Source of the DNA: a virus
IMG/VR virus record: IMGVR_UViG_3300020433_000009
Location: 1-52,170 of that record
DNA length: 52,170 nt
Reading direction: 5' to 3' (one strand)
Both the position numbers and the translations under genes were made by a program. How positions within the stretch are numbered: position 1 is the stretch's first letter; every line of letters begins with the position of its first letter. The notes below the pieces were generated by a model that worked only from the letters and a program-made list of their open reading frames with translations, made no database searches and was not told the DNA's origin. This document shows, piece after piece, positions 1-52,170 of this stretch.

Positions 1-56
1 ATTTAAGCACGAACTATAAAAATGCGTTATGGTATATCCCGTATCTATAAGTACGG

Positions 57-479
57 TTAATCCTCTTTCTTTTTACCAATGTTATATTTACTCTCTAATG
101 TCCAGTCTCCTTTCTCTTTATATGCAAGAACTTTGATTTGACTTAGAGGTGCAACATCAGTGATGACTTCTGCAGTAGGTATGGATATTAAGCCCCAATC
201 ACCTAGTAACTGTACTATGCGATTACGACGTTGTACATCATTTGTACTTAGGTTTGCTTTCTTACCATCAAGAGCAAACAACTCTTTGAAATGTACAATA
301 TAATATCTTCCTTGTTTGTGTAGTATATGGCATGATTGATATAACTTCTTCTCCTTGCGAGACGCTACACCAATTCTTGTTAGAGTTTCTCTTACTTTTA
401 AAAAGTCATCTGGTTCTTTAAGACCTACCTCAACCATTTGGTCTGCAGACCACTTGACTTCCTCGGAGATAACACTCAT
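57..479 (-). CDS. regA: Translational repressor RegA
   Basis: A 140-residue protein closely resembling T4 RegA (122 residues). The RegA core is visible: EPDDFLKVRETLTRIG near residue 22, LYQSCHILHKQGRYYIVHFK around 46-65, and the DWGLI segment near 94. RegA binds translation start regions of phage early mRNAs and represses them. It is the last gene of a 45-44-62-regA run, the same order as in T4, and its start overlaps the gp62 stop by four bases. The N-terminus is about 14 residues longer than in T4. Function by homology is secure; targets in this phage cannot be read from the window. Confidence 0.95.
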   Translation of the reverse strand: MSVISEEVKWSADQMVEVGLKEPDDFLKVRETLTRIGVASRKEKKLYQSCHILHKQGRYYIVHFKELFALDGKKANLSTNDVQRRNRIVQLLGDWGLISIPTAEVITDVAPLSQIKVLAYKEKGDWTLESKYNIGKKKED

Positions 480-868
480 TTTCTTCCTCCCATTTCATGT
501 ATTTGTTTTAAGGTTTCAATTTGAGATTTGGTTAGAAGAGATAATGCGACCTTCGCTTTCTCATTACTATATCCATAGTGTTTTTTGACCAGATCCAGAT
601 TATCAATCTGTTCCTTCTTCAACCAAGGAGAGAAACGTTTCCGTTTCCTTAATGTATATAGCAAAAAATTATACTGCATGTCCCTATCAATGTTAGGATG
701 CATGTTCATCTCGTTCGCAAATAAGATACTATCAACAGTACCAGACAAACATCTATTAATGATGTAAGGAGGATAAGAAGATATCGCTGTAGGGTCATCA
801 GCAAGGAGATCTTTCTTACTGAAGTTGATAGAATTAAGCCAGTCCTTAAGTTCAATTTTCATTACCAC
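476..868 (-). CDS. gp62: Clamp loader small subunit gp62
   Basis: A 130-residue protein at the position of T4 gene 62, between gp44 and RegA. It is shorter than T4 gp62 (187 residues), but the pattern NFLLYTLRKRKRFSPWLKK (about 68-86) matches the T4 NYLMAAVPRGKRYGKWAKL region. gp62 is the non-ATPase subunit that joins gp44 in the 4:1 clamp loader placing gp45 on primed DNA. It overlaps its upstream neighbour by 7 bases and RegA by 4, so the three are probably translationally coupled. Assignment rests on this motif and synteny. Confidence 0.88.
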   Translation of the reverse strand: MVMKIELKDWLNSINFSKKDLLADDPTAISSYPPYIINRCLSGTVDSILFANEMNMHPNIDRDMQYNFLLYTLRKRKRFSPWLKKEQIDNLDLVKKHYGYSNEKAKVALSLLTKSQIETLKQIHEMGGRK

Positions 869-1071
869 ACTCTTATAGGACCACGCACACCTGTACCATG
901 TTGATTGACCTCATAGATCATAGTTCTACCATCTTTTGTTTGGCAGTGGATCTCTCCTCCATTGATCACAGCGGTCTGTATGTTGCTACCGAACGTAGAG
1001 TATGCACCTCTACGAGTATGATATAATTGTGCACTACCTGATGGGAGTACACGAACCCCTAAACTTCCCAT
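862..1071 (-). CDS. Small hypothetical protein between Dam and gp62
   Basis: A 69-residue ORF that starts inside the 3' end of the Dam gene (38-base overlap in another frame) and ends 7 bases into gp62. It has several Gly/Ser turns and hydrophobic beta-like stretches (TAVINGGEIHC, RTMIYEV) but no motif I recognise. The tight coupling to gp62 argues that it is translated. The only other internal Met is at the RTMIYEV segment, too late to give a sensible protein, so the upstream start is kept. Function unknown. Confidence 0.6.
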   Translation of the reverse strand: MGSLGVRVLPSGSAQLYHTRRGAYSTFGSNIQTAVINGGEIHCQTKDGRTMIYEVNQHGTGVRGPIRVW

Positions 1072-1885
1072 AATTTGTTAATACTAATTCACGACGTTCA
1101 TGTTGATCCGACATGTAAGAACCTGTGGATCTCATTGTATAAGTATGATCAAAGTCATACTGGCACCACTCTAGAAATCTCATAACGATATCAGGGTGGT
1201 TATTATATGATATCATAACATTGCATAATTGCTCGTCCATGATATCTGCAAATTTTGCATGGTCAAAACCTTTATGCAAATCACCTTTGTGACCATAGAG
1301 TGCATCTTTAATATCATATGGTGGATCTGCATAGATAAACGTTAGCGTCTCATCGGAGACAAGTTCTTCGTATGACAGATTAGTGATTTTCCATCTTTGG
1401 ATGAGTTCACTATACTCTGGCAAGCGTTCGATCCCCCGATGGGAAAAGTTTGAATTACTTGCTGATTTTGAGAATGAACTGCTCTCAGTAAGACCAGAGA
1501 AAGAACACTTGTTAATGATATAAAAATCAACTGCTCTATCTTCTTGACTTCTTGAACTGTCATTCAAGTTTTCCTTTGATTGTAAAAATAATTCTCTTGC
1601 AGTATCTTCATCAGGATGAAAGTTCTTTGCCTTCATGAGTTCACTGTGAAGATAGTCACCATTGTCTCTTAACTGAACCCAAAAATTATGCAACGGTTCA
1701 TACAAATCATTTACCCAAATGGGTACCTCCTCAGGTAATCGTCTAGTCATTTCTATGGCCATGCTACCACCGCCTAGAAAAGGTTCACGATACTCTGTAA
1801 TCTCTCGACTAGGTAACCATTGCAATAACTTTGGAACTGCCCTAGACTTGCCACCAGGATACCTTAAAGGAGTTTTAAGTTTCAT
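1034..1885 (-). CDS. dam: DNA adenine-N6 methyltransferase, Dam/D12 class
   Basis: A 283-residue methylase. The N-terminus has LKTPLRYPGGKSRAVPKLL (residues 3-21), typical of the D12 class. The SAM-binding motif is EPFLGGGSMAIEM (about 34-46) and the catalytic motif IV is ADPPY (about 187-191). Such enzymes methylate the N6 of adenine, usually in GATC. In a phage this could protect the genome from restriction or alter promoter recognition. The gene lies between gp44 and gp62, interrupting the usual contiguous clamp-loader genes, and its start overlaps the stop of the upstream 60-codon ORF (ATGA). Target sequence is inferred from the family, not shown here. Confidence 0.93.
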   Translation of the reverse strand: MKLKTPLRYPGGKSRAVPKLLQWLPSREITEYREPFLGGGSMAIEMTRRLPEEVPIWVNDLYEPLHNFWVQLRDNGDYLHSELMKAKNFHPDEDTARELFLQSKENLNDSSRSQEDRAVDFYIINKCSFSGLTESSSFSKSASNSNFSHRGIERLPEYSELIQRWKITNLSYEELVSDETLTFIYADPPYDIKDALYGHKGDLHKGFDHAKFADIMDEQLCNVMISYNNHPDIVMRFLEWCQYDFDHTYTMRSTGSYMSDQHERRELVLTNYGKFRGSCTPIR

Positions 1886-2064
1886 TCTTCAACACAATCC
1901 AATTCTTGTATAGAATCTACTGGCACTTCATTACCACCGATATTATACCAGTGTTGTGGTATACCAATACTATCTTTTCTAACACCTAAGTATGAGAGAT
2001 CACTAAACGAATGTTCACGCAACATTGCCTGTAATCTCCAGTGTATTAATTCAGACTTTTTCAT
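1882..2064 (-). CDS. Small hypothetical protein upstream of Dam
   Basis: A 60-residue ORF, coupled at both ends by four-base overlaps: its start overlaps the stop of the membrane protein gene and its stop overlaps the Dam start. The N-terminus is basic and helical (KKSELIHWRLQAMLREHSF), followed by a Gly/Asn-rich turn and an acidic end. I recognise no family. The coupling suggests a real co-translated gene in the clamp-loader operon. Confidence 0.65.
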   Translation of the reverse strand: MKKSELIHWRLQAMLREHSFSDLSYLGVRKDSIGIPQHWYNIGGNEVPVDSIQELDCVEE

Positions 2065-2342
2065 TTAACCACCATGTCCTCTTGAAAATAATCTGTTGGA
2101 GGTGGAACTAAAGGTAAGTACCTACCTCTAGGTTCTACTGGAACTGTTAATACTTCTACCAGTAGATTGATATCAGCAGAAATAACTTCATTGGACTCTG
2201 CCATTCTACGATATCCTGTACCTACAAGGATTTGTCCTGTTACAACAGCAATAGTTGCAGCACCCCAGAACATATAATAAAATCTAGATTTCATTTGTGC
2301 TCTGATCTTGTCACGTTTACTCATTAGTTTAGTCATAATCAT
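2061..2342 (-). CDS. Predicted single-pass membrane protein next to gp44
   Basis: A 93-residue protein with a basic N-terminus (KLMSKRDKIRAQMKSR), one strongly hydrophobic segment around residues 21-43 (YYMFWGAATIAVVTGQILVG), then a soluble Pro-rich tail (LVPPPTDYF). The charge pattern predicts the basic end in the cytoplasm. It overlaps the gp44 stop by four bases. Its role is unknown; a membrane protein embedded in the replication clamp-loader operon is notable. Confidence 0.75.
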   Translation of the reverse strand: MIMTKLMSKRDKIRAQMKSRFYYMFWGAATIAVVTGQILVGTGYRRMAESNEVISADINLLVEVLTVPVEPRGRYLPLVPPPTDYFQEDMVVK

Positions 2343-3283
2343 TTGAATTCACACTCTACCATGATTTCGGTAAGAGCTGCTAGTAAATTAATTTCTTGGT
2401 CAGCAACAAATGCTGATTGGTATTGATATTTAGCGATGATCAAAACCGCTTGAGGTATACTACTAGGAAGTAAAGAAGTATACAAATTATCATATACAGT
2501 TCTTAGTATAGCATTAGGATCATTGTCAAGATTAGACACAATCCATTTACGAACAATAGAGAATTCTTTGTTCTTTAATGCAGATACCAACTCACCAAGT
2601 TTTACCTGATTTAATACCGCCAGAATGCCAGTGTCGATAGACCCCGTGGCAGCGTACCTTTGGAGTTCGTTGAGTGTTCTTCTGAAGTCTGGGAAATATT
2701 TCTGGACGACTTCAGCGACGACCGCATCAACAAATTGTACATCTTCTGCAGTAAGTATCCCACGACACCGTTCAAAGAACTGAGCCGCAATCTCTTGTTT
2801 TTGTTTTCCTCTGACATTGCAATCAATAACAGTTGTTCTAGAATGTAATGGTTCAATAATTTTGTTCTTAAAATTACAGGTAAATATAAACCTACAATTC
2901 TTTTGAAACTCTTCTATTGAAGCACGTAATAATAACTGCACATCATGTGTAGTGTTATCTGCTTCGTCTATGATGATGACCTTATGTTTTGATGATGAGG
3001 TCAACGATACAGTAGATGCAAATTGTTTAGCACTGTTGCGTACAGTATCTAGAAAACGACCCTCATCTGATCCATTGATCACATAAGAATCAACTCCTAG
3101 TTCATGACATAAAGCTTTTGCAACTGTGGTCTTACCTATGCCAGCACTACCACATAAAAGAAGATTAGGTACTTCTCCATTCTTAACAAAAGATTTGAAT
3201 GTATTCTTGATGTCGGATGGAAGAATACAATGCTCAATATTTTTGGGACGATACTTTTCGACCCAAAGAAAATCATCCTTCAT
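2339..3283 (-). CDS. gp44: Clamp loader ATPase subunit gp44
   Basis: A 314-residue AAA+ ATPase (T4 gp44 is 319). WVEKYRPKNIEHCILP at the start is the conserved N-terminus of clamp loader subunits. Walker A is GSAGIGKTT (about 45-53), Walker B is KVIIIDEAD (about 101-109), and HSRTTVIDC (about 148-156) holds the Arg of the SRC-like motif that senses ATP at a neighbouring subunit. With gp62 it opens the gp45 clamp and loads it at primer ends. It overlaps the gp45 gene by 11 bases. Confidence 0.97.
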   Translation of the reverse strand: MKDDFLWVEKYRPKNIEHCILPSDIKNTFKSFVKNGEVPNLLLCGSAGIGKTTVAKALCHELGVDSYVINGSDEGRFLDTVRNSAKQFASTVSLTSSSKHKVIIIDEADNTTHDVQLLLRASIEEFQKNCRFIFTCNFKNKIIEPLHSRTTVIDCNVRGKQKQEIAAQFFERCRGILTAEDVQFVDAVVAEVVQKYFPDFRRTLNELQRYAATGSIDTGILAVLNQVKLGELVSALKNKEFSIVRKWIVSNLDNDPNAILRTVYDNLYTSLLPSSIPQAVLIIAKYQYQSAFVADQEINLLAALTEIMVECEFK

Positions 3284-3941
3284 ACTTACTATCAGGTTCT
3301 AGTGCGATAAGATACTCAAGGTCTTTGTTTGCATCCCTAAAGAGAGACGCATTCTGTTTACTAATAGTAACCTCATAATCACCAGGTAACAACTTAAGGT
3401 TCTCAACCTTAAAGTTGAAACAAAACTCTTTGTCGGTAATCCCTACATTGACAGCGTAGGTATTAGATGTATCGTTCTTCTTGTCACGTACAACAAGTTT
3501 AACACTAGAACCATCACCAACTACTGCTAGATCTTCTATCTGATAGATTGATGCAGCTTTGATAACGTTAGATATATCTGCCCATGCTACTGTAAAACAT
3601 ACATCCTTACTAGGAAGCTCTACTCTATTCTCAGGTGGAGTAGTTATGGTAGATGGATCTGCAAAGAAATACCTTGAAGAATTCTTTTTGTCTTTGATGA
3701 TGACGTAGTTATCATTCTCAAAATTGAACTCAGGATCTTCAAATAAAGTAAGTCCAGATAAGAACTCACTCAAATCATAAATTGCAAAATTCTTTGGGAA
3801 CTTCTCCTCTACATTTGCACGAGACAATATGTTTTTTTGAATGGATAGAGTTGATAACTCTGTGCCTTCTTTAAAACAAATTGACTGGTTGATATTAGAG
3901 AAGTTTTTTAGAATGTCAAGTGTTCCTTTTGATAGTTTCAT
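3273..3941 (-). CDS. gp45: Sliding clamp gp45
   Basis: A 222-residue protein (T4 gp45 is 228) immediately upstream of gp44, as in T4. The N-terminus KLSKGTLDILKNFSNIN resembles the first helix-strand of the T4 clamp. It contains two copies of the alternating beta/alpha pattern expected of the trimeric clamp. gp45 tethers the DNA polymerase, and in T4 it also acts as the mobile activator of late transcription with gp55 and gp33. Here gp55 is about 10 kb upstream in the same orientation. Confidence 0.93.
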   Translation of the reverse strand: MKLSKGTLDILKNFSNINQSICFKEGTELSTLSIQKNILSRANVEEKFPKNFAIYDLSEFLSGLTLFEDPEFNFENDNYVIIKDKKNSSRYFFADPSTITTPPENRVELPSKDVCFTVAWADISNVIKAASIYQIEDLAVVGDGSSVKLVVRDKKNDTSNTYAVNVGITDKEFCFNFKVENLKLLPGDYEVTISKQNASLFRDANKDLEYLIALEPDSKYEG

Positions 3942-4390
3942 TTACTAAAATAATATAATAGTACACAATAGTGCACCGCTTTAAGAATGTCATCTTGGGG
4001 ACGACCTTTTTTATTGTACCTACTCAGGTACTTAATTGCATTAGATCTACAGAATGCTTCTGCGTCACCAATACTTTCTATCAGATCAAGTGTCTGAAAT
4101 TTGCCATTGGAATAATGCTGAGAGTATGTACTTTGAATGTACTTCTTTGCCAGTTCTAATGTTTGGTCTTCATCATACTTGCAAACAACATCACTGTCAA
4201 CTGTGAAATCTATGTTACCCGAAGGAGCATAATACTCATAGGGATCTACATCTTCTCTCAAAGGGTAGTCATCCATTTCACGGATTTCATCCTCTGCAGT
4301 CCATCTTCCTTTTGTCTTGTCCATAATTGGATATTCCTCGTCTAGGGTTCCATCCAAGATAGAACCCGCTAAACTCCATGCATTAATCAT
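3938..4390 (-). CDS. DUF3310-family protein
   Basis: The frame is open from 4522, but I start at 4390 (MINAW...). This Met follows the CobS-like stop with one base between them (TGA-T-ATG) and avoids a 131-base overlap. The product is 150 residues. The C-terminal half has the DUF3310 pattern: QHYSNGKFQTLDLIES, then EAFCRSNAIKYLSRYNKKGR, then a helix ending in LLYYFSK. Members are phage proteins often annotated as nucleotide-kinase-like without proof. The N-terminal half is acidic and less conserved. It overlaps the gp45 start by four bases. Function unknown. Confidence 0.85.
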   Translation of the reverse strand: MINAWSLAGSILDGTLDEEYPIMDKTKGRWTAEDEIREMDDYPLREDVDPYEYYAPSGNIDFTVDSDVVCKYDEDQTLELAKKYIQSTYSQHYSNGKFQTLDLIESIGDAEAFCRSNAIKYLSRYNKKGRPQDDILKAVHYCVLLYYFSK

Positions 4391-4391
4391 A

Positions 4392-5465
4392 TCAAACTTC
4401 TTTGTCAAAGTCAACATCAGCATCCACCTTGTCATATAACTCTTGGAATGCTTGCTTTGTCTCTTCGTCAAAACGTGAGATACATGTGGTGATTGCCTTA
4501 GCACGATTGCCGAAGATCTCATATGCTTTTACGATGTGCACAAGTCTACGAGTAGAGATGATCTCATCAATACCACCATCAAAGAATGTCTTACGGATGA
4601 TGTCTGCCCAGTCAACAAGTTTGTTGTTGAACTCTTTGTCCTCACCATTCAATGCATCAAGTATTTTGATCTCACTAGCAGGTGTAGGATACTGCTGTTC
4701 AAATGTTACTGGGAACCTTTCTAGGAATGCTTCGTTAAGAACGTTAGTACCTACAAATCTACCATCTTCAGAACCTTTACCTTTTGTGTTAGCAGTTGCA
4801 ACAACTGTAAAGCCTTTAGCAGGTTGTATGAACTTACCGATCTTTTTGAGGAAGACACCTTTGCCTTCTAGTATAGATTGTAGACATAAGATCTTGTTAG
4901 ATGCTAGGTCAATCTCATCAAGTAATAGAACTGCACCTCTTTGAAGTGCTTCTACTACAGGACCGTTGTGCCATACTGTGTTGCCATCGACAAGACGGAA
5001 ACCACCGATAAGATCATCTTCGTCTGTCTCGATAGAAATGTTTACTCTGATGAGTTCTCTGTTTGCCTGAGCACATGCTTGTTCTACAGAGAAGGTCTTA
5101 CCGTTACCAGATAAACCTGTGATGAACATAGGATAGAAGATCTTTGAAGATATGATCTTTTTAACATCAGTAAAGTTACCGAACTTTATGAAGGTCTGAT
5201 CTATTTGTGGAATTAAATTCTGATCTACAGAAGGGAGAACAGTAGGAGCTGCAAGTGCCTTTTCAAGTATCTCTCTACCTTCTGATACTGTGAGGTTCCA
5301 TGAACCTTTCTTAACTTGGAATGCTTTTAACTTACGTGCAACTGTTGGATATGCACAACCTACTTTAGTTGCAAATTTTCTTACGTGAGAAGCATCAATC
5401 TCGTTGCCAAATGCATCACGTAGTTCATCAACGAAGTTGACGGATAGTTTTCTCTCGAAAGGCAT
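4392..5465 (-). CDS. cobS: CobS-like (MoxR-type) AAA+ ATPase
   Basis: The start is set at 5465 (MPFERKLSV); the longer frame to 5537 would run through the terminator hairpin. The product is 357 residues. An N-terminal region of about 80 residues looks like a helical, helix-turn-helix-like domain. The AAA+ core follows: Walker A GLSGNGKT near residue 115, a pore-loop region, Walker B AVLLLDEID near 178, and TANTKGKGS as sensor 1. In bacteria CobS is the ATPase of aerobic cobaltochelatase. Cyanophages carry this homologue widely, but no CobN is visible here. The CobT-like VWA partner is two genes upstream, so a MoxR-VWA remodelling pair is the safer description. No Shine-Dalgarno is evident. 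Confidence 0.9.
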   Translation of the reverse strand: MPFERKLSVNFVDELRDAFGNEIDASHVRKFATKVGCAYPTVARKLKAFQVKKGSWNLTVSEGREILEKALAAPTVLPSVDQNLIPQIDQTFIKFGNFTDVKKIISSKIFYPMFITGLSGNGKTFSVEQACAQANRELIRVNISIETDEDDLIGGFRLVDGNTVWHNGPVVEALQRGAVLLLDEIDLASNKILCLQSILEGKGVFLKKIGKFIQPAKGFTVVATANTKGKGSEDGRFVGTNVLNEAFLERFPVTFEQQYPTPASEIKILDALNGEDKEFNNKLVDWADIIRKTFFDGGIDEIISTRRLVHIVKAYEIFGNRAKAITTCISRFDEETKQAFQELYDKVDADVDFDKEV

Positions 5466-5502
5466 AATAAAAAAATCAATTTGTGTATGTATTAATAATA
5501 TC

Positions 5503-5528
5503 AAAAAAATACCCCCTGTGAAGGGGGT
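5503..5528 (-). terminator. Intrinsic terminator after the ParB-like gene
   Basis: The hairpin arms are ACCCCC and GGGGGT (5511-5516 and 5523-5528) with a six-base loop. In the minus direction they are followed by a run of seven T (5503-5509). It lies 21 bases past the ParB-like stop and 37 bases before the CobS-like start, so CobS expression needs read-through or its own promoter. Confidence 0.85.
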
Positions 5529-5549
5529 GTGTGCCACTAATTTAATTGG

Positions 5550-6611
5550 TTAGTGTCTTATAAATTTACCTTCCTCAACACCTTCTGAGACTTCTTGTGC
5601 TAGGTAAGCATGCTCACAGTTTGGGTGCTCCCATGGGAGACATCCGTTAGATACAAAGTAGTGAAATAGTTTCCTACAGTCTATACCTAACCTGTTAAAG
5701 TACACGTTGTGTACCTTGTTTCTTTTAGTAGATAAGTCCTCAACTTTTGATGGAAGACCAACAGAAGCTTGTATGTTAAGGTGCTTATCTATAGGAACGT
5801 TTGCAGCCTGACTGAGAAGTGGATTAGTTCTTGAATTCCAGTTTTCCATGTTTACATAATAGTTGTAACCATGATCTGCTGAATTGTTCATGACCTCATC
5901 AACGTATTCATCAGTTGATCTAGCAACAAAATCAGCGAAAGTCTTATCGTTATGAGATGAATAACGATTAGGTTTTACTGATACGTTCTTTTGACTAACA
6001 ATCCAACTCATCATCTCTTTTACAATCGTACCTTGTACAGTTGCAGTTAATGAGTTGTTTGCTATGAGTGCAACTTCAGTCTCAATCTCAGTTTGAGTTG
6101 TTAGTTTGCCCTCAGCAATGCCAAACTTAATGTGCTCTATAACTTCATCTTTGTTGTTTAACTTAGAGTGGAATACTCTTTCGTTGTTAAGAGTTTTGGC
6201 AAATCTTTTACGTGCCCATCCATCTGCACACCTGACGTAGACAAACATCCAACCAGGTATGGATAAGATCGCACAGGCATCATGCCTATGTCCACCAGTG
6301 ATGATATCACCAGTGTCTATGTCAATGTAAACTGGAGGGCAAGAACTATCAACACCATTCTGTTGAATGTCTTCCTTCAGTAAGTTGACTTGTACATCAT
6401 TAGTTCCGTATACACGTCCAATGTTGTTTTGTTTTTTAACTGTTGCCCAAAGACCATACTTAGTTTCGATAATCTCGATACCGTCTATGGCTTTGTCACT
6501 AACAGGGAATGTCCAGACACTAGGGTCGAACAATCTTTCATCGAAGTATTCATTTGCATATTGCGATGGAGCATATGTGCAATTGAATGCCTTCTCTAGC
6601 GTTTTTGTCAT
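5550..6611 (-). CDS. ParB/Srx-fold protein
   Basis: A 353-residue protein. In the first third, VYIDIDTGDIITGGHRHDAC (about 93-112) matches the ParB/sulfiredoxin-type nucleotide-binding motif (GxHRxxA-like, with GGHRHDA). The rest (many Asn, Tyr, His and Lys) has no domain I recognise. ParB-like phage proteins may be nucleases or CTP-dependent DNA-binding proteins; neither can be chosen here. It lies alone between a terminator/promoter element and a terminator, flanked by the CobT-like and CobS-like genes, suggesting a shared role or shared timing. Confidence 0.75.
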   Translation of the reverse strand: MTKTLEKAFNCTYAPSQYANEYFDERLFDPSVWTFPVSDKAIDGIEIIETKYGLWATVKKQNNIGRVYGTNDVQVNLLKEDIQQNGVDSSCPPVYIDIDTGDIITGGHRHDACAILSIPGWMFVYVRCADGWARKRFAKTLNNERVFHSKLNNKDEVIEHIKFGIAEGKLTTQTEIETEVALIANNSLTATVQGTIVKEMMSWIVSQKNVSVKPNRYSSHNDKTFADFVARSTDEYVDEVMNNSADHGYNYYVNMENWNSRTNPLLSQAANVPIDKHLNIQASVGLPSKVEDLSTKRNKVHNVYFNRLGIDCRKLFHYFVSNGCLPWEHPNCEHAYLAQEVSEGVEEGKFIRH

Positions 6612-6657
6612 AAGTTTTTTTCCACCCGAAGATGGTCAAATAATAGTGAACCTTATA

Positions 6658-6685
6658 AGCATAGCATAAAAGAGAATAGTGTCAA
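6658..6685 (-). promoter_or_regulatory. Sigma70-like promoter for the ParB-like gene
   Basis: On the minus strand TTGACA (6680-6685) is followed after 16 bases by TATGCT (6658-6663). The -35 box is a perfect consensus; the -10 matches four of six. Transcription would start near 6650, about 40 bases before the ParB-like start. The -35 box lies in the loop of the terminator hairpin that ends the upstream gene. Confidence 0.55.
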
Positions 6686-6694
6686 GCTATTCTC
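6668..6694 (-). terminator. Terminator hairpin overlapping the CobT-like stop
   Basis: An eight-base-pair stem GAGAATAG/CTATTCTC (6672-6679 and 6687-6694) with a seven-base loop, followed in the minus direction by four T. The last codons and the stop of the CobT-like gene are inside the hairpin. The short T-run makes it weaker than the element at 5503-5528. Confidence 0.65.
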
Positions 6695-8877
6695 TCAATG
6701 AATGATGTTAGGATCTTTTTGTTCATCTTCTTACCACCTAGAGACTTGACGAATGCTCTCTTGATTTGTGCCTTGGTTGCATCCTCTGCAACTTCAAACT
6801 CAGTATCATTGTCAAGTGCCTTAGAGTTTAAAGCATACTGTACAGTGTATGCACTTGATGTGCAGATGAATGATTTAGTCTTCTTCCAGATAGCATCTGC
6901 AGCTGCAACCTTCTCCTCATCATAACCTAAGCATCCACGCTTAAATCTGTACCAGTCATTGCCACTTATAAGACGGATGTTCATGAACTCACACTGAGGA
7001 AAACGATCACGTAATTGATAGATGAATGTATCTGTCTGATTATACTGATCATTAGTAAACTGGTATACATTACTAGTTTTGCGATCACGTAGGTAGACAT
7101 TGCTCTTGATGTTTGCTCTGGTGATCATTGTACCTTCCTCACGGTATCTGTTTACTTCTCTACCATAAGGAATAGGATAACCCTCACCATCAGTTAGATT
7201 GATAAGATGCATTTTCTGAACACCAGTTCTCTTTTGAAACTCAGGAAGAATGTGGTTCATAGAAATCATCGCTTCATTTAGAGGAGTGCCACCCATGCCT
7301 AGTTGACGAGGAAAACCACAACTATCATAACTTCTCATAGCAGATGCTAAACGGAATAAGTTGTGCATTTGTTTGTCATGTTTACGGTTGTTGCAACCAC
7401 TACTTAGTATGTTGACCATGCTAAAGTTTTTAAGAATAAGTTTATTCTTATGCTCAAACTTTTCTTCAATGTCATACTTTTCTCTTTCGTAAGAATAACT
7501 ATCTGAGAAAAGATATACATCATAAGCAATACCAACTTTACGACAGAATGTGACTAGAGTAAATAGTTGCTTCATAGTATCTTTGATGATGTTACCCATA
7601 GAACCAGACCAGTCAACATTGAAAACTAGACCATGACTTTTACCATCAGGTATAGTAGTTACCTTTCTGAATAGATCTTCATTGTATTTGTATGTGTGAA
7701 GTTTAGATGTGTCTAGAACTCCAGTACGACTTACAGTAGCACGTGCATAACCATCTGCAGCTTTCTTCATCTCGAACTCTTTTACAAGATAGTTAACTTC
7801 TTTCTGCATAGAGATCTTGAACTTGTTGTACTCAGCATCTGTAGTCTGTAATGCATTAAGGTAATACTTTTGCATTTGTAATTCATAGTCATCACCAACA
7901 CCTGATGGGTTTTGTATTTTTGTATAGTGCTCATCTAATAATTTGCTGACCTCATCATTACTAATGATAACGTTAGCATTGATAGACTTAGGTAACTCAA
8001 CATAAACATTCTCCTCACCTTCAAGTCTAACTAACTCACGTAGTGCACTCTCAAGATCATCAGCAGTTCTTACTTGAGGTGTATTAGGCATAGTCTCATT
8101 TGCTTCGTTACGACCTGCCTGAGTACCAGTTGTTTCTGTCTGCTCACCTTGACTATGTGTTTGATCATCATAATCTAGACCGTCATCTTCTATTTGATCT
8201 TCTGAGTTACCTTCTTGTGATTGCTCATCATCAAATAAAGGATGCTGTCCCTCTGCACCATCACCTTTCTCACTACGACCCTCACTTAGATCTTCAAAAG
8301 GATTGTTTCCATCAAGAAGATCTTCTTTCTTCTGTTGCTCTAGTTCTACCTTAGCATGTGCTAGTAATTTTCTAGCAAGTGCAAGTGTATCTTCAAATGT
8401 GTCTAGTTGTCTTGCTTCTTCTGTAAATACTTTTTCATCATCACTGAAAGGAACATCAACATAGTTACCAATCTTCCACCATAGATTTAATCTATCTGCA
8501 ATATTGAACTGAGATATATCTTCACCCTCAATCTTGAAGAAGTCCTCGTCAGAGAGGATCTGATAACCCTTGTAGAAAGTTTTTGAAAGGCCAGCATATC
8601 TACGCTTCATGTGCATCTCAATGCGAATGTCCTCAACAACATTGACAAACTGCATTGGAATTTCTTTGATGAAGTCCCACTGGTTAGGAGTATATAATGC
8701 ATGACCAACCTCGTGTGCAATCAATGCATCTACAACAGCATTCTCTTTGTGTGACCATGTTGGTAGAGTTAGAACTCTAGTATCAACATTAAATTGTGCT
8801 GTGCTGACTTGACGATGCTCTACAATCAAGTCTTCTTGAGCAAGTAGTTTAGCAAGTGATTCTTTGACGATGTTCAT
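6682..8877 (-). CDS. CobT-like VWA protein with N-terminal HExxH motif
   Basis: A 731-residue protein in three parts. The N-terminus has a zinc-metallopeptidase-like motif HEVGH (residues 55-59), with a further acidic motif VVEDIRIE from about 80 that could supply the third ligand. A long acidic Gln/Glu/Asp linker (about 188-270) follows. The C-terminal half is a von Willebrand A domain with MIDAS motif DWSGSM near 420, a Thr in GMGGTPLNE near 525, and LINLTDGEG later, as in CobT-type chelatase subunits. Cyanophage homologues are often labelled peptidase. I infer a metal-dependent partner of the CobS-like ATPase; the substrate is unknown. Confidence 0.85.
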   Translation of the reverse strand: MNIVKESLAKLLAQEDLIVEHRQVSTAQFNVDTRVLTLPTWSHKENAVVDALIAHEVGHALYTPNQWDFIKEIPMQFVNVVEDIRIEMHMKRRYAGLSKTFYKGYQILSDEDFFKIEGEDISQFNIADRLNLWWKIGNYVDVPFSDDEKVFTEEARQLDTFEDTLALARKLLAHAKVELEQQKKEDLLDGNNPFEDLSEGRSEKGDGAEGQHPLFDDEQSQEGNSEDQIEDDGLDYDDQTHSQGEQTETTGTQAGRNEANETMPNTPQVRTADDLESALRELVRLEGEENVYVELPKSINANVIISNDEVSKLLDEHYTKIQNPSGVGDDYELQMQKYYLNALQTTDAEYNKFKISMQKEVNYLVKEFEMKKAADGYARATVSRTGVLDTSKLHTYKYNEDLFRKVTTIPDGKSHGLVFNVDWSGSMGNIIKDTMKQLFTLVTFCRKVGIAYDVYLFSDSYSYEREKYDIEEKFEHKNKLILKNFSMVNILSSGCNNRKHDKQMHNLFRLASAMRSYDSCGFPRQLGMGGTPLNEAMISMNHILPEFQKRTGVQKMHLINLTDGEGYPIPYGREVNRYREEGTMITRANIKSNVYLRDRKTSNVYQFTNDQYNQTDTFIYQLRDRFPQCEFMNIRLISGNDWYRFKRGCLGYDEEKVAAADAIWKKTKSFICTSSAYTVQYALNSKALDNDTEFEVAEDATKAQIKRAFVKSLGGKKMNKKILTSFIERIA

Positions 8878-8895
8878 AGGTCTTTGTGTCTTATA

Positions 8896-9048
8896 CTATA
8901 CATTGTAATAAGAAACCCTCCGCTTGGGAGGGTTTAGTAGACACTTTTTTAAGTGGCTCCGTCTTGCACGTGCCTGTCGTAATGCTTGTGGTTTGAGGTG
9001 ACGCTTCTTTTCCTTTTTGGAATGATGCTGCCAATTGGGGACTTTCAT
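8896..9048 (-). CDS. Small basic protein downstream of gp46
   Basis: A 50-codon ORF read directly from the DNA. Its ATG overlaps the gp46 stop (TAATG), and it has a strong Shine-Dalgarno (CAGGAGGAAT) inside the end of gp46, so translation is well supported. The product begins MKVPNWQHHSKKEKKRH and is extremely rich in Lys, Arg and His (RQARARRSH, PPKRRV), consistent with nucleic-acid binding. Its last codons run through a terminator hairpin at 8913-8935. No family is recognised. Confidence 0.75.
   Translation of the reverse strand: MKVPNWQHHSKKEKKRHLKPQALRQARARRSHLKKCLLNPPKRRVSYYNV
8913..8935 (-). terminator. GC-rich terminator hairpin inside the end of the small basic gene
   Basis: A perfect nine-base-pair stem AAACCCTCC/GGAGGGTTT with a five-base loop. 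In the minus direction it is followed by the T-rich TTTCTTATT, so it can act as an intrinsic terminator of the gp47-DUF3110-gp46 unit. It lies within the last codons of the 50-codon ORF, so translation to the stop would compete with folding. Confidence 0.7.
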
Positions 9049-10763
9049 TATTCCTCCTGAGATATAACTGAGAAGTTTTGTTTTCTTTCTACTACTAGAG
9101 TAGAAGCAAACTTATCTTGTAAGGCTTCTGTCTTGTGAGATATCACAAACACATTTGTTTTATCAGAAACCGTGTGTAGAATTTTGAGGAAATCATCTGT
9201 ACCAGATGTATCTAAACTACTATCAAAGATCTCATCTAAGATTAGCAGATTAGTATTAGCACTGTTCTTCATCTTGGCAATAGTTCTCCAAGTAAACAAG
9301 AGTGCAAGGTCAATCCTCATCTTCTCACCTTCAGAGAATGATGCATAAGTAAACTCATCTCTGAACCTAGATTTAATAGTCTCCATGAAATTCTCATCGA
9401 GTTCAAAAGATACATAAAAATCTAGTTCTTTTAAATACCTATTTATGAGTTGGTTCATAATTGGTAGGTATTTTTTTATTATTGTACTCTTAATTCCAGT
9501 GTCACGCAACATAGATGTGACGGTATCATAGTTGTCACGTGTTCTCTTAGCGTCAAGTAGGGATTCCTCTACCTTCATTCCATCTGATGCTAGAGTTTTT
9601 AATTTCTTTTTCTCTCTTGTAATGTTGCTAGTGTTTCCAGATGATATCTTATCTTCTATCTTTTTAATTTCTTTCTTCTTCCATTGTATTTCTTTATTAC
9701 ACTCACTAATTTTTTGTTGTGCTGTCAAGAGGTCAGACATAAGAACTTGTTTCTCTGATACTTGTTCTAATATCTTTTTTAATTTATCTTGCAACTGTTC
9801 TGTTGCCTTATCAATCTCATCTAACTGTGTACTGAGCTCAACCTTCTTAGCACTTCTAAGATTTGCTGTGATGGTCTGTTCACAGGTAGGACAACGATCA
9901 TTCTTCTCAAAAAATTTATACTCTTTCTTAAATGCTTTTTGTTTATCCTTAAATCTTGATTCGTATATACGTAACTGATTTAACTCTGCGTCAACATCAC
10001 CATACTCGTCTAACCGTTTCTCATATAACTTAGACATGGTGAGATCATCGTCTACATCTTTTGTAATGCATGATATCTCATCTTCTAAACTTGAAATCTC
10101 TTCTTTACGTCTAGCATTATTTGCAGAGGATTGTTCTTGAAGATCAGCAATAAATCTTTGTTGCAACTCTACTTTTTGTTTTGCCAGTTCGTAATTATAT
10201 TCACAATCTCTAATGTTCTCTTTGACAGTTTTAAATCTTTCTTTGAGTATAGAATTCATTGTAGAGAAGATACGAATATCCAAAAGATCTTCAATAACTT
10301 CTCTACGGTTTGGGGGGTTAAGTTGCATAAAGGGAACAAAGCTTGATGATCCTAAGATCACCACCTGAGTAAATGATTTATAATTCAACCTCAGTATACT
10401 TTGCTCCAGATGTTTCTGTTGCTCGTTTATCGCTGCTTCTTGGGAAAGCATGTTACCATTAAGATAGATCTCAAAGATCGTAGGTTTGAAACCACGTCTT
10501 ATCATATAGTCACGAGAACCAATACTAAATTCTATCTCAACAAGCAAATCCCTTTCGTTAACTGCATTCACAAGTTGTGCTTTAGTTATCTTACGAAAAG
10601 GTTTATTGAACAAACCAAAACAAATAGCATCCAAGAATGTGGATTTACCTGCTCCATTTGTACCAATAATCAGAGTGGCAGGACTTGCATCAAGTCTTAT
10701 CTCACTAAAAACATTACCAGTAGATAGAAAGTTCTTCCATCTAACAGACTTAAAAAGAATCAT
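9048..10763 (-). CDS. gp46: Recombination endonuclease subunit gp46 (Rad50-like)
   Basis: A 571-residue SMC/Rad50-type ATPase (T4 gp46 is 560). Walker A is GTNGAGKST (about 34-42). Two long coiled-coil arms flank a zinc hook CPTC near residue 291. The ABC signature SFSEGEKMRIDLALLF is near 475 and Walker B NLLILDEIFDSSLD near 510. With gp47 it resects DNA ends for recombination-dependent replication and degrades host DNA. It ends in a TAATG overlap with the small basic gene and lies 10 bases after DUF3110. Confidence 0.97.
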   Translation of the reverse strand: MILFKSVRWKNFLSTGNVFSEIRLDASPATLIIGTNGAGKSTFLDAICFGLFNKPFRKITKAQLVNAVNERDLLVEIEFSIGSRDYMIRRGFKPTIFEIYLNGNMLSQEAAINEQQKHLEQSILRLNYKSFTQVVILGSSSFVPFMQLNPPNRREVIEDLLDIRIFSTMNSILKERFKTVKENIRDCEYNYELAKQKVELQQRFIADLQEQSSANNARRKEEISSLEDEISCITKDVDDDLTMSKLYEKRLDEYGDVDAELNQLRIYESRFKDKQKAFKKEYKFFEKNDRCPTCEQTITANLRSAKKVELSTQLDEIDKATEQLQDKLKKILEQVSEKQVLMSDLLTAQQKISECNKEIQWKKKEIKKIEDKISSGNTSNITREKKKLKTLASDGMKVEESLLDAKRTRDNYDTVTSMLRDTGIKSTIIKKYLPIMNQLINRYLKELDFYVSFELDENFMETIKSRFRDEFTYASFSEGEKMRIDLALLFTWRTIAKMKNSANTNLLILDEIFDSSLDTSGTDDFLKILHTVSDKTNVFVISHKTEALQDKFASTLVVERKQNFSVISQEE

Positions 10764-10773
10764 TCGACAAAAA

Positions 10774-11031
10774 TTAATCCCTAGGCGGTACTACTATATC
10801 ATCAGGAGTGACAACATAATATTCATGACCGTGTGCAACGCAAGTTTGTATAATCTCTCGATCACTTACCTCTACCACTGACATCTCTGGAAAATCTTCA
10901 GCTTCCAGAAGTCCAGCATAGCGTACTGCGTCGTCTTTGTCAAGGAACATGTATACTAATGGTTTATTCTTATCTGTATTAACAGCGTAAGCCCCTTCGT
11001 TTTCTTTACCATGTATTGCTAAAATATACAT
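10774..11031 (-). CDS. DUF3110-family protein
   Basis: An 85-residue protein whose pattern KENEGAYAV, YMFLDKDDAVRYAGLLEAE, DFPEMSVVEVSDREI follows the cyanobacterial DUF3110 family, in which a strand-helix FxDxDDAxRYAxLLExQDFP signature is typical. Function unknown. It sits between gp47 and gp46 with a one-base stop/start overlap with gp47, so it is probably co-expressed with the nuclease subunits. Its family supports a cyanobacterial host. Confidence 0.85.
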   Translation of the reverse strand: MYILAIHGKENEGAYAVNTDKNKPLVYMFLDKDDAVRYAGLLEAEDFPEMSVVEVSDREIIQTCVAHGHEYYVVTPDDIVVPPRD

Positions 11032-12077
11032 TAGACTAACTCCAGTGCTTCTACGTATAAGGATTTGAGAATAGATTTAAGTGCAGGTTTATCAGAATGA
11101 TTTAAGTCATCAACATATCTTTCAAGGATAGTAAGTGTATCTTCTTTTTCAATATCAATCTCTTCATTAAGATCCTGTTCAAATGATGGATCCTCTATAA
11201 CTTTGATCTCATGTACACCTGCAGCATACAATTGACTAATAAAGAATTCAAATTTATCAGGATCAGTTTTCTTCTCTACAATAATCTTTATAAAATTACT
11301 AGTAAAGTCAGCATAATTAAACTTACTACTATTTAACTGATCTTCATTGTAGTAAATCTTAGAATATATCTCATAAGGGTTCGGTATAAACTCCAATTCT
11401 TTAGTTTCAGTATCAAATATATGGAAACCACGTTTACAATTATAGTCATTCCAATAGATCTGATATGGATTACCTAGGTATGTGATGTTTTCTCTGGTGC
11501 TTCTTTGGTGATAGTGACCTGAGAATACTTTCTCAAACTTTCTATAAGGAGAAGTTGCAGCACCATGATCCATGATGTATCCTCTATGTGCTTCAAAACC
11601 ATTGAGTTCTAGATGACCCATTGCAACAGTAGACTTGGTTTTTTCAATAAGATCATAAGTCTCATCATGGTTCTCTGAGTTTATCCAAGGTATGAATAGA
11701 ATAGGTAGTCCTCCTATCTCTACTTCGGTTGCTTTAGAATATATTTCTACATTATCATACTCACCAACTGTAGTCACGAGAGTGTTTACTAAATTAGTAT
11801 CTTTAAAATATGCAGTATGATTTCCCACAAGAGAATGAACTTGCACTCCCATGTTTTTTAGTACATCAAAATAATTATGTGTTGCCCATTGTGCAGCCCA
11901 GATGTCTAAATTTCTACGGTTGTCAAATGTATCTCCTAAATCAAGAACTGTTTTGATGCCACGTTTTTTTAGAGTAGGAAAGAATACATTTCTATAAAAC
12001 TTCTTAAAGAAGTCATGAAATATTCTACTAGATTTTCTTGCACCAAAGTGTTGATCAGTTATTATTGCTACCTTCAC
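11031..12077 (-). CDS. gp47: Recombination endonuclease subunit gp47 (Mre11-like)
   Basis: A 348-residue metallophosphoesterase (T4 gp47 is 339). All Mre11 metal-binding motifs are visible: IITDQHFGAR (D-x-H, residues 5-14), DLGDTFDNRR (GD), LVGNHTAYF (GNH), AMGHLEL, and VFSGHYHQRS (GHxH). It forms the nuclease of the gp46/gp47 complex that processes double-strand breaks and ends. Its start overlaps the aminotransferase stop (ATGA), so it is translated from the same transcript as gp55 and the cassette between them. Confidence 0.96.
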   Translation of the reverse strand: MKVAIITDQHFGARKSSRIFHDFFKKFYRNVFFPTLKKRGIKTVLDLGDTFDNRRNLDIWAAQWATHNYFDVLKNMGVQVHSLVGNHTAYFKDTNLVNTLVTTVGEYDNVEIYSKATEVEIGGLPILFIPWINSENHDETYDLIEKTKSTVAMGHLELNGFEAHRGYIMDHGAATSPYRKFEKVFSGHYHQRSTRENITYLGNPYQIYWNDYNCKRGFHIFDTETKELEFIPNPYEIYSKIYYNEDQLNSSKFNYADFTSNFIKIIVEKKTDPDKFEFFISQLYAAGVHEIKVIEDPSFEQDLNEEIDIEKEDTLTILERYVDDLNHSDKPALKSILKSLYVEALELV

Positions 12078-13216
12078 TTCAGTTGTTGCTCCAAGAAGTA
12101 AAAGTATTCGTCATTAGCATTGATCGGAATGGTATACATTCCTTTGTGTTCACGCTCAATTTCAATTATAGTTCCGAACTGTCCTCTCACATTATAACCT
12201 AAATCCTTGAATAGGTCAACTGCCCTCACTACTATATCCCTATGTTTATCCATTAGGTTTTCATCTTTCAGTATTTTAATGTATGCTAGACAACTTAGGA
12301 TGCCAGGCAAACTGAAACTATATGTAAACCCATGCTCCCAATCAAATTCTCTAGGCAATGCTTCATGTATCTTATCATTGTATAGTGTGATACTCAATGG
12401 GAAGTAACCTCCTGTGATTGCCTTGCCCATAGTAAAGATGTCAGGTGCAACTGGCAACCTCTTCCAACCTACAAATGTACCAGTCTTTCCTCCTCCTGTA
12501 AAAATATCATCTATGATTACTAGAACTCCTCTGTTCTGTATATCGTTTATCTTATCCCAAAACTCTTCCGTATGTGGTCTGATACCATTTGCGTAAGGAC
12601 AAGTTTCAACCACTACACACATAACATCATCCCAGTTATGGTTGTCTACAACAAACTCTATTGGTAATCTCATTATATTTTCACATGGACTCATGGTGTA
12701 AAAAGGATCATTGAATAAACCATCACCCATGCTCTGAGTTAGTAGAGTTGATCCATGGTAACTATCTCTGAATACTACTATCTTATTACGTTGAGGACTT
12801 CCTACCTCTTTTTGATATGCACTAGCAAGTTTAACTGCTCCTTCTACTGCATCACTACCACTTAATGCAAAGATACTTCTATACTTAACTGGGATTTTTC
12901 TACCATCACCACAATCTCTACAGGTAGTAGTCGTTGATGTAATAGCTCTGAGTGTCTTTGCTAGTTTGAATGTGCAGTTGTTTAACTTGAGAGGTTGAGC
13001 ATCAAAGAAGTTCTCACCTATCTCTGGTTTGATGCACATATTATTATGAACATATCTCATGATCTCCATCTCACCATACCCCAATGTATAGCAACCGAAG
13101 TTCAACATAGGGTCTATGTACCTCTTACCATCTAAACTCATCCTACCATATGTCCAACCATACTCTTGGTTGCCCACGTTTTTTTGTTTGCCTGATATTA
13201 ATCCTAGATATTTCAT
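12074..13216 (-). CDS. Class III PLP-dependent aminotransferase
   Basis: A 380-residue fold-type I PLP enzyme. Motifs in order: FALSGSDAVEGAVKLA (about 116-131, phosphate cup), FRDSYHGST (149-157), IIDDIFTGGGKTG (234-246, variant of the DEVxxGxGRTG motif, Asp for the pyridine N) and FTMGKAITGGYFP (261-273) with the Schiff-base Lys265. It is 40-70 residues shorter than most class III members. A small CRDCGDGRK insertion (99-107) could bind metal. The SGSDAVE and GKAITGG motifs resemble BioA-type enzymes, but the substrate cannot be assigned. It overlaps both neighbours by four bases, forming a cassette with two 2OG-oxygenase-like genes. Confidence 0.88.
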   Translation of the reverse strand: MKYLGLISGKQKNVGNQEYGWTYGRMSLDGKRYIDPMLNFGCYTLGYGEMEIMRYVHNNMCIKPEIGENFFDAQPLKLNNCTFKLAKTLRAITSTTTTCRDCGDGRKIPVKYRSIFALSGSDAVEGAVKLASAYQKEVGSPQRNKIVVFRDSYHGSTLLTQSMGDGLFNDPFYTMSPCENIMRLPIEFVVDNHNWDDVMCVVVETCPYANGIRPHTEEFWDKINDIQNRGVLVIIDDIFTGGGKTGTFVGWKRLPVAPDIFTMGKAITGGYFPLSITLYNDKIHEALPREFDWEHGFTYSFSLPGILSCLAYIKILKDENLMDKHRDIVVRAVDLFKDLGYNVRGQFGTIIEIEREHKGMYTIPINANDEYFYFLEQQLK

Positions 13217-13866
13217 TCTCTTATAAAAGGTTGTTGTGGTCCTGTAATGTTTTTCAAAAAGAAATTAAGTGTCAACCTATCAGTTTTACTTCCAAAGGTC
13301 TGAGCTGCATGTTGTGTATTACCATCGAATAGTATCATTCTGTTGTATACATTATTAATTCTAGCACTCTCCTCATACTGTCCATTTACTTTATTAAATG
13401 CATGCTCATATATTTCATCAGGTACATCCTGACCCTTATATAATGCTTCTTTTACATCTGTGTCTACTGCTTCTTGAAAAAAGTATCCATTTTTTATTGT
13501 GTATATTGACGTACCAGTATCTTTCTGTGGATGTTTATTGAGATAGATCAATCCACCATAGAGACATCCACAATCATTATGTACCCACCCTTGGTTCTTG
13601 GGATGATACTGATCCTCATGAAGAGGTTTGATAATCTGGAATGTCATATCCATCTCCCAGTAGTCAGGAATTCTTTCGTAATGCCATTGAAATAATCTTC
13701 TGCATACCCAGTTGAATAAAGGACTATTGAATGTATTAATATTCTGAGTTCTTTTGCCTGGCCACCTACCATCAGTTGTATTAGTATACTTTGCTTCGTA
13801 TGCAAGTTCTACAATTTTGTCTGGATCTGGAAAAAAATTATCTAGAATGGTAACTGGATACATCAT
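13213..13866 (-). CDS. 2OG-Fe(II) oxygenase-like protein (cassette copy 1)
   Basis: A 217-residue protein paralogous to the gene just upstream. It shares the N-terminal pattern YPVTILDNFFPDPDKIVELA. Putative iron ligands are His96 and Asp98 (WVHNDCG) followed by GGLIYLN, and His186 (NTQHAAQTFG), with Arg197 (DRLTLNFF) placed to bind 2-oxoglutarate. This is the double-stranded beta-helix arrangement of Fe/2OG dioxygenases. It has four-base overlaps with both neighbours. Substrate unknown; the adjacent aminotransferase suggests small-molecule or protein-side-chain modification. Confidence 0.78.
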   Translation of the reverse strand: MMYPVTILDNFFPDPDKIVELAYEAKYTNTTDGRWPGKRTQNINTFNSPLFNWVCRRLFQWHYERIPDYWEMDMTFQIIKPLHEDQYHPKNQGWVHNDCGCLYGGLIYLNKHPQKDTGTSIYTIKNGYFFQEAVDTDVKEALYKGQDVPDEIYEHAFNKVNGQYEESARINNVYNRMILFDGNTQHAAQTFGSKTDRLTLNFFLKNITGPQQPFIRE

Positions 13867-14516
13867 ATAGATCTAAGGATTGGTGGTAATTGTCCTGTCA
13901 TTTCTCTACCAAAGAAGTTGAGAGTTATGCGTTCTTGTTTGTGCCCATAAGTTTCAACACCATGGTGAGCATAGGCTGGAAATAATACAAACCTATTGTA
14001 TACATTCTCTATCTTAACAGTCTCTATGTACTGGTCATATACAATATCCCATGCTTTATTATATTCGTCAAGGTCTAGTTCCTCATCCTTGTATAATGTT
14101 TCTTTTTGTTTTAACTCACTAGGAGTCTGTCTAGTAAAACCATACTTGGGTCTGTAGATCGTCGTTCCTGTATGTGGTTCTGGGTTCTTGTTCAAGTAAA
14201 CTATACCACCAAACCACGTGTCAAGATCTTGATGTATCCATCCACGGTTTCTTTTATCCCATTGTTCATCTGCTAGAGGTTTGATGAACTGAAACTGAGT
14301 TTGCATATTATAATACTCAGGTATCTCATCAGAGAAAATTTTGTAGATACGATTACAAAAGTATTCAAACAACCTCTTATTTGAGATGTGCAACATCTTA
14401 GTTCTAGAACCTGGCCAGTTGCCAGGACTATTATAGGTCTTTAGTTTTTTTGCGTTTTCTACTATCTGATCAGGATCTTCAAAGAAGTCATCTATTATAG
14501 TAAGTGGATAGGTCAC
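13863..14516 (-). CDS. 2OG-Fe(II) oxygenase-like protein (cassette copy 2)
   Basis: A 217-residue protein, the same length as its downstream paralogue. N-terminal YPLTIIDDFFEDPDQIVENA. Putative HxD is His95/Asp97 (WIHQDLD), followed by GGIVYLNKNPEPHTGTTIY; distal His184 or His185 (YAHHGVETYG) and Arg196 (ERITLNFF). All catalytic positions are present, so it is probably active. It overlaps the gp55 stop by four bases. The two copies probably arose by tandem duplication and have since diverged widely. Substrate unknown. Confidence 0.8.
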   Translation of the reverse strand: MTYPLTIIDDFFEDPDQIVENAKKLKTYNSPGNWPGSRTKMLHISNKRLFEYFCNRIYKIFSDEIPEYYNMQTQFQFIKPLADEQWDKRNRGWIHQDLDTWFGGIVYLNKNPEPHTGTTIYRPKYGFTRQTPSELKQKETLYKDEELDLDEYNKAWDIVYDQYIETVKIENVYNRFVLFPAYAHHGVETYGHKQERITLNFFGREMTGQLPPILRSI

Positions 14517-14986
14517 TTAATTTTTATTTCCACGTTTTCTTTTATTGTATTATAGTCTGAGTGACCTGTTTTGTCATCCGTATGGAAGACTTGATCGTAT
14601 CCAGACTTAGTTAGTATTTTATTCTTTATCTCTAACTGGCGTTTCTCTTTCTGTATTCTTCTCAGGAAAGCATAGTAAATGATCTGAGTGAAGTATGCAA
14701 ACGGGTTCTTGGATTTTTCTGGGTTGAAGTTTTCTATGTACTGCACACAGTTCTCTATGCCATCACATATCATATCCTCTCGGAACATGTAGTTGACAAA
14801 GTTTGGTTTGTATGATAGGTGTGTAGCAATCTTTAAAAAACATTCACCAATATAATTACTGATTGGTGGTCTTGGTTCATCCGCTTCTTTTGCCTTAGCA
14901 CATTGTGCTTTGAAGATGATAAGTGCTTCCAAGAATTCTTTATTGTTTACATAATGCTCACTCTGTACCCTTTTTCTAACGGCCAT
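14513..14986 (-). CDS. gp55: Late-transcription sigma factor gp55
   Basis: A 157-residue protein (T4 gp55 is 185). PPISNYIGECFLKIATHLSY and FREDMICDGIENCVQYIENF resemble the sigma region 2-like core of T4 gp55, followed by NPFAYFTQIIYYAFLRRIQK (region 2.4-like). It directs host RNA polymerase to late promoters with the TATAAATA element; such elements occur before virion genes in this window. It begins a long overlapping gene chain (2OG, 2OG, aminotransferase, gp47) and has its own promoter at 15007-15035. Confidence 0.95.
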   Translation of the reverse strand: MAVRKRVQSEHYVNNKEFLEALIIFKAQCAKAKEADEPRPPISNYIGECFLKIATHLSYKPNFVNYMFREDMICDGIENCVQYIENFNPEKSKNPFAYFTQIIYYAFLRRIQKEKRQLEIKNKILTKSGYDQVFHTDDKTGHSDYNTIKENVEIKIK

Positions 14987-15006
14987 ATCGGTCTCTCTTT
15001 GTATAT

Positions 15007-15035
15007 ATTTTATACAATTTTTATTGAAAAGTCAA
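15007..15035 (-). promoter_or_regulatory. Sigma70-like promoter of gp55
   Basis: On the minus strand TTGACT (15030-15035), a 17-base spacer, and TAAAAT (15007-15012). Each box matches the host consensus at five of six positions, with ideal spacing. Transcription would begin close to 15000, about 14 bases before the gp55 ATG. This fits early/middle expression of a late sigma factor by host holoenzyme. Confidence 0.8.
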
Positions 15036-15079
15036 GGGGGGCTTGACAAGACACTCAAAAGTGTGTACACTACGAGTGT
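15031..15079. promoter_or_regulatory. Three operator-like palindromes at the gp55 promoter
   Basis: GTCAAG-N5-CTTGAC (15031-15047) overlaps the -35 box. Two tandem palindromes with identical arms follow: ACACT-N4-AGTGT (15051-15064) and ACACT-N3-AGTGT (15067-15079), centres about 15-16 bases apart. No T-run follows, so a terminator is less likely than protein binding or RNA structure in the 3' leader of the uvsW unit. The binding factor is unknown. Confidence 0.5.
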
Positions 15080-15096
15080 GCGAGTTCAAGGGACAT

Positions 15097-15492
15097 TTAT
15101 ATATCAAATATCTTCTCTAAGTTTATTCTAGCTTCATCTACGGTAGATAACCTTCCAGAACCATTTACAGTATCAGCATTTAATCTTCTTAAAGACATTG
15201 CATAGAAGATCTGAACATCAGTATCTACTTCTACAACAGTTATGATCTTGTCCTTAGGAATAAGAAATTCTTCCTCGCGTGAAAATTTCATCCACGGTTG
15301 TACCTTTGCACCTGCCTTGTTACCTTGTAGCATCACCTCTTCTACTTGAACAGGATTGTCTACAATTAGATAGTCGCCATTCTCATCACGAACATACTCC
15401 ACCATTGCAAGTATCTCTTCACCGCTTACTAATTTTAGGGCGGCTAGAAACTCTGGTTTGTCAGGTATGTTATTTGTTTTTGATTCTGACAT
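15097..15492 (-). CDS. Conserved small beta-rich protein downstream of UvsW
   Basis: A 131-residue protein overlapping the end of uvsW by 23 bases. ALKLVSGEEILAMVEYV, YLIVDNPVQVEEV, PWMKFSREEEFLIPKDKII and VEVDTDVQIFYAMSL read as a string of beta strands, recalling a small Sm-like barrel; that is inference from pattern only. Its stop overlaps a TATAAATG sequence. It is the last gene before the gp55 promoter region. Function unknown. Confidence 0.7.
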   Translation of the reverse strand: MSESKTNNIPDKPEFLAALKLVSGEEILAMVEYVRDENGDYLIVDNPVQVEEVMLQGNKAGAKVQPWMKFSREEEFLIPKDKIITVVEVDTDVQIFYAMSLRRLNADTVNGSGRLSTVDEARINLEKIFDI

Positions 15493-16942
15493 CTATAAAC
15501 TCGTAGTTAAAGTTTTCTTCATTGTATATTTTAACACGTTCTATCAAGTGGTTCAATGTGTAATTGTTCCTAGAACCTCTTGATGTATCATCAGCGATGT
15601 CATATAAGACTGCCTTTGTTTTGTGATCCCCTTTTCTTAAGACCCTACCGATCGACTGGAGGTTCCTGATTTTCGATTTTGAAGGCGATGCAAAGACAAC
15701 GTTATGTAAATTCCGAATATTAATACCAGTGCTAAAAGTCCCATAGGATGCAACTATAATACTATCATGAGTAGTTTCAGCGATTCGTCTTGCTTCCTCT
15801 CTGTCCTCGGTATCGACCCCTCCGTGTACTAAAAAGACTTGACGATCCTTACCTACCTTATTATTTATCAATTCAAAAAGGGGCATGCCATGCCGTTCAA
15901 CGTAGTTGAACAAGACGAGAGTGTTACCAGACAGGTCACAAACTAGGTTACGTATGAACCTATTCCTCATTTCATGCTCTACGAGGTAGTCCATCTCCTC
16001 CTGATAGGTATCAAAAACTTGTTTGTCATGTTTGAGTACAAGGACTTTGATCTCAAATTCAGAAAGGTGGCCTTCTTTAATTAGTTTTTCAGTCTTAGTT
16101 ACCTTGTCTACAGTCCCAAAGACCCCTTCGAGAACAAGGCGGTTGGTTTGTGTACCATCCAAAGTGCCTGTAAACCCTACGCGATATTTGCAATCGTAGA
16201 GTTTATTCATAATACTGGTAAGAGACTTTGCTTTGAATAGGTGTGCTTCATCTCCTATGACTGCACCAAACTGTTCAAAGTATACCTTAGGTAGTTTATA
16301 CACTGACTGCCATGTGGTAATGATTACATCCTTGTTGGATTTAGTATCAGCACCTGCATATATCTTGTGGCAATGCTTCTTTACATTCCATCCATAGTCC
16401 TCAAAGTCCTTATACATCTGTTCTACCAGAGATGTAGTGGGAACTACTATGAGTGTTTTTAAATTCTTAAGCTCCCAGAAACGTGTGAGAGCATATATCA
16501 TGAGTGACTTACCAGAACCTGTAGGTGACAGTAAGAGTTTACGCTTGTTGCGTAATGCTTCGTAGATACCTTTGTACTGATAGTCTCTAACTTTATGAGG
16601 TAACTGCAGTGATTTGATCCAATCTCCTAGTCCTTGGGGTGTAACGAACTCATCCACTTCTGATGGAAGTCCGTAAAATTCGTTGTCCCTATGGATAACT
16701 TCATACCCTCTTTGCTCGCAAAACGCAATAATATAAGGGAGAAGACCAACATAAATCTCGCCTGTACCTGGGGAGAATAGTTTAATTTTTCCATCCCAAT
16801 ACCTTTTCTTGTACGCTGACATGAACTTGGCTTGTGGCACTTCAAAAGTGAACTCGTCTGCTAACTCATGCTGAACATGAGGTTCAGCTTGAACAGTTAG
16901 GTATACTTCGTTCTTCTTTTGAATGATGACATTAGATTTCAT
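15470..16942 (-). CDS. uvsW: RNA-DNA/recombination helicase UvsW
   Basis: A 490-residue SF2 helicase. Walker A is SPTGSGKSLMIYAL (about 139-152), motif Ib-like VPTTSLVEQM, DEAH box VIGDEAHLF (near 230), motif III VGFTGTLDG and motif VI QSIGRVLRKG (near 440). The N-terminal ~90 residues form the separate domain seen in T4 UvsW. UvsW unwinds R-loops and branched recombination intermediates and switches origin use. It overlaps the UvsY stop by 11 bases, linking two recombination functions. Confidence 0.96.
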   Translation of the reverse strand: MKSNVIIQKKNEVYLTVQAEPHVQHELADEFTFEVPQAKFMSAYKKRYWDGKIKLFSPGTGEIYVGLLPYIIAFCEQRGYEVIHRDNEFYGLPSEVDEFVTPQGLGDWIKSLQLPHKVRDYQYKGIYEALRNKRKLLLSPTGSGKSLMIYALTRFWELKNLKTLIVVPTTSLVEQMYKDFEDYGWNVKKHCHKIYAGADTKSNKDVIITTWQSVYKLPKVYFEQFGAVIGDEAHLFKAKSLTSIMNKLYDCKYRVGFTGTLDGTQTNRLVLEGVFGTVDKVTKTEKLIKEGHLSEFEIKVLVLKHDKQVFDTYQEEMDYLVEHEMRNRFIRNLVCDLSGNTLVLFNYVERHGMPLFELINNKVGKDRQVFLVHGGVDTEDREEARRIAETTHDSIIVASYGTFSTGINIRNLHNVVFASPSKSKIRNLQSIGRVLRKGDHKTKAVLYDIADDTSRGSRNNYTLNHLIERVKIYNEENFNYEFIDVRIKNK

Positions 16943-17345
16943 AACCCTTCAAAAATTTGGCGAACTCAATCGCATTTTTAATATAGAATGATCGGTTATT
17001 AATTGCCTGTAGTATGGCTTTTAATGCATCAACCATCTGGTTATAGTACTTCAGTTTAAGGACGGACTTAGCGTATACTTCATCAGCTTCCAGATATGTT
17101 GGCACATCTGTCTTGATGAGTTTAAGTGGAAATGGTTTCTCCGCTTTACCAGTATAGTACTCCCACCTATCTCTATAGGTGCGTTTGACTTCAAACTCCT
17201 GTTGATCCCTTAAGGTATTAAAGGTGTTGTAAAGTCTTAAGTATTTAGCGTGTAATTTTGGGATTGCTAGTGAGTCATGATCTAATTTTTCATCGTTTAG
17301 TTGTGAGTCTTGCTCCCACATTTCATTCAATTTGTCTAGGTTCAT
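16932..17345 (-). CDS. uvsY: Recombination mediator UvsY
   Basis: A 137-residue protein, the same length as T4 UvsY. It is highly charged and helical; MNLDKLNEMWEQDSQLN at the N-terminus and LKLKYYNQMVDALKAILQAI near the C-terminus match the family. UvsY loads the UvsX recombinase onto gp32-coated single-stranded DNA. Its start overlaps the stop of the upstream tail-tube-like gene by four bases, so a recombination gene is coupled to a virion gene. Confidence 0.94.
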   Translation of the reverse strand: MNLDKLNEMWEQDSQLNDEKLDHDSLAIPKLHAKYLRLYNTFNTLRDQQEFEVKRTYRDRWEYYTGKAEKPFPLKLIKTDVPTYLEADEVYAKSVLKLKYYNQMVDALKAILQAINNRSFYIKNAIEFAKFLKGYEI

Positions 17346-17899
17346 ACTTTGTTTCCGTCTTTATCCGTTATCTCGTAGAGGGTATATTTAAAATTAACTT
17401 CTGCAGTAAAGTAATTAATGTCTGTTGCTGATGCATCAAACTCTAGTGTGGTTAGACTTGATGGGAATATATTGAAGAAGTTAACAGCAGATATTGTATT
17501 GTAGTTACTGTTAAGGATGAGTAGTCTTGCATCACTCATTGTCTTTTCAAATTCATTTGGCCTACCCTTCTCATCTACAGTTGCAATGTATTGTGCAAAC
17601 TCTTTTTGATGTTGTGGGTTGGTCAAACCTTTCAACCACCTGTATATCTCATAGTAGTTGTCTAAGTCTTCATTAACTAAGAACCTTAGGTTAAGATCAC
17701 CAAAGGTCATCTTATCGCCAGGAATAACATAGTCTTTGACTGGTGTTTGTATGTCCCTTACACCAATACTTACCTCAGGTATAGACGCAGACTGACAAAA
17801 ATAATCCACGTTTGGTGTTCTACCAATAACGAACTTAAAACCTACAGGAGATAAGAAGTTTTTATTAGTGGGACTGAATAGTGTCTGCTCGTATGCCAT
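17342..17899 (-). CDS. Tail-tube-fold structural protein (gp19/gp54-like)
   Basis: A 185-residue protein with the T4 gp19 tube pattern: SPVGFKFVIGRTPNVDYFCQ (about 16-35), IPEVSIG, TPVKDYVIPGDKMTFGDLNL (52-71), and VNEDLDNYYEIYRWLKGL. It is distinct from the tail tube gene at 24065-24694. It could be the baseplate tube initiator (gp54-like) or a second tube paralogue; the sequence alone does not decide. A late-promoter-like GATAAATA lies 23 bases before the start, and GGAG precedes the ATG. Its stop overlaps uvsY. Confidence 0.78.
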   Translation of the reverse strand: MAYEQTLFSPTNKNFLSPVGFKFVIGRTPNVDYFCQSASIPEVSIGVRDIQTPVKDYVIPGDKMTFGDLNLRFLVNEDLDNYYEIYRWLKGLTNPQHQKEFAQYIATVDEKGRPNEFEKTMSDARLLILNSNYNTISAVNFFNIFPSSLTTLEFDASATDINYFTAEVNFKYTLYEITDKDGNKV

Positions 17900-17921
17900 T
17901 AGTTCATGCAGGTCTCCGTAT

Positions 17922-17929
17922 TATTTATC
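17922..17929 (-). promoter_or_regulatory. Late-promoter-like element GATAAATA
   Basis: Reads GATAAATA on the minus strand, 23 bases before the tail-tube-like start. It differs from the T4 late consensus TATAAATA only at the first base and overlaps the TAA stop of the cupin gene. Confidence 0.55.
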
Positions 17930-18530
17930 CTAACCAAAAAACATCAGGATCGCGAATTTTGTCATAGATGTTAAACCTGAAGTCTCTGAAGTCTGGTTTC
18001 TGTGTTTCGTTATGTGCAGCATCTATCCACGTCAACTCAGCATTCTTACCTCTGGTGCTCTGCCCTTCTACATCATCAATGTTATATTCACCAACATAGT
18101 TCTCACCCACTGTACTAGGTTTGACACCGTTCTGCCAGTGCTGTACTGACATGAATATAGATCTACCATCACCCATAAATGCACCATGTATATCATCATG
18201 GTATACCTTGAGTGTAAAAAAATCGGATCGCATCTTACAGATCTTCTCCTGTTCAGGATGACTGTCTATCCAATAACCACCATGACTAAAACTTATCTTA
18301 CCACGTATGTACACTTCATATGAATCAATGTCAGGATGCCTATGCTCAGGTATGATTGCATGTGGCGGCCAGTTCAGGCACTCGACTTGATACTGCCCTT
18401 CTTTATACATAACCTTCCTATGGAAGTTAGGTACACCAAAAAAATTTCTATTCCAACCTTCTGGTTTAATTATATCGCGAGGATTAAACGTAGTCAAATA
18501 CTCATCGACAAACTCTGTGATGGCATCCAT
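17925..18530 (-). CDS. Cupin-domain protein
   Basis: A 201-residue protein. Cupin motif 1 is visible as PEHRHPDIDSYEVYIRGKIS (HxH, then Glu, then Gly), and a second metal-binding His is in DDIHGAFMGDG. This fits a metal-binding single-cupin enzyme such as a small dioxygenase or isomerase; the reaction is unknown. It begins only five bases after the T-run of a terminator hairpin and has no Shine-Dalgarno, so its expression must come by read-through or from a leaderless start. It is not part of the T4 core and looks like an auxiliary gene between gp23 and the uvsY unit. Confidence 0.75.
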   Translation of the reverse strand: MDAITEFVDEYLTTFNPRDIIKPEGWNRNFFGVPNFHRKVMYKEGQYQVECLNWPPHAIIPEHRHPDIDSYEVYIRGKISFSHGGYWIDSHPEQEKICKMRSDFFTLKVYHDDIHGAFMGDGRSIFMSVQHWQNGVKPSTVGENYVGEYNIDDVEGQSTRGKNAELTWIDAAHNETQKPDFRDFRFNIYDKIRDPDVFWLG

Positions 18531-18534
18531 GCAT

Positions 18535-18561
18535 AAAAAAAGAGGTCTAATTATTTAGACC
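18535..18561 (-). terminator. Intrinsic terminator before the cupin gene
   Basis: Seven-base-pair stem GGTCTAA/TTAGACC (18544-18550 and 18555-18561) with a four-base loop, followed in the minus direction by TC and seven T (18535-18541). It ends the short unit with the twin-CX3C miniprotein. Confidence 0.8.
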
Positions 18562-18591
18562 CCCATTAAGATAAGTTTTCAGTGCATTGTT

Positions 18592-18768
18592 CTAATCGAA
18601 TACGTTTTTACACATGGTCTTGCAAGTTGCTGGTAAGTCTGCACATTCTATTAGGCAATCAAAGTAATCGTCGATCTTTTGTAGTTCGCTATCGTAAGCT
18701 GCAGATTGTAGATTTTTGTCGGTCATATTCCAACTACCTAGTTGATTTTGACTTATTAAATTATGCAT
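18592..18768 (-). CDS. Twin-CX3C miniprotein
   Basis: A 58-codon ORF read from the DNA, with Shine-Dalgarno AGGAG eight bases before the ATG. The protein starts MHNLISQNQLGSWN and contains a CX3C-X6-CX3C array (Cys38, Cys42, Cys49, Cys53) in two short helices, the spacing expected for a disulfide-clasped helical hairpin or a small metal site. An internal ATG at residue 15 is another possible start. It lies between two terminators downstream of gp23. No family is recognised. Confidence 0.72.
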   Translation of the reverse strand: MHNLISQNQLGSWNMTDKNLQSAAYDSELQKIDDYFDCLIECADLPATCKTMCKNVFD

Positions 18769-18777
18769 ACTTGGCTC

Positions 18778-18813
18778 CTATTTAACACCATAATGTAGAG
18801 GGTTTGGTTGCAT
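18778..18813 (-). CDS. Possible 11-codon leader ORF
   Basis: A very short ORF (MQPNPLHYGVK) preceded by an unusually strong purine-rich site GGAGGAAGGAAA. Its TAG stop is part of the AGGAG Shine-Dalgarno of the twin-CX3C ORF. It may serve as a ribosome-loading leader; whether the peptide matters is unknown. Confidence 0.35.
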   Translation of the reverse strand: MQPNPLHYGVK

Positions 18814-18910
18814 TTTCCTTCCTCCAATCCTACTATTATGTAGGCGAATCAACACTGTATTTTATGCTACAAAGTTACAAAAAGAAATGCCTACTAGTTT
18901 ATACCTAGAC

Positions 18911-18935
18911 AAAAAAAGAGACCCCTTAGGGTCTC
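18911..18935 (-). terminator. Intrinsic terminator after gp23
   Basis: Seven-base-pair stem GAGACCC/GGGTCTC (18918-18935) with a four-base loop followed in the minus direction by seven T (18911-18917), 24 bases after the capsid gene stop. A strong terminator closing the head gene unit. Confidence 0.9.
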
Positions 18936-18958
18936 TTGTAGGTGTATGTAACACGATA

Positions 18959-20329
18959 TTACATAAGGTTAGCAACTCTAACTCTTCTGTAGTATGCGTT
19001 GCTGTTAAGGTTACCAGCAGCTTGTGGATCTGAATCAGATAAAGCAGCAAGTCCTTTAGCGAATGGGTTAAGAACCATTCCGTAACGAGTTTTAAACCCG
19101 ATACGTGGCTGGAATGAATCCTGTCCAATCGCTCTGTACATTTGTAGCGGAACGTAAGGACAATAGAATAATCCTGCGTCGTATGCATTAGAACCTTTGT
19201 ATCCAACAACGTAGTACTGATCAGAACTTACGTTAGCTGAATATGGGTCGATGTATACTCTGTAACGGCCGTTGAGTGTTCCAACGAAAGTATTACCAGT
19301 GTCATCAATCTCTCCAAGAGAGTTTGTAGCACCACCGATACCTGAATCGTAATCTAGAGTTCCACTCATAGCAAGTGCGGATGCAACGTCAGCAGATGTG
19401 ACGATGATGTTACCCTTCCCTCTACGAGTTTCCTGTGCGATTGCGTTGGCATCTCTTTCGATTTGGAATAATAGTCCTTTGAATTTCTCAACTGACCATC
19501 TACCATTACTGTCTACGTCTAAGTCAAACACACCTTGGTTGGCAACGTTTGCTTGAGCACCTGGTTTTGCACCTCTGTATACAGTTCTAACTACCTCACG
19601 GTTGATTTCAGCAAGTATCTCTGTTGAGAGAATGTTTGCCAACTCAGACTCTGCATCTAATCCGTGGATAGCTTTCAAGTCTTGAGCAAGTTCAACTGAG
19701 TAGTCTGCTCTTAGAGCACGACCTTTAGCTTCAACAGCAATTCTGTCGATGCTGAATGCCATCTCCATGAACGCATTGTTAGCGTTACCATCACCTAAAG
19801 ATTCTAAGTTAGTTGTAGTAAACTTACTTGAAGCAAGGTCATAGTTACCTTCAGTTGTACCACCACCAGTAGCATCGTTGATTAAACCTGGGTTTTTCTC
19901 AGTTGTTGCTGTTGGAGGAGTACCACCTTTAGTTCCAGAGAACTGTGCATCTGGTTCGTTGAAGAATGCTTCGTCACCAGTTTGGTTAGTATATCTACTT
20001 CTCATCGCGAAGATAAGACCAGTAGGACCAGACATTGGTTGAACGCCTGCGATGTCATAAGCAATAAGCTTAGGCATAGCACGACGAATTAGGGAGATGA
20101 GTATTGGGTCGAAACCTGCAACTGCACCTGTACCAGTTGTCTGAGTATTGATAGGACCAACGTTAGTTGGTGCTTCTGTAAGAACGTTACGCTCTTCTTG
20201 TAGAGCACGCTCTTGGTTTTCCAAGAGGATAGCGGTTACTGACTTACGATAGTTGTCCTTAATTTCAGGAAGACCATCATGGTTAAGTACTGGAGCCCAC
20301 TTTTCTTGGAGTTGTTCTGCATTAAACAT
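18959..20329 (-). CDS. gp23: Major capsid protein gp23
   Basis: A 456-residue capsid protein (T4 gp23 is 521). The N-terminus carries a helical delta domain ending in VLTE at residues 49-52; L-x-E is the cleavage consensus of the gp21 protease, so maturation after Glu52 is predicted. The HK97-like core follows, with GFDPILISLIRRAMPKLIAY (74-93) and QPMSGPTGLIFAMRSRY typical of T4-like capsids. GGAG precedes the ATG. It follows the gp22 gene by 41 bases and is followed by a strong terminator. Confidence 0.97.
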   Translation of the reverse strand: MFNAEQLQEKWAPVLNHDGLPEIKDNYRKSVTAILLENQERALQEERNVLTEAPTNVGPINTQTTGTGAVAGFDPILISLIRRAMPKLIAYDIAGVQPMSGPTGLIFAMRSRYTNQTGDEAFFNEPDAQFSGTKGGTPPTATTEKNPGLINDATGGGTTEGNYDLASSKFTTTNLESLGDGNANNAFMEMAFSIDRIAVEAKGRALRADYSVELAQDLKAIHGLDAESELANILSTEILAEINREVVRTVYRGAKPGAQANVANQGVFDLDVDSNGRWSVEKFKGLLFQIERDANAIAQETRRGKGNIIVTSADVASALAMSGTLDYDSGIGGATNSLGEIDDTGNTFVGTLNGRYRVYIDPYSANVSSDQYYVVGYKGSNAYDAGLFYCPYVPLQMYRAIGQDSFQPRIGFKTRYGMVLNPFAKGLAALSDSDPQAAGNLNSNAYYRRVRVANLM

Positions 20330-20370
20330 GCTAGATTTTTCTCCGAATTTTGTTTTGGGTTTGCAGTATG

Positions 20371-21429
20371 TTAAATTCTCTTAGCTAGTTCAGCGACATA
20401 ATTTGTCATTGACTCACTAAGATTCTTTTCAACTTTAGTAGTAGGTTCTTCAGAAGAGATTTCTTCTGCTACTTCAGGTGTCTTTGCACCAAAGTAACTC
20501 TCTTTGATTTGACCTAGTTTTTCACGATACGACTCTTCTGTCTTGAATTCCACTGCGTCTGCCAAGGTTGCGAACTTATCTTTCTGAACTTCTGCAAGTC
20601 CTCTTGATAGTTCATTCAAAATCTCATTTTTACGATAGATGCCTACGGCTTCATGTAATGCAATGTTCTTCTCGACTTGCTCATTAAGTCGGGTCTCCAT
20701 TTCATCAAGTTTCTCGTCCATTTCAGCGACTGCATCAATGCTCTCGTCTGGGAGATTGATACCACTTTCAATGAACAATTCTTTTAATCCTTCCATGAAT
20801 GACTCTGTTACTTCAGTGCGGAGTCCCTTGTCAATAGCAAGTTCGTTCTCAGACATCCACTCTTCACAGGCATAGGATAGGAAATTCTCTATACGACCAG
20901 CGAACTCCTCTTTGATAATTTCGAGTTCTTCGCCAATCCTGCGTTCTGCAGTCTCCTTAAGTGATTCAACTTTTTCAGAAACCTTTGCACTTACAGCGGC
21001 TTCAAATACAGTTGTTGCTCTCTTTTGGAAATCTTCGTCAAGGTCTGCACCAGACAATACTGCCTTGATGTCTTCACTGACCTCTCCCTCGGAGATTGTC
21101 TCTCCTTCTTTCTCTACATCATCAAAGATCTTAGCGGAAAGTGCACCAGGCATTGCTGATGATGCACCACTAGGTTTTGTTTGTAGTGTAGAATCTTTTG
21201 TAGCACCTACAGGAGCAGCCGCTTTAGCACCTACGTTATCAGGTCCTTCGGGTTTTTCCTTTGTGCTTCCACCGACTTCGATAGCATCGTTTTTAAGGTC
21301 GGATTTTTGCTGAGGTACTGCACCTTTCTTGATGGCTGCGTCGCCAACAGCTGCGTCTTCCTCGATTTTCTCTTCAGGAGCCGCTTGTTCTGCGATCACC
21401 TTTTTGAATTTTTCATCAATACTAGACAT
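20371..21429 (-). CDS. gp22: Prohead core scaffold gp22
   Basis: A 352-residue acidic, largely helical protein (T4 gp22 is 269) rich in Glu, Lys and Ala with long coiled-coil segments. The first ~120 residues are low-complexity (KKGAVPQQKSDLKNDAIEV, GPDNVGAKAAAPVG), a longer N-terminus than in T4. It forms the internal core of the prohead and is digested by gp21. It lies between gp21 and gp23 as in T4, with an AAGGAG site before the ATG and an exact TATAAATA late promoter 50 bases upstream. Confidence 0.92.
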   Translation of the reverse strand: MSSIDEKFKKVIAEQAAPEEKIEEDAAVGDAAIKKGAVPQQKSDLKNDAIEVGGSTKEKPEGPDNVGAKAAAPVGATKDSTLQTKPSGASSAMPGALSAKIFDDVEKEGETISEGEVSEDIKAVLSGADLDEDFQKRATTVFEAAVSAKVSEKVESLKETAERRIGEELEIIKEEFAGRIENFLSYACEEWMSENELAIDKGLRTEVTESFMEGLKELFIESGINLPDESIDAVAEMDEKLDEMETRLNEQVEKNIALHEAVGIYRKNEILNELSRGLAEVQKDKFATLADAVEFKTEESYREKLGQIKESYFGAKTPEVAEEISSEEPTTKVEKNLSESMTNYVAELAKRI

Positions 21430-21478
21430 TTAAGTAACTCCTTACGGGATAATTAGACTGCATTTATAATCTATAATT

Positions 21479-21486
21479 TATTTATA
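21479..21486 (-). promoter_or_regulatory. T4-type late promoter TATAAATA
   Basis: Exact T4 late consensus on the minus strand, 50 bases before gp22, within the 59-base gap after gp21. It probably drives gp22 and the capsid gene. Confidence 0.8.
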
Positions 21487-21488
21487 AA

Positions 21489-22139
21489 TCACAAACTTCT
21501 GAGAAATTGATCGAAAGCTCTAATCTTTCTCTCAGCAAGCTCTTGTTTTGAGGGAGCATTGTCAAGTGATTTCTTGACAGCCTCGATTTGTGCTTCTTTA
21601 ATCTTGCCATCTACAAGCGTCCACTCCTTACCTTCGTATATACCTTCAACGAATGCATCAGGTGCGGAAGGATCTGCTACTATATCTGCAGCAGTGGAAA
21701 GAATGAAGTCATCGGCTACTACGGATGTAGTACCCTCTTTTTTGAGAGAGCCTAAACCTCGTGAAGAAACACCGAGTTGTACCCCTTCCTCAAGCAAGTT
21801 CTTTGCGATCTTACCCATAGGGGTTTCTAACAACTTTGCTTTACCAATGAAGTTTTTACCTTCAGGTGTCAGCTCAACTATTTTATGTGATACACGATCC
21901 AAGTTTATAGTAGGACCTTCGGGATGACCAAGTTCACCAAGTGCCCTTCCGCGTCGAACGAACTCTTCGTTATACTTGTTGACTTCACGTGCCATAGTTT
22001 CGTATCTGTACATACGACCATTACGGTTTGTGATCTCTGTCTGAAGAAATACACCTTTGATGAAGGTATTTTTCTTACCGTCTTTGTCTTCGGTAAGTAC
22101 CTCAACAGGTTCTATCTGTTCAGTTATCAGTTTCATCAT
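21489..22139 (-). CDS. gp21: Prohead core protease gp21
   Basis: The start is set at 22139 (MMKLITEQIEP), where AAGGAAG lies just upstream; the frame is open to 22163. The product is about 216 residues (T4 is 212). The catalytic pattern of the gp21 serine protease family is present: His in ALGELGHPEGP and Ser in GVSSRGLGSL, with Asp in the following strands (VADPSAPDAF). It cleaves head proteins after L/I-x-E sites during maturation. It overlaps the upstream core protein gene by 20 bases. Confidence 0.93.
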   Translation of the reverse strand: MMKLITEQIEPVEVLTEDKDGKKNTFIKGVFLQTEITNRNGRMYRYETMAREVNKYNEEFVRRGRALGELGHPEGPTINLDRVSHKIVELTPEGKNFIGKAKLLETPMGKIAKNLLEEGVQLGVSSRGLGSLKKEGTTSVVADDFILSTAADIVADPSAPDAFVEGIYEGKEWTLVDGKIKEAQIEAVKKSLDNAPSKQELAERKIRAFDQFLRSL

Positions 22140-22395
22140 TGTCTTCCTTTTCGGTATCATCATTGCGATTTAAAACATCCGCTGTTTCTTCTGGTGATGC
22201 TTCGCCTTCTGGAGGTAATCCAGTGGCACCATCATCAGGCACATGCGGAAACATTCTATTCGCAATATCTAGTTTACTAGCATCAACTGCAGCTGCAGCT
22301 TTTACTTGCAACATATCTTTGAGCTTGCCAAGAGCACTTGCATCTTGTCCTCCGTCCCAAAGTAAATCAACGATTTCTCGTTCCTGTGTAGCCAT
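22120..22395 (-). CDS. Small prohead core protein (gp67-like)
   Basis: A 91-residue protein between gp20 and gp21, where T4 has genes 67 and 68. The first half is helical (LKDMLQVKAAAAVDASKLDI), the C-terminus very acidic (NDDTEKEDNDETDN), as in T4 gp67. It is probably an internal core protein trimmed by gp21. T4 gp68 has no separate counterpart here. It has a late-promoter-like element 22 bases upstream. Confidence 0.72.
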   Translation of the reverse strand: MATQEREIVDLLWDGGQDASALGKLKDMLQVKAAAAVDASKLDIANRMFPHVPDDGATGLPPEGEASPEETADVLNRNDDTEKEDNDETDN

Positions 22396-22415
22396 AATGT
22401 AACGTTGTCTAACTT

Positions 22416-24032
22416 TTATTTATTACCGTTGCTATTTTGAGCCGCGGGTTTTTGCTTTGCTTGTTGGATCTGAGCTTTCTTCATTTCTTGATCAAGCTCT
22501 AGATTTTCGGAATCTGCATCCATCTGTTGTTGGTCTGCAGCAACCATTTGTAATGGATCTATTGCTCTACCAGACTTAATATCGTCTGCCATTTCAATGT
22601 CGATTTCCTCCATCTCAGATTCAGTTTGACCTAGAATTTGAGTGCGGATATACTCCACTGAGAAGTACTTACCGATGTAAGGATCCATTTGTTGAAGAAC
22701 ATTCAACTTCTCTGTCATCATTTCTAGGTTCTTAAGTTCCGTAAAATGATTATCGTACAGATAGTCGTACTGGATATGCTCTTTCATATCATCCCAGTCT
22801 TCAGGAGTGATAACACTCTTCAGGATTAACTGGGTTTTTAGAGTATCATTAAAGATATCACTAAACTTTTTGCGGAGTTTACCCACAAACTTAGTGAACT
22901 TTAATTCGTCTCTAGTGATCTCAGATGACCTTCCAAGGTTAAATGAAGTAGTAGAATCTAATCTACCTGCGGGAACATTTAACGCTTTGTAAAGTTTTGT
23001 TTGGAAATATTGCACATCTGTTAATTCTCCAAGGTTTTGTCCGCCTGGCAATGTGGTAATCTCCGTTCCTCTACCCCCTTCTCTACGTGGAAGCCAGAAA
23101 TCTTCCATCATAGACATGTATTTCCTATCATCTCTGATCTCACCAGTGGCAGCATCGTACACTAATTTGTTACGATACCTTCCCATAACTTCACGTAAGT
23201 ATTGTTCTGCCTTAACTTTAGGTAGGTTACCTACATCAATATAGAATATTCTACGCTCTGGTGCTCTTGATATCCTGTAGATAACAAGAGAATCCTCAAT
23301 CATTCTAAGTTGATTAAGAACTTTTATACCTTTGTGCAAGTAGGATAATACAATATTCCTATTAGTATCCATGATACCTGAGGTCACATAGGTGATTGCA
23401 TCCTTTGCAATTTTAATTCCGCTATTTGCAGAGGTGTTGTTTAATCCTTTTGGATTGTATATAAAGTATTCTTCTGACTTACCAAAGTCATACTTCATAA
23501 ACTCATCTGCAGTTTTTGGTTTGCTTATCTGCCTTACTTTTTTGATTTTTGATGGATCAATATATCTTACTTCTAATATACCTTTTGCAGGATCATCTAA
23601 ATCAATTACCTTATGATAATATAAACGCCCATCAATGTACCATCTACGGAACATCTCATGGGCTTTACCATCAAAGGCAAATAGATTTTTTATATATTCA
23701 AACTCGTCTCTAATTAAATTTTTTACTGCGTCACTGACCTCAAGATTATCAAGGTTGACATGTACAGGACTGTCATTTTTATCAGCAACTATTGCTTCAT
23801 GTATAATATCTTCAATGGCGGAATCCACTTCTGGATGCATCGCCATCTCTCGATACTTTTTCACCATGTCATATTCAGTCTTGAAGTTACCGTCTAGATC
23901 AAGATACTGACCATAGTAACCTCCTGCAATATAACTAGTAGCTCCGTCCTCGCTAGAAGGAGCTATCGGAGAGGGAGCACGATCCTTATCCGTTAGCTTT
24001 TTCTTAAACGAGAAACCGAATAACTCTGCCAT
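22416..24032 (-). CDS. gp20: Portal vertex protein gp20
   Basis: A 538-residue protein (T4 gp20 is 524) with typical portal segments: KYREMAMHPEVDSAIEDIIH (about 60-79), DGRLYYHKVID, RAPERRIFYIDVGNLPK and a stretch near 335-380 used in cyanophage surveys (DVQYFQTKLYKALNVPAGRL). The C-terminus is Gln- and Lys-rich. It forms the dodecameric portal through which gp17 packages DNA and to which the neck attaches. GATAAATA lies 26 bases upstream. Confidence 0.97.
   Translation of the reverse strand: MAELFGFSFKKKLTDKDRAPSPIAPSSEDGATSYIAGGYYGQYLDLDGNFKTEYDMVKKYREMAMHPEVDSAIEDIIHEAIVADKNDSPVHVNLDNLEVSDAVKNLIRDEFEYIKNLFAFDGKAHEMFRRWYIDGRLYYHKVIDLDDPAKGILEVRYIDPSKIKKVRQISKPKTADEFMKYDFGKSEEYFIYNPKGLNNTSANSGIKIAKDAITYVTSGIMDTNRNIVLSYLHKGIKVLNQLRMIEDSLVIYRISRAPERRIFYIDVGNLPKVKAEQYLREVMGRYRNKLVYDAATGEIRDDRKYMSMMEDFWLPRREGGRGTEITTLPGGQNLGELTDVQYFQTKLYKALNVPAGRLDSTTSFNLGRSSEITRDELKFTKFVGKLRKKFSDIFNDTLKTQLILKSVITPEDWDDMKEHIQYDYLYDNHFTELKNLEMMTEKLNVLQQMDPYIGKYFSVEYIRTQILGQTESEMEEIDIEMADDIKSGRAIDPLQMVAADQQQMDADSENLELDQEMKKAQIQQAKQKPAAQNSNGNK
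22417..22424 (-). promoter_or_regulatory. Late-promoter-like element AATAAATA
   Basis: AATAAATA on the minus strand, overlapping the gp20 TAA stop and 22 bases before the gp67-like start. Confidence 0.5.
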
Positions 24033-24057
24033 AATATTTTTGTTTCTGCTTACCTAG

Positions 24058-24065
24058 TATTTATC
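24058..24065 (-). promoter_or_regulatory. Late-promoter-like element GATAAATA
   Basis: GATAAATA on the minus strand between gp19 and gp20, 26 bases before the portal start; its first base is the last base of the gp19 TAG stop. Confidence 0.6.
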
Positions 24066-24694
24066 TAGCTTGTAGCATCGTCAAATTCTCTACCTACTAA
24101 ATTGTCTCCTACATCGAAGGTCTCGTGGTATTGATATGCAAACTCAACATCGAATTCTTCATATGAATCGTTGTTGTCATATGCAACTGAAATTTGTGAT
24201 ACGCTAACTGGGAATGCTTGTACTAGTTTGTACTTACGAATAACTTGAAGATTACCTGCAGCATTGCCACCTGATATCTGTGCGTCTGATCCGAACTTAT
24301 CAAGTTGTGAGATTACTATATCTTCCCAAGTATCAACAATATCTGCAGTTGCAGTGTTTGAATCAACTCCGTTAGTTAGAGAAATCCATTTTTCATATGC
24401 ACCTCTAAGTGCAAATGTGTCATCCATGTAGAATGTTGCTGTCCATGTTTCGTAAGTCCTATCGCCAGGTACTTTGATAACTCTTCCTCTAAAAGGAAGT
24501 TCAACTGTACCTACGTTAGTTGCTGGCAATGCAGCAGACTTACACATGTATGGAACCTCTGCTCCATTTGCTCCAGTTATAGTTGGAGATGTAACTCCTG
24601 TTGGGAAGTTGTGTTCGACTGAAAAGAGGTTAGGTCGTACACCACCCCTTATCGCTTTTTGGAATGATAGAATTCCTAATGGTGTTGTTGCCAT
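24065..24694 (-). CDS. gp19: Tail tube protein gp19
   Basis: A 209-residue protein (T4 gp19 is 163), located between sheath and portal as in T4. N-terminal FQKAIRGGVRPNLFSVEHNF, then YMCKSAALPATNVGTVELPF and GRVIKVPGDRTYETWTATFY form the tube fold. It polymerises into the inner tube of the contractile tail. It starts 19 bases after the sheath stop with a GGAG site. Confidence 0.94.
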   Translation of the reverse strand: MATTPLGILSFQKAIRGGVRPNLFSVEHNFPTGVTSPTITGANGAEVPYMCKSAALPATNVGTVELPFRGRVIKVPGDRTYETWTATFYMDDTFALRGAYEKWISLTNGVDSNTATADIVDTWEDIVISQLDKFGSDAQISGGNAAGNLQVIRKYKLVQAFPVSVSQISVAYDNNDSYEEFDVEFAYQYHETFDVGDNLVGREFDDATS

Positions 24695-24713
24695 TTCTGT
24701 TGTGCTCCTTTAA

Positions 24714-26771
24714 TTATCTACGGGGTATAACTTCTTCAAAGCTAACACCAGTACGGGTAGCAACGAAAGTTAAAGTTATAAAGTTAATTGAGCGTGCAGG
24801 CTTGATATAGAAATCAGCCTTAAACTCATTACTGTCAACGATATCGGGAGTATTGTTTGTCCCGTCACAAATAACTTTGAAGTCGGTAACACCTCTTTCG
24901 GCTTGTACACCTCTAAGGTATGGTTCGACAACATTCTTGAAGTTGTTTCTTGTGAATTCGTCGTTCAGTTCAAAGAGAACCCCCTTCGCAGCATTACCGA
25001 TTGTCTTCTCAAGAACTAAGAATAGACGACGGACATTGATGCGATCAAATGCAGATGGTGAAGCGAGAGCAGTTTTGTCTCCGAAAAGAACAATACCTTG
25101 ACCAGGCAAACTGGTAATAGGATTAATTCTCTTCTGATACAGTGAATCTCTTTCGGATTTGGTTGGTGAGTATGCTAGTTTTATAGCACCTTTAATTGCA
25201 CCACGGTTTAAACCAGCTGGTGAGAACCAAGGTAATCCGTTTGCAGTGGTTGCTGCACATAAACCAGCAGTATCTCCACAGCAAGGAATGTAACGATACT
25301 TGTCAGCAAATCTATCATAGACATACTTCCAAGTATTATCAAACACAGCGAATGATGTGCTTGCTCTTCCGCTAAAGAAGTCAATTACATTTTGTGTTTG
25401 TGTTGAAGAACTTGTTACTCCAACAACGTCTCCTCTATATGGTGAGACGAAAGCAACACAATCTTTTCTTGAAGATGCGATTGTAATAGCTGCATCTGCA
25501 ATTGCTTGTGTATTTGTTTTACTTCCTGCATCGCCAGGACCTGCAATGAGGTAGTCGATTAGGCGAGTCTCAGGATCAGCAAATTCTTGTAGTGCTGTAA
25601 CTATTTCACCAGATGTTGCACCTAGTGTTTCAGCACCTTTACCTATTCCGTCAACTGGATTGCTGAATGAGTAAGAATGGTTGCCATCGTTATTAATTCC
25701 ATTCTTATTAACTAGTAAGTCAAACACTGTAGTGGATGGACTACCAGCATTTCCAGTACCAGGTATGTTACTTGCGTTATCAGTTAACTGATTAGCACTT
25801 ACGTCATAAGCTTCAGTTTCGTGAGAACCCCAGTAAATAAATGCTGACCTCTCAAGTATTACTTGTGGGTAATAATTGATAGACCCTTCTGCACTCTTTG
25901 CATCATTGGCCTTAGACACATAAGTAAATTTTTCTAGGAGTGTTTTTGGTGTGCCTGTTACGGAACCAGTTCTGTCCCATACGCAGATGTGCATTTCATC
26001 ATTTGCACCACCACGATCACTAACGTAAGTAGATGTACCAGGACGGGGAGCAATTACATTCCACTTACCAAGAGTTGTTGTAACACCTTGAATTAGAACA
26101 CTGACATCTTGTTGATCGTACCAATCTATAACTGATGTGATGTTAAGGTCAGTAGTACCATTCTCTACATCATCTGTAGTTGTCCATACATCGTTACTAA
26201 TGATTGATAGTTGGTTTGTAGTTGCATCCCAATCATAGATCCTTGCTGTTTTAGTACCAGCAACGTCAGCAATTTCTGTACCAACTGTAGTTGTTGTAGG
26301 TATACCATCTAGAGTTAAGATGTAATCTGCACCCTTGTCAATGACTGATACTACAAGACCATTACTATCTGCACCTACGTTTCTTGCTGCAAATTTGAAT
26401 GGGTTGTTACTTGCTTCTAGATAAGCAGCTTCGTATATATCTTTTGATGCTATAGAAAGAGTGTATGGAGATGTTGTGAAATCGTCTGATGCGGTTAACT
26501 GTCCAGATGTTGCACAACGAACCACGTCGAGAACTCCACCATATGATAGGAAGCTGGCAGCTGTCCACCATGTCTCTGCGTTTGCGTCGGTGGGTTCACC
26601 AAAGATTTCAATTAATTGAGATTCGGTTGCGATACGTGTAGGGGTTGAAACTGGTCCTTTGCTAAAGGCACCAACAATTGCTCCGACGTTAACTTCCACT
26701 GTCTCAATCGACCCAAGTGTCAAATCCCTTTCTTGGATATCAACTCCTGGCGATAGAAGAGTGCTAGCCAT
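24714..26771 (-). CDS. gp18: Tail sheath protein gp18
   Basis: A 685-residue contractile sheath protein (T4 is 659). LLSPGVDIQERDLTLGSIET at the start and the C-terminal core (FDRINVRRLFLVLEKTIGNA, then FKVICDGTNNTPDIVDSNEF and RSINFITLTFVATRTGVSFE) are the conserved handshake region; the middle is variable. AATAAATA lies 41 bases upstream. Confidence 0.97.
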   Translation of the reverse strand: MASTLLSPGVDIQERDLTLGSIETVEVNVGAIVGAFSKGPVSTPTRIATESQLIEIFGEPTDANAETWWTAASFLSYGGVLDVVRCATSGQLTASDDFTTSPYTLSIASKDIYEAAYLEASNNPFKFAARNVGADSNGLVVSVIDKGADYILTLDGIPTTTTVGTEIADVAGTKTARIYDWDATTNQLSIISNDVWTTTDDVENGTTDLNITSVIDWYDQQDVSVLIQGVTTTLGKWNVIAPRPGTSTYVSDRGGANDEMHICVWDRTGSVTGTPKTLLEKFTYVSKANDAKSAEGSINYYPQVILERSAFIYWGSHETEAYDVSANQLTDNASNIPGTGNAGSPSTTVFDLLVNKNGINNDGNHSYSFSNPVDGIGKGAETLGATSGEIVTALQEFADPETRLIDYLIAGPGDAGSKTNTQAIADAAITIASSRKDCVAFVSPYRGDVVGVTSSSTQTQNVIDFFSGRASTSFAVFDNTWKYVYDRFADKYRYIPCCGDTAGLCAATTANGLPWFSPAGLNRGAIKGAIKLAYSPTKSERDSLYQKRINPITSLPGQGIVLFGDKTALASPSAFDRINVRRLFLVLEKTIGNAAKGVLFELNDEFTRNNFKNVVEPYLRGVQAERGVTDFKVICDGTNNTPDIVDSNEFKADFYIKPARSINFITLTFVATRTGVSFEEVIPRR

Positions 26772-26811
26772 GCTTATTACTCCTGATGATAAATCAATTT
26801 TTGTCTAAAAT

Positions 26812-26819
26812 TATTTATT
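26812..26819 (-). promoter_or_regulatory. Late-promoter-like element AATAAATA
   Basis: AATAAATA on the minus strand in the 61-base gap between gp17 and gp18, 41 bases before the sheath start. Unlike others it does not touch a stop codon. Confidence 0.55.
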
Positions 26820-26832
26820 AAAAGCTTCTTTT

Positions 26833-28524
26833 TCAGCGATAGTTCCACATGAAGTCTCTATCACCATACTCATCAACCTTCCATTTTGCTGAGTCTTGTT
26901 CGTTCATATCAATAGTCCAGATATTTCCCTCAGTATCGACAATAGCTTCATCTTCTAGTCCATCATCAATAAAACCGAACGGAGCCATGTCCTGTTCTAT
27001 CTGATTTTTCTGCTCTTCATATATCTTTCTACGTATATCTTGATCAGTCATTTCTTTGAAGTACTCTTGCTGTGCTAACCATGCAAAGATCACTAGACAC
27101 ATGACAAGATCGTCATGATATCCCTCATCTGCTTCAAATGACTGCTTATTTTGAATGAAAGTAGTTAGTTCTGCTACTATATTATAGTCTCGTGCTAGTA
27201 ATTTATCATCTTCTATCAGTGTTTTGAGGTTACTGCATCCTTGTGCCTTAACAGTCTTGCTCATTTTTACACCCATCTGGACTTTGTTACCTGAGAAACC
27301 TTGCCCAACAACTTGACCAGATCTACCACGCATAGCACACATCAAAACATTTTCATATTCTACATCATAGTATAGACTAGCAGCTACCGCTTCACCTATA
27401 TCATTTACTTCTATAAGAACATGTGCATTGTTATAATTCGTTGCAACATTGTAAATTACGTTCGGAAACAACATCGGTCTGATGTCTTTGTTTCTATACT
27501 TTGCTACTAGTTTCCATGGAGCATGTGTAATATCAATGATTACAAAGGCAGAGTAATCCTGTGCGAGACCACGAGATACGTCAACACATATGATGTAATC
27601 ATGATTGTCAATAGGATTTTCATAAACATCTAATCCTGCATTCTGTACTAACGGGTCATCATATACTAATGTTCTTAGTTTAGCAGCTGAGATTAATGTG
27701 TCAACAGATCCAAGGAACTCACACTCAAACTCCTGAGTGAATTGTCTTTCTGATGTGTTGGCAATCGTCGTTTCTTTCCACTTGGCATCTCGACCAGGCA
27801 CTTTAGTCCAATGCACTTCAGTCCATGCATATCCATTTCTTCCTTTCTGTGCATCAACCCACAACTTATAAAAGTGGTTCATACCAAATGGGGTTGATAT
27901 AATTATTACTTTTGTCTTGGTACCAGAAGTGATAGTAGGATATACTGAGCTGAAGAATGCTTCAGCAATATGATTAGGTACAAAGGCAAACTCATCAAGG
28001 AAAATAATATTGAAAGACATACCTCGAACTGCACTTGCGGAGGTAGATGCTGCCAGTATCTTAGATCCATTTTCTAACTCCATACTTCCTTTATTGTACA
28101 CAACAATACCTTGCTGTATCCATAAAGGTAATTGCTCATATGCTAATTGTAATCTTCCGAGCAAGTCTCTTGCAGTAGATAACTTGTTGGCAAGAATACC
28201 GATATTAACATTGTCATTAAACAGTGCATAATGTAAAAGGTAAGACACACAAGTAGTGGACTTACCAGTCTGACGAGGTAGTTTTGCTATATTAAATCTA
28301 TGCTCATGGAACTTTTCAATAAGTTCCTCTTGAAAATCCCACATCTTAAATGGAACTATACCTTCATCAAGTGAGATGATCTTGATATAGTTCTTAGCAA
28401 AATATACAGGATCCTCTTTGCACTTGAGGTATTCCTGTATTTGCTCTTGAGTGAATTGTATTTCAGTCCCAACTTTTTTAAGGTTAGGATTACCCAAGTA
28501 ATAATCTGACGGGTTAGTCGGCAT
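26833..28524 (-). CDS. gp17: Terminase large subunit gp17
   Basis: A 563-residue packaging motor (T4 is 610). ATPase domain: Walker A KLPRQTGKSTTCVSYLLHYA (about 79-98), Walker B IIFLDEFAFVP (near 174-184), coupling motif IISTPFGMNHF. RNase H-like nuclease domain: Asp in ICVDVSRGLAQDYSAF (near 313), LIEVNDIGEAV (near 364) and the last Asp in YHDDLVMCLVIFAW (near 475). It cuts concatemers and pumps DNA into the prohead. The start overlaps the small upstream ORF by 11 bases. Confidence 0.97.
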   Translation of the reverse strand: MPTNPSDYYLGNPNLKKVGTEIQFTQEQIQEYLKCKEDPVYFAKNYIKIISLDEGIVPFKMWDFQEELIEKFHEHRFNIAKLPRQTGKSTTCVSYLLHYALFNDNVNIGILANKLSTARDLLGRLQLAYEQLPLWIQQGIVVYNKGSMELENGSKILAASTSASAVRGMSFNIIFLDEFAFVPNHIAEAFFSSVYPTITSGTKTKVIIISTPFGMNHFYKLWVDAQKGRNGYAWTEVHWTKVPGRDAKWKETTIANTSERQFTQEFECEFLGSVDTLISAAKLRTLVYDDPLVQNAGLDVYENPIDNHDYIICVDVSRGLAQDYSAFVIIDITHAPWKLVAKYRNKDIRPMLFPNVIYNVATNYNNAHVLIEVNDIGEAVAASLYYDVEYENVLMCAMRGRSGQVVGQGFSGNKVQMGVKMSKTVKAQGCSNLKTLIEDDKLLARDYNIVAELTTFIQNKQSFEADEGYHDDLVMCLVIFAWLAQQEYFKEMTDQDIRRKIYEEQKNQIEQDMAPFGFIDDGLEDEAIVDTEGNIWTIDMNEQDSAKWKVDEYGDRDFMWNYR

Positions 28525-28681
28525 GTGTCACTAAGTATGTCTCCGCTTCCTGTTTGGTATCAAACCAGTGCAGATGATGATTTAACTGAAGTGTAAATTG
28601 TTTTTCAATATGATCGTAGCCGATTACTCCTTCGTAATCTTTCCAATCAAGATCTAAACGATCCTCTGGTACCTCGCTCAT
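28514..28681 (-). CDS. Small acidic protein upstream of terminase
   Basis: A 55-codon ORF read from the DNA with an excellent Shine-Dalgarno (AAGGAGGAG). The product starts MSEVPEDRLDLDWKDYEGVI and continues with YDHIEKQFTLQLNHHLHWF and a helix KQEAETYLVTH. The pattern resembles small phage domains with strands followed by a helix but I assign no family. It overlaps gp17 by 11 bases and the upstream 52-codon ORF by 35 bases in another frame. Confidence 0.72.
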   Translation of the reverse strand: MSEVPEDRLDLDWKDYEGVIGYDHIEKQFTLQLNHHLHWFDTKQEAETYLVTHAD

Positions 28682-28805
28682 GACTGAACTCCTCCTTCTT
28701 TAGTTCATATTGTAGCATAGATTTCAAGATTTGGGCACGCCCAATATCTCGAAATGCTTCTACTACACGGAGTTCAGATTCTAATTCTTGTATTCTAGTC
28801 TTCAT
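28647..28805 (-). CDS. Small helical protein upstream of terminase
   Basis: A 52-codon ORF read from the DNA, starting two bases after the stop of the preceding gene. The product (MKTRIQELESELRVVEAF, then RAQILKSMLQYELKKEEFS) looks like one long charged helix or coiled coil with a basic tail. The Shine-Dalgarno of the next ORF lies in its 3' half. Function unknown; it is not the small terminase, which is the gene at 29949-30371. Confidence 0.62.
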   Translation of the reverse strand: MKTRIQELESELRVVEAFRDIGRAQILKSMLQYELKKEEFSHERGTRGSFRS

Positions 28806-28807
28806 AA

Positions 28808-29671
28808 TTAACAGTCCCAAGCTCTAAGTGATTTGTTTATTCTACTATCGGGGTCTCTAGCAGTCTTTTTAGAAGTAAGTTTCTTTTTCATACCTCTCAT
28901 TCTAGCACAGAAACTTGCTCTTCGCTTGTTTCCTTTCTTTTTACTTGGTCTTTTTAGGTCACTACCAGGATTTTCTCTCTCATATGACTTACGACCTTTC
29001 TCATTTAATCCACCAGATTTGTTCTTACCCTCTTTTCTTTGCCATGCAGACTCTTTATGAGTCTCACCTTTCATGAGAGTACCATCTTTCATTACATGGT
29101 GACCCTTGGGTATAGGTTTACACTTATGGTCTTGCCTGCAGAAGTATTCACCCTTCTTACAATTTTTTGCACTACCGTCATTGTGTTCTAGTGTAACTTC
29201 TTCATTTTTCTTTTTATTCTTATGCTTCCATGCAGTTGCATAAGCAATACCTTCTTCACCCTTTGTCAAGTTGCCATCCTTAGAATATGATTTCTTGATA
29301 TGTTTTACCATTCTATCATACTTTGCACCTTTTGGTGCTTCCTCAGCAAACGCAGCATTTATTGAAGGTGTAGGACCTTCCTTGTCTTGACCAGACTCAT
29401 AGTACCCATCATCAGGTACATGCTTTTTCTTTGCCTTAACTTTTTTCTTAACTGCTTCAGTTGTCAATATAACAGGTCCGTCAGTTGGATCTGATTCATG
29501 AAACTTTGTTACCCTACTGCCAGGATAAACACTATTTGCTATCCTCTGTGCACCAGGTCTTTGAAGTTTTTGTAACTTAGACCTAAAGACAGTGATATCA
29601 TATTCTCTACCTCTCCAAATAAGAGAGAGAACATAGTACCTTCCATACATTGTAGGGATTCTTGTTGTCAT
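28808..29671 (-). CDS. Lys-rich conserved phage protein with DUF6321-like C-terminus
   Basis: A 287-residue very basic protein. The N-terminus (YGRYYVLSLIWRGREYDITV, FRSKLQKLQRPGAQRIANSV) looks like a distinct small domain also found in virion-block genes. A Lys-rich middle contains four Cys (NCKKGEYFCRQDHKCKPIP has three). The C-terminus, RRASFCARMRGMKKKLTSKK then DPDSRINKSLRAWDC, matches a motif repeated in many marine phages (DUF6321, from memory). Location between structural gene and terminase suggests a DNA-binding or virion role. It overlaps its upstream neighbour by four bases. Confidence 0.75.
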   Translation of the reverse strand: MTTRIPTMYGRYYVLSLIWRGREYDITVFRSKLQKLQRPGAQRIANSVYPGSRVTKFHESDPTDGPVILTTEAVKKKVKAKKKHVPDDGYYESGQDKEGPTPSINAAFAEEAPKGAKYDRMVKHIKKSYSKDGNLTKGEEGIAYATAWKHKNKKKNEEVTLEHNDGSAKNCKKGEYFCRQDHKCKPIPKGHHVMKDGTLMKGETHKESAWQRKEGKNKSGGLNEKGRKSYERENPGSDLKRPSKKKGNKRRASFCARMRGMKKKLTSKKTARDPDSRINKSLRAWDC

Positions 29672-29925
29672 CTAGTGAAGCCGATTTTTGTTACCTTAAC
29701 TGATGCACCGCCAGCTGATGCTGTTAATGTATCTGTTGCATCTTTTTCAAATACTTCCACTGTCCCATTCAGAACTGTGGCACTACCAATGGTATTACCA
29801 CCAGAGTCTTTTCTTGTGATTACAGATACAGCACTATGTCCATTATATAAACGAACAAGAGTTGCATTGCCCACGTTAGATGGGTTAGTAAGGTCTGTCT
29901 CAGCGGCTAATACGTGAATTACCAT
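29668..29925 (-). CDS. Small beta-rich virion-region protein
   Basis: An 85-residue protein of alternating short strands with many Thr, Val, Gly and Ser (ATLVRLYNGHSAVSVITRKD, TVEVFEKDATDTLTASAGG). It could be a small decoration or completion protein, but there is no diagnostic motif. It has a four-base overlap with the downstream gene and GATAAATA 25 bases upstream, so it is probably expressed late. Confidence 0.68.
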   Translation of the reverse strand: MVIHVLAAETDLTNPSNVGNATLVRLYNGHSAVSVITRKDSGGNTIGSATVLNGTVEVFEKDATDTLTASAGGASVKVTKIGFTR

Positions 29926-29948
29926 GATAGAATACTTCCTTTACTTCT

Positions 29949-30371
29949 TTATTTATCTTTCTTCTTAGATGCATTTTTGAGCATCTTTTGAAGATCAGCA
30001 GTACTACCAACAAACAGTGAGTTGTTAGTAACTACCTTCTTAGCACTCTCTTCTTTGACAGCTTTCTTGTCTTTCTGTAGTGCCATAAGTTTGTCGGCAA
30101 CATCACCTACGTGTTTGATGAGTTGTCCAGCAACTTCGTATGCTCTAGGGTGATCAGAAGACATAGCCAAATCAAGAGCACCGTTGACAGCTTCTTGTCC
30201 TTTATCCACCAAGGCATACAGATTTCCTCGTGCATATTCATAGTCATCCTGTACCTCGTCTTTTCCTTCCACCTTTTTTATAGGTGTTCTTTCCTTTGGA
30301 GTAATCTCATCCACTACTGTTTCAACAGTATTGAATGTTTGATCTAATCCTGACATCTCTTCGTTATTCAT
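29949..30371 (-). CDS. gp16: Terminase small subunit gp16
   Basis: A 140-residue protein (T4 gp16 is 164). Alignable T4 features: acidic start, DDYEYARGNLYALVDKGQEA (T4 DDYGVVRRNMHF region), DHPRAYEVAGQLIKHVGDVA with KLMALQKDKK, and the C-terminal NNSLFVGSTADLQKML like T4 NATVFVGSPTELMDEI. It forms a ring that recognises DNA and stimulates gp17. It is separated from gp17 by four genes, unlike T4, where 16 and 17 are adjacent. It overlaps gp15 by 8 bases. Confidence 0.9.
   Translation of the reverse strand: MNNEEMSGLDQTFNTVETVVDEITPKERTPIKKVEGKDEVQDDYEYARGNLYALVDKGQEAVNGALDLAMSSDHPRAYEVAGQLIKHVGDVADKLMALQKDKKAVKEESAKKVVTNNSLFVGSTADLQKMLKNASKKKDK
29950..29957 (-). promoter_or_regulatory. Late-promoter-like element GATAAATA
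   Basis: GATAAATA on the minus strand overlapping the gp16 TAA stop, 25 bases before the 85-residue gene; it may also drive the Lys-rich gene and gp17. Confidence 0.55.
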
Positions 30372-31368
30372 ATACGCTAGTCATCTCACTAAATCCGAAG
30401 TCATCACCACTAGTCAATAGTGCATCATCTACACTATCTATAAGATCTACTGCAGTAGCAGCAGCTGCGGCCGATGCAGTAGTACCATTCTGTGCTCGAC
30501 GAACAGATAGTTTGTTTGGCGAGGTCTTACTCTTAACATACATCACTTCATTTCCAACCTCAATGTAAGATTGAGTAGGAATGTTGCTGTAGTCTACAAC
30601 TTCGATCGTTAGATTTCTTGTAGTTATAGCACTTGCAAGTTCTGTAGTTCCATCCTTGTCTTTGTCTGTAAGTGCCTTCGGGGTGACTTGATATGCAACC
30701 TGTCTAGTGGATGTAGAAGAAGGCATAGTAGTATAGATATCTGCTTTTGCTTTCTTGATAGGAGCTGCAGTTCCAACAGGTCCGAAGATGTATGCTTTGA
30801 CTGTAAATGACATTGTAATCAAAGTAATCTTCCTATCATCAAAAGTTCCTTCGTAGTCATCACTATAAGAAACACTATTTAAAATAATAGGAACATCTCT
30901 AAAGTCATTCATATCATCAACTAACTTAATAGTCATCTGGAATGATGGTTGGAATACTGGTAGTATCTGCTCCATGATCTCTAGAGACTCATCATTAGTT
31001 TTTGAGATTACATTTAATTCAAAATCAATATTATATGGTACAGGTGTAAACTGTTTCTTGACTGCATTGTTAGTATCAGCCTTAAGAGTTAATGTAGTTG
31101 GTGCAAGTTTTCTAGAACTGTCATACGAAATACCCGTCATCTCGAAAGATAAACGGGGAACTGTGATCGCAACCTTCTGGTTTAGATCTGCCTGTTGTTC
31201 TAGTCTTGCTAAAAATTTCTGTCGAGGACCGTATGCTAGAGGAACTTTCATCCTACTGTATACAGAACCATCTTTGTTCTCTTTCCTACATTCTATATTA
31301 TTAAAGAGCGTACCAAATCCTATGACGCATTTTCTAATAATTTTATTATATGTGTATGTCCCTAACAT
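30364..31368 (-). CDS. gp15: Tail completion / sheath stabiliser gp15
   Basis: A 334-residue protein (T4 gp15 is 272). The core is TYTYNKIIRKCVIGFGTLFN at the start, VPLAYGPRQKFLARLEQQ and FTPVPYNIDFELNVISKTND, all typical of gp15, which caps the contracted tail and joins it to the neck. The extra C-terminal part (IPTQSYIEVGNEVMYVKSKT, then VRRAQNGTTASAA) is a small beta-module seen in other marine phage virion proteins. It starts two bases after gp14. Confidence 0.93.
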   Translation of the reverse strand: MLGTYTYNKIIRKCVIGFGTLFNNIECRKENKDGSVYSRMKVPLAYGPRQKFLARLEQQADLNQKVAITVPRLSFEMTGISYDSSRKLAPTTLTLKADTNNAVKKQFTPVPYNIDFELNVISKTNDESLEIMEQILPVFQPSFQMTIKLVDDMNDFRDVPIILNSVSYSDDYEGTFDDRKITLITMSFTVKAYIFGPVGTAAPIKKAKADIYTTMPSSTSTRQVAYQVTPKALTDKDKDGTTELASAITTRNLTIEVVDYSNIPTQSYIEVGNEVMYVKSKTSPNKLSVRRAQNGTTASAAAAATAVDLIDSVDDALLTSGDDFGFSEMTSVYE

Positions 31369-31369
31369 C

Positions 31370-32707
31370 TTAAGTAATTACTCCAAATGGGTTTGTTTCA
31401 CTAAAGTCTAAAATATCGTCACCTAAGTTTTCAAAGGTTACGCTTTCTGAATATTTAGTATCTGTTGTTGCCATCTCATCTCTATTATCTAGTACCATGG
31501 TAGCACCAGAGTCTGAACCCATAATGGTTTCACCTATAGCGAAAGTAGCAGTTGGCGATTTAAGTTTGATCCAACCTTCTTGTGCATCCCACTCAACCAT
31601 CTGAGCTGTTGCACCAGTAGTACCACCAGTAACTGTTTCTGGTACTGTGAAAGTTCCAGATATTCCTTGTGGTGCAGCAGTAAATGCCATTGTTGCAGCT
31701 GTGTAACCAGTACCTGCATTAGTAATATCTATAAGTTTAACACTTCTATAACCAGAACCACCATTTAAAATATTGATTGCAGTCAAAACCCCATTGGTAA
31801 AAGTTGGTGTGACCGTTGCCTTTACGCCACCAGGATCAGGATCAGTTATCTGTAGAGTTGCTCTATCTTCATCATATCCCTCGCCACCATCTACTATGTT
31901 TACAGACATCAGTTGTCCTTGATTGACAATCCCTCTTATGACTGCAGATTTAGTTGGTGAACCACCAGACACAGTAATGTTTGTCATGAATGCAGTAGCA
32001 GCTGCATTGGATCCATTACCAGAAATAGTAATCGTAGGTGTTTCATTATATTTGCTACCATTGTTAGTAATGTAGATTTGATCAATACCACCATTGTCAA
32101 TAACTGGAGTTCCAGTTGCAGTAACACCATTAGTAGTGAGATAGTAATGTTTAACAGTATATCCGTAATCAATGAGATCCTCATCACCCTCAAATAGATC
32201 ACCTTGCTCGTTGCTGTATTCAAAGAGCTCACACTTGAGTTTGTAAACATAACCCTTACCAAGTTGATAGAAAGGTTCTTCATGTTCTACAAATTTAATC
32301 TCAAAGAAATTGCTAGTTATTGGGAAGTATATTAAATCTCCTTCTTGTGGTCTTTCTCCAACTTCAATAGTTGTACCCTTATCTAAAAGTAAGAACTGAG
32401 AAATTAAATCTGAAAATCTTTGTTGAGAGATTACCAAAGTTAATTCATCTGTTTGTCTAATACCAAACTTGGTCATTAAATCTCCACCACCTTGGAACCC
32501 ATCAAAGTTCTCTAGGTAACCTTCTATAATATATGCATCATCAAATTCAGAAATACTTTCCTCATTAAAAACACCATCCTTCATAACCATCTTACGAGGA
32601 CAGTAGAGGACATCCATCCCAAACATTTTAAGATGTTCTTCTACTAGGTTCTGTAATAGAAACTGTTCGTTTCTAGTACCATGAGTAAAGTATGTAGATC
32701 TTGCCAT
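31370..32707 (-). CDS. gp14: Neck protein gp14 with C-terminal repeat insertion
   Basis: A 445-residue protein, much longer than T4 gp14 (256). The first ~190 residues are the neck protein (YFTHGTRNEQFLLQNLVEEH, YCPRKMV, LISQFLLLDKGT, YQLGKGYVYKLKCELFEYSN). After this comes a ~180-residue stretch of beta repeats ending in GxGY: ITNNGSKY, IVDGGEGY, ILNGGSGY, ITNAGTGY. The extreme C-terminus (EMATTDTKYSE to FSETNPFGVI) is again gp14-like, so the repeats are an insertion. gp13 and gp14 join head to tail. It overlaps gp13 by one base. Confidence 0.92.
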   Translation of the reverse strand: MARSTYFTHGTRNEQFLLQNLVEEHLKMFGMDVLYCPRKMVMKDGVFNEESISEFDDAYIIEGYLENFDGFQGGGDLMTKFGIRQTDELTLVISQQRFSDLISQFLLLDKGTTIEVGERPQEGDLIYFPITSNFFEIKFVEHEEPFYQLGKGYVYKLKCELFEYSNEQGDLFEGDEDLIDYGYTVKHYYLTTNGVTATGTPVIDNGGIDQIYITNNGSKYNETPTITISGNGSNAAATAFMTNITVSGGSPTKSAVIRGIVNQGQLMSVNIVDGGEGYDEDRATLQITDPDPGGVKATVTPTFTNGVLTAINILNGGSGYRSVKLIDITNAGTGYTAATMAFTAAPQGISGTFTVPETVTGGTTGATAQMVEWDAQEGWIKLKSPTATFAIGETIMGSDSGATMVLDNRDEMATTDTKYSESVTFENLGDDILDFSETNPFGVIT

Positions 32708-33522
32708 TATCCAATCATGTCTAGTGGTGGTGTCTCATATTGAGATATCATTTCCTCTTCTAGTTTTGCTACTTTCTCTTTACCTTCGTTGTATATAAAC
32801 TCTCCGTTCATTGTAATTCCACCAGGCAACTGAGCTCCTTGAAACTTAATTAAGTTTGCACCCCACTGTCTTTGTATAAGTGCAGATACATATCTTTTCA
32901 TCCAAAGATCATTGTAAACTGCAGATGTATTTGTAGGATCTAGTGCACGATAAACTTCAAGAACTAAGAAGTCTCCATCATTTACATCAGTTTTAAAATC
33001 TAAATCTAGATACAATCTATCTCCCCTCATCTGGAATCTAGTTTGTTTCTGTCCTTCTAAGAGATAGTAGATATCTTCTAGTCTTCTATTGACCATCTCA
33101 TAGGTTAAAATTTCTGTGTTGGTTAGATCCCATAGATCATTCAATCTCCACTGATATCTAACATCAAATAAATTAGTTACATTCTTAGATTGGAATGGAA
33201 ATACTTTTATAACACTAGTAACATGCTCAGGAACTTTAAGATAATTATTCTGTTCCTTCCAATCAACTGCTAGTGCTGATGATGTTGCAGCTGTTACTTG
33301 AGTAGTAGTGTCAGTTGTCATGGCATCAATCATAGCCTGATTAAACTGAACTTTTAGATGGGTTCTGATGTAACCATCCATATGTCTTTCATTGTAAAAT
33401 TGGATAGCATCATCCACTAGATCAGATATCTGATCATCTTCAATATTAATTTCTAGAACAGGAGCACCGTTTTGACGCAATGCGTAGTCGATAAGTCCTT
33501 CTCTTGTTGATGGTGAGGCCAT
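32707..33522 (-). CDS. gp13: Neck protein gp13
   Basis: A 271-residue protein (T4 gp13 is 309). Conserved pattern: STREGLIDYALRQNGAPVLE, then QISDLVDDAIQFYNERHMDG near the N-terminus, KVPEHVTSVIKVFPF in the middle and WGANLIKFQGAQLPGGITMN near the C-terminus. It forms the neck ring on the portal together with gp14. It starts two bases from the upstream giant protease gene. Confidence 0.95.
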   Translation of the reverse strand: MASPSTREGLIDYALRQNGAPVLEINIEDDQISDLVDDAIQFYNERHMDGYIRTHLKVQFNQAMIDAMTTDTTTQVTAATSSALAVDWKEQNNYLKVPEHVTSVIKVFPFQSKNVTNLFDVRYQWRLNDLWDLTNTEILTYEMVNRRLEDIYYLLEGQKQTRFQMRGDRLYLDLDFKTDVNDGDFLVLEVYRALDPTNTSAVYNDLWMKRYVSALIQRQWGANLIKFQGAQLPGGITMNGEFIYNEGKEKVAKLEEEMISQYETPPLDMIG

Positions 33523-33523
33523 G

Positions 33524-36500
33524 TTATACAGGATTAACGTTGAATCTAATTCTTACATAATAAAGAGTATTCGCACTAAGCGTCACAGCATTAGGAAGAG
33601 TGTAAGATAATTTATTTACACTGTTGTCTCTAGACTCATGTACTATATTAGTAAATGTAGCTGCTGGTGAAAACTGCCAGAATGTTGATGTATGTTGGAA
33701 ACCACTCTTCACTTGTGCAGTCAAAGCTGTAACAGTAGGATTAAATGCAGGTGTGATAGTTTGAATATCTGGTTGATCAACAAATGGAGTAGTGAATGTC
33801 GATGCATTTGAGTATGCACTTTGTAAACCATTCTGATCTCTGAACTTAACTTGAACTGAATACTGAGTATCAAATTCAAGAATTCCTACAGGCACTGTGA
33901 GACTAGTTTTGTTTGCACTATCTCCATTAAGATTTATATTATTAGTATCATAGACAGTTACGTTGTCACTAACTCTTCTAATTCTCCAGTAAGAAGAACT
34001 ATGTGTTGAGCCTGCATATTCTTGAACGAATGGAGATGTAGTAATAACTGGTTGTCTTGATAAAGTTTTAGTAGTGTCTGGATCTATGAATGGTGTAACT
34101 GTAGTTGGAGAAGATACGAACTCTGATTCATTAACAGTTAAAGTAGCAGATGTAGATGTTACAGAAGTTGCATTAGTGTTTGATAGAACACAACGGAATT
34201 GTTCTGATGGATTAGTTGGATATGTTGTTGCGGGTGTTGTATATGACGCTGAGTTTGCACCATTAATAGCACTCCAATTTGCTCCACTATCAGTTGAGAT
34301 CTGCCACTGATAAGAAATAACTCCACTTGTAATAGCAGCAGTTACACTGAAACTTGCAGTTTGTCCCTCAATAACAGCAGTGTTTTGAGGTTGTTGACTG
34401 ATAGTGATAACACGTAATACAGTCTGTAATGCAAAACCAGATGTTATAGGTGCAGCTGATCCAACAAGAGATACGATACATTGGAAACGATCGTCATTAT
34501 CATCAGCAAATACTAAAGTTCCAGTTGTATATGAGTCTGTTGTTCCACCTGTACCAGTAGAAACATTTGCATAGTTTGCACCACCATCATCAGATTTTTG
34601 CCACTGGTATGTTGGAGTTCCACTACTTGTTGATGCTGATACAGTGAAGTTACTGACTGAACCTTCATTAGATGTTACATTAGATGGTTGTGCTGTGATA
34701 GCAAATGTCCTTTCTACAGTCAGAGTTACAGCATTTGTATATGCTTTGACAGTTGCACCAACTGCATCTAACTCACAACGATACTGATCATTATGATCAT
34801 CTGCGTATGTTGTGCCAGCAGTTGTATAACTTGAATTTGTTGCACCACCTATGTTTGACCAGTTGACTCCTCCATCATCTGATTTCTGCCATTGGAAACT
34901 TACGTTTGGACTATGATCTGATTGACTTTGAGCATTTTCTGATCCTCCTCCACCGCCAGGCGTTGTCCATGATTCCGTTTCATATGATGAAGATGCAGCA
35001 TTACCACCAATGATTGACATGGTAACTGATCCAGTACAACTAAATGTTGCTGTAGCTGTTTCATTCACAGTTGCATCCTGTGGTTGATTTACAACATTAA
35101 CAGTTACTGTCTCTACCTGTAAGGTAACAGCATTTGATGCTATCTGTGTAGCACCTGTACAAGACAATACACAACGGAATTGATTTGCATCGTAGGATGC
35201 ATCCAATACAGGAGTTACATAAGTTGCTGTAGTTCCACCAGTTCCTGCAGATACATTATTCCAAGAAGCACCATTTGTATTTGATATCTGCCATTGGTAT
35301 GTTATATCGTTAGCATCATTATCTGAAGTATTTGCTACAACATTGAATGTTCTTGTTCCACCAACAGCACCTGTAGTTCCTTGAGGTTGAGTGGTAATAT
35401 TAATTGTTCTAGTTACGAACAATCTAGCAGCAGTTGAGATAACTTCAGATGCACCAGTGCAATTTAATTTAACTCTATAATAATCTCCATAATCTGCATC
35501 ATATGTTGTGGCTCCAGTAGTATAACTTGATGTGGTAGCACTACCTATATTAGTGTATGTTGCACCATCACCATTTTCTGATTTCTCCCATTGGTAGGAT
35601 AATGCTGCTCCATCTGCTACTGATGCAGTTACATTAAATGTACCAGCTGCAGGTGCAATAGGTGTTGCATTGCTTGGTTCAGCACTTATAGTAATCACTC
35701 TGAATACTGTTAGTGTGACAGCATTAGTATAAGCTGATGCCACTGCAGTGCTAGTATCTAACTTACAACGGAACTGATATGAATTTTTTCCATAGTCATC
35801 ATTGACTGTCAATGTATTACTTGTCACGTTAGTATAACCACTACCTTCAGATAGGGCAGACCAGTTAGCACCACTGTCAGTAGATACTTCCCATTCATAT
35901 GTAATGGTAGATCCGTCAGAACTGATAGCTGATATAGGACCAAATGTAGCACTTGTACCAGCACCTGCTTCTATACTTGCGTTACTAGGTTGTCCTGTAA
36001 CTGTAATAAGAACACCAGTTCCTGCAGTCGTAAAACTGAATGCACGAGTATTGTTTGTTATTTGCTCAACTACAGTAAAGTTAAAGGTTGTATCAATATA
36101 ATCTGATGTAACTGTACCACTCAATATACCCGTTGTGCTGTTTAATGAAAGACCTGAAGCACCAAGTGCGTCACCTGTAGTTGTATAAAGTTCGTAGGTC
36201 GGTTCATTAGCAAATGTCAGACCAGATAAACCAAGGTCAATACTAACACTAGCACCATTTGCAAATGGACTTCCAGTTATTGCACCAGAAGCTTGTGCCC
36301 ATGTTACTGTAGTATCAACATAAGGGAAAAATGCTCCTCTCTTTTTAGTTAGAACATCAGTGTTAGCATCATATTTAAAGTCCACTCCACTATCTACTGG
36401 ATAGTATTTTACATTATCATATACACTGGTGCCCTGTGCTTCTTGAGTATCAGTTTGAGATCTTAGTTGAGTAGAGGTAAAGACAACACCATCTGTACTT

Positions 36501-39013
36501 TCATGTGTTATTGCTTCCGAATCAATCAGTGCAAGATAGTTATTTGATCCACCACCAGTGGCACTAGCACTAGCATTACTAGCTGACTGAACGGTAATCG
36601 TATTATTGATTGCATCCTCAGCAGTTATGTTTAACCATCCACCTTGAGATAATCCAGAAATGTCTGTACCACCAAGAACAACACCACCTGAACTAGGATC
36701 AGTTTGAACTGTGATAGTTCCATTCATTGAGTTGTGATTAGAACACTGATAGTAATATGTGCCTGCAGTATTTGGTGTCCATGATACTGTTGCAGTTCCT
36801 GTAGATCCTTGTCCAGTAGCAGCTGGTGTACTTACTTGATTGCCAGTTCCAGTTCCCTGTACACTCTTAAGATAAAATGGATGAGAACCACTGACACCTG
36901 ATAAGTTAAAATTGATAGTGTCTCCAACATATACAGTAACACCTACATTGTTTCCACCTACTCCACCATTTCTATCAGTTCCACTTAGTGTGTAATACGA
37001 AAATGAAGGAGCTGTTGTTGTTATATTGTATGTTACAGCGTTACCACTACCACCTTCTGTTGATCCTGTAGTTCTTAACTGAACCTTTTTACCAACATTA
37101 CCAATGAAGTGACTGCTATCAGATGAGTTAAAGGAGATTTTTATATTCTGACTTCCACTGGTAACCTCGTATGGGTTAGTTGGTAGTTTTCTTTCTTCGA
37201 TACTATTTGTTGGATAGAATTGAGTTACACCCTTTGTTATATCTCCAGTGTTACCAGTTCCCCTGATAAATTGTTTTCCTAGTGATGCAAAGTTATTAGT
37301 TGTTAGAGTATATCCATTCTTTCCAGCCCAACATGCCATGATACCTGCAACTAGAGGACATGAGAATGATGTACCACCAATAGTTGCATAGTTTGCAGTG
37401 CTATTATATGGTGTGTTTGCAGTCCAGTCATACTTAGGAAGACGAATATTTTTACCAGGTGCACAAACAGTAGCACCAGCACCATAGTTAGAAAAGTCTG
37501 CCCATCTATCATTATAGTCTGTAGCACCTACAGAAATCTTTGCTTGATCTACATCTACATTGTTTACACCACCAGTTGTGTTATCAGCATAACCAGCAGT
37601 TCTTGCTCCAACTACAACCTTAGACATCAAAGGTCCTGCAAAATTATCACCAGAGTCTTTAAATCCATTACCTGCAGATCTACAAATCAATATCCTTTGA
37701 GAAGCAGCTATGGTTCCTTCGATATCATCTAATACTTCTTCATCAGTTCCTGTGTCATCACCTGCATCATTTAGTTCAACATATGGATAAGACTGACTTG
37801 GAAGTCCTGAACCTATGGAAGTATTAACAATAGCTGGTCTGGTATTACCTTTATAGTTTGCATTACTACTATCATTATGATCTATGACTGCCTGATATGC
37901 ATTTAATATAGCAGTATATGTACCACTACCTGAAGAGTTCAAGCATTTGAGTGCATATATTTTTGCATTAGATGCAAATCCACAGGTTCTACCTGCAGCT
38001 AAGATAGCACAATAAGTACCGTGATCATTATCATCTTCGTTGTTAGTACCATAATCACCAGAGTAATGTGGTAATTGGTACACTCTATAGTTCTGTTGTT
38101 CGGCAGTTCCGTTTAGATCAGTAACAAAATCTGGATCATACAATTCAGGATGTAGAGCTGCGTTGTTACCTGTTGGTCTACTTGCACCACGAACTCCGCT
38201 ATCTAAGATATAGATATCAACTCCATCACCAGTGGCACCACTATTACTGTACTCACCATTCATATACTGTCTGTCTTGTTTGGTCAGTCTGTCTAAATGC
38301 CAAAAGTCATGTACGTTAAGTGTCCCATATCTGTTAGGAGAAGTATCATATCTTCCCATTCCAGCGTGGTTTAGGCAATAGTAAAATAAAACTGAAGGTG
38401 TAGATGAACCAAATACTACAGTTGTGTTAGCACCTGATTGTCCTGCAACTCCGTTATAGGTTACACCTGTTGAAAATTCTACACCGCCAGTTGTATATGA
38501 TCCGTCAGGTGTAGTAGAAAATCTTATAGGATGGGTTGCATTACTAGGATGTGATTGATCAAAAATATATGTCGCACCTTGTAAGAAACCACTGAAGTAT
38601 GAAGTGACGACAAAAGTAACATTATCACTTGAGAATGAATATACGTTTGATCCACTGCCTTGCCAGTTAGATGCAACTTGAACATATATTGTGTTCGTGC
38701 TTGATGCAGTAATATTTCTTGTATTCGTAGTAGCTTGTGAAACTACCTCCCCACTAGTCTGTACCTCTTCTCCCTGAGCAGACACAGCTCCAGAAGAATA
38801 TGCTAGTTTATCCCAAAACGCTTTCTTAACAACATTAAGTGCATTGAGTTTCTCTAGTAAACCATTCTCATATTGTTCTGGACATTCCAATGAAAATGTC
38901 TTAAAACTTCTATATGCTTTATAATTGGTTAGGAAACCGTATAATTTTAGGATGGCAGCACATGCAGAATCCAAACTATAATTACCAGAAACCCTGATGA
39001 CTACCTTCTTCAT
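33524..39013 (-). CDS. Giant virion-type protein: subtilisin, cupredoxins, Ig and FN3 repeats
   Basis: I start at ATG 39013 (MKKVVIRVSGN), giving about 1,829 residues; a TTG at 39025 is also in frame. Domains: an I9-like propeptide region (1-70); cupredoxin-like domain 1 (about 100-230) with His161, Cys213, His216, Met219; a subtilisin S8 domain (about 255-590) with Asp271 (YILDSGV), His331 (DHGTYC), oxyanion Asn449 (SAGNG) and Ser549 (GGTSFSCP); cupredoxin-like domain 2 (about 660-770) with His710, Cys756, His759, Met762; a variable region; six Ig-like repeats with YQWQ and FRC motifs (about 34120-36010 in DNA); two FN3-like repeats. The protease triad and both type-1 copper sets appear complete. 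It lies upstream of gp13 with a late-promoter element, so a virion or tail-surface role is inferred. Confidence 0.88.
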   Translation of the reverse strand: MKKVVIRVSGNYSLDSACAAILKLYGFLTNYKAYRSFKTFSLECPEQYENGLLEKLNALNVVKKAFWDKLAYSSGAVSAQGEEVQTSGEVVSQATTNTRNITASSTNTIYVQVASNWQGSGSNVYSFSSDNVTFVVTSYFSGFLQGATYIFDQSHPSNATHPIRFSTTPDGSYTTGGVEFSTGVTYNGVAGQSGANTTVVFGSSTPSVLFYYCLNHAGMGRYDTSPNRYGTLNVHDFWHLDRLTKQDRQYMNGEYSNSGATGDGVDIYILDSGVRGASRPTGNNAALHPELYDPDFVTDLNGTAEQQNYRVYQLPHYSGDYGTNNEDDNDHGTYCAILAAGRTCGFASNAKIYALKCLNSSGSGTYTAILNAYQAVIDHNDSSNANYKGNTRPAIVNTSIGSGLPSQSYPYVELNDAGDDTGTDEEVLDDIEGTIAASQRILICRSAGNGFKDSGDNFAGPLMSKVVVGARTAGYADNTTGGVNNVDVDQAKISVGATDYNDRWADFSNYGAGATVCAPGKNIRLPKYDWTANTPYNSTANYATIGGTSFSCPLVAGIMACWAGKNGYTLTTNNFASLGKQFIRGTGNTGDITKGVTQFYPTNSIEERKLPTNPYEVTSGSQNIKISFNSSDSSHFIGNVGKKVQLRTTGSTEGGSGNAVTYNITTTAPSFSYYTLSGTDRNGGVGGNNVGVTVYVGDTINFNLSGVSGSHPFYLKSVQGTGTGNQVSTPAATGQGSTGTATVSWTPNTAGTYYYQCSNHNSMNGTITVQTDPSSGGVVLGGTDISGLSQGGWLNITAEDAINNTITVQSASNASASATGGGSNNYLALIDSEAITHESTDGVVFTSTQLRSQTDTQEAQGTSVYDNVKYYPVDSGVDFKYDANTDVLTKKRGAFFPYVDTTVTWAQASGAITGSPFANGASVSIDLGLSGLTFANEPTYELYTTTGDALGASGLSLNSTTGILSGTVTSDYIDTTFNFTVVEQITNNTRAFSFTTAGTGVLITVTGQPSNASIEAGAGTSATFGPISAISSDGSTITYEWEVSTDSGANWSALSEGSGYTNVTSNTLTVNDDYGKNSYQFRCKLDTSTAVASAYTNAVTLTVFRVITISAEPSNATPIAPAAGTFNVTASVADGAALSYQWEKSENGDGATYTNIGSATTSSYTTGATTYDADYGDYYRVKLNCTGASEVISTAARLFVTRTINITTQPQGTTGAVGGTRTFNVVANTSDNDANDITYQWQISNTNGASWNNVSAGTGGTTATYVTPVLDASYDANQFRCVLSCTGATQIASNAVTLQVETVTVNVVNQPQDATVNETATATFSCTGSVTMSIIGGNAASSSYETESWTTPGGGGGSENAQSQSDHSPNVSFQWQKSDDGGVNWSNIGGATNSSYTTAGTTYADDHNDQYRCELDAVGATVKAYTNAVTLTVERTFAITAQPSNVTSNEGSVSNFTVSASTSSGTPTYQWQKSDDGGANYANVSTGTGGTTDSYTTGTLVFADDNDDRFQCIVSLVGSAAPITSGFALQTVLRVITISQQPQNTAVIEGQTASFSVTAAITSGVISYQWQISTDSGANWSAINGANSASYTTPATTYPTNPSEQFRCVLSNTNATSVTSTSATLTVNESEFVSSPTTVTPFIDPDTTKTLSRQPVITTSPFVQEYAGSTHSSSYWRIRRVSDNVTVYDTNNINLNGDSANKTSLTVPVGILEFDTQYSVQVKFRDQNGLQSAYSNASTFTTPFVDQPDIQTITPAFNPTVTALTAQVKSGFQHTSTFWQFSPAATFTNIVHESRDNSVNKLSYTLPNAVTLSANTLYYVRIRFNVNPV

Positions 39014-39040
39014 CCCATCTCGCAATTAGTCCTTCAGGTT

Positions 39041-39048
39041 TATTTATG
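39041..39048 (-). promoter_or_regulatory. Late-promoter-like element CATAAATA
   Basis: CATAAATA on the minus strand overlapping the TAA stop of the 114-residue gene. It is 28 bases before the chosen ATG of the giant protease (16 from the TTG); the 22-50 base spacing of the other elements favours the ATG. Confidence 0.55.
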
Positions 39049-39388
39049 CCTTTTTATTCATATCTACTTGTTTAAGTAATCTTGCAATTTCTGTCTCGTC
39101 AACAACCTTATCCATTCTTTCTACTGGTTTACAGAACTTTAAATCGTGACTTGCATCAAATACATATTTCTGTCTACAATGAGTTCTATCTCTTTCCACA
39201 ATAATATGATAAGATTTACCATATACATTCTCTGTAAATCCTATTGCTACGATTGCCCTATTCTCATAAAGATCACCAACTTTATAAGGACAAGTCTCTG
39301 CAGTGCCATCAAAAGGAATATAGAACTGTGTAGAATTGACATGTTCTAACTTCCTAGCTTCACTAGATGGTATGTTTTTTCGATGCAT
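39044..39388 (-). CDS. Hypothetical protein
   Basis: A 114-residue protein with beta-strand pattern (RAIVAIGFTENVYGKSYHII, KYVFDASHDLKFCKPVER) and a helical charged C-terminus (DETEIARLLKQVDMNKK). Three Cys and several His are present but not in a known motif. It shares one base with the stop/start of the upstream 2OG-like gene (TAATG). Function unknown. Confidence 0.7.
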   Translation of the reverse strand: MHRKNIPSSEARKLEHVNSTQFYIPFDGTAETCPYKVGDLYENRAIVAIGFTENVYGKSYHIIVERDRTHCRQKYVFDASHDLKFCKPVERMDKVVDETEIARLLKQVDMNKKA

Positions 39389-39981
39389 TACTTTAACTCC
39401 AAGTTACATAGATCGTCTTGTTCACCAAAGGTACCAGAAAGAAATACATTAAATGATATACTATATCTCATTTGATCCAAATCATTTTTAGCAGTCTGAT
39501 GTTTTAGATAACTGGGAAACAATAGTAGGTCTCCTTTATTTGGATTGATAATGCAATCAGTTACATTATAAAAATTTGGTTGAGCTACATCAGGAATAAT
39601 CATCTTTGGTACTGGATCAAAAAACCTGATGGGAGGATAATTTATATCTTGAGGATAATATGCCCCAGATATAAAACTATTAGGATGTGAGTGAGTATGA
39701 ATATATTCATTGGATGCACACCCTGTAGCCCACATAGTACTTATGCGAGGAAATATGTTTTTATATTCAAAAACATTAGCGAATGAATATTTTACTGCTT
39801 CTAGAAACATCCCAGATAATGTCCAGAACCTCTCATCCTGATGCAAATTAGTCTTAGAAATAGAGAAACCATCTCCATCTTCTAAAACTTTTTTAATATC
39901 CTCTTGTACTTTTTGATGATCAATACCAATATCACAGACCACTAGGGTCTGTGGAAACATACTGAATACTGTTTTAATCAC
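39388..39981 (-). CDS. 2OG-Fe(II) oxygenase-like protein 1 of the tail cluster
   Basis: 197 residues from GTG 39981, or 190 from ATG 39960 (MFPQTLVV), which matches the usual FPTP-like start of the family; both remain possible. IHTHSHPNSFISGAYYPQDI carries the proximal His motif and LLLFPSYLKHQTAKND then RYSISFNV carries the distal His and the Arg. The pattern is that of the 2OG-FeII_Oxy_5 family, in which HxHP occurs at the position of the classic HxD. Substrate unknown. The GTG overlaps the stop of the coiled-coil ORF. Confidence 0.72.
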   Translation of the reverse strand: MIKTVFSMFPQTLVVCDIGIDHQKVQEDIKKVLEDGDGFSISKTNLHQDERFWTLSGMFLEAVKYSFANVFEYKNIFPRISTMWATGCASNEYIHTHSHPNSFISGAYYPQDINYPPIRFFDPVPKMIIPDVAQPNFYNVTDCIINPNKGDLLLFPSYLKHQTAKNDLDQMRYSISFNVFLSGTFGEQDDLCNLELK

Positions 39982-40153
39982 CTACTTTAACTTCACCTTC
40001 TTCTTTTTGAGACATAGTTAGTGCTTCTATTGCACCCTCTAATCTCAATACCTGTTCTTTTCTTTGACTGAGTTGTTTTTCAAGTTCAACAATAGTAGCC
40101 TTTTGCTCTACCAATTGACCATTAAACTCTTTGATCATGTCTGGGATTTCCAT
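39974..40153 (-). CDS. Small coiled-coil protein
   Basis: A 59-codon ORF read from the DNA. MEIPDMIKEFNGQLVEQK, then IVELEKQLSQRKEQVLRLEG show a heptad pattern for one long helix, with a charged tail. It lies between two 2OG-like genes and overlaps the next by 8 bases. There is no strong Shine-Dalgarno. It may form a small trimeric or dimeric coiled coil. Confidence 0.65.
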   Translation of the reverse strand: MEIPDMIKEFNGQLVEQKATIVELEKQLSQRKEQVLRLEGAIEALTMSQKEEGEVKVGD

Positions 40154-40177
40154 AGTTTAAAATAATAACTGTTATAT

Positions 40178-40816
40178 TTAGAAGTGCTCTGCACCATCGA
40201 CTATACCATAGTCTAACACAATATTGCCAGAAATGCTAACTCGTGGTATTCCAGAGAACCCCTTGAATGGATATACTACATGGTTTACCCATGCAGGAAA
40301 TAATATTACTTGACCTTCTATACCTTTTTCAACATTGATTAATTTATTAAACATAGAGAATGGATCTGAGAATTCTGTAAATCCATTCTTTACATGTTGT
40401 GGTAGAACGTCAGGTTCTAATTTACATTGATCCTCATGTGTATATGGCACACTCATGTATACAACAAAACTAAACAACCCAGTATGTTGATGTAAAGGTT
40501 GATAAGAATTTGAATACATTTCATTTCTCCAAAGATCCACCAACTTAAATGGTGTCCTAGGTGGAGTGTTCTGTCTGATCTGATGAAATACAGGAGCAGT
40601 TGCACATTCTCTAGCAAAAGCCTCTGATAAACAAATTATATAATCCTCAAACAAAGGTGCTTTACTTATTCCTAGTTTGTATTCGTCTGGGAATACTCCA
40701 ACTAATTTATCTCCATGGTGACCACCATTCTTTAAATTATTCAGTTCTTCAAAAATATCCTCTGGAAGTTGACTGTACATCAAACAAGGATAATCAAAAT
40801 GATAATTTATATTCAT
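40178..40816 (-). CDS. 2OG-Fe(II) oxygenase-like protein 2 of the tail cluster
   Basis: A 212-residue protein. YQPLHQHTGLFSFVVYMSVP holds the proximal HxH motif, and GQVILFPAWVNHVVYPF followed by GIPRVSISGNI holds the distal His and the 2OG-binding Arg. It diverges strongly from its neighbours in the N-terminal half. It overlaps the next upstream gene by four bases. Substrate unknown. Confidence 0.7.
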   Translation of the reverse strand: MNINYHFDYPCLMYSQLPEDIFEELNNLKNGGHHGDKLVGVFPDEYKLGISKAPLFEDYIICLSEAFARECATAPVFHQIRQNTPPRTPFKLVDLWRNEMYSNSYQPLHQHTGLFSFVVYMSVPYTHEDQCKLEPDVLPQHVKNGFTEFSDPFSMFNKLINVEKGIEGQVILFPAWVNHVVYPFKGFSGIPRVSISGNIVLDYGIVDGAEHF

Positions 40817-41526
40817 GTAATCATCTTATAGTTTGGTTTTATAGATTTATCTGGATGCTCATCCCATCCTTCTTTAGTTAGGATGTCCATTGCAATTGTT
40901 ATTCTTTCAAATGGATGATCATGTTTATCTGTCCAATGCACTAAATGGTTTGGAAACATAAAAATTTCACCTGGTTTATTTGCAAACCCCTTAACTACTT
41001 GTTTGTTAAATGGGTTAGAATAATATGTACCAGTTCTATTTGCAGCGATGGTTAGGTGTGCACCTATAAAACTATCTTTATAAGAACTATGCCAATGAGG
41101 TAATATTTGTTCTCCAGATCTCATTACGTTTGCCCAACACTGAGAGTAGTATTGTTCCTCTCTATGGTTGAACCCATCTACTTGTCCGCAACCAATATCC
41201 CACAATCCTTCATCATGCATGTATTGCCCCATGGCTGCACAACCTCTGTTGATTGTATCTCTTAATGTATTGACCCATGGCTCATCCCATTCCCATACAC
41301 TAAACGCACTAAATTTTGCAGTGAGACTATCTCCTCCAAGACCAGTGCCACCATCATTAGTGACATCTTTGAAGTCATGTATTATCTCTTTTTCTCTTCT
41401 TAGAATACTTTCTCCTATTTCTTTACACTCGTCTCTAGTAAATACTGTTTCAGTATAGAAAGGAAAGTTCCAATTAGGTGCAAAAGGAGTTCTAGGAAAC
41501 TCAGATTTCCATTCAATAATAGGCAT
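40813..41526 (-). CDS. 2OG-Fe(II) oxygenase-like protein 3 of the tail cluster
   Basis: A 237-residue protein. ILPHWHSSYKDSFIGAHLTI gives the proximal His pattern and GEIFMFPNHLVHWTDKHDHP with RITIAMDI the distal half. A long N-terminal part (ECKEIGESILRREKEII, KFSAFSVWEWDEPWVNTLRD) is specific to it. It shares one base with the next upstream gene and overlaps the downstream gene by four. Substrate unknown. Confidence 0.66.
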   Translation of the reverse strand: MPIIEWKSEFPRTPFAPNWNFPFYTETVFTRDECKEIGESILRREKEIIHDFKDVTNDGGTGLGGDSLTAKFSAFSVWEWDEPWVNTLRDTINRGCAAMGQYMHDEGLWDIGCGQVDGFNHREEQYYSQCWANVMRSGEQILPHWHSSYKDSFIGAHLTIAANRTGTYYSNPFNKQVVKGFANKPGEIFMFPNHLVHWTDKHDHPFERITIAMDILTKEGWDEHPDKSIKPNYKMIT

Positions 41527-42164
41527 TATTCAGCTTGATATAAATTCCAAGTAGCTAGTTTTGCTTGAGATGATGCTGCATTGCAAGGTCCTATAGGAAT
41601 ACAATTAAAACTAATTGACCATCTCGAAAATTCTTGTACATGGTTCAACGTACCATGCTTCAACCAACTAGGAAATAATAATAACTTTCCAGCTTCAGGT
41701 ATCATCCCCCATTGTTCAGGAGTTTTTTGTGGATCCACACTGTATAGTTTTATCATACCCTCTCGTCTTTTATCTACAGGATCACAGAACATAGTGGGTG
41801 CACCATCAGTCAGATAGAATACACCACTGATATATGACATTGGGTGATGATGTATCTCATGTTTACCTGCCTTGAAACCAGGCGACAGGTTAGCCCACAT
41901 GATACTAATATCTAATTTTTCACATTCATATTCATAATGTGATCTATATTGCTCTACGCAATCCTCAAAGAAATCTGTTATCTCTTTATACCTAGGATCT
42001 TTATGCAAATCATGTCGAGTTTGCCAAACTCTTTCTGGATGTTCGGGTTGTGCTTGATTTACATTGATATAATCTTCTTCTTCCAGATTAGATATAATCT
42101 GTTTAAAATCAAACTCCGCTTTAAACACATGTACAGGTGTCGGAAAGATATTGTATATGTCCAT
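41526..42164 (-). CDS. 2OG-Fe(II) oxygenase-like protein 4 of the tail cluster
   Basis: A 212-residue member of the 2OG-FeII_Oxy_5 type. It starts DIYNIFPTPVHVF, the classic family N-terminus; IMWANLSPGFKAGKHEIHHH then PMSYISGVFYLTD holds the proximal His residues (His105/107), and GKLLLFPSWLKHGT (His170) with RWSISFNC (Arg181) completes the site. The best family match of the cluster. Substrate unknown; phage copies are often near tail-fibre genes. Confidence 0.8.
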   Translation of the reverse strand: MDIYNIFPTPVHVFKAEFDFKQIISNLEEEDYINVNQAQPEHPERVWQTRHDLHKDPRYKEITDFFEDCVEQYRSHYEYECEKLDISIMWANLSPGFKAGKHEIHHHPMSYISGVFYLTDGAPTMFCDPVDKRREGMIKLYSVDPQKTPEQWGMIPEAGKLLLFPSWLKHGTLNHVQEFSRWSISFNCIPIGPCNAASSQAKLATWNLYQAE

Positions 42165-42165
42165 A

Positions 42166-42930
42166 TTAATATGATATAGAAAGTGTCATTCTTGGTGTGT
42201 TAAGATACTTACCTTTTTCCATAAAGGCAGTATGGAAACATGCTCCTTCATACAGATTAAATCTATTGAATTTATGTTCATCTAGATGGTATCTGATATA
42301 TTTAGTGTTCTCCACAATGGGTTGATATACGTCCATATCCATTCTTTGAGGTGTGAAAGCATACCTTGATTTTCTGTACATACATGTACTAGGATGAAAA
42401 CTTTCCTCTCCTGTCTCCTTCAATCTATAGAACGATGTCCCCGTATCACCTTCTATCTCATCATCAAAGTTTAAACATATATTACCTGCAAGAGAAGAGT
42501 CATCACAGTGTGGCCAATTAGATTGTTTGAATACGTTTCTGTCACCAAATATTCTCTGAAAGGAGTAATTAATAAACCTTCCACCATATCCAAATTCTAC
42601 TTGTGCTATCTTTTTAATTGTTTCTTCTAATTCTTTTATCTGAAAAGAAAGATAAGTCTGATAACCAGGATAGAAACCTGCTTTGGCATCCCATGCAGTA
42701 GGTTTCATAGATGGGTTTGGTATAAACTGTTGTGGTATATCCATTAAAAAATCACGTATCTTTTCTGGATACGCGAAAAAATTGTCAATAGACACAATAC
42801 GATTTTTGTGATTACCAACATCGTAAGTGGTTACATTTATACCACTGTTTACTTCAAATATTCTATCGTCAAATACCTTAAGAGGAAGAGTTGATTGCTC
42901 CTGGTCTGGGGACTGATTCATCTTTTTCAC
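42166..42930 (-). CDS. 2OG-Fe(II) oxygenase-like protein 5 of the tail cluster
   Basis: A 254-residue protein of the same subtype as the two cassette genes at 13213-14516: VSIDNFFAYPEKIRDFLM, then WPHCDDSSLAGNICLN with canonical His141/Asp143, GDTGTSFYRLKETG, and ACFHTAF (His233) with RMTLSISY (Arg247). All ligands are present. It overlaps the upstream CxxC gene by 53 bases; the internal Met4 would still leave most of the overlap. Substrate unknown (DUF6445-like by memory). Confidence 0.76.
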   Translation of the reverse strand: MKKMNQSPDQEQSTLPLKVFDDRIFEVNSGINVTTYDVGNHKNRIVSIDNFFAYPEKIRDFLMDIPQQFIPNPSMKPTAWDAKAGFYPGYQTYLSFQIKELEETIKKIAQVEFGYGGRFINYSFQRIFGDRNVFKQSNWPHCDDSSLAGNICLNFDDEIEGDTGTSFYRLKETGEESFHPSTCMYRKSRYAFTPQRMDMDVYQPIVENTKYIRYHLDEHKFNRFNLYEGACFHTAFMEKGKYLNTPRMTLSISY

Positions 42931-43237
42931 AAAGTGCCAAGAAATCCTTGACTTGAACTTCTGACATTATAGCACCTAATGGCCATCTATGCAAAGCCGT
43001 AGGTGCAACACCTGTACTGCATACTACATCTTTATTCTCTGCATCAGATATCCATGTCTCTATTGGTAGTGTAGACCACAACCAAGTGCCAATATCATAT
43101 GTTGGTAAAGTTTCTGCTAACCAAGTAGCACACGCAGTGCACTGACTATCAGTTAGTATGAGAAGTCTTTTTGTTCCACCTTCTAGCCATGCCTTTGCAT
43201 CTGTATATGATGTAAAAGCTGAAGTTCTAGCTGCCAT
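42878..43237 (-). CDS. CxxC protein, possibly thioredoxin-like
   Basis: A 119-residue protein. KRLLILTDSQCTACATWLAE (Cys33, Cys36) places a CxxC between a strand and a helix, as in thioredoxin-fold proteins, and VAPTAL further on could be the cis-Pro loop. A third Cys lies in DVVCSTG and a fourth in LALCEKD. The fold is inferred from pattern only. It could act on disulfides of the Cys-rich fibres next to it. It overlaps the next gene by 53 bases. Confidence 0.6.
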   Translation of the reverse strand: MAARTSAFTSYTDAKAWLEGGTKRLLILTDSQCTACATWLAETLPTYDIGTWLWSTLPIETWISDAENKDVVCSTGVAPTALHRWPLGAIMSEVQVKDFLALCEKDESVPRPGAINSSS

Positions 43238-43239
43238 AA

Positions 43240-44373
43240 TTAACCACCACTAATCTTTGTCACTTCACAGTATCCCTGATTTGCAGGTGTTGCTGCATTT
43301 CCATTATGGTTTGCACCACTTTGTCCAAGCTTGTTGATACCGTTATTGATGGATCCTCCACCTTGTCCACCATGATATGAGGAGTATTGTACTTCACAAC
43401 CTCCACCGTTGTAGCCACCGCCACCTCCACCTGAGATGAAACAGTTACCGTGACCACCGCCACCGCCACCAAATCCACCGAAGGAATCACTTTGGTTTGC
43501 TGTGCCACCTAGAGAACCATCCATATAAGATTGTCCAGCTCTAGTTTCACTCCATGTTGGGTTTTGTGAATAACTAAATCCACCTCCATAGAAACCACCA
43601 CCAGGATTACCTCTGTTAGATCCACTCAATGCTCTATCGCCAGCATATCCTCCAGTACCACCTCTGCCTGCACGACCATCTAGTCCATTTATAGAAGCAC
43701 TACCATCTTTTCCACAAGCACCTGTAGTAGTATTTTGAGTTCTATCTCCACAACCTTGACTGTTAAATGATCCATTACTAGCACCGCCACCACCTGCAGC
43801 AATTAAAAGAATGTCGGATACATTGTTTCCACTTGCCTTGACGACATAAGTTCCACCGCCACCACCGCAGTCGCAATCCTCATAGTTAGGACCTACACCA
43901 CCAGAACCACATAATACATTAATAACTTCTCCTTGTTCTAGGAAAAAATCTCCTTGTATACGAGCTCCCCCTCCACCTGTGTAGTTATTATTAGTTCCAC
44001 CCTGTGCACCATATGCATTAAATCTATACCATCCAGATGAGGGAACTGACCAAGCTTGTCTACCACCACTAAGTGAAATGTTTCCGCTAAGTGGACTACT
44101 GTTATAGTAAGAACCTACAGATGTAGGAGCTGTTCTACTTGGACTACTGAAGAGAGAATAAAAAGTTGCAGTGAAAGGTGATAATACACCTCCTATAGCA
44201 TGCCAAAGACCATTAGCATAAACTTCTAGTTGACTTATAGAATTATTGTATCTAAGATCTCCCTCACGTGGTGAACTAGGTCTTTGACCTGTTGAACCAA
44301 CAGGAAGTTTTACCGCCCCAGTCGTATTGAATGACGGATCTCCAGAAATGTTACCAGTATTAAGAGTTGACAT
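43240..44373 (-). CDS. Glycine-rich tail-fibre adhesin
   Basis: A 377-residue protein. The N-terminal ~65 residues are the shared fibre module (VKLPVGSTGQRPSSP, GDLRYNNSISQLEVY, LWHAIGG). The remainder has many poly-Gly runs (GGGGARIQG, DCDCGGGGGTYVV, IAAGGGGASNG, GGFGGGGGGHGN, ISGGGGGGYNGGG), a composition like glycine-rich receptor-binding proteins and the polyglycine adhesin tips of other T4-like phages. It ends AATPANQGYCEVTKISGG. Role in host recognition is inferred. AAGG precedes the ATG. Confidence 0.8.
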   Translation of the reverse strand: MSTLNTGNISGDPSFNTTGAVKLPVGSTGQRPSSPREGDLRYNNSISQLEVYANGLWHAIGGVLSPFTATFYSLFSSPSRTAPTSVGSYYNSSPLSGNISLSGGRQAWSVPSSGWYRFNAYGAQGGTNNNYTGGGGARIQGDFFLEQGEVINVLCGSGGVGPNYEDCDCGGGGGTYVVKASGNNVSDILLIAAGGGGASNGSFNSQGCGDRTQNTTTGACGKDGSASINGLDGRAGRGGTGGYAGDRALSGSNRGNPGGGFYGGGFSYSQNPTWSETRAGQSYMDGSLGGTANQSDSFGGFGGGGGGHGNCFISGGGGGGYNGGGCEVQYSSYHGGQGGGSINNGINKLGQSGANHNGNAATPANQGYCEVTKISGG

Positions 44374-44381
44374 AACCTTAT

Positions 44382-44711
44382 TTATTCTCCGTGGTCAGGT
44401 TCCATAGCTGTTTGTTCCCATGCGTAAGAAGAAGGAATGGGAGGTTTTGGATATTTATCTTTGACTGCTTTTACTTTTGCATTATAAGCTGTCATTTTAC
44501 TATCGTCTCCTAGAGACTGATGATAGATTGCATCACCAAGATCACCTGCAGAGGGGTACTCAGATTTTCTAAGAGTATAACACTCTTCAATAAGACCACG
44601 AAGGATCATCTCCTTAGCAGTATCATCTGAAACTCCTTGATCAGGATTGAGGGCAGCTTCATACCCACTCTGATCGTCTTTCCATGCAAGATAGTTCGAG
44701 GTAATAGTCAT
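44382..44711 (-). CDS. Tail-fibre assembly chaperone-like protein
   Basis: Start set at 44711 (MTITSNYLAW), just after the upstream stop; the frame is open to 44723. The 109-residue product has TLRKSEYPSAGDLGDAIYHQ and MTAYNAKVKAVKDKYPKP, patterns common in small proteins next to phage tail-fibre genes and annotated as assembly chaperones. It lies between two fibre genes, which fits that role. Inference from pattern and context. Confidence 0.62.
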   Translation of the reverse strand: MTITSNYLAWKDDQSGYEAALNPDQGVSDDTAKEMILRGLIEECYTLRKSEYPSAGDLGDAIYHQSLGDDSKMTAYNAKVKAVKDKYPKPPIPSSYAWEQTAMEPDHGE

Positions 44712-44712
44712 C

Positions 44713-45627
44713 TTAACATTCAAAGTATACGTGTGCGTTCATAATTCTGTGGTTCTCACTAGAATACTCAAATCCACATGAGGGGTCACATGTTGATCCA
44801 GTAGACCATCCTTGGTATCCACCATGTGAATTCCATTGCCAACTGAAACTTCTACCACAGTTATTACCTGGACCGTAATTAGTATCAGTCCAAGAAGAAG
44901 TATTGTTGTCACTATTAGATGCAGAACCTGCACCCCAGAAAGATCCATACCTAGCCCAGTTCATATTTGGTCTCCCTCCAGGACCATTACAATGGTTCCA
45001 TTGGAAACTTGCTGCAGTGGTTGCGACAAAGGTATAAGAGTCGTTAACACATTGTCTGTTAACCAACATTTTATTATTTAACCAGTTTCCACCTATAAGA
45101 GAGTTAACCCAATCAGAAGGTGCAGCTGCAATATTTCCATTATCATTTAGATATGAAGAATCTAACTTGTCGTAATTATATCCTGCATATGCCCATTTGT
45201 TTTGATAACTTTCTCTACCTCTCTGTACTAACACCCATGCTTTATTAGAAGCAACAGGAGAACTGAAATTTGTATAGCATTGTATAGCAAAGTTTGCACC
45301 ATTTGGTTGATACCAATAATCACCACTGGTTGATATACCAATAGATCTTAGTTCTTGTCCATTAGCAACAGGATTACTTTCTGACTCACCTAGACCACCA
45401 GACTTAGATGCTTCTAACCATCTCTGTCCAGTCCAAAATCTTAACATTTTGTTTGTGGTGTCATAAACAAGTTCTCCTTCACTAACACCGCTAGATGGAA
45501 GGCTTCCAAATGCAAACTGCGGAAGTCTAAATCTGTTAGCAACATACAACCCACCATTTCCCTCAAGGGTAGCAGCAGTAGTACCTGCAAGATTTTGTAG
45601 AGTGTCTATTCTTAAAATACTAGCCAT
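44713..45627 (-). CDS. Tail fibre with fibrinogen-like C-terminal domain (divergent)
   Basis: A 304-residue protein. N-terminal fibre module: FRLPQFAFGSLPSSG, GELVYDTTNKMLRFW, QRWLEAS. The C-terminal ~210 residues begin GDYWYQPNGANFAIQCYTNF and SNKAWVLVQRGRES, resembling the opening of fibrinogen-related domains (WY, a Cys, then GGWxxxQRR). The end is Cys-rich (CGRSFSWQWNSHGG, STCDPSCGFEY, VYFEC), with possible disulfides. It is a paralogue in outline of the fibre at 45872-46819 but has lost the DND and WWYxxC signatures. A host-binding role is inferred. Confidence 0.72.
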   Translation of the reverse strand: MASILRIDTLQNLAGTTAATLEGNGGLYVANRFRLPQFAFGSLPSSGVSEGELVYDTTNKMLRFWTGQRWLEASKSGGLGESESNPVANGQELRSIGISTSGDYWYQPNGANFAIQCYTNFSSPVASNKAWVLVQRGRESYQNKWAYAGYNYDKLDSSYLNDNGNIAAAPSDWVNSLIGGNWLNNKMLVNRQCVNDSYTFVATTAASFQWNHCNGPGGRPNMNWARYGSFWGAGSASNSDNNTSSWTDTNYGPGNNCGRSFSWQWNSHGGYQGWSTGSTCDPSCGFEYSSENHRIMNAHVYFEC

Positions 45628-45629
45628 GA

Positions 45630-45875
45630 TTAAGCGTCCTCAGTTACAGTTATATCAGTCCATGTAACACTGTACATGTCACCTTGTTGTTTAAGCATAT
45701 CATCTCTCCAGTCATTCCATTCAGATTCATCTAAAGAATTATCTTCTCCATTGATTTCTTTCTGCCATGTAACACTGTGTAAAAATGTATTTGAATCATC
45801 ATAAAATTTCATGATAAATTTTAAGTTACCATGCTGATCAGTAGTAGTTCTATTTTTCTTAATAATACACTTCAT
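45630..45875 (-). CDS. Small protein between fibre genes
   Basis: An 81-residue protein: KCIIKKNRTTTDQHGN, KFIMKFYDDSNTFLHSVTWQ, acidic EINGEDNSLDESEWNDWRDD, and YSVTWTDITVTED. Strand-rich and acidic, of no known family. It follows the fibrinogen-like fibre with a four-base overlap and lies two bases before the next fibre, so it may be an assembly factor. Confidence 0.62.
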   Translation of the reverse strand: MKCIIKKNRTTTDQHGNLKFIMKFYDDSNTFLHSVTWQKEINGEDNSLDESEWNDWRDDMLKQQGDMYSVTWTDITVTEDA

Positions 45876-46819
45876 TTTACATACATAGCTCCATAATTAT
45901 GATGGTCTCCACCAGAACTATACCAATAAGGTGCATCCTGATAAGGACCGCCAGCAAACATGTTTCCTGACCAACAAGCATTGTACCACCATGGATTTGC
46001 ATTATATAAGTTGGCACAGTTACCACCATATGTATCATTGTCATCATCGGTGGTAGTAAAGTTATAACCATATGAACCGTAGACAGTCCAATAATCATAT
46101 TGTCCAGATCCAGGCGATCCTAATTCTACGACCTCACCACTAGCTCCAGATGCTGCAAAGCTATTGACCCATGCACCATTCCAGTTCCAATATTCACGTT
46201 TACTATGACCACCAGTATTACCTAATTCCATAGCACTAGTAGCTACAAATTGAGCAACTTGTCCAGTGCCAGGATTATCAGCAATAATAGAAGACCACAT
46301 TGGAAGACCCATGCACATATTAAATGCACCTAAGTTCTTTCCATCCCCATACTCTCCTCTGTAGTTAACCTGATATGCAGTTCCATTAGCATAGGTTAAA
46401 CCAGTCATTCCTTGAGTTCCCCTTCTATTACATAGAACTAGAACCCAACCACCACTACGATATACTGTATCAATCCAGACGTTAGTAGAAACACCATTAA
46501 TATCTAACCAATACCAACCTGTTGTGGCATTTGGATTTATTGTAAGAAGATCAGTAGATTTAGCTAGAGGTGCATCTGATCTAGTACCAGTTGCAGCATT
46601 AGCAAGAGCCACCCAACCATCTTGAATATAAGTTTCTAATTGACCAATAGTTGTATTATAATACAATTCACCATTTGCAGGAGAACTAGGTCTATTAGAT
46701 GTAGTCCCTTGTGGAATTTTTAATCTTCCATCGACTTGAAAAGTATGACCACTAGGAACCCTTACAGTATTACTGTAGGTCGAAAATCCTTGCAAATCAT
46801 GTAACGATAAAGTACTCAT
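45872..46819 (-). CDS. Tail fibre with fibrinogen-like (FReD) C-terminal domain
   Basis: A 315-residue protein. Fibre module at residues 32-72: LKIPQGTTSNRPSSP, GELYYNTTIGQLETY, GWVALA. The C-terminal domain (about 98-315) matches the fibrinogen C-terminal fold: GWYWLDINGVSTNVWI, then SGGWVLVLCNRRG (122-134), then TTDDDNDTYGGNCANLY (256-272, the calcium-type DxDND site followed by Cys268) and PWWYNACWSGNMFAG (276-290, Cys282), ending YGAMYVK. These pieces are in the order found in ficolin-like lectins. Such a domain would bind acetylated sugars or other glycans on the host surface; that is inference. Confidence 0.78.
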   Translation of the reverse strand: MSTLSLHDLQGFSTYSNTVRVPSGHTFQVDGRLKIPQGTTSNRPSSPANGELYYNTTIGQLETYIQDGWVALANAATGTRSDAPLAKSTDLLTINPNATTGWYWLDINGVSTNVWIDTVYRSGGWVLVLCNRRGTQGMTGLTYANGTAYQVNYRGEYGDGKNLGAFNMCMGLPMWSSIIADNPGTGQVAQFVATSAMELGNTGGHSKREYWNWNGAWVNSFAASGASGEVVELGSPGSGQYDYWTVYGSYGYNFTTTDDDNDTYGGNCANLYNANPWWYNACWSGNMFAGGPYQDAPYWYSSGGDHHNYGAMYVK

Positions 46820-46823
46820 CTTT

Positions 46824-49800
46824 CTATACTACACTCCATGTACCACCATCATTTACAGTTATGGTTACGCCATTATTTATAGTGATTGGACCAGCGGTCA
46901 TACAATTATCTGAGGAAGTAATTGTAATGCTTTCACTACATGTATTTCTATTTCTCTTGAATACACCGTAACTATCTATCCACTGTTTATCACCTGATGC
47001 TCTTAGAACTGTGCTCTTCTGTCCAGATGATAAACTCTCACTTGCATTCAAGTTAATACCATTTAACTGGTTAACTTGTAAACCATATGTTGATTGTGTT
47101 GTATCACCACCTGAGTAGAATGTCCAACAACCACTAGAATCAAGAGATCCAATACCACCGTCACTATCATTTCTATAGAAGAAATCAGTACCAGTTCTCA
47201 TGTATGTAGCAGCATTATTAGCAAAGTAGAATCTTGGTTGACCCTCAGAACTGCTTCTCCATCCGTTAATTTGAGCAGAGAAATATGGTAGGTTAGTTGC
47301 ACTATAACCATCAAGTAAGTCTGCGTTTAGGTTAGTAACAACTGTTGTTGAAGCAACTACAAATGGTGCAGTTCCTTGTGCAACTCTTGATTTAACCTGT
47401 CCAAAGAAGTGGAATGTAGGATCATTATAACGATACTTAGCAACTCTACTATCTACACCATTGTCTCTTCTGTAGAATGTGATATCATCACCTTGCTCAG
47501 AACCAAATGAGGCTGGAGAATTATCTCCATTGTATGCAATACCACCACCATAGACATTTGATTGTCCAATGTATAAGTAACCTGTACCTTGGTTATTACC
47601 GTATGCTTCAAAACCACACTGATAAGAGTCACCTGCGTGTGCTCTAACGTATGTGTTAGCAGATCTACTAGTGGTTCCAAAGATGGCATCTCCAGTAGAC
47701 TCTATTGAGGTAGCTGGATCGCTATCACCAATACCTATACGTCCGTTACGGAAGTATACGTTGTTGTATGATAGATATGTACCATTCCATCCAAAGGAGT
47801 TGGTGTCATTACCAAATCTTATAAAACCTGAGTTTGAATCATTTTTACCCTTAATGGATAGAGCATTAGTGGTTGCCTTACCTAGAGTAATACCATTGCT
47901 ATCTGCAAGATCAAGTATTGAAGTACCTGTGTTTGCAAACGTACCTTGGTCAGCAGTTAAATCAGAGATTGTTAAGTTACCTGATGCATCTCTACGTGCA
48001 ATTGTATTTGCAGTAGCAGTTGTTGCTTGTGTAAATCCATCTAGGTAATGAGCGTCTAGCTGAGATGATGAGCCATCGTTACCTGCATGCCATATAGTAT
48101 TACCATTGACAGTTAAGTCACCTGCATTAAATCTTAGAGTACCATTTCCATCGTTACTGTTACCACCAGAGACGATCATTTGAACGTCATAGTTTGCGGC
48201 TGAACCACTAGAACGGAAATCTAATGTTGGAGTTGTAGAGACTGATGATTTACCAATCTGTAATTTAGCACCAGCTGCAGCATCTGTCATGCTAACCAGT
48301 GTGCTAGAACCACTGTTAATTAAATTAGATGATGATACAGTCCACTTAGTGCCAGGATTAGGACCGAAGACATATATGTTTGCGTTAGTATTGCTACCAA
48401 CAAAGTTAATTGTACCTGTAACTAATGAATATATTTCACCAGATGTATGAGTAAGTTCTTGAACACCGTTAGCATCAACTACGATTGAACCGATGTTATT
48501 TGTTGCACCAACATCTGAGTAGATAGTAAATGTTCCACCGTTAGTAATATTACCACCAGCACCAGTAGCACAGTGGAAGTTAGGAATGTAAAGTGTATAT
48601 TTTAAACCACTATCATTAAGATAGAAATTCTCAAATACAATCTTGTTCTGACCAAGAACTTCTGGTAAGAACATGTCACCGATAGGATGAATTCCTGCAC
48701 GAGTGTCACCTACGTTATAACCAGACTGATACCATAGTCCTTGTGAACCATCTAATTTATCAGCATCTAATCCACTGCCAGAACCATCATTAAATCCAGA
48801 CCAGATCTTATACCAGTTACCATATACAGCGTTACCACCAGAGTTACCTCTTAACCAAAGATTATCATTATCTGTGAATGCAAGTTGTATTGCAGCACTA
48901 CCAGTTGCTTCACGTCTGTATGTAAGAATACCATGTGTAGTTCCACCATCTGTTAGACCAGTAGCAGCGTTATTTCTTAGTGCAGCACCAAGACCATTTG
49001 CAGCTTGTGCAGGAGATGGGTTTGATGTAAGTGATGAGGTCTCGTTAAAGATTCTGTTTGCGGTGTCAGCAGTACCAGATATAGAAATTGCATATATTTG
49101 GTTTGCAAGTCTTGCAGCTGGTAATGTTCCTTGAGATAGGTTAGATGCGTTTGTATAGAAACCACCGTCGTTACCATCTAGTTTGTCAGCATTAAGTTCT
49201 GAACCAGGACCTTGGTCAATTCTTACTTGTCCATCATTGTCAATGATAAATCCACCTTCATCTTGATTACCAAGTGCTTGGTTTGCAACATCTTTTCTAA
49301 ATCTGAATACACCGTAGTTACCAAATGTTGTTGCATTAGGAGTTAAGTTATCACCCTTTCTAATATCAATTTCGATGTTACCAAATGCACGGTTGATAGT
49401 TCCCTTAACAGCAGTCAATGCACCAGAACTACCACCACCAAGTTCAGATGGTATTACAACACTAAATCCAGCAGTATATCCTGTACCAGAGTCAGTTACA
49501 GTAGCAGATGTGATGACACCACCTGAAACAACATATGTTGCTCTTGCAACACCATCAGCAGAAACGCTAACGTTACCACCCTCTAGTGGTAAGTTTTGAT
49601 AAGTTCCATCTGTGTATCCTGTACCACCGTTTGTAATTGTGATGCTGTCAATATAAGAACTATCAGTTACAGATCCAGTAACTAATATCGCATCTTGTGT
49701 AGTAGGTCTAATTGACTGTAATGCATACTCCCATGATGAATCACCACGTAAGAATGTAAAGGAGTTTGCAGTACCCTTACTTGCCATCCTTTCTGGGTCA

Positions 49801-52170
49801 ATAGTACCTGCAACAATATTAGAAGCATCAATGTTTGTTGATGTTAACTGTGTCCAGTTAGCAGCTGTAGATGCTGAAGTATTGATAACTCTGGATAGAT
49901 CAATAATTCTCTTACGATTGAAGTTACCAGATGTGGTGCCAGAAGTCGTTGCAGTTACTGAATACTGATTAGAGTTGATTAAAGATATTGTATAGAAACC
50001 ATCAGCAGCTGTACCACTTGTAAAGTCTAAGTAAACAAGAGATGCATTAGATAGATTATGTGTATTTTCAGTGACAGTAATGGTAGTGCCAGTCTGACTG
50101 TAAGTACCTGTTCCTAGATTTGCAAGAGCTTGATCAAGAATAAAGTCACCTGCATCAAACTTAATAGCATTTGCAATATTAATATTAACTCTACCTTCAA
50201 TCTGAGCAGCAACTACTGCGTTATTGGATGCACCGCCAGGTGATGTTTGTACTTGTACAGTTGGTTGATTATAGTATCCTTTACCTGGATTAGTAATGGT
50301 AACTTTAGTAACTACACCACTTGTTACATTAGCAGTAGCAGCAGCTTGAACACCATTACTGGTATCATCAGGTGCAGATATTGTTAGTGCAAAATCACCA
50401 GCGTATTGTGAACCACCATCACTGATAATAAAGTTAAAGATTAAACCATCATTGTAGTTTGTTACAGTACCACGAGCAGTAGTAGAACTACCTGCAATAA
50501 TATCACCGTTAGTAAATTGGAATGCACTGTTAGGTGTAAATGCTAAGAACTGACTTTCAAGATCATTTTCAAGAATATATGAAACAGCAGTACCTGCAGT
50601 CTCAAATGAATGTGTACCTGAACCTTGACCACTTAAAGGAACAGCCTGACCATTAGTTGCATTAGATGTAGTTGTTGCAAGCTTGATTGTGTTGTCATCA
50701 ACCTTGATAACATAGTAAACAGTTGCGGTTGATAATCCACCAATTGCTGTAGTACCCGCAGTGTATGTTAATTGATCTCCAGTTGAAACTCCATGATTTG
50801 TAATGGTGATCTGATTGTTAGATGTATTAACAGATGCAGGTGCAACACTAAATGTAGTAGAAGTTGTTTCAATAGCAATGTCACCAGCATTTGCGTCTTC
50901 AATTGCTAGTCTTTCTGCTGTAGATGCAACAGAAGTAATATTGAATGGACGTAATGCAGGTATCTGATCAATATTGATCTTACCATTTGATGTCAACTGA
51001 ACAAGGGCAGATGGAACTGCGTTTGTTGAGAATGGTTGGTTTAGATATGGTCCTAGGTTGTTTGAAATATAATCTCTAACAGATGCCTGTGTAGGTAACA
51101 GTGCATCTGATGCGAATGTTCCACCTAAGTTGTCATCATCAGAGAAACCAGTAATCGTGATAGCACCACCAACGATCTTAATAGATGATAGTTCAGAGAT
51201 ACTAACAGTACCAACGAAACTAATAGCACCAGTTCTGTTGAAGATAGTAACAAAATTACCAACCTTGAAATCACCAAACTCGTTAGTACCTGATGTATAA
51301 ACTTGTCCAAAGTTTTGTTCTGCAGCTTCAAATGCAGACCCTAAACCAAATCCACCGTTCTGTGGTAGAGCAGCATAGGTATTACCTGATCCAGAGAATT
51401 CCCAAGTGTGTGATGATGAGTTACATACAGATGGTCTATGGAATCTAATTGTTTTACCTACAAGACCATTTAAGTTACCAGCAGCATAACTGTATACAGT
51501 TCCATTGCTACTATCAGTGTAACTCATGGATATGTTAGTTGTTATCTTAGCAACAATCTGTGAGCCAGGAGCACCACTAATAACATTAGTTTCTAAGATA
51601 ATAGTTTCAACAGCAGGGTTGGTTAACGTTGTACCATCAATCTTAATAATATAATCTTCAACAGGAATGTTAGTTAGAGTTGTACCAGAAACCTGAATAA
51701 CTTGTCTACCTGTTGGAACTCCATTTCCATCAACATCATTTACAACACTATCAATAACACCAACGTCAAATGAGTATGCTTCTGCCCTGAATCCAGTTGC
51801 ACGAAGAGAGAACGTTCCGAAGTTGGATGCAGAGTTGGTTACAGAAGCATAACCACCAGACTGTACAAGAATACCATCTTGACAGAAGATAGCAAACACA
51901 GAAACTAACTGTGTGTAACCATCGTTAGTAACGTTATACGCAGTACCACCAAAACATATAATGGTGAATGCGTTTGCAACCATTGACTTACCTTGTGGGT
52001 CAAACTGTGCAACTGTATTTCCTTGTGCGTTCTGTTTTAAACCAGGTCTAGGTACGTTAGGTGTAGCAACCTTAGCACCATCAATCTCACAACCAGAACC
52101 ACCAAGGAATGATATAAGTGAAGAGTTCTGAATGTAAGGAGATGCTTCAATAACTGGAAGATCTAGGAAT
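46824..52170 (-). CDS. Giant tail-fibre protein, 5' end outside the window
   Basis: The frame stays open from the stop at 46824 to the right window edge; a Met at 51983 is internal, because upstream codons keep coding (SPYIQNSSLISFLGGSG, then QGNTVAQFDPQGKSM). At least 1,782 residues. It contains beta-rich GxGY repeats (TITNPGKGYY, TITNGGTGY, VTDSGTGY), four or more DA-x-LDG motifs (LNADKLDG, LDADKLDG, LDAHYLDG, LNADLLDG), an IGIGDSDP-type shaft segment and a C-terminus AGPITINNGVTITVNDGG typical of marine phage fibres. It probably forms the long distal fibre or an adhesin shaft. Confidence 0.85.
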   Translation of the reverse strand, partial: FLDLPVIEASPYIQNSSLISFLGGSGCEIDGAKVATPNVPRPGLKQNAQGNTVAQFDPQGKSMVANAFTIICFGGTAYNVTNDGYTQLVSVFAIFCQDGILVQSGGYASVTNSASNFGTFSLRATGFRAEAYSFDVGVIDSVVNDVDGNGVPTGRQVIQVSGTTLTNIPVEDYIIKIDGTTLTNPAVETIILETNVISGAPGSQIVAKITTNISMSYTDSSNGTVYSYAAGNLNGLVGKTIRFHRPSVCNSSSHTWEFSGSGNTYAALPQNGGFGLGSAFEAAEQNFGQVYTSGTNEFGDFKVGNFVTIFNRTGAISFVGTVSISELSSIKIVGGAITITGFSDDDNLGGTFASDALLPTQASVRDYISNNLGPYLNQPFSTNAVPSALVQLTSNGKINIDQIPALRPFNITSVASTAERLAIEDANAGDIAIETTSTTFSVAPASVNTSNNQITITNHGVSTGDQLTYTAGTTAIGGLSTATVYYVIKVDDNTIKLATTTSNATNGQAVPLSGQGSGTHSFETAGTAVSYILENDLESQFLAFTPNSAFQFTNGDIIAGSSTTARGTVTNYNDGLIFNFIISDGGSQYAGDFALTISAPDDTSNGVQAAATANVTSGVVTKVTITNPGKGYYNQPTVQVQTSPGGASNNAVVAAQIEGRVNINIANAIKFDAGDFILDQALANLGTGTYSQTGTTITVTENTHNLSNASLVYLDFTSGTAADGFYTISLINSNQYSVTATTSGTTSGNFNRKRIIDLSRVINTSASTAANWTQLTSTNIDASNIVAGTIDPERMASKGTANSFTFLRGDSSWEYALQSIRPTTQDAILVTGSVTDSSYIDSITITNGGTGYTDGTYQNLPLEGGNVSVSADGVARATYVVSGGVITSATVTDSGTGYTAGFSVVIPSELGGGSSGALTAVKGTINRAFGNIEIDIRKGDNLTPNATTFGNYGVFRFRKDVANQALGNQDEGGFIIDNDGQVRIDQGPGSELNADKLDGNDGGFYTNASNLSQGTLPAARLANQIYAISISGTADTANRIFNETSSLTSNPSPAQAANGLGAALRNNAATGLTDGGTTHGILTYRREATGSAAIQLAFTDNDNLWLRGNSGGNAVYGNWYKIWSGFNDGSGSGLDADKLDGSQGLWYQSGYNVGDTRAGIHPIGDMFLPEVLGQNKIVFENFYLNDSGLKYTLYIPNFHCATGAGGNITNGGTFTIYSDVGATNNIGSIVVDANGVQELTHTSGEIYSLVTGTINFVGSNTNANIYVFGPNPGTKWTVSSSNLINSGSSTLVSMTDAAAGAKLQIGKSSVSTTPTLDFRSSGSAANYDVQMIVSGGNSNDGNGTLRFNAGDLTVNGNTIWHAGNDGSSSQLDAHYLDGFTQATTATANTIARRDASGNLTISDLTADQGTFANTGTSILDLADSNGITLGKATTNALSIKGKNDSNSGFIRFGNDTNSFGWNGTYLSYNNVYFRNGRIGIGDSDPATSIESTGDAIFGTTSRSANTYVRAHAGDSYQCGFEAYGNNQGTGYLYIGQSNVYGGGIAYNGDNSPASFGSEQGDDITFYRRDNGVDSRVAKYRYNDPTFHFFGQVKSRVAQGTAPFVVASTTVVTNLNADLLDGYSATNLPYFSAQINGWRSSSEGQPRFYFANNAATYMRTGTDFFYRNDSDGGIGSLDSSGCWTFYSGGDTTQSTYGLQVNQLNGINLNASESLSSGQKSTVLRASGDKQWIDSYGVFKRNRNTCSESITITSSDNCMTAGPITINNGVTITVNDGGTWSVV

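Follow-up and report, generated by a model that had tools for sequence, protein, structure and literature searches.

A conserved AAA+/VWA gene pair of T4-like cyanophages with a HExxH motif: a candidate protein-remodelling system

The pairing of a CobS-like AAA+ ATPase with a CobT-like VWA protein is already known from phages. In the accessible part of Liu 2021 (PLoS Biol, PMC8651126), the cyanophage pair is published as CobST, cobaltochelatase subunits, and the 'peptidase' label given to one of the genes is called a mistake; these are the same cyanophage genes as those considered here. A like architecture appears in the available sections of Iyer 2021 (PMC7824862), where the group 2.2 jumbo phages carry a MoxR AAA+ gene beside one whose vWA product bears a metallopeptidase at its N terminus, ASV44729 and ASV44728 being the named examples. 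The likeness of this pair to that of the cyanophages is one of architecture, which is the same; it sits in a different phage group, and P-SSM2 is placed in group 2.1 in those sections. Marine virus studies, including PMC11288001 in the text available, often count cobS as a B12 auxiliary metabolic gene. The E. coli genes of the same names encode cobalamin 5'-phosphate synthase (cobS) and a phosphoribosyltransferase (cobT), which differ from the CobS and CobT discussed here, and that same portion of PMC11288001 appears to mix the two enzyme sets, as does, apparently, the label 'dimethylbenzimidazole phosphoribosyltransferase' on a Cyrano protein.

Gene and domain architecture of the locus

We analysed a virus record of 52,170 nt (IMGVR_UViG_3300020433_000009; hereafter the window), whose source genome is incomplete. 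A preliminary description had reported a three-gene system at positions 4392-8877, comprising CobS-like, ParB-like and CobT-like genes. Three minus-strand ORFs are indeed present there among the window ORFs (Table 1), and the genes, the motifs and the MIDAS of that description stand; its ParB fold is not confirmed, and the trio is not a unit. What we observe is a pair, the CobS-like AAA+ ATPase and the HExxH/VWA protein, plus a passenger.

Table 1. Features of the locus and of its neighbours in the window.
Feature	Position	Strand	Remarks
HExxH/VWA protein, 731 aa, CobT-like, phrog_459 'peptidase'	6682..8877	-	E 2.7e-240
N-terminal zincin-like domain, residues 1-189	8311..8877	-	AlphaFold model
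HEVGH, residues 55-59	8701..8715	-	within predicted helix 46-62
NxxEDxR, residues 79-85	8623..8643	-	in predicted helix 75-93
Acidic disordered linker, residues 190-263	8089..8310	-	pLDDT <50
VWA domain, about residues 410-731	6685..7650	-	structure alignment
MIDAS motif DWSGSM, residues 422-427	7597..7614	-	
Further MIDAS ligand T531	7285-7287	-	
Further MIDAS ligand D563	7189-7191	-	
CobS-like MoxR-type AAA+ ATPase, phrog_249, 357 aa from likely start	4392..5465	-	E 1.1e-133
Walker A GLSGNGKT	5094..5117	-	pattern in 63/63 relatives >300 aa
Walker B VLLLDEID	4908..4931	-	pattern in 63/63 relatives >300 aa
Passenger ORF, ParB/Srx-like by motif alone (GGHRHDA)	5550..6611	-	outside the module
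gp46 (SbcC-like), fixed upstream neighbour	9048..10763	-	family match
gp47 (SbcD-like)	11031..12077	-	family match
gp45 sliding clamp, downstream neighbour	3273..3941	-	domain and family matches
gp44 clamp loader	2339..3283	-	domain and family matches

The AAA+ protein matches AAA_5 (E 9e-18) and CbbQ_C (E 5e-6) in Pfam. Its frame is open up to a GTG at 5537, but the relatives have a consensus that begins at about 5465, and the ATG at that position is therefore the more probable start. As expected of a MoxR-type system, it is an AAA_5-type ATPase with both Walker motifs that adjoins a VWA protein with an intact MIDAS. Among relatives of solved structure, CobS (84 bits) gives the best single match, followed by NorQ (60 bits). 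Midasin was considered as the nearest AAA relative and rejected, as its 163-bit total sums repeated domains, the best single domain being printed at 41 bits versus 84 for CobS. A related AAA gene is also present in Staphylococcus phage 812, where neither the MIDAS nor the HExxH pattern occurs in the two adjoining ORFs examined.

In the partner protein, the intact MIDAS and the N-terminal HEVGH with its VVEDIRIE follow-up that had been described earlier are both found. The MIDAS is complete (D422, S424, S426, T531 and D563), the second N-terminal motif reads NVVEDIRIE at residues 79-87, and H55, E56, H59, E82 and the five MIDAS ligands are invariant across all 53 aligned relatives. By pattern match, HExxH is kept in 86/86 full-length relatives, close phages included, and the MIDAS in 85, with one failing. 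The AlphaFold model of the N-domain has pLDDT values mostly of 74-92 past residue 20, and the arrangement typical of zincins, a helix that carries HExxH and is followed further on by a Glu, can be recognized from the sequence together with the modelled helices. E82 is a candidate third metal ligand, and the metal site is likely to be functional. No Pfam peptidase family matches the window protein or, to E 0.1, any of 53 members of its family, so the protein is not filed under any such family, and the phage-family profile gave low-complexity matches alone among the sequences of solved structures. The VWA part, for which mainly residues 355-731 were searched by structure, matches MDN1-MIDAS (VIA-align Z 16.6), NorD VWA (Z 15.9) and Rea1-MIDAS (Z 15.3) best, and entries beyond the midasin and NorD groups reach Z <=12.5. 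In NorQ/NorD and midasin (Rea1/MDN1), an AAA+ ring works with a MIDAS VWA domain.

We consider it very probable that the two proteins constitute a remodelling pair. With moderate confidence, we favour a remodeller of the MoxR type that has a zincin-like VWA protein as its partner and acts during the replication phase. The CobS-like protein would form a MoxR-type AAA+ ring ATPase, and the C-terminal MIDAS VWA domain, joined by the acidic flexible linker to the N-terminal zincin-like domain with its HExxH and downstream Glu, would dock either the substrate or the ring. ATP turnover would then most likely pull on or remodel the protein complex bound by the VWA domain, and the N-domain would cut or clamp this complex through its metal site, at the time of DNA replication and recombination and not of B12 synthesis or virion assembly. 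The order of the genes, the conserved motifs, the fold class of the VWA domain, the lack of cobN and the scarcity of late promoters are observed, and ring assembly, zinc binding, proteolysis and the substrate are what we infer.

Conservation and genome context of the pair

The VWA protein occurs in 463 phage records, and the AAA+/VWA pair is a long-conserved core element of T4-like cyanophages. Cyanophage cobS (phrog_249) and 'peptidase' (phrog_459) share families, order and position with the window pair, whose genes are direct members of both families by family match, with the order kept; unlike other cyanophage core pairs, those of the window lineage have a ParB-like insertion between them. 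The pair is located between gp46/47 and gp45/44. Upstream, gp46 is found in 41/41 loci having at least 2.5 kb of sequence on that side; cobS lies downstream of the VWA gene in all 29 testable loci, and gp45 follows within 3 kb of cobS in 24/25. The late promoter NATAAATA precedes 14/37 structural genes, compared with 1/81 peptidase and 1/70 cobS genes, and in the replication block of P-RSM4 its sole match is upstream of cobS itself. A replication-phase role for the pair is a tentative assignment, to which we give slightly less than an even chance: gene neighbourhood speaks for function indirectly, and the pair could simply have settled in a conserved block.

Two other roles have to be weighed against this context. 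In virion assembly, the AAA+/VWA chaperone would build tail or head parts while the zincin trims structural proteins, as proposed for the group 2.2 jumbo phages in the accessible part of Iyer 2021 (PMC7824862), with the Acidianus two-tailed virus as a precedent. We find this unlikely for the cyanophage pair, which lies among replication genes rather than structural ones and largely lacks the late promoter seen ahead of structural genes; furthermore, neither protein is named in the available running text of virion proteomics work, tables excepted. Host takeover or counter-defence, in which the pair would extract and degrade some protein of the host, for example a defence complex or an RNA polymerase factor, would fit the logic of an AAA protein coupled to a peptidase, the lack of late promoters and the spread of the pair over unrelated phages. 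Strict conservation within the cyanophages, on the other hand, would suit a fixed phage partner more than variable host targets, and PADLOC, whose library covers defence and not counter-defence, gives no match; we regard this role, too, as unlikely.

CobT, CobN and the cobalamin question

Beyond the cyanophages, the pair is carried by phages that infect E. coli, Salmonella, Klebsiella and Vibrio cholerae. Of 16 CobT-like proteins examined in such other phages, 13 have HExxH, and nearly all are encoded next to a CobS-like AAA gene, with Reynauld as an exception. The N-domains of the cyanophage and SSU5-type phage proteins are homologous (hhalign E 7.9e-14). The three distant proteins that have lost it (Nican01, hairong and BUCTxx99) keep the third Glu and the MIDAS, which indicates that some lineages can do without catalysis. 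Genes near the pair encode DNA polymerase III alpha in eight loci (L144, L145 and L150-L155), a DNA polymerase and a primase/helicase in another (L157), and a primase in a further one (L146); annotated polymerase or primase genes are absent from the stretches shown for UBSmoodge, Mae-Yong, CRP-810 and Reynauld. The UBSmoodge stretch carries a DnaB-like helicase and that of Mae-Yong a RecA-family ATPase. When searched against 76 alphaproteobacterial genomes, the phage-family profile yields two phage-like matches in one genome (G003) and one weak match in another (G026, E 0.002), and a scan of genome contigs gives five loci, which look like contigs of phages that were placed in the bins of bacterial or archaeal genomes. 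CobT proteins of haloarchaeal viruses also come up in a structure search.

When compared to the cellular aerobic cobaltochelatase, the AAA+ protein is related to CobS, and the N-domain of cellular CobT aligns with that of the cyanophage protein (E 1.6e-4, probability 50), whereas HExxH is missing at the equivalent site in 40/40 cellular CobTs. The phage CobS falls far below the cut-off of the CobS equivalog TIGR01650 (80.2 versus 558.55 bits). The CobT family PF06213 has no match in the window protein or elsewhere in the window record, and among 53 relatives it gives five weak matches (best E 0.02). As far as the ORFs of the 52-kb record go, the preliminary description was right that the window holds no CobN, and cobN is found in 0/17 phage records; tblastn finds two cobN-like matches among 50,697 phage records, neither of them in cyanophages, and among close relatives no co-occurrence of cobN with the pair is seen. 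The reading of the pair as chaperone- or protease-like rather than as a cobalamin enzyme is supported by the HExxH, the MIDAS, the midasin/NorD-like VWA domain and the lack of cobN; the part of it that concerned a ParB gene and partition is not.

These comparisons bear directly on the published proposal of Liu 2021 (PMC8651126, in the part available), in which the pair supplies ATPase activity to host CobN and raises the level of cobalamin for the synthesis of nucleotides. The SSU5-type phage proteins show nearly full-length profile homology to cellular CobT (E 8.8e-59), CobS is the closest single-domain relative of the AAA protein, and cyanobacteria carry the CobN/Mg-chelatase family, for which Synechococcus elongatus was positive in a control. 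We nevertheless consider the proposal improbable, given the CobS score, the absent CobT match, the HExxH that phages keep and cellular CobTs lack, and the phage records devoid of cobN. In Alphaproteobacteria, CobT occurs without any PF02514 protein in 27/55 CobT-bearing genomes, some of which are perhaps incomplete. To our knowledge, the E. coli, Salmonella, Klebsiella and Vibrio cholerae hosts of phages with the pair have no CobN.

In contrast to the reading of Liu 2021 (PMC8651126), HExxH and Glu are conserved in the cyanophage 'peptidase', and a real motif underlies the label rejected there. Cellular CobT, in turn, looks like a HExxH-less relative of the phage proteins. Both points may be new. 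We found no paper joining phage, cobT, cobS and HExxH in the literature searched, whose scope excluded most subscription journals. The broader proposition, that phage 'CobST' is an active AAA+/zinc-protease remodeller for DNA replication in many unrelated phages, that CobT is a relative which lost HExxH, and that a large share of the literature on marine viruses mislabels cyanophage cobS as a B12 auxiliary metabolic gene, is possible, although as a whole we lean against it. If the pair remodels proteins in the replication phase with a protease attached, B12 claims based on cobS need revision; two core genes of phages that abound in the ocean would gain a testable function, and an origin would be suggested for the CobT subunit, along with a reason for CobST pairs without CobN.

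The gene between the pair

The middle gene had been described as encoding a ParB-fold member of the system. Its protein has no match to a Pfam ParB domain and its structure model is poor (mean pLDDT 43.9), leaving the GGHRxxA motif, which we take to be ParB/Srx-like, as the sole support for the fold. Relatives are found in one phage isolate (two of the 50,697 records) and in seven virus loci, and the known range of the gene is confined to this lineage, isolate S-H9-1 and the lone contig L091. The three genes adjoin in the window and in five contigs with both flanks visible (L086, L088, L089, L090 and L005, the last being the same contig as L087). They do not always co-occur: L091 has the ParB-like gene without the pair, and S-H9-1 has this gene at 12.8 kb, about 100 kb from the pair at 116-120 kb, whose two genes are 77 bases apart. 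A ParB-linked system of three genes for partition or remodelling, which the adjoining genes of these contigs might suggest, is thus rejected as extremely improbable on account of S-H9-1, L091, the narrow range, the lack of a Pfam ParB match and the variable gap, and a DNA-partition-like module finds no support. The ParB-like gene is a recent insertion, cargo rather than part of the module, and insertions vary in the gap between the two paired genes, where 24 ORF families occur across loci.

A conserved gene pair and its variable gap

The CobS-like AAA+ ATPase and the CobT-like HExxH/VWA protein are encoded by a known core gene pair, whose architecture is also known. Our analysis yields a useful correction in three parts: the gene in the middle is cargo, a real protease-like motif is widespread among the CobT-like proteins of phages, and this motif is missing from cellular CobT.

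Within this 52-kb virus record, the three ORFs lie where the preliminary description put them, all on the minus strand, but the three-gene module it proposed gives way to a conserved pair with a passenger in a variable gap. The phage collection has 463 records with a relative of the VWA protein, and 450 of these carry the name Synechococcus, Prochlorococcus or Cyanophage; the AAA search returned 731 records (a set that takes in distant AAA proteins too) with identical name counts of 365, 61 and 24. Across 80 virus loci, gp46 (SbcC-like) is upstream of the HExxH/VWA or "peptidase" gene in all 41 with enough sequence, the AAA gene (cobS) is downstream of it in 29 of 29 testable loci, and gp45 (sliding clamp) is ≤3 kb from cobS in 24 of 25. 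The ParB-like gene has relatives in 7 virus loci and in one phage isolate only, S-H9-1 (2 records), where it and the pair are separated by ~100 kb and the pair's own two genes by just 77 bases; in another locus (L091), it is present without the pair. The peptidase-cobS gap is ≤200 bases in 29 of 73 loci (window counted) and larger in 44, which hold 78 ORFs of ≥60 aa in 24 families, marking a variable insertion site of cyanophage replication blocks. Given its rarity, its separate location and this variable gap, the ParB-like gene is one of many passengers, and we reject it as part of a module.

Features of the window and of one other phage record
Feature	Position	Strand	Remarks
CobS-like AAA+ ATPase	4392..5465	minus	Pfam AAA_5 and CbbQ_C; phrog_249 ("porphyrin biosynthesis")
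ParB-like middle gene	5550..6611	minus	no firm match in Pfam, PHROG and further profile searches, ParB check included
HExxH/VWA protein, 731 aa	6682..8877	minus	phrog_459 ("peptidase"); no Pfam family match
Class-III aminotransferase	12074-13216		PF00202, E 3.6e-42; between gp47 and DUF6445 genes
2OG-Fe(II) oxygenase/DUF6445-type genes	13213-14516 and 39388-42930		seven genes, five in a near-continuous run
Member of the same set	40813-41526		below Pfam cut-off
1833-aa protein	33524-39025		weak Ig-like match alone in Pfam at E 0.001
CobN-like gene, Pseudomonas phage Y13 (H183)	16274-19960		nearly full-length; 67-kb record without annotation

The metal-site motif in phage and cellular proteins

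Loss of HExxH in close relatives, named beforehand as a refuting result, was not found: the motif is kept by all 86 full-length relatives. This set counts the window and was not de-replicated (a set of 86 relatives without the window reduces to 51 at 85% identity); of the 90 relatives found, 4 were set aside because they were short or, in the case of L087, showed the L005 contig a second time. In an alignment of 53 proteins with 21 to 88% identity to the window protein, there is no variation at H55, E56, H59, N79, E82, D83 and R85, nor at the five MIDAS ligands. The predicted structure places HEVGH within one helix and E82 in the helix after it.

HExxH is also found in 13 of 16 CobT-like proteins from phages other than cyanophages (SSU5, pJN2-26, two Rhizobium phages, CRP-810, T5S1, Reynauld, ICP2, Cyrano, JPW, UBSmoodge, Mae-Yong and OC) and is absent from those of Nican01, hairong and BUCTxx99; because some are close kin (ICP2/JPW; SSU5/pJN2-26/Cyrano), the 16 represent fewer independent lineages. 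The downstream pattern [NDS]xxE[DSN]xxxE occurs in 12 of the 16, was not seen in ICP2, JPW and Reynauld, and OC reads NVCEDVRID at this site. In profile comparisons, the cyanophage N-domain is homologous to the N-domains of ten proteins of the SSU5 type and their kin (E 7.9e-14), and these ten proteins align with cellular CobT over nearly their full length (E 8.8e-59); the direct match of the cyanophage family to cellular CobT is weak (E 1.6e-4, probability 50). In contrast to the phage proteins, none of 40 cellular CobT proteins has HExxH at the homologous site, the sole such string (L113) falling far downstream, at about residue 264 of the open frame. A passage in Liu et al. (PMC8651126) regards the "peptidase" label as mistaken; judged by this distribution, the label has a real protease-like motif behind it.

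The VWA domain and the cobalamin question

In structure comparison with VIA-align, the VWA domain is closest to the human MDN1-MIDAS/NLE1 complex (Z 16.6, rmsd 3.8, 224 aligned) and the NorD VWA (Z 15.9, rmsd 4.5, 247 aligned), which we treat as tied (Z gap <1), followed by Rea1-MIDAS/Ytm1 (Z 15.3, rmsd 3.4, 220 aligned); no entry from any other group exceeds Z 12.5. As the MIDAS domains of midasin and NorD function together with AAA+ rings, this likeness supports pairing with the MoxR-type ATPase.

On present evidence, the pair is not a B12 enzyme. The preliminary description had found the trio less like cobalamin synthesis than like a chaperone/protease or partition-like module and proposed looking for cobN in cyanophages; cobN is absent from all 17 phage records examined, and tblastn gave cobN-like matches in 2 of 50,697 (one Pseudomonas phage, one faecal fragment). 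CobT-like proteins often occur without CobN in cells too: among 76 alphaproteobacterial genomes, CobT is found in 55 and the CobN/Mg-chelatase family in 29, the latter missing from 27 of the 55, although completeness is not given, so that part of these absences may reflect gaps. Caulobacter vibrioides, used as a control, was positive for CobT and negative for PF02514. Seven divergent CobT proteins (L127-L133) come from small alphaproteobacterial genomes, five of which (G063, G051, G035, G015 and G013) have no CobN-family match.

Timing and neighbourhood

For a similar pair in other jumbo phages, a passage in Iyer et al. (PMC7824862) proposes virion assembly. The cyanophage late promoter, given as NATAAATA in PMC2984593, was counted within 100 bases upstream of a gene, and operon-internal genes may be driven from further upstream. 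It occurs at 8/17 structural-block genes of the window and 6/20 of P-RSM4, and at 0/18 and 1/23 replication-block genes, respectively. Against virion assembly, only 1/81 peptidase and 1/70 cobS genes carry it, versus 14/37 structural genes (Fisher P 1.4e-7 and 5.8e-7, values that are too small because the loci are related). Elsewhere among phages, genes near the pair encode DNA polymerase III alpha (L144, L145, L150-L155), a DNA polymerase together with a primase/helicase (L157), or a primase (L146). The scarcity of late promoters and these neighbours favour a replication-phase role over virion assembly.

Beside gp47 (SbcD-like), where the window has its aminotransferase, the P-RSM4 and MED4-213 annotations list none. 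The N-terminal part of the 1833-aa protein is subtilisin-like by eye, with DHGTYCA and GGTSFSCP stretches.

Follow-up and report, generated by a model that had tools for sequence, protein, structure and literature searches.

Marine T4-like phages carry many 2-oxoglutarate (2OG) oxygenases. In the Prochlorococcus phages P-HM1, P-HM2 and MED4-213 (T4-GC 323), a single DUF6445-type oxygenase gene (OG) is located between gp55 and gp47 with 4-bp coupling, and there is no aminotransferase. Cyanophage S-RIM4, the only one of these phages with two oxygenases (gp55-OG-OG-gp47), still has none. A precedent for class III PLP aminotransferases acting on peptides of ribosomal origin is provided by the daptides (NF041821; PMC10036551). 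The stretch of DNA analysed here (the window; 52,170 nt, IMG/VR record IMGVR_UViG_3300020433_000009) has two oxygenase genes, OGa and OGb, at the same place as in the phages above, followed by a gene for a class III aminotransferase-fold enzyme (AT). The genes form one unit on the minus strand, gp55–OGa–OGb–AT–gp47, with a 4-bp overlap at all four junctions (GTGA at gp55/OGa, ATGA at OGa/OGb, ATGA at OGb/AT and GTGA at AT/gp47):

14513–14986, minus strand: gp55, late sigma factor, at the head of the chain (phrog_234, E = 1.2e-68)
13863–14516, minus strand: OGa, DUF6445/prolyl-4-hydroxylase (P4H)-like 2OG-Fe(II) oxygenase, 217 aa, GTG start (PF20043, 4e-11; phrog_1644, 8e-38; motifs)
13213–13866, minus strand: OGb, second DUF6445/P4H-like 2OG-Fe(II) oxygenase, 217 aa, ATG start (PF20043, 1.2e-12; AlphaFold model; tree)
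12074–13216, minus strand: AT, class III PLP aminotransferase-fold enzyme, 380 aa, ATG start (PF00202, 3.6e-42; alignments; dN/dS)
12884–12931, minus strand: class A-specific insert inside AT, about 16–17 residues (alignments)
12074–12077, minus strand: insertion point of AT, identical with the AT/gp47 overlap (OG/gp47 ATGA empty site in AT-less relatives)
11031–12077, minus strand: gp47, SbcD-like recombination nuclease, last gene of the chain (phrog_100, 4e-114)

The original prediction had described three genes, accessory relative to T4 and overlapping by four bases, with gp55 upstream and gp47 downstream, and all of this, including the two gene names, is borne out by the coordinates and profile matches. 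It had further tied the chain to the late sigma gene. Here the translational coupling by the overlaps stands, whereas a promoter and terminator scan detected sites no more frequently than in shuffled sequences, and it is from the gene overlap only that we infer co-transcription with gp55.

AT matched PF00202 with 144.9 bits, which is above the curated cut-off of 30.5. It was aligned with E. coli BioA, ArgD, GabT, PatA and HemL and with 23 class III sequences from genomes. In addition to SYHGS (residues 152–156) and Glu204, the alignment revealed the Schiff-base Lys265, the PLP-N1 Asp236, the phosphate-loop SGSDA (119–123) and the phosphate-cup Thr298, the last four all aligning with class III enzymes. 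The lysine, the aspartate and GSDA are invariant across 16 phage relatives, while Thr298 is replaced by Ser in class D. With a dN/dS of about 0.13–0.22 (relatives at 64–93% identity), AT is intact and under purifying selection. Thus, the complete class III PLP site with Lys265 was correctly predicted, and the possibility that AT is a degraded pseudogene is ruled out.

AT shares the fold family and the PLP machinery with BioA, ArgD/OAT, GabT, PatA and the omega-transaminases, but its identity to known class III enzymes is at most about 31%, and its small domain is about 50 aa shorter than theirs. An insert at approximately residues 96–111 (TTTTCRDCGDGRKIPV), which contains a CxxC motif, is present in class A only and missing in classes B, C and D. 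The arginine of the "lRxxPPL" motif is replaced in the AT subfamily by a hydrophobic residue (Met, Phe or Leu), the HGR arginine is also lost (HGS in AT), and the gate position lacks Glu. When AT was profiled against class III subfamilies, as had been proposed, its membership in PF00202 held, but no curated subfamily cut-off tested was reached. The highest score was that of bioA (126 bits, cut-off 405), and AT was rejected as a DAPA aminotransferase on this ground. An ArgD/OAT/GABA-type enzyme was also rejected (argD 114 bits, cut-off 410), because AT is devoid of the arginines by which known class III enzymes bind the carboxylate of the substrate, and the gate Glu is missing. Among the products considered in the original prediction, amino acids of the ornithine, acetylornithine or GABA type are therefore disfavoured. 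The match to the daptide aminotransferase NF041821 (88 bits) is far under the cut-off of 450, and neither a RiPP precursor nor the partner enzymes were seen.

A search for host counterparts, likewise proposed, gave a negative answer. With a model whose behaviour on ordinary class III enzymes had been checked, members of the AT subfamily were found neither in 386 cyanobacterial nor in 385 alphaproteobacterial genomes at E 1e-45 (limited samples), and in a GTDB scan by pattern the matches reached 30% identity at most. On these limited samples, an AT gene derived from a host was rejected. Judged from these comparisons, AT is a member of a phage-only class III subfamily with predicted transaminase activity.

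The two complete HxD...H...R sites noticed earlier were found again in OGa (H95-x-D97, H185, R196) and OGb (H96-x-D98, H186, R197), and the iron triad and the 2OG-binding arginine are unchanged in 15 relatives. Both proteins matched DUF6445 (PF20043; 48.7 and 43.7 bits, cut-off 24), and OGa is on a long branch in the OG tree. The AlphaFold model of OGb (pLDDT 72) has a P4H-like fold, the closest solved folds being OGFOD1, PHD2, PBCV-1 vCPH and VIA (Z 12.7–13.1, 10–18% identity). Like these and the P. putida P4H, the OG proteins combine the HxD...H triad and the arginine with a predicted double-stranded beta-helix, but Pfam places them in DUF6445 and not in the P4H family. By their motifs and the modelled fold of OGb, OGa and OGb are members of the 2OG-Fe(II) oxygenase superfamily, for which 2OG-dependent oxidation is predicted. 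The fold suggests a peptidyl substrate, although it does not prove one.

Comparison of the junction among cyanophages, as suggested in the original prediction, showed that the gene order recurs in many contigs, but most loci, dozens in number, are gp55–OG–gp47 without AT, which is the usual cyanophage state. Together with the dN/dS of AT, the recurring order shows that the chain is not a chance arrangement. Going by gene order, the oxygenase beside gp55 is old at the locus, and since it is found next to gp55 at so many AT-less loci, OG probably has a function of its own. Empty sites with the OG/gp47 ATGA overlap were found in P-HM2 and at three further loci (L106, L159 and L165); their comparison with the window places the insertion of AT exactly at this junction, in one Eurybiavirus-like clade. 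OGb, present among the AT-containing loci only in class A, the subclade of the window, is by its distribution a later arrival than AT. The empty sites and the trees exclude the insertion of a three-gene block. Thus, of the proposed inserted set, AT was indeed inserted, while the oxygenase is older and was not part of one three-gene insert. Separate occurrence of the genes, which had been named as an argument against a pathway, was found for OG only; every AT observed had a 2OG gene nearby (classes A, B, C1, C2 and D).

The idea of a pathway was strengthened by relatives of AT in other, uncultured phages, where they adjoin an amidinotransferase and 2OG oxygenases. When the amidinotransferase was searched for first, AT was at most 628 nt away at all 30 loci with room, although these are not independent and represent about three architectures. 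2OG oxygenases were always near AT and the amidinotransferase, in three further architectures that differ from that of the window. In the amidinotransferase of the relatives, the catalytic H215 and C341 are invariant, and HsvA, AGAT, StrB1 and SxtG are nearest among solved structures; HsvA is a polyamine amidinotransferase according to a title cited in PMC12833800. The class D cluster also holds an SDR-like protein, a tryptophan halogenase and an Asp/Asn hydroxylase. The clustering of oxygenase, aminotransferase and amidinotransferase resembles the streptidine logic (oxidise-transaminate-amidinate), with the differences that 2OG oxygenases replace the cyclitol dehydrogenase, that the aminotransferase is of class III, that the genes are carried by phages, and that the window has no amidinotransferase. 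None was found in the window, in three other AT-containing A/B contigs, in the 129-kb class B contig G001, or in P-HM1 and P-HM2, and in all sequence seen the lineage of the window is without one. In the virus of the single amplified genome AG-345-D19, amidinotransferase-like stretches match only partly, and no AT adjoins them.

It could be argued that the OG/gp47 junction is a hotspot for insertions, and that AT is one passenger among several there, with no pathway in common with the oxygenases. AT-less loci are common, the same junction is occupied elsewhere by small ORFs or an HNH/endonuclease VII gene (other small genes at L105, L108, L110, L167 and L168), and 2OG genes are so plentiful in these phages, with seven in the window, that adjacency to AT alone is weak evidence. 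However, the AT subfamily lies again near 2OG genes and an amidinotransferase in three differently built architectures, and by a rough count, in which about 20% of the junctions in the window are flanked by a 2OG gene per lineage, such a coincidence in three lineages would come to about 1%. We consider the passenger explanation unlikely.

Instead, we propose that an oxygenase-aminotransferase-amidinotransferase module carried by phages acts on an acceptor, and that the window contains this module in reduced form, a proposal whose chances of being right or wrong we judge to be about equal. In this module as defined here, the tree and the alignment place AT in the phage subfamily, and the adjoining amidinotransferase is the component absent from the window. 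One or both P4H-like oxygenases would hydroxylate or oxidise the acceptor, which is peptidyl if the fold is a guide, and the carbonyl formed directly or via a dehydrogenase would be aminated by AT. In the relatives only, arginine could then donate an amidino group to the new amine; the cyanophage lineage of the window probably goes no further than the amine, or encodes the last step elsewhere. Without the arginines that usually clamp a carboxylate, AT is unlikely to use a free omega-amino acid of the ornithine or GABA type as acceptor, and the acceptor may be attached to a protein or some other large molecule. Translation of the genes in series behind gp55 should time the step to the synthesis of the late sigma factor, when the production of virion parts begins. 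It is tempting to speculate, though we find it rather doubtful, that T4-like ocean phages devote a pathway to the oxidation, amination and, in relatives, guanidinylation of a side chain or terminus of a virion protein, or of another macromolecule such as DNA. If true, this would be the first arginine-like modification of its kind known from a virus, and the cyanophages of the window would have its amine-forming form.

Alternatively, AT could be a PLP-dependent lyase that eliminates ammonia or water from an amine hydroxylated by the oxygenases, like PbfA in the same fold family. The missing carboxylate clamp and the hydroxylases as partners would suit this, and the best NCBIfam score of the class D relative is that of PbfA, an ammonia-lyase (143 bits, versus 136 for bioA). 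This score is far under the curated cut-off of 525, however, the window AT scores highest with bioA and reaches only 86 bits with PbfA, and an amidinotransferase as partner fits an amine product, which makes a lyase improbable. Class III enzymes often use glutamate, and AT might deaminate it, regenerating 2OG for the phage oxygenases or for NtcA signalling, with the acceptor being incidental. An earlier proposal does make the supply of 2OG a theme of infection by cyanophages (PMC3037559). We regard this as quite improbable, because the carboxylate-binding arginines are missing, the tight pairing of AT with the amidinotransferase would be left unexplained, and 2OG oxygenases are almost universal while AT is rare. 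Very improbable is the tailoring of a surface glycan modified by the phage, in which AT would make an amino sugar or cyclitol that is later converted to the guanidino form, by the logic of streptidine: StrB1 is among the kin of the amidinotransferase and the class C contig has GT25, GT8-like and NAD-epimerase genes, but these are about 15–28 kb from the AT cassette, the A/B loci have no glycosyltransferase beside AT, and sugar aminotransferases mostly belong to another family.

Returning to the oxygenase-aminotransferase module, we found nothing on an AT–oxygenase gene pair in cyanophages in open-licence papers. The phage-only AT subfamily and its linkage to amidinotransferase and 2OG genes in other uncultured phages are new here, hinting at a viral modification that is undescribed. 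Because AT belongs to a class III branch confined to phages and is missing the customary carboxylate clamps, it should reveal a new substrate class. With an aminotransferase and then an amidinotransferase as conserved partners, the chemistry is limited to carbonyl, amine and guanidine, so that mass spectrometry of virions and of infected cells can put the modification to the test, and sister phages with AT and with the exact empty site offer a clean natural comparison.

A defence system (PADLOC) and an RNA element (Rfam) were also considered and rejected, as neither search gave a match. A 178-aa class C protein without informative structural match was folded with a pLDDT of 84 as an Ig-like beta-sandwich. 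Finally, a cupin gene at 17925–18530 is present in all AT-containing A/B loci that cover the region; as it also occurs in the AT-less loci L117, L166 and L167, it was rejected as a partner of AT and is a clade marker at best.

The gene content of this 52-kb phage contig from IMG/VR, which includes gp23, uvsY, uvsW, gp55, gp47 and gp46, together with a gp47 approximately 79% identical to that of Prochlorococcus phage P-HM2, identifies it as a Eurybiavirus-like cyanophage. On the minus strand the order is gp55, OGa, OGb, AT and gp47, and neighbouring genes share four bases (GTGA, ATGA, ATGA and GTGA, respectively). The genes between gp55 and gp47 are:

13863-14516, minus strand: OGa, DUF6445 2OG-Fe(II) oxygenase
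13213-13866, minus strand: OGb, DUF6445 2OG-Fe(II) oxygenase
12074-13216, minus strand: AT, class III PLP aminotransferase

AT matches Pfam Aminotran_3 (3.6e-42) and keeps SGSDA, SYHGS, Glu204, Asp236, Lys265 and Thr298. It is under purifying selection, with dN/dS of approximately 0.17 against its nearest relative in class A (the subclade of the window, with two oxygenases and AT) and 0.13-0.22 against class B (one oxygenase and AT). Class III enzymes bind substrate carboxylates by arginines such as BioA R391, OAT R413 and GABA-AT R445. Alignment with E. coli BioA, ArgD, GabT, PatA and HemL and 23 genome class III enzymes, by which and not by structure these positions were mapped, revealed two arginines missing from AT, the one in HGR of ArgD-type enzymes and the one on the 'lRxxPPL' strand; its C-terminal small domain is also approximately 50 residues shorter. 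Class D relatives in which the small domain is longer likewise have the latter arginine replaced.

OGa and OGb exceed the DUF6445 cut-off, match 2OG-FeII_Oxy families weakly and contain complete HxD...H...R sites, invariant in 15 sequences. The OGb model (pLDDT 72) is P4H-like, being nearest to OGFOD1, PHD2 and the chlorella virus prolyl hydroxylase (VIA Z 12.7-13.1, rmsd 2.7-3.7 A over 145-162 residues); such a predicted fold is no proof of substrate.

This AT is absent from 50,697 phage records, where the best matches (approximately 31% identity) are mostly bacterial contamination or transduced genes. In GTDB, pattern matches did not exceed 30% identity. When 386 cyanobacterial and 385 alphaproteobacterial genomes were screened with a profile, none had a hit at 1e-45; ordinary class III enzymes reach approximately 1e-25 to 1e-30 with the same model. 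Within the sets searched, the subfamily occurs only in phages. Profile search recovered members with 50-57% identity from T4-like contigs that are distantly related, their terminase, UvsX and UvsW having approximately 30-35% identity to those of P-HM2 or HTVC008M. There, and in a further lineage, AT accompanies an amidinotransferase:

Architectures of AT and amidinotransferase in distant phages
C1 cassette: 2OG(208)-178-AT-2OG(183)-amidinotransferase
C2 cassette: 2OG-2OG-2OG-AT-amidinotransferase
D lineage: AT 33-36% identical; AT and amidinotransferase convergent

The amidinotransferase matches HsvA (7.8e-27), AGAT, StrB1 and SxtG in PDB, and its H215 and C341 are invariant. When it was searched for first, AT lay within 628 nt at every one of the 30 loci flanked by 700 bp or more on each side; these loci are not independent and represent about three architectures. 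The amidinotransferase was not found in the window, three other AT-containing class A/B contigs, the 129-kb class B contig G001, contigs lacking AT, P-HM1 or P-HM2. Neighbours in class D include a tryptophan halogenase, an Asp/Asn hydroxylase, an SDR-like protein and further 2OG proteins; in contig L208 the halogenase gene (7217-8728, minus strand; 2.5e-93) directly precedes AT in the same orientation. Class C contigs carry a porphobilinogen deaminase gene (hemC, 3.2e-59; 2833-3699 in L018) approximately 1-2 kb upstream of the cassette. In contigs L044 (7077-7340) and L045, AT is followed by a chimeric 87-aa ORF, in which a 2OG-like start runs into a duplicate of AT's C-terminal small domain (E 4.4e-10), perhaps resulting from recombination within the cassette.

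None of the following cultured phages has AT: P-HM1, P-HM2, MED4-213, S-H25 and S-RS29 read gp55-OG-gp47 (OG, a related oxygenase gene), a single small gene precedes OG in S-8S55, and S-RIM4 carries two oxygenases (gp55-OG-OG-gp47). Counting overlapping copies, the loci retrieved from IMG/VR and from isolates comprise 45 gp55-OG-gp47, 26 gp55-OG-AT-gp47 and 10 gp55-OG-OG-AT-gp47, and the exact empty site OG-ATGA-gp47 exists in relatives lacking AT. In the gp47 tree every AT-containing locus falls inside one fully supported 22-row clade, shared with six loci lacking AT. Since class A is nested within class B in the AT tree (support 95/91), AT came first and OGb later. In the oxygenase tree class A OGa has a long branch, and OGb stands apart, weakly grouped with Synechococcus-phage oxygenases. 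An endonuclease VII/HNH-like gene separates AT from gp47 in L014 (6265-6624), and other small genes occupy the OG/gp47 junction in L105, L108, L110, L167 and L168.

The active sites are intact, the genes are coupled and the partnership is conserved in relatives. OG would oxidise an acceptor, which AT would then aminate; in relatives, amidination would come next. We give this general pathway an even chance. Because AT has no carboxylate clamps and its partners are P4H-like, a bound acceptor, peptidyl or other macromolecular, is favoured, the peptidyl version being rated much below the general pathway; in the daptides, a class III aminotransferase is already known to act on peptides (PMC10036551). 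The strongest of the main rival readings, that the neighbours are passengers at a variable junction, seems unlikely. It is less probable still that AT is a PLP lyase, slightly less again that it serves 2OG/glutamate balance, and glycan tailoring is the least probable.

Each enzyme family is already known, and so is the oxygenase adjoining gp55 in cyanophage genomes, where its annotation is either hypothetical or 'minor coat protein'. Cyanophage 2OG oxygenases are discussed by Sullivan et al. 2010 (PMC3037559), who mention no aminotransferase. The open-licence literature yielded no account of AT or its amidinotransferase linkage, which we regard as a form of phage accessory metabolism.

The window has at least seven 2OG-oxygenase genes. 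Five further ones are clustered amid structural and tail-fibre genes (39388-42930, minus strand), four matching 2OG-FeII_Oxy_5 (one slightly below cut-off) and one DUF6445. A 201-aa cupin-like protein without Pfam match is encoded between gp23 and gp3 (17925-18530, minus strand); its gene is present in all AT-containing class A/B loci covering the site and in three loci lacking AT. Finally, a 1833-aa structural protein (33524-39025, minus strand) has an apparent subtilisin-type Asp/His/Ser protease domain, read by eye (LDSG, DHGTYCA, GTSFSCPLVAG).

Follow-up and report, generated by a model that had tools for sequence, protein, structure and literature searches.

A giant predicted subtilase with two cupredoxin-like domains and an Ig/FN3-like stalk, encoded beside the neck gene of a P-HM1-like marine phage

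What would a marine phage do with a giant protein that joins a serine protease to domains resembling blue-copper proteins, encoded directly beside its neck gene? The gene that raises this question lies at 33524-39013 on the minus strand of the window, the whole 52,170-base virus record that was analyzed, and encodes 1829 amino acids from an ATG at 39011-39013; all features of the protein given below are on the same strand. An alternative TTG start gives an open reading frame of 33524-39025, and residues are numbered here from this TTG at 39025. The ATG at 39013, Met5 in this numbering, is the likely start, being favored over the TTG by the orthologue alignment (MKKVV/MKRVV). In order, the protein comprises a propeptide-like start of βαββαβ topology, cupredoxin 1, an S8 subtilase domain, cupredoxin 2, a domain without a Pfam match, an He_PIG domain, six Ig-like repeats, and two FN3-like repeats. 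The DNA of the adjacent gp13 gene is 79-81% identical to that of the Prochlorococcus phages P-HM1, P-HM2, and MED4-213, and hypothetical proteins of these three phages share 62-63% identity with the S8-cupredoxin protein across 100% of its length, the P-HM1 orthologue being PHM1_104 (T4-GC 519). Judged by these sequences, the contig is P-HM1/P-HM2-like.

The protease had been recorded before. In Sullivan et al. (2010; PMC3037559), an S8 peptidase, T4-GC518, is listed with the genes restricted to P-HM1 and P-HM2, and the term "plastocyanin" is used only for the separate petE gene. T4-GC518 is very likely the gene analyzed here, and the protease part of the protein was therefore already known. 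The literature searched yielded no description of the copper domains of this protein and no relevant paper on blue copper or cupredoxins in phages.

The S8 catalytic domain (37271-38302, about residues 242-585) was recognized by both profile and fold. Its Asp/His/Ser triad and oxyanion Asn, all proposed in the initial annotation, correspond to D275 (38201-38203), H335 (38021-38023), S553 (37367-37369), and N453 (37667-37669), and the four are invariant in a 67-sequence alignment that includes members down to about 48% identity. PF00082 matches the N-terminal piece of the protein at E=6.5e-27, S8 being unlisted in the scan of the full-length protein. Searches with phmmer and hmmsearch gave matches to aqualysin and proteinase K, and among proteins of solved structure the best matches are aqualysin, keratinase, and proteinase K-like enzymes. 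In addition, Foldseek aligned the S8 model with subtilases at 2e-12, and the AF2 model contains low-confidence stretches inside the S8 region. Proteolytic activity of the domain is likely.

Upstream of the protease, residues 5-75 (38801-39013) form a beta-alpha-beta-beta-alpha-beta domain in the AF2 model, with a pLDDT of about 85-94. This topology supports the earlier description of an I9-like start at the level of fold only, but no sequence match to I9 (PF05922) was obtained in Pfam or the PDB, and the domain is therefore classed as propeptide-like rather than as an I9 member. In Foldseek, the model aligned with unautoprocessed pro-subtilisin E (3whi_B) across 615 columns at an rmsd of 8 A, which suggests a propeptide docked on the protease. 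The linker that follows (38735-38800, residues 76-97) is predicted with low confidence, at a pLDDT of about 50-67, and is a candidate region for autocleavage.

Both C-x2-H-x2-M motifs on which the proposal of copper domains was founded were seen again, at residues 217-223 and 761-767, each with an upstream His (165 and 715). Cupredoxin 1 (38306-38734, residues 98-240) holds H165 (38531-38533), C217 (38375-38377), H220 (38366-38368), and M223 (38357-38359). Cupredoxin 2 (36680-37063, residues 655-782), a cassette missing in some orthologues, holds H715 (36881-36883), C761 (36743-36745), H764 (36734-36736), and M767 (36725-36727). Against the PDB, the profile of cupredoxin 2 retrieved few proteins other than plastocyanin (E=0.001), amicyanin, copper nitrite reductase, rusticyanin, and auracyanin; its C-x2-H-x2-M loop aligns gap-free with that of amicyanin, and its orthologues match PF00127 at up to 1.1e-7. 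By these sequence comparisons, domain 2 has the cupredoxin fold. The sequence profile of cupredoxin 1 gave no reliable match in the PDB. For this region, structure prediction is consistent with a cupredoxin-like domain, with a confident AF2 model (core pLDDT about 90-98) whose Foldseek matches are mostly laccases and multicopper oxidases and are weak (E 2e-3 to 1.5e-2). The two domains also align with each other in hhalign (probability 92.7, E=4e-7) with their ligands in register. Relative to the predicted strands, the first His lies just before a strand and the Cys at a strand end, with the second His and the Met both within the loop that follows, a placement that agrees with a cupredoxin. 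Conservation and predicted folds together support complete type-1 ligand sets in both domains, as the initial annotation had claimed, and copper binding is predicted.

The conservation of these ligands is best judged from the proteins gathered by S8 patterns only, the trusted subset, in which the ligands did not serve as bait; elsewhere a ligand bias is possible, one genome-scan pattern containing C..H..MG and one cupredoxin-2 pattern containing Cys. Within the trusted subset, cupredoxin 1 carries HCHM in 34 of 36 proteins and HNTM in the remaining 2, and cupredoxin 2 carries HCHM in 21 of 21. A broader set of 140 domains sharing less than 80% identity, some of them fetched by ligand-containing patterns, comprises 125 with HCHM, 9 with HCHQ, and 6 without both the Cys and the second His; in none of the 140 was either of these two residues lost singly. 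H165, C217, and H220 rank within the top six of 110 columns by conservation. Replacement of Met by Gln or Leu is restricted to the axial position, and Gln or Leu as the axial ligand is a known variation in stellacyanin and laccase-type sites. A disulfide role for the conserved Cys was considered and ruled out, since exactly one Cys is present in 130 of the 134 Cys-bearing domains.

These patterns bear on whether the domains bind metal at all. Ligand-free versions retain the remaining domain, as would be expected if the cupredoxins were metal-free beta-sandwiches in which the conserved His, Cys, and Met are structural, but this reading is quite improbable given the joint presence or absence of the Cys and second His, the confinement of the Met-to-Gln/Leu change to the axial position, the single Cys, the rank of the ligands among the most conserved columns, and the blue-copper profile matches. 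The co-loss of Cys and His carries little statistical weight because the events are few: the ligand losses in cupredoxin 1 amount to 2 events by parsimony, too few for an independent-pairs test to inform.

The two copper domains differ in how they persist among orthologues. In a few of them, including L161 and L163, cupredoxin 1 is ligand-free with the rest of the domain kept. In several orthologues cupredoxin 2 is missing and the flanking sequence is joined cleanly inside LRT-GST / GSLTVG, and in L161, L162, and L163 a series of cupredoxin-2-type cassettes follows the Pfam-unmatched domain. As read from these sequences, cupredoxin 1 is retained even when ligand-free, and the cupredoxin-2 type is a cassette present in some proteins and absent from others. 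Copper is thus not essential to this protein in every phage.

Two segments beyond cupredoxin 2 add to the domain list of the initial annotation. One is the conserved domain without a Pfam match (36311-36676, about residues 784-905, ~120 amino acids), which precedes the cupredoxin-2-type cassettes in L161 and L163, and the other is an Ig-like He_PIG domain (36011-36313; PF05345, E=3e-4, below the curated cut-off). The six Ig-like repeats counted earlier (34127-36007, residues 1007-1633) were found with a repeat HMM at 111-129 bits each, scores that indicate mutual likeness only, as the model was built from the same repeats; they also match Ig_3, Felix-O1-type phage proteins, and PHROG head/tail families. 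The fourth repeat has a Gly/Ser-rich insert. Likewise, two FN3-like repeats were located at the C-terminus (33527-34120), the first as a weak Pfam fn3 match and the second by similarity to the first. Around residues 1420-1530 of the orthologue, the Ig region of three further sequences (L253, L275, and L294) holds one more cupredoxin, the third, whose ligands are HCHQ, Gln standing for the axial Met.

The neighborhood agrees with the earlier placement of the gene in a virion region. The neck/head-tail adaptor gene gp13 (32707-33522, minus strand) is directly downstream, the P-HM1 orthologue holds the same position before gp13, and the surrounding genes encode gp13 (neck/Ad2), gp14/Hc2, the sheath stabilizer gp15, terminase, sheath, tube, portal, the gp21 protease, scaffold, and the major head protein. 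A T4-type late-promoter-like motif, ATAAATA, lies at 39041-39047 on the minus strand, 28 bp upstream of the ATG. The 12 ATAAATA motifs of the window are all on the coding (minus) strand, and 9 of them precede a gene start by no more than 60 bp; their total is not above chance, and AT-rich intergenic sequence could explain part of this placement. The gene is probably expressed late.

Other features of the window are recorded here as observations. The gp14 homologue (31370-32707) has a C-terminal extension resembling baseplate wedge and tail fiber families. Separated from the protease gene by one small gene, four consecutive phrog_81 2OG-Fe(II) oxygenase genes occupy 39388-42164 (39391-39981, 40181-40816, 40816-41526, and 41529-42164). 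A giant tail-fiber-like open reading frame (46824-52169; phrog_5342) runs off the window end, and a 731-amino-acid protein (6682-8877) with a match to the phrog_459 "peptidase" is another possible protease of the virus.

As a protease encoded among head and neck genes, the S8 protein might be taken for a replacement of the T4-type prohead protease, but a separate head maturation protease, the gp21 homologue, is encoded at 21492-22163 (E=1e-80); this role was rejected and is extremely improbable. The same gp21 bears on a broader reading, in which the S8 domain would serve phage assembly only, cutting itself (the propeptide and perhaps the stalk) or neighboring giant fiber proteins with the host untouched, and the mature protein would be a passive decoration or whisker. 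The propeptide-like start upstream of S8, the giant fiber-like gene nearby, and the resemblance of the Ig repeats to decoration proteins (PMC11821841) are in keeping with it. With gp21 in place, however, no known assembly step requires an S8 protease, and S8 relatives are rare, occurring in 24 of 50,697 phage records. This reading is regarded as somewhat unlikely.

Whether the protein belongs to the particle at all has also to be weighed. The virion-surface role proposed earlier gains partial support from synteny, the late-promoter-like motif, the likeness of the Ig repeats to head/tail proteins, and a cupredoxin-bearing "virion protein" of phage S-SCSM1. No virion proteomics of this phage, P-HM1, or P-HM2 was found in the literature searched. 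The proteome in Sullivan et al. (2010; PMC3037559) is that of S-SM1, and the S8-cupredoxin protein itself is not covered in the accessible parts of the virion papers on S-SM1, S-CREM1, and S-SCSM1. This gap in proteomics, together with the occurrence of the cellular cupredoxin module in lipoprotein-like surface proteins, would suit a non-virion effector or protease that is freed at lysis and acts on debris or neighboring cells. Such a role is unlikely in view of the head/neck operon position, the late-promoter-like motif, the Ig/FN3 stalk, and the virion proteins with a cupredoxin in other cyanophages.

The reading that we favor, if tentatively and at a little short of an even chance, is a late-expressed and probably virion-attached adhesin-protease. 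The protein would be made as a zymogen whose propeptide-like N-terminus aids folding of the S8 domain and blocks it. Self-cleavage in the linker after this domain would leave cupredoxin 1 tethered to the protease. The Ig/FN3 stalk may keep the head of the protein at a distance from the neck or tail and stick weakly to cells; the Ig repeats of T4 Hoc-type proteins are thought to adhere weakly in this way. Inspection by eye revealed no signal peptide in the S8-cupredoxin protein, which points to acquisition of copper outside the host cytoplasm: cupredoxins made in the cytoplasm would take up the metal only after lysis. Their main role may be that of surface or adhesion modules, stapled by metal, which marine surface proteins exchange with one another. 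Trimming of host envelope proteins by the protease could ease adsorption or tail passage.

The cupredoxin module extends well beyond this protein. Domains of the cupredoxin-1 type occur in annotated phages of Synechococcus, Prochlorococcus, Pelagibacter, and Methylophilales, in proteins named tail fiber, baseplate wedge, or virion structural protein, and the predicted structures match. For instance, the "long tail fiber proximal subunit (virion protein)" of S-SCSM1 carries a cupredoxin domain with all four ligands, and a "virion structural protein" of S-TIM5 also contains one; a virion proteome of S-SCSM1 is reported in PMC9602691. Among GTDB genomes (L307-L386), contigs classified as SAR86, marine Euryarchaeota, Bacteroidetes, and Gammaproteobacteria encode the domain. 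The proteins that carry it often begin like lipoproteins, and some of them contain cadherin/Ig or collagen repeats. A viral origin is probable for some of the contigs, such as L307 and L308, which encode orthologues of the S8 protein. Pfam and NCBIfam model the module poorly and recognize few of its members. It is apparently a common, unnamed building block of the surface proteins of marine viruses and microbes, and this wider family is the more interesting outcome of the analysis.

A bolder combined reading places working blue-copper centers on marine virions, as an interchangeable module that also occurs on the surface proteins of SAR86, marine archaea, and other plankton; in the S8-cupredoxin protein, extracellular copper would activate or stabilize a self-processing protease able to open the cyanobacterial envelope, or would permit electron exchange between virion and host surface. 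As a whole, this is a distinctly long shot. Should the copper sites prove real, the particles of marine phages would contain copper redox centers, which no paper found in the literature searched describes, and one cupredoxin family would connect phage fibers with surface lipoproteins of abundant ocean microbes. If true, it could be tested whether any phage virion contains copper and whether cyanophages use a protease to cross the host envelope.

Among known systems, the closest are the full-length orthologues in P-HM1 (PHM1_104), P-HM2, and MED4-213, which are annotated as hypothetical with no copper domain noted there. The peptidase S8 of S-BM3 (WDS61281.1) likewise combines S8 with Ig repeats and two C-x2-H-x2-M cupredoxin-like segments, but it spans 2650 amino acids from stop to stop and has one of these segments inside S8, before the oxyanion Asn. 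In phrog_9158 proteins, such as the subtilisin-like serine protease of S-H9-1, S8 is followed directly by a cupredoxin-2-type domain; these differ in being about 670 amino acids long and in having no Ig stalk, and the S-H9-1 gene sits in a structural gene cluster. S-CREM1 encodes a different S8 peptidase between baseplate wedge genes (L303, 4596-6275). In T4, the fibritin gene (wac) is directly before gp13, the position that the S8-cupredoxin gene occupies here, but segments of the present protein match Ig, He_PIG, and fn3, and it is therefore not classed as a fibritin. Tandem Ig-like repeats are shared with the Hoc-type decoration proteins of T4 and with those of Felix-O1 type (PMC11821841; PDB 9ncf), in which neither a protease nor a cupredoxin has been reported, and the match is confined to the Ig repeats. 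Finally, amicyanin, plastocyanin, and copper nitrite reductase (PF00127 and relatives) have the same ligand order as the phage domains, and amicyanin also has the C-x2-H-x2-M spacing; unlike these proteins, to which sequence similarity is weak, the cupredoxin domains described here are fused into a giant protease.

Follow-up and report, generated by a model that had tools for sequence, protein, structure and literature searches.

Five genes resembling 2-oxoglutarate (2OG)-Fe(II) oxygenases lie downstream of adhesin and tail fibre genes in a Prochlorococcus T4-like phage near P-HM1 and P-HM2, and this arrangement raises the question of what their products act on. Few enzyme genes are as numerous in marine cyanophages as those for 2OG oxygenases, and the literature consulted, as far as its text was accessible, names no substrate for them; the evidence behind current ideas on their role (DNA repair, 2OG drawdown) is indirect. 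Here, we address this question for IMG/VR record IMGVR_UViG_3300020433_000009, positions 1 to 52,170, the whole of which is referred to as the window.

The five open reading frames (ORFs) are all located on the minus strand, at 39388..39981 (P1), 40178..40816 (P2), 40813..41526 (P3), 41526..42164 (P4) and 42166..42930 (P5). An initial annotation of the window had placed oxygenase-like genes at these positions, which is borne out by ORF coordinates, family profiles and catalytic residues. It had further described them as five in a row and overlapping: they do share a strand, and the junctions among P2, P3, P4 and P5 overlap or abut (-4, -1 and +1 bp), but the row is not strict, as a 59-aa coiled-coil-like ORF with an ATG start (39974..40153, minus strand) lies between P2 and P1, at the position of P-HM1 PHM1_102 (T4-GC517) and PHM2_104 and with a nucleotide match. 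All flanking genes named here are likewise on the minus strand. Upstream, a 119-aa protein of no known family (42878..43237), conserved in the relatives of the array, overlaps the start of P5, and is preceded by three stand-alone adhesins, namely 43240..44373 with an N-terminal fibre motif and a glycine-rich body, 44713..45627 with the same N-terminal motif, and 45872..46819 with the N-terminal motif and a fibrinogen-C-like C-terminus. The fourth of the "four adhesin genes" initially reported is instead a giant tail fibre gene (46824..51983; phrog_5342). Downstream, the array is followed by a conserved neighbour (39044..39388; phrog_26228, T4-GC518 position) and, directly 3' of the array and 5' of gp13, by a gene for a giant protein with a protease (phrog_3677) and weak Ig-like matches (33524..39025). 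Clustered related genes are nothing unusual in phages; within the window, clustering exceeded random placement with p ~0.002 for five within six genes, in a test chosen after the fact.

By profile, P1, P2 and P4 score above the cut-off of PF13759 (8e-19, 7e-11 and 4e-18, respectively) and match phrog_81, with P1 and P4 also matching TIGR02466. P3, the member common to many arrays (T4-GC54 relatives), matches phrog_81 (6e-22) and falls just below the PF13759 cut-off (2.4e-5; 25.1 vs 27 bits), reaching 28.1 bits with its in-frame neighbours included; its assignment is supported by a structure model with a pLDDT of 90. P5 belongs to PF20043/DUF6445 (1.8e-12; 48.1 bits, cut-off 24) and phrog_1644. 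It was thus correctly grouped at the outset with two further genes of the window, 13213..13866 and 13863..14516 (minus strand, 43% identical to each other), as all three are PF20043 members with an HxD...H...R arrangement in the alignment. This pair adjoins gp55/gp47 and has no fibre neighbour.

The textbook iron triad of 2OG-Fe(II) oxygenases is 2-His-1-carboxylate (HxD/E...H). P1 to P4 carry a His where the triad has the carboxylate, and so do all 38 aligned relatives, across which HxH is invariant and the distal His and Arg are nearly invariant, in agreement with the residues first proposed for these four genes. The motifs read HxH...H...R in P1, HQH...H...R in P2, HWH...H...R in P3 and HHH in P4, with FPSYLKH, FPAWVNH, FPNHLVH and FPSWLKH around the distal His in their alignment. 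The Arg that follows the distal His, for the 2OG carboxylate, is conserved as R208 (at least 90% in alignment A2, invariant in A6) and R247 (invariant in A3 and A7).

Structures were predicted with sequences from the window and from loci found in IMG/VR scans. The AlphaFold model of P3 (pLDDT 90.4) matches 3bvc at Z 16.1 and 2OG hydroxylases at Z 14-16 overall, among them enzymes with protein substrates: PHD2 (15.2), the Pseudomonas putida prolyl hydroxylase P4H (15.0) and the PBCV-1 collagen prolyl hydroxylase; P. putida P4H has been crystallised with EF-Tu. The P5 model is of low confidence (pLDDT 65) and matches 2OG hydroxylases at Z 11-13, its best PDB matches being mimivirus lysyl hydroxylase, OGFOD1, LH3 and P3H1, which include collagen lysyl and prolyl hydroxylases. 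In the models, the double-stranded beta-helix 2OG fold is thus firm for P3 and weak for P5, and the expectation that the array members share this fold and its putative iron-ligand residues is supported by the P3 model and by conserved residues in all five, less so by the P5 model.

The five members share at most 35% identity, on which basis recent tandem duplication is rejected as the origin of the array. Purifying selection acts on every one of them (dN/dS 0.06-0.35; P1 0.13-0.35, P4 0.06), and they are conserved together with adhesins in two other contigs. The initial annotation had proposed that the enzymes act sequentially; as judged from sequence, the low mutual identity makes it more plausible that they differ in site or substrate than that they take turns on a single one, and in combination with purifying selection it fits different, maintained specificities.

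What is new here is the linkage of oxygenases to adhesin genes, their abundance in cyanophages being already known; no description of such linkage for the 2OG auxiliary metabolic genes (AMGs) of cyanophages was found in the literature searched, to the extent that its text was available. Of the 58 oxygenase genes in eight cyanophages that have stand-alone adhesins, 21 were located within 8 kb of an adhesin, compared to 6.4 expected (0 of 5000 circular shuffles). This test is biased, as four of the eight genomes had been picked up through their resemblance to array genes of the window itself. The linkage weakened when giant motif-bearing ORFs were included (23/110 vs 13.2 expected, p ~0.03), and even in adhesin-bearing genomes roughly two in three oxygenase genes were located away from adhesins. 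Across 26 adhesin-bearing segments of 18 distinct kinds, 151 of the 225 genes of at least 120 aa in the 7 kb downstream of the adhesins (67%) were 2OG-like and came in recurring order, with arrays of 8-10 in some segments. Additionally, adhesin-motif ORFs occurred at 5.9 per 100 kb (47 in 799 kb) in 80 IMG/VR contigs found via relatives of P3, compared to ~1.2 motif matches per 100 kb (44 in 3.7 Mb) across whole cyanophage genomes, and 57 of the 80 contigs had two or more oxygenase genes. The arrangement of adhesins and oxygenases was also present in S-RSM4, S-ShM2, P-RSM4, S-SM1 and S-CAM4, and in Bellamy and S-SCSM1 oxygenases lie beside annotated tail fibres. Co-occurrence with fibre genes, on which the initial annotation had staked its interpretation, is thus found in relatives and is not universal: P-TIM40, P-RSM6 and S-CAM1, with 8-14 phrog_81 genes each, have no confident stand-alone adhesin motif near them, and no confident small-adhesin motif was found near the many oxygenases of S-SCSM1. 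Contigs of the DUF6445 family had zero adhesin motifs, in a biased control whose query was the gp55/gp47-side gene.

The number of oxygenase genes does not set this phage apart. Seven in 52 kb had been regarded as unusual, an assessment that does not hold, as 19 of 20 cyanophage genomes have phrog_81 genes, with 3-14 each, and S-SCSM1 reaches a total of 24 2OG genes (PMC9602691). S-BM3, by contrast, carries none of phrog_81. Oxygenase AMG counts of 10 and 9 have been reported for S-CREM1 and S-SZBM1, respectively.

With regard to expression, a search for the T4 late-promoter pattern (TATAAATA) gave no enrichment and no match inside the array, and thus no support for co-transcription from a recognised late promoter; matches to sigma-70-like and terminator-like patterns were near chance level, and these genes go unmentioned in the text of the P-HM2 infection paper. 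Late expression of the array is predicted from its genome position. In S-SCSM1, the fibre proteins neighbouring oxygenases were found in virions, the published account of its 45 virion proteins names no oxygenase, and the record of its DUF6445 member ORF242 has no virion mark. The oxygenases are therefore more likely to function inside the infected cell than as virion components.

The best reading of these observations, which we hold tentatively, is that the array encodes late-expressed protein hydroxylases modifying the neighbouring adhesins. The five products would be non-heme iron, 2-oxoglutarate-dependent hydroxylases of the protein-hydroxylase fold, from an array transcribed in the same direction as the upstream stand-alone adhesin genes and probably together with them. 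Late in infection, each enzyme would hydroxylate, in the cell, particular residues of newly synthesised adhesins or fibres, or of one of their partners, before or during assembly, and this could tune folding, stability or receptor binding. We infer the catalytic activity, the late co-expression, the protein substrate and the identification of the adhesins as that substrate. The broader proposal, that marine T4-like cyanophages have a dedicated fibre-maturation system in which as many as ~10 divergent 2OG hydroxylases, accompanied in certain phages by a conserved Cys-rich iron-sulfur protein, hydroxylate the phage's own receptor-binding proteins, is conceivable but less likely than not.

Location would be uninformative on substrate if the fibre region were simply hypervariable and oxygenase genes accumulated there by recombination. 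Such a host-recognition cluster with structural genes and AMGs has been described in cyanomyophages (PMC7029224), P-HM1, P-HM2, MED4-213 and the window do not have the same set of oxygenases in this slot, and many oxygenase genes are located elsewhere. However, the 2OG-like share and recurring gene order downstream of adhesins are far from mixed, and all five genes are kept by purifying selection, so we regard passive accumulation as unlikely. We consider it rather unlikely, too, that the enzymes reprogram the host by acting on its proteins or metabolites, or by drawing down 2-oxoglutarate and thereby affecting nitrogen signalling, as has been proposed for the 2OG oxygenases of cyanophages at large (PMC3037559; PMC9602691); the numbers of these genes, also outside fibre regions, would suit such a role, but lowering 2OG would require neither many enzymes as divergent as these nor a location among late structural genes.

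Modification of the host surface (glycans or outer-membrane proteins) to block superinfection, raised in the initial annotation, would agree with the presence of cell-wall genes in this variable region in some phages, such as S-CAM3 (carbamoyltransferase and heptose genes) and P-RSM4 (carbamoyltransferase). Yet no sugar genes were recognised in the arrays of S-RSM4, S-ShM2 and the window, and a search for family-2 glycosyltransferases (PF00535), the only family searched and also intended as a control cargo family for passive accumulation, returned none in nine of these phages; we judge this explanation improbable. AlkB/TET-like repair or modification of DNA or RNA, suggested from Syn9 genes beside uvsX/uvsY (PMC2984593), appears very improbable here, given that AlkB-type models are absent from the Pfam matches listed at E<=1 for these five proteins, that the best folds are protein hydroxylases and that the neighbours are fibres and not repair genes.

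Linkage to adhesins provides a specific substrate class that can be tested in cultured phages such as S-SM1, S-RSM4 and S-ShM2, whose arrays comprise 4-10 genes. If adhesins are indeed the substrates, post-translational hydroxylation would be part of building receptor-binding proteins and a route to adhesin stability or host range. Several genes labelled "minor coat protein", "DNA endonuclease V" or "ferrochelatase" in RefSeq look like mislabelled 2OG enzymes of such arrays, and public annotations as coat proteins, endonucleases and ferrochelatases would then be corrected for some enzymes.

Among known systems, the 2OG AMGs of cyanophages (S-SCSM1, S-CREM1, S-SZBM1; Sullivan 2010) belong to the same families and the same kind of phages, although the papers on them, in the parts available, deal with metabolism, DNA repair or 2OG levels. 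In pelagi- and cyanomyophages, the hypervariable host-recognition cluster (PMC7029224) likewise combines fibres with variable genes at this place in the genome, but the cargo described for it consists of glycosyltransferases and AMGs, without oxygenase arrays. P5 and the pair beside gp55/gp47 belong by profile to DUF6445/phrog_1644, which is labelled "minor coat protein", whereas the residues and fold matches of P5 point instead to a 2OG oxygenase. P1, P2 and P4 share the sequence family of the PF13759/TIGR02466 structures 3BVC and 2RG4 (function unknown), and P3 is alike in fold (Z 16.1 and 15.9), with HxH also present in the aligned part; the solved members are single bacterial proteins, whereas here divergent members form arrays behind adhesin genes. 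Protein prolyl and lysyl hydroxylases differ from the array proteins in sequence (~6-16% identity) and in having HxD where P1 to P4 have HxH, but PHD2, P. putida P4H (EF-Tu), PBCV-1 vCPH, mimivirus L230 and LH3 are alike in fold, distal His and Arg, and P5 shares their HxD as well.

The locus lies on a 52 kb virus fragment from a T4-like Prochlorococcus phage, whose portal protein shares 87% identity with its counterparts in P-HM1, P-HM2 and MED4-213. On the minus strand, read 5' to 3', a giant tail fibre gene (46824-51983) comes first, followed by three stand-alone adhesin genes (45872, 44713 and 43240) sharing the N-terminal motif xPxGTTxxRPxxPxxGxxxYNT...E.Y.G..W, a gene (42878-43237) that overlaps the start of P5 and whose 119-aa product bears a CxxC motif and matches no known family, and then the array itself, comprising P5 (42166; DUF6445) and P4 (41526), P3 (40813), P2 (40178) and P1 (39388), all four of PF13759/phrog_81. 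The initial annotation described these 2OG-Fe(II) oxygenase-like genes as five in a row and overlapping; the array junctions do overlap or abut, except at P2/P1, where a 59-aa ORF (39974-40153) intervenes. Beyond P1 come 39044, a small gene that is conserved, and a gene for a giant 1833-aa protein (33524-39025) showing a subtilisin-like protease region along with weak Ig-like matches. The latter sits between the array and gp13, a position at which P-HM1, P-HM2 and MED4-213 have genes of like size.

Seven such genes in 52 kb, initially considered unusual, are in fact ordinary, as phrog_81 alone occurs, among the matches listed, 3-14 times per genome in 19 of the 20 cyanophages, and published accounts give 24 2OG genes for S-SCSM1 (PMC9602691), ten for S-CREM1 and nine for S-SZBM1. 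Both the families and how abundant they are in cyanophages are already known, and the new element is the adhesin-linked array, of which we found no description in the open-access literature searched, although other papers could hold one. The suggested co-occurrence with fibre genes in relatives was borne out: among the matches listed, 21 of 58 phrog_81 and DUF6445 genes in eight cyanophages were at most 8 kb from a stand-alone adhesin gene, against an average of 6.4 in circular shuffles (21 reached in 0 of 5000), with a bias in that four of the genomes were chosen via similarity to the window's array genes. This test excluded two marginal adhesin-motif hits (P-TIM40, P-RSM6), and its oxygenase list omitted the weakest phrog_81 hits. 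When giant motif-bearing ORFs were added, the count was 23 of 110 listed oxygenase genes versus 13.2 expected (p ~0.03).

Further, 80 IMG/VR contigs, many of them short, were found via P3 relatives; 57 had at least two oxygenase genes and 27 at least four. The adhesin motif occurred in 19 of them (47 ORFs in 799 kb), a density about five times that of whole cyanophage genomes (44 in 3.7 Mb). The 7 kb downstream of stand-alone adhesins was covered in 26 segments, of which 18 were distinct at the 90% nucleotide identity level; of the 225 genes of at least 120 aa there, 151 matched one of six 2OG-type profiles. Four of the profiles were built here from cyanophage proteins that bear the labels 2OG oxygenase, 'DNA endonuclease', 'DNA endonuclease V' and 'ferrochelatase', and the figure hinges on these being 2OG enzymes. 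Annotated adhesin-linked arrays occur in S-RSM4, S-ShM2, S-CAM4, P-RSM4 and S-SM1, while those of Bellamy and S-SCSM1 adjoin annotated tail fibres. Several arrays keep the order adhesin, phrog_7759, phrog_81, phrog_61, phrog_61, phrog_2297, phrog_274, small ORF, phrog_61, phrog_81, phrog_33749, phrog_81, phrog_2954. In many, phrog_7759 (~190 aa; metagenome loci L049:5734-6300, L014:23517-24098) separates the first oxygenase from the last adhesin. The Cys-rich phrog_33749 (L027:17317-18018, L014:18441-19142, L049:10639-11349), with weak 4Fe-4S ferredoxin matches, holds a fixed position within long arrays and is possibly a redox partner.

Judging from motifs and profiles, cyanophage genes labelled 'DNA endonuclease', 'DNA endonuclease V' and 'ferrochelatase' carry 2OG-Fe(II) oxygenase signatures and are apparently misannotated, with solely the PF13640 cases, two array proteins labelled 'DNA endonuclease' (6e-9 and 5e-10), exceeding the curated cut-off. 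The 'DNA endonuclease V' phrog_274 has HVD...PHH...R and a weak PF13640 match (with phrog_2297 at L014:20719-21709, L027:14722-15737 and L030:15084-16080), the 'ferrochelatase' phrog_2954 has HTD...PHW (L027:18634-19750, L014:17235-17870, L028:10354-11091), and another 'ferrochelatase' matches PhyH weakly. Likewise, the 'minor coat protein' phrog_1644 is DUF6445 (PF20043); two tandem genes so labelled, 43% identical, lie between gp55 and gp47 in the window (13213-14516), versus one at this site in P-HM1 and P-HM2.

Two further metagenome contigs, one with the handles L009/L032/L033 and one with L010/L031, keep the order adhesins, P5, P4, P3, P2, P1; against these, P1-P5 have dN/dS of 0.06-0.35. 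Since identity within the array reaches at most 35% (P1-P4) and the closest cultured relatives belong to different phages, the array was built from old, diverged members, and recent duplication is rejected as its origin. The 119-aa protein has a dN/dS of 0.26-0.43, among the region's highest.

We tentatively favour a scheme, somewhat short of probable, in which the array enzymes would be made late, along with the fibres, and would hydroxylate residues of adhesins or fibres, their putative substrates, inside the infected cell. It is favoured by the linkage, the protein-hydroxylase folds, the diversity of the sequences and the virion proteome of S-SCSM1, the published description of which lists three enzymes of other kinds alongside structural and unknown proteins and names no oxygenase. 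Against it count the many oxygenase genes located elsewhere in genomes and the tendency of hypervariable fibre regions to gather cargo (PMC7029224). That the genes are passive cargo seems unlikely, and host reprogramming by the array oxygenases is less likely again.

The 2OG oxygenase-like identity initially assigned is upheld by the conserved residues at the predicted iron-ligand positions. The 38 aligned phrog_81 proteins all keep a tryptophan and the two His of HxH, and conservation of the distal His and of an Arg is 90% or higher; HxH, with His replacing Asp, is a trait of the whole family and no defect of the window genes. DUF6445 conserves HxD, the distal His and Arg. By profile and fold, P1-P4 belong to the 2OG-Fe(II) oxygenase superfamily and P5 to DUF6445, all predicted enzymes that would work like protein hydroxylases, a prediction stopping short of a prolyl or lysyl hydroxylase assignment. 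The AlphaFold model of P3 (41 sequences; mean pLDDT 90.4) matches 3BVC and 2RG4 (Z 16.1 and 15.9) and resembles in fold PHD2 (Z 15.2), P. putida P4H (Z 15.0) and the PBCV-1 collagen prolyl hydroxylase (Z 13.8). P5 modelled poorly (pLDDT 65), and its model gave no Foldseek match at E 0.001; at this low confidence, its fold is most like those of the mimivirus lysyl hydroxylase (Z 13.0), OGFOD1, LH3 and P3H1.

Follow-up and report, generated by a model that had tools for sequence, protein, structure and literature searches.

The protein encoded at 45872–46819 on the minus strand of the window (the whole 52,170-nucleotide stretch analysed, positions 1 to 52,170 of IMG/VR virus record IMGVR_UViG_3300020433_000009) ends in a fibrinogen-related domain (FReD), identified by its sequence, by profile comparison and by its predicted fold. 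A sequence-only reading of this DNA had proposed that a phage fibre-type protein carries such a domain at its C-terminus; this core call was right, and the case for it is stronger than the sequence alone could tell. The protein probably serves as a short, modular fibre or adhesin in a T4-like cyanophage of Prochlorococcus type, and its FReD would form an exchangeable tip that binds the host surface via a Cys/Asp loop. The gene and its parts are:

45872..46819, minus strand: the whole gene, encoding a short protein of fibre type (315 amino acids) tipped by a FReD; an open reading frame from ATG to stop.
46565..46819, minus strand: residues 1–85, an N-terminal module common to cyanophage fibre-region proteins (phrog_1325 and phrog_24138).
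45875..46564, minus strand: residues 86–315, the FReD, assigned from PF00147, the AlphaFold2 model, a PDB fold search and a 24-member viral family.
46418..46456, minus strand: SGGWVLVLCNRRG, residues 122–134, the GGW strand of the FReD (Gly123, Gly124 and Trp125 invariant, 24/24).
46013..46048, minus strand: DDDNDTYGGNCA, residues 258–269, the calcium-type loop (Asp260, Asp262) and the first C-terminal cysteine (Cys268), from conservation and FIBCD1 equivalents.
45974..45994, minus strand: PWWYNAC, residues 276–282, with the second C-terminal cysteine (Cys282), followed by the invariant Trp283 (24/24).
45938..45943, minus strand: Tyr293-Gln294, at the position of the FIBCD1 acetyl-pocket pair Tyr431-Ala432 (HMMER alignment to ficolin-2).

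From the N- to the C-terminus, the GGW strand is followed by the acidic loop with the first cysteine and then by the WWY run with the second, which is the order of a FReD. The sequence-only reading had reported three motifs in this order, and all three are present, its own listing having begun with the second; the three-motif match is far beyond chance. The Pfam family Fibrinogen_C (PF00147) matches the window protein at 24.7 bits, above the gathering score of 22, over residues 250–289 only, and a six-frame scan of the whole window detects the family at this locus alone (E 1.9e-6). Residues 90–128 match a bacterial domain already named by NCBIfam (GGGWT_bact, NF040941) at 21.3 bits, below the 30-bit cut-off; since this cut-off is passed by the homologues L008–L011 (37–41 bits), and likewise by L035, the window protein appears to be a divergent relative. 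A profile built from the viral family matches animal FReDs (ANGPTL6, ficolins, tenascins) at E-values down to 2e-11, with both halves of the domain aligning collinearly.

The viral family comprises 24 distinct sequences, the window protein and 23 relatives that are 33–98% identical to it, gathered from viral contigs by a single motif scan plus several scans for homologues. The motif scan, with a degenerate calcium/Cys/WW pattern, returned 11 stretches, four of which are spurious frames and the others FReDs. Three orthologues have the same length as the window protein (L003, L004 and L005, with 98%, 96% and 74% identity). Cys268, Cys282 and Trp283 are present in all 24 sequences, and the two cysteines may form a disulfide. 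Asp260 and Asp262, which stand 8 and 6 residues ahead of the first C-terminal cysteine and constitute a putative calcium site, are found in 21 of the 24, so that both the acidic site and the paired cysteines noticed in the sequence-only reading are confirmed as conserved features. The two aspartates are lost jointly in L010, L011 and L044; these three proteins keep both C-terminal cysteines despite missing the pair. Tyr272 is conserved in 22 and Tyr293 in 23 members, and the residue after Tyr293 is variable. The window protein lacks cysteines ahead of residue 130, and the 24 members have no cysteine column in that stretch, indicating that the N-terminal disulfide of animal FReDs is absent from the whole family. 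Cys130, within SGGWVLVLCNRRG, is a non-canonical FReD cysteine that occurs in three sequences only, the window protein and the two relatives closest to it, and Cys169 occurs in the same three; this co-occurrence is suggestive of a pairing between the two. Outside the window protein the Pfam model is also widely matched, by 20 of the 24 members in total at E<0.01.

The structure prediction and fold search which the sequence-only reading had put forward as a check recovered the fibrinogen fold. An AlphaFold2 model designated template-free, computed with the 24-sequence viral alignment as input, has a pLDDT of 81.8 and a pTM of 0.76; its lowest-confidence part within the domain is the calcium-loop region, residues 241–290, where the mean pLDDT is about 56–74 per block. 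The model has a Foldseek match at E 2.6e-8, and the best 50 Foldseek matches in the PDB are all FReD or intelectin chains. Alignment of the predicted structure with H-ficolin by VIA-align gives a Z-score of 17.2 with an rmsd of 3.0 over 197 residues, the matched range beginning at approximately residue 82.

FReDs also occur in cellular prokaryotes, and a genome scan found them in Bacteriovoracaceae, Myxococcales and others, with the signature C-x13-C-W. The best-domain scores of the viral profile are 82–126 bits for bacterial FReDs (at least 96 in 8 of 9), whereas the top-scoring animal PDB chain reaches 47, a comparison that is uneven, as the animals are represented by solved structures only and the bacterial set was preselected. 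The C-terminal cysteines are 14 positions apart in the phage domain and 13 apart in the animal chains compared, where C-x12-C is followed by His, Ala or Tyr; this is one detail in which the spacing departs from that of the animal domains. Given the bacterial scores and the C-x13-C-W signature, ‘bacterial/phage-type FReD’ describes the domain better than ‘ficolin-like’. An origin straight from animals is not favoured by the same scores.

The bacterial GGGWT_bact-type FReDs (Bacteriovoracaceae, Myxococcales and Roizmanbacteria, loci L068–L076) match the phage domain over nearly its full length and share with it the cysteine spacing of 14, the proline ahead of the WWY run, the tryptophan after the second cysteine and, usually, the acidic loop. 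Unlike the phage domain, most of them retain the N-terminal YCDM cysteine; many are larger (up to 1193 amino acids), and the N-terminal module of the phage protein is missing from them. Animal FReDs (ficolins, tachylectin 5A, FIBCD1, ANGPTL2/6, tenascin) have the fold in common with the phage model (Z about 16–17), together with the GGW strand, the C-terminal cysteine pair, the Asp-x-Asp calcium-type site and a tyrosine four residues after the first cysteine, but they differ in possessing the N-terminal disulfide, in the cysteine spacing, and in the acetyl pocket, where the phage domain has Trp for His and Gln for Ala. The collagen-like stalk of ficolins is likewise lacking: no Gly-X-Y repeat precedes the FReD, and residues 1–85 form a phage fibre module instead. 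The likeness to animal ficolins that was originally noted holds for the predicted fold, while the kinship is closer to bacterial and phage FReDs. One further sequence, L067 (PBPE01000072.1), was considered as a cellular copy and rejected; although labelled as a Dehalococcoidia MAG, this contig is a cyanophage-type fibre locus, apparently mis-binned.

The FReD tip would most likely bind a host surface polysaccharide or another envelope component, through the loop region around the Cys268–Cys282 pair and the Asp260/Asp262 calcium-type site, as in ficolins, tachylectin 5A and FIBCD1. In FIBCD1, the calcium ligands Asp393 and Asp395, together with Cys401, are the equivalents of Asp260, Asp262 and Cys268, and the S1 acetyl pocket consists of Tyr405, His415, Tyr431, Ala432 and Trp443 (PMC3908420). 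Tyr405 and Tyr431 are kept in the window protein as Tyr272 and Tyr293, whereas His415 is replaced by Trp283 and Ala432 by Gln294; the fifth position, Trp443, has no clear alignment. According to the FIBCD1 study, residues other than alanine would fail to complete the acetyl pocket without blocking it (PMC3908420). Since glutamine takes the position of Ala432 in the window protein and the residue there varies across the family, acetyl binding should not be assumed, and the two changes in the pocket suggest that the ligand is probably another than that of ficolins, tachylectin 5A and FIBCD1. Glycan binding by the window FReD, as the sequence-only reading had it, is plausible for a domain whose acetyl pocket is conserved in part, and ‘lectin’ is a putative label.

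Some FReDs bind proteins, as in fibrinogen gamma, the angiopoietins and tenascin, and the main rival to a glycan-reading tip is a tip whose ligand is likewise a protein, either one of the host surface or a further fibre protein. This is unlikely in our estimate, though the best placed of the alternatives: the protein-binding FReDs of ANGPTL6/2 and tenascin are among the best sequence matches and the alteration of the acetyl pocket is consistent with a protein ligand, but Tyr272, Trp283 and Tyr293 are nearly invariant in 24 divergent members, which fits a small-ligand pocket and could also be structural.

Head, tail and neck genes of the T4 type are present on the contig, and gp23 shares 91% identity with its counterpart in Prochlorococcus phage P-HM2. 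The contig is a Eurybiavirus-like T4-type cyanophage, and the kinship of gp23 points to Prochlorococcus as the probable host. The FReD gene comes directly after the long tail fibre gene, at a locus that lies between that gene and the gp13/gp14 neck genes. Its fibre neighbours are:

46824..52169, minus strand: the long tail fibre protein encoded upstream, truncated where the window ends (phrog_5342 tail fiber, 1665.8 bits).
44713..45627, minus strand: a neighbouring short fibre of 304 amino acids (P0002) with the same kind of N-terminal module and a FReD-like N-terminal element only.
43240..44373, minus strand: a third short fibre of 377 amino acids with the same kind of N-terminal module and a glycine-rich tip (phrog_22713, E 1.7e-27).

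Residues 1–85 would serve the short fibres of this locus as a common module for docking and scaffolding, with residues 86–315 displayed at the tip. The N-terminal module has tblastn matches in 174 phage records, nearly all of them cyanophages, and mostly within residues 1–135. At the same locus of P-HM2, PHM2_097 shares residues 1–109 at 36% identity and then continues into an unrelated tip, in which the FReD profile detects nothing; the same module with an unrelated tip at the same locus identifies the FReD as an exchangeable tip. The short fibres of the Eurybiavirus phages P-HM1, P-HM2 and MED4-213 (gp23 90–91% identical) resemble the window protein in N-terminal module and locus; the tips of P-HM2_097 and MED4-213_23 are unrelated to its own. 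Swapping of such tips between related phages would shift the host range.

Within the window itself, the three adjacent genes at 45872, 44713 and 43240 combine such a module with different tips: a FReD, the N-terminal element of a FReD only, and a glycine-rich domain. The 44713 protein had been read as a divergent copy of the FReD, which holds only in part: the N-terminal element is shared (96.5% by hhalign against cyanophage GGGW domains, over 63 columns), but the protein has no Pfam or NCBIfam match, its C-terminal half is unmatched and its AlphaFold model is unusable (pLDDT 37.5). With this model and no meaningful PDB profile match, a full FReD is not claimed for P0002. Fusions of P0002-type domains occur in L061:1837-3672, where the partner is a GTA/phage head spike fibre domain, and in L054:3927-5657, where it is a glycine-rich domain. 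The 43240 fibre has a weak, sub-cut-off match to ALK_LTK_GRD and has the region of residues 16–149 in common with P0001 (E 2.3e-9).

The assignment as a tail fibre is based on the locus and the shared N-terminal module, and the place of the protein in the virion may be read differently. As a decoration of the neck, head or baseplate, it would aid non-specific attachment to particles or cells rather than forming a receptor-binding tip. We consider this quite improbable. It draws on the position of the locus, flanked by the long tail fibre on one side and the gp13/gp14 neck genes on the other, and on two PHROG matches of the N-terminal module, one weak (phrog_20787, a head-and-packaging virion protein) and one borderline (phrog_35784, a baseplate protein); however, the gene directly follows the long tail fibre, and variable C-terminal tips on a constant N-terminal module are the pattern of host-range fibres. 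Finally, convergence of a few Trp, Cys and Asp motifs on an unrelated fold is very strongly disfavoured, for although the Pfam match is short and the overall identity to animal FReDs is about 12–22%, both halves match collinearly, the template-free model superposes on FReDs at the Z-score given above, and the 24 viral members and bacterial relatives connect the halves.

Other genes of the region were observed in passing. A protein of 1833 amino acids by the neck genes (33524-39025, minus strand) has the subtilisin-like motifs DSGVRG, HGTYCA and GTSFSCP and Ig-like repeats; a search found no Pfam peptidase match for it, and its positional counterpart in P-HM2 carries a PF07686 annotation. Four putative 2OG-Fe(II) oxygenase genes (PF13759) lie in tandem at 39388-42164 on the minus strand, the one at 40813-41526 being just under the cut-off, and are adjoined by a DUF6445 gene (42166-42930).

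A survey of FReDs in phages, which had also been proposed in the sequence-only reading, yielded the 24 aligned viral members and, in addition, GGGWT domains in the cultured cyanophages S-CAM4 (YP_009320538) and S-8S29 (WLW36873), both above the cut-off and annotated as hypothetical. A domain-level tblastn search of 50,697 phage records with the tip of the window protein gave no match even at E 1. The proteins of S-CAM4, S-8S29 and roseophage CRP-810 resemble the window protein in that they occupy the same type of locus after the tail fibre and have an N-terminal fibre module, and in S-CAM4 the oxygenase and neck genes come next, as in the window; their tips, unlike the rest, have no tblastn similarity to that of the window protein. 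The GGGW match in CRP-810 is below the cut-off, and the proteins of this group are annotated as hypothetical or not at all. In Roseobacter phage CRP-810 the protein is a 565-amino-acid open frame (L065:2950-4647), for which the deposited annotation begins a shorter gene at 3784. At L008:5976-7739 a fibre beside a FReD gene has a glycine-rich domain fused to a GGGW/COLFI-like domain, so that this phage has two neighbouring tips of FReD type.

A ‘fibrinogen-like coiled coil protein’ has been listed among the host-recognition genes of marine metaviromic islands (PMC3909814), and a ‘fibrinogen protein’ is restricted to subgroups of roseophages (PMC12629253). Our literature search, of limited coverage, found FReD tips in cyanophages described nowhere, an absence which is no proof. 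The family of swappable FReD tips is largely unannotated in phages.

The wider interpretation, which is offered tentatively and at somewhat less than even confidence, is that a phage family of FReD lectins, derived from or shared with bacterial FReDs, is widespread among marine and other aquatic T4-like phages as an exchangeable tip for receptor binding, a tip in which a calcium-braced Tyr/Trp/Tyr pocket would read the O-antigen or capsule of the host. The fold of animal ficolins is employed here by viruses of bacteria, in proteins whose relatives are called hypothetical in current phage annotation; if the interpretation is true, these phages would recognise their hosts by means of the very fold on which animals rely for the innate recognition of bacteria. 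Little is known about the receptors that phages of Prochlorococcus and Synechococcus use, and the assignment of a known fold to an exchangeable tip, with a predicted site for the ligand, provides a concrete, testable candidate for receptor binding in marine cyanophages.
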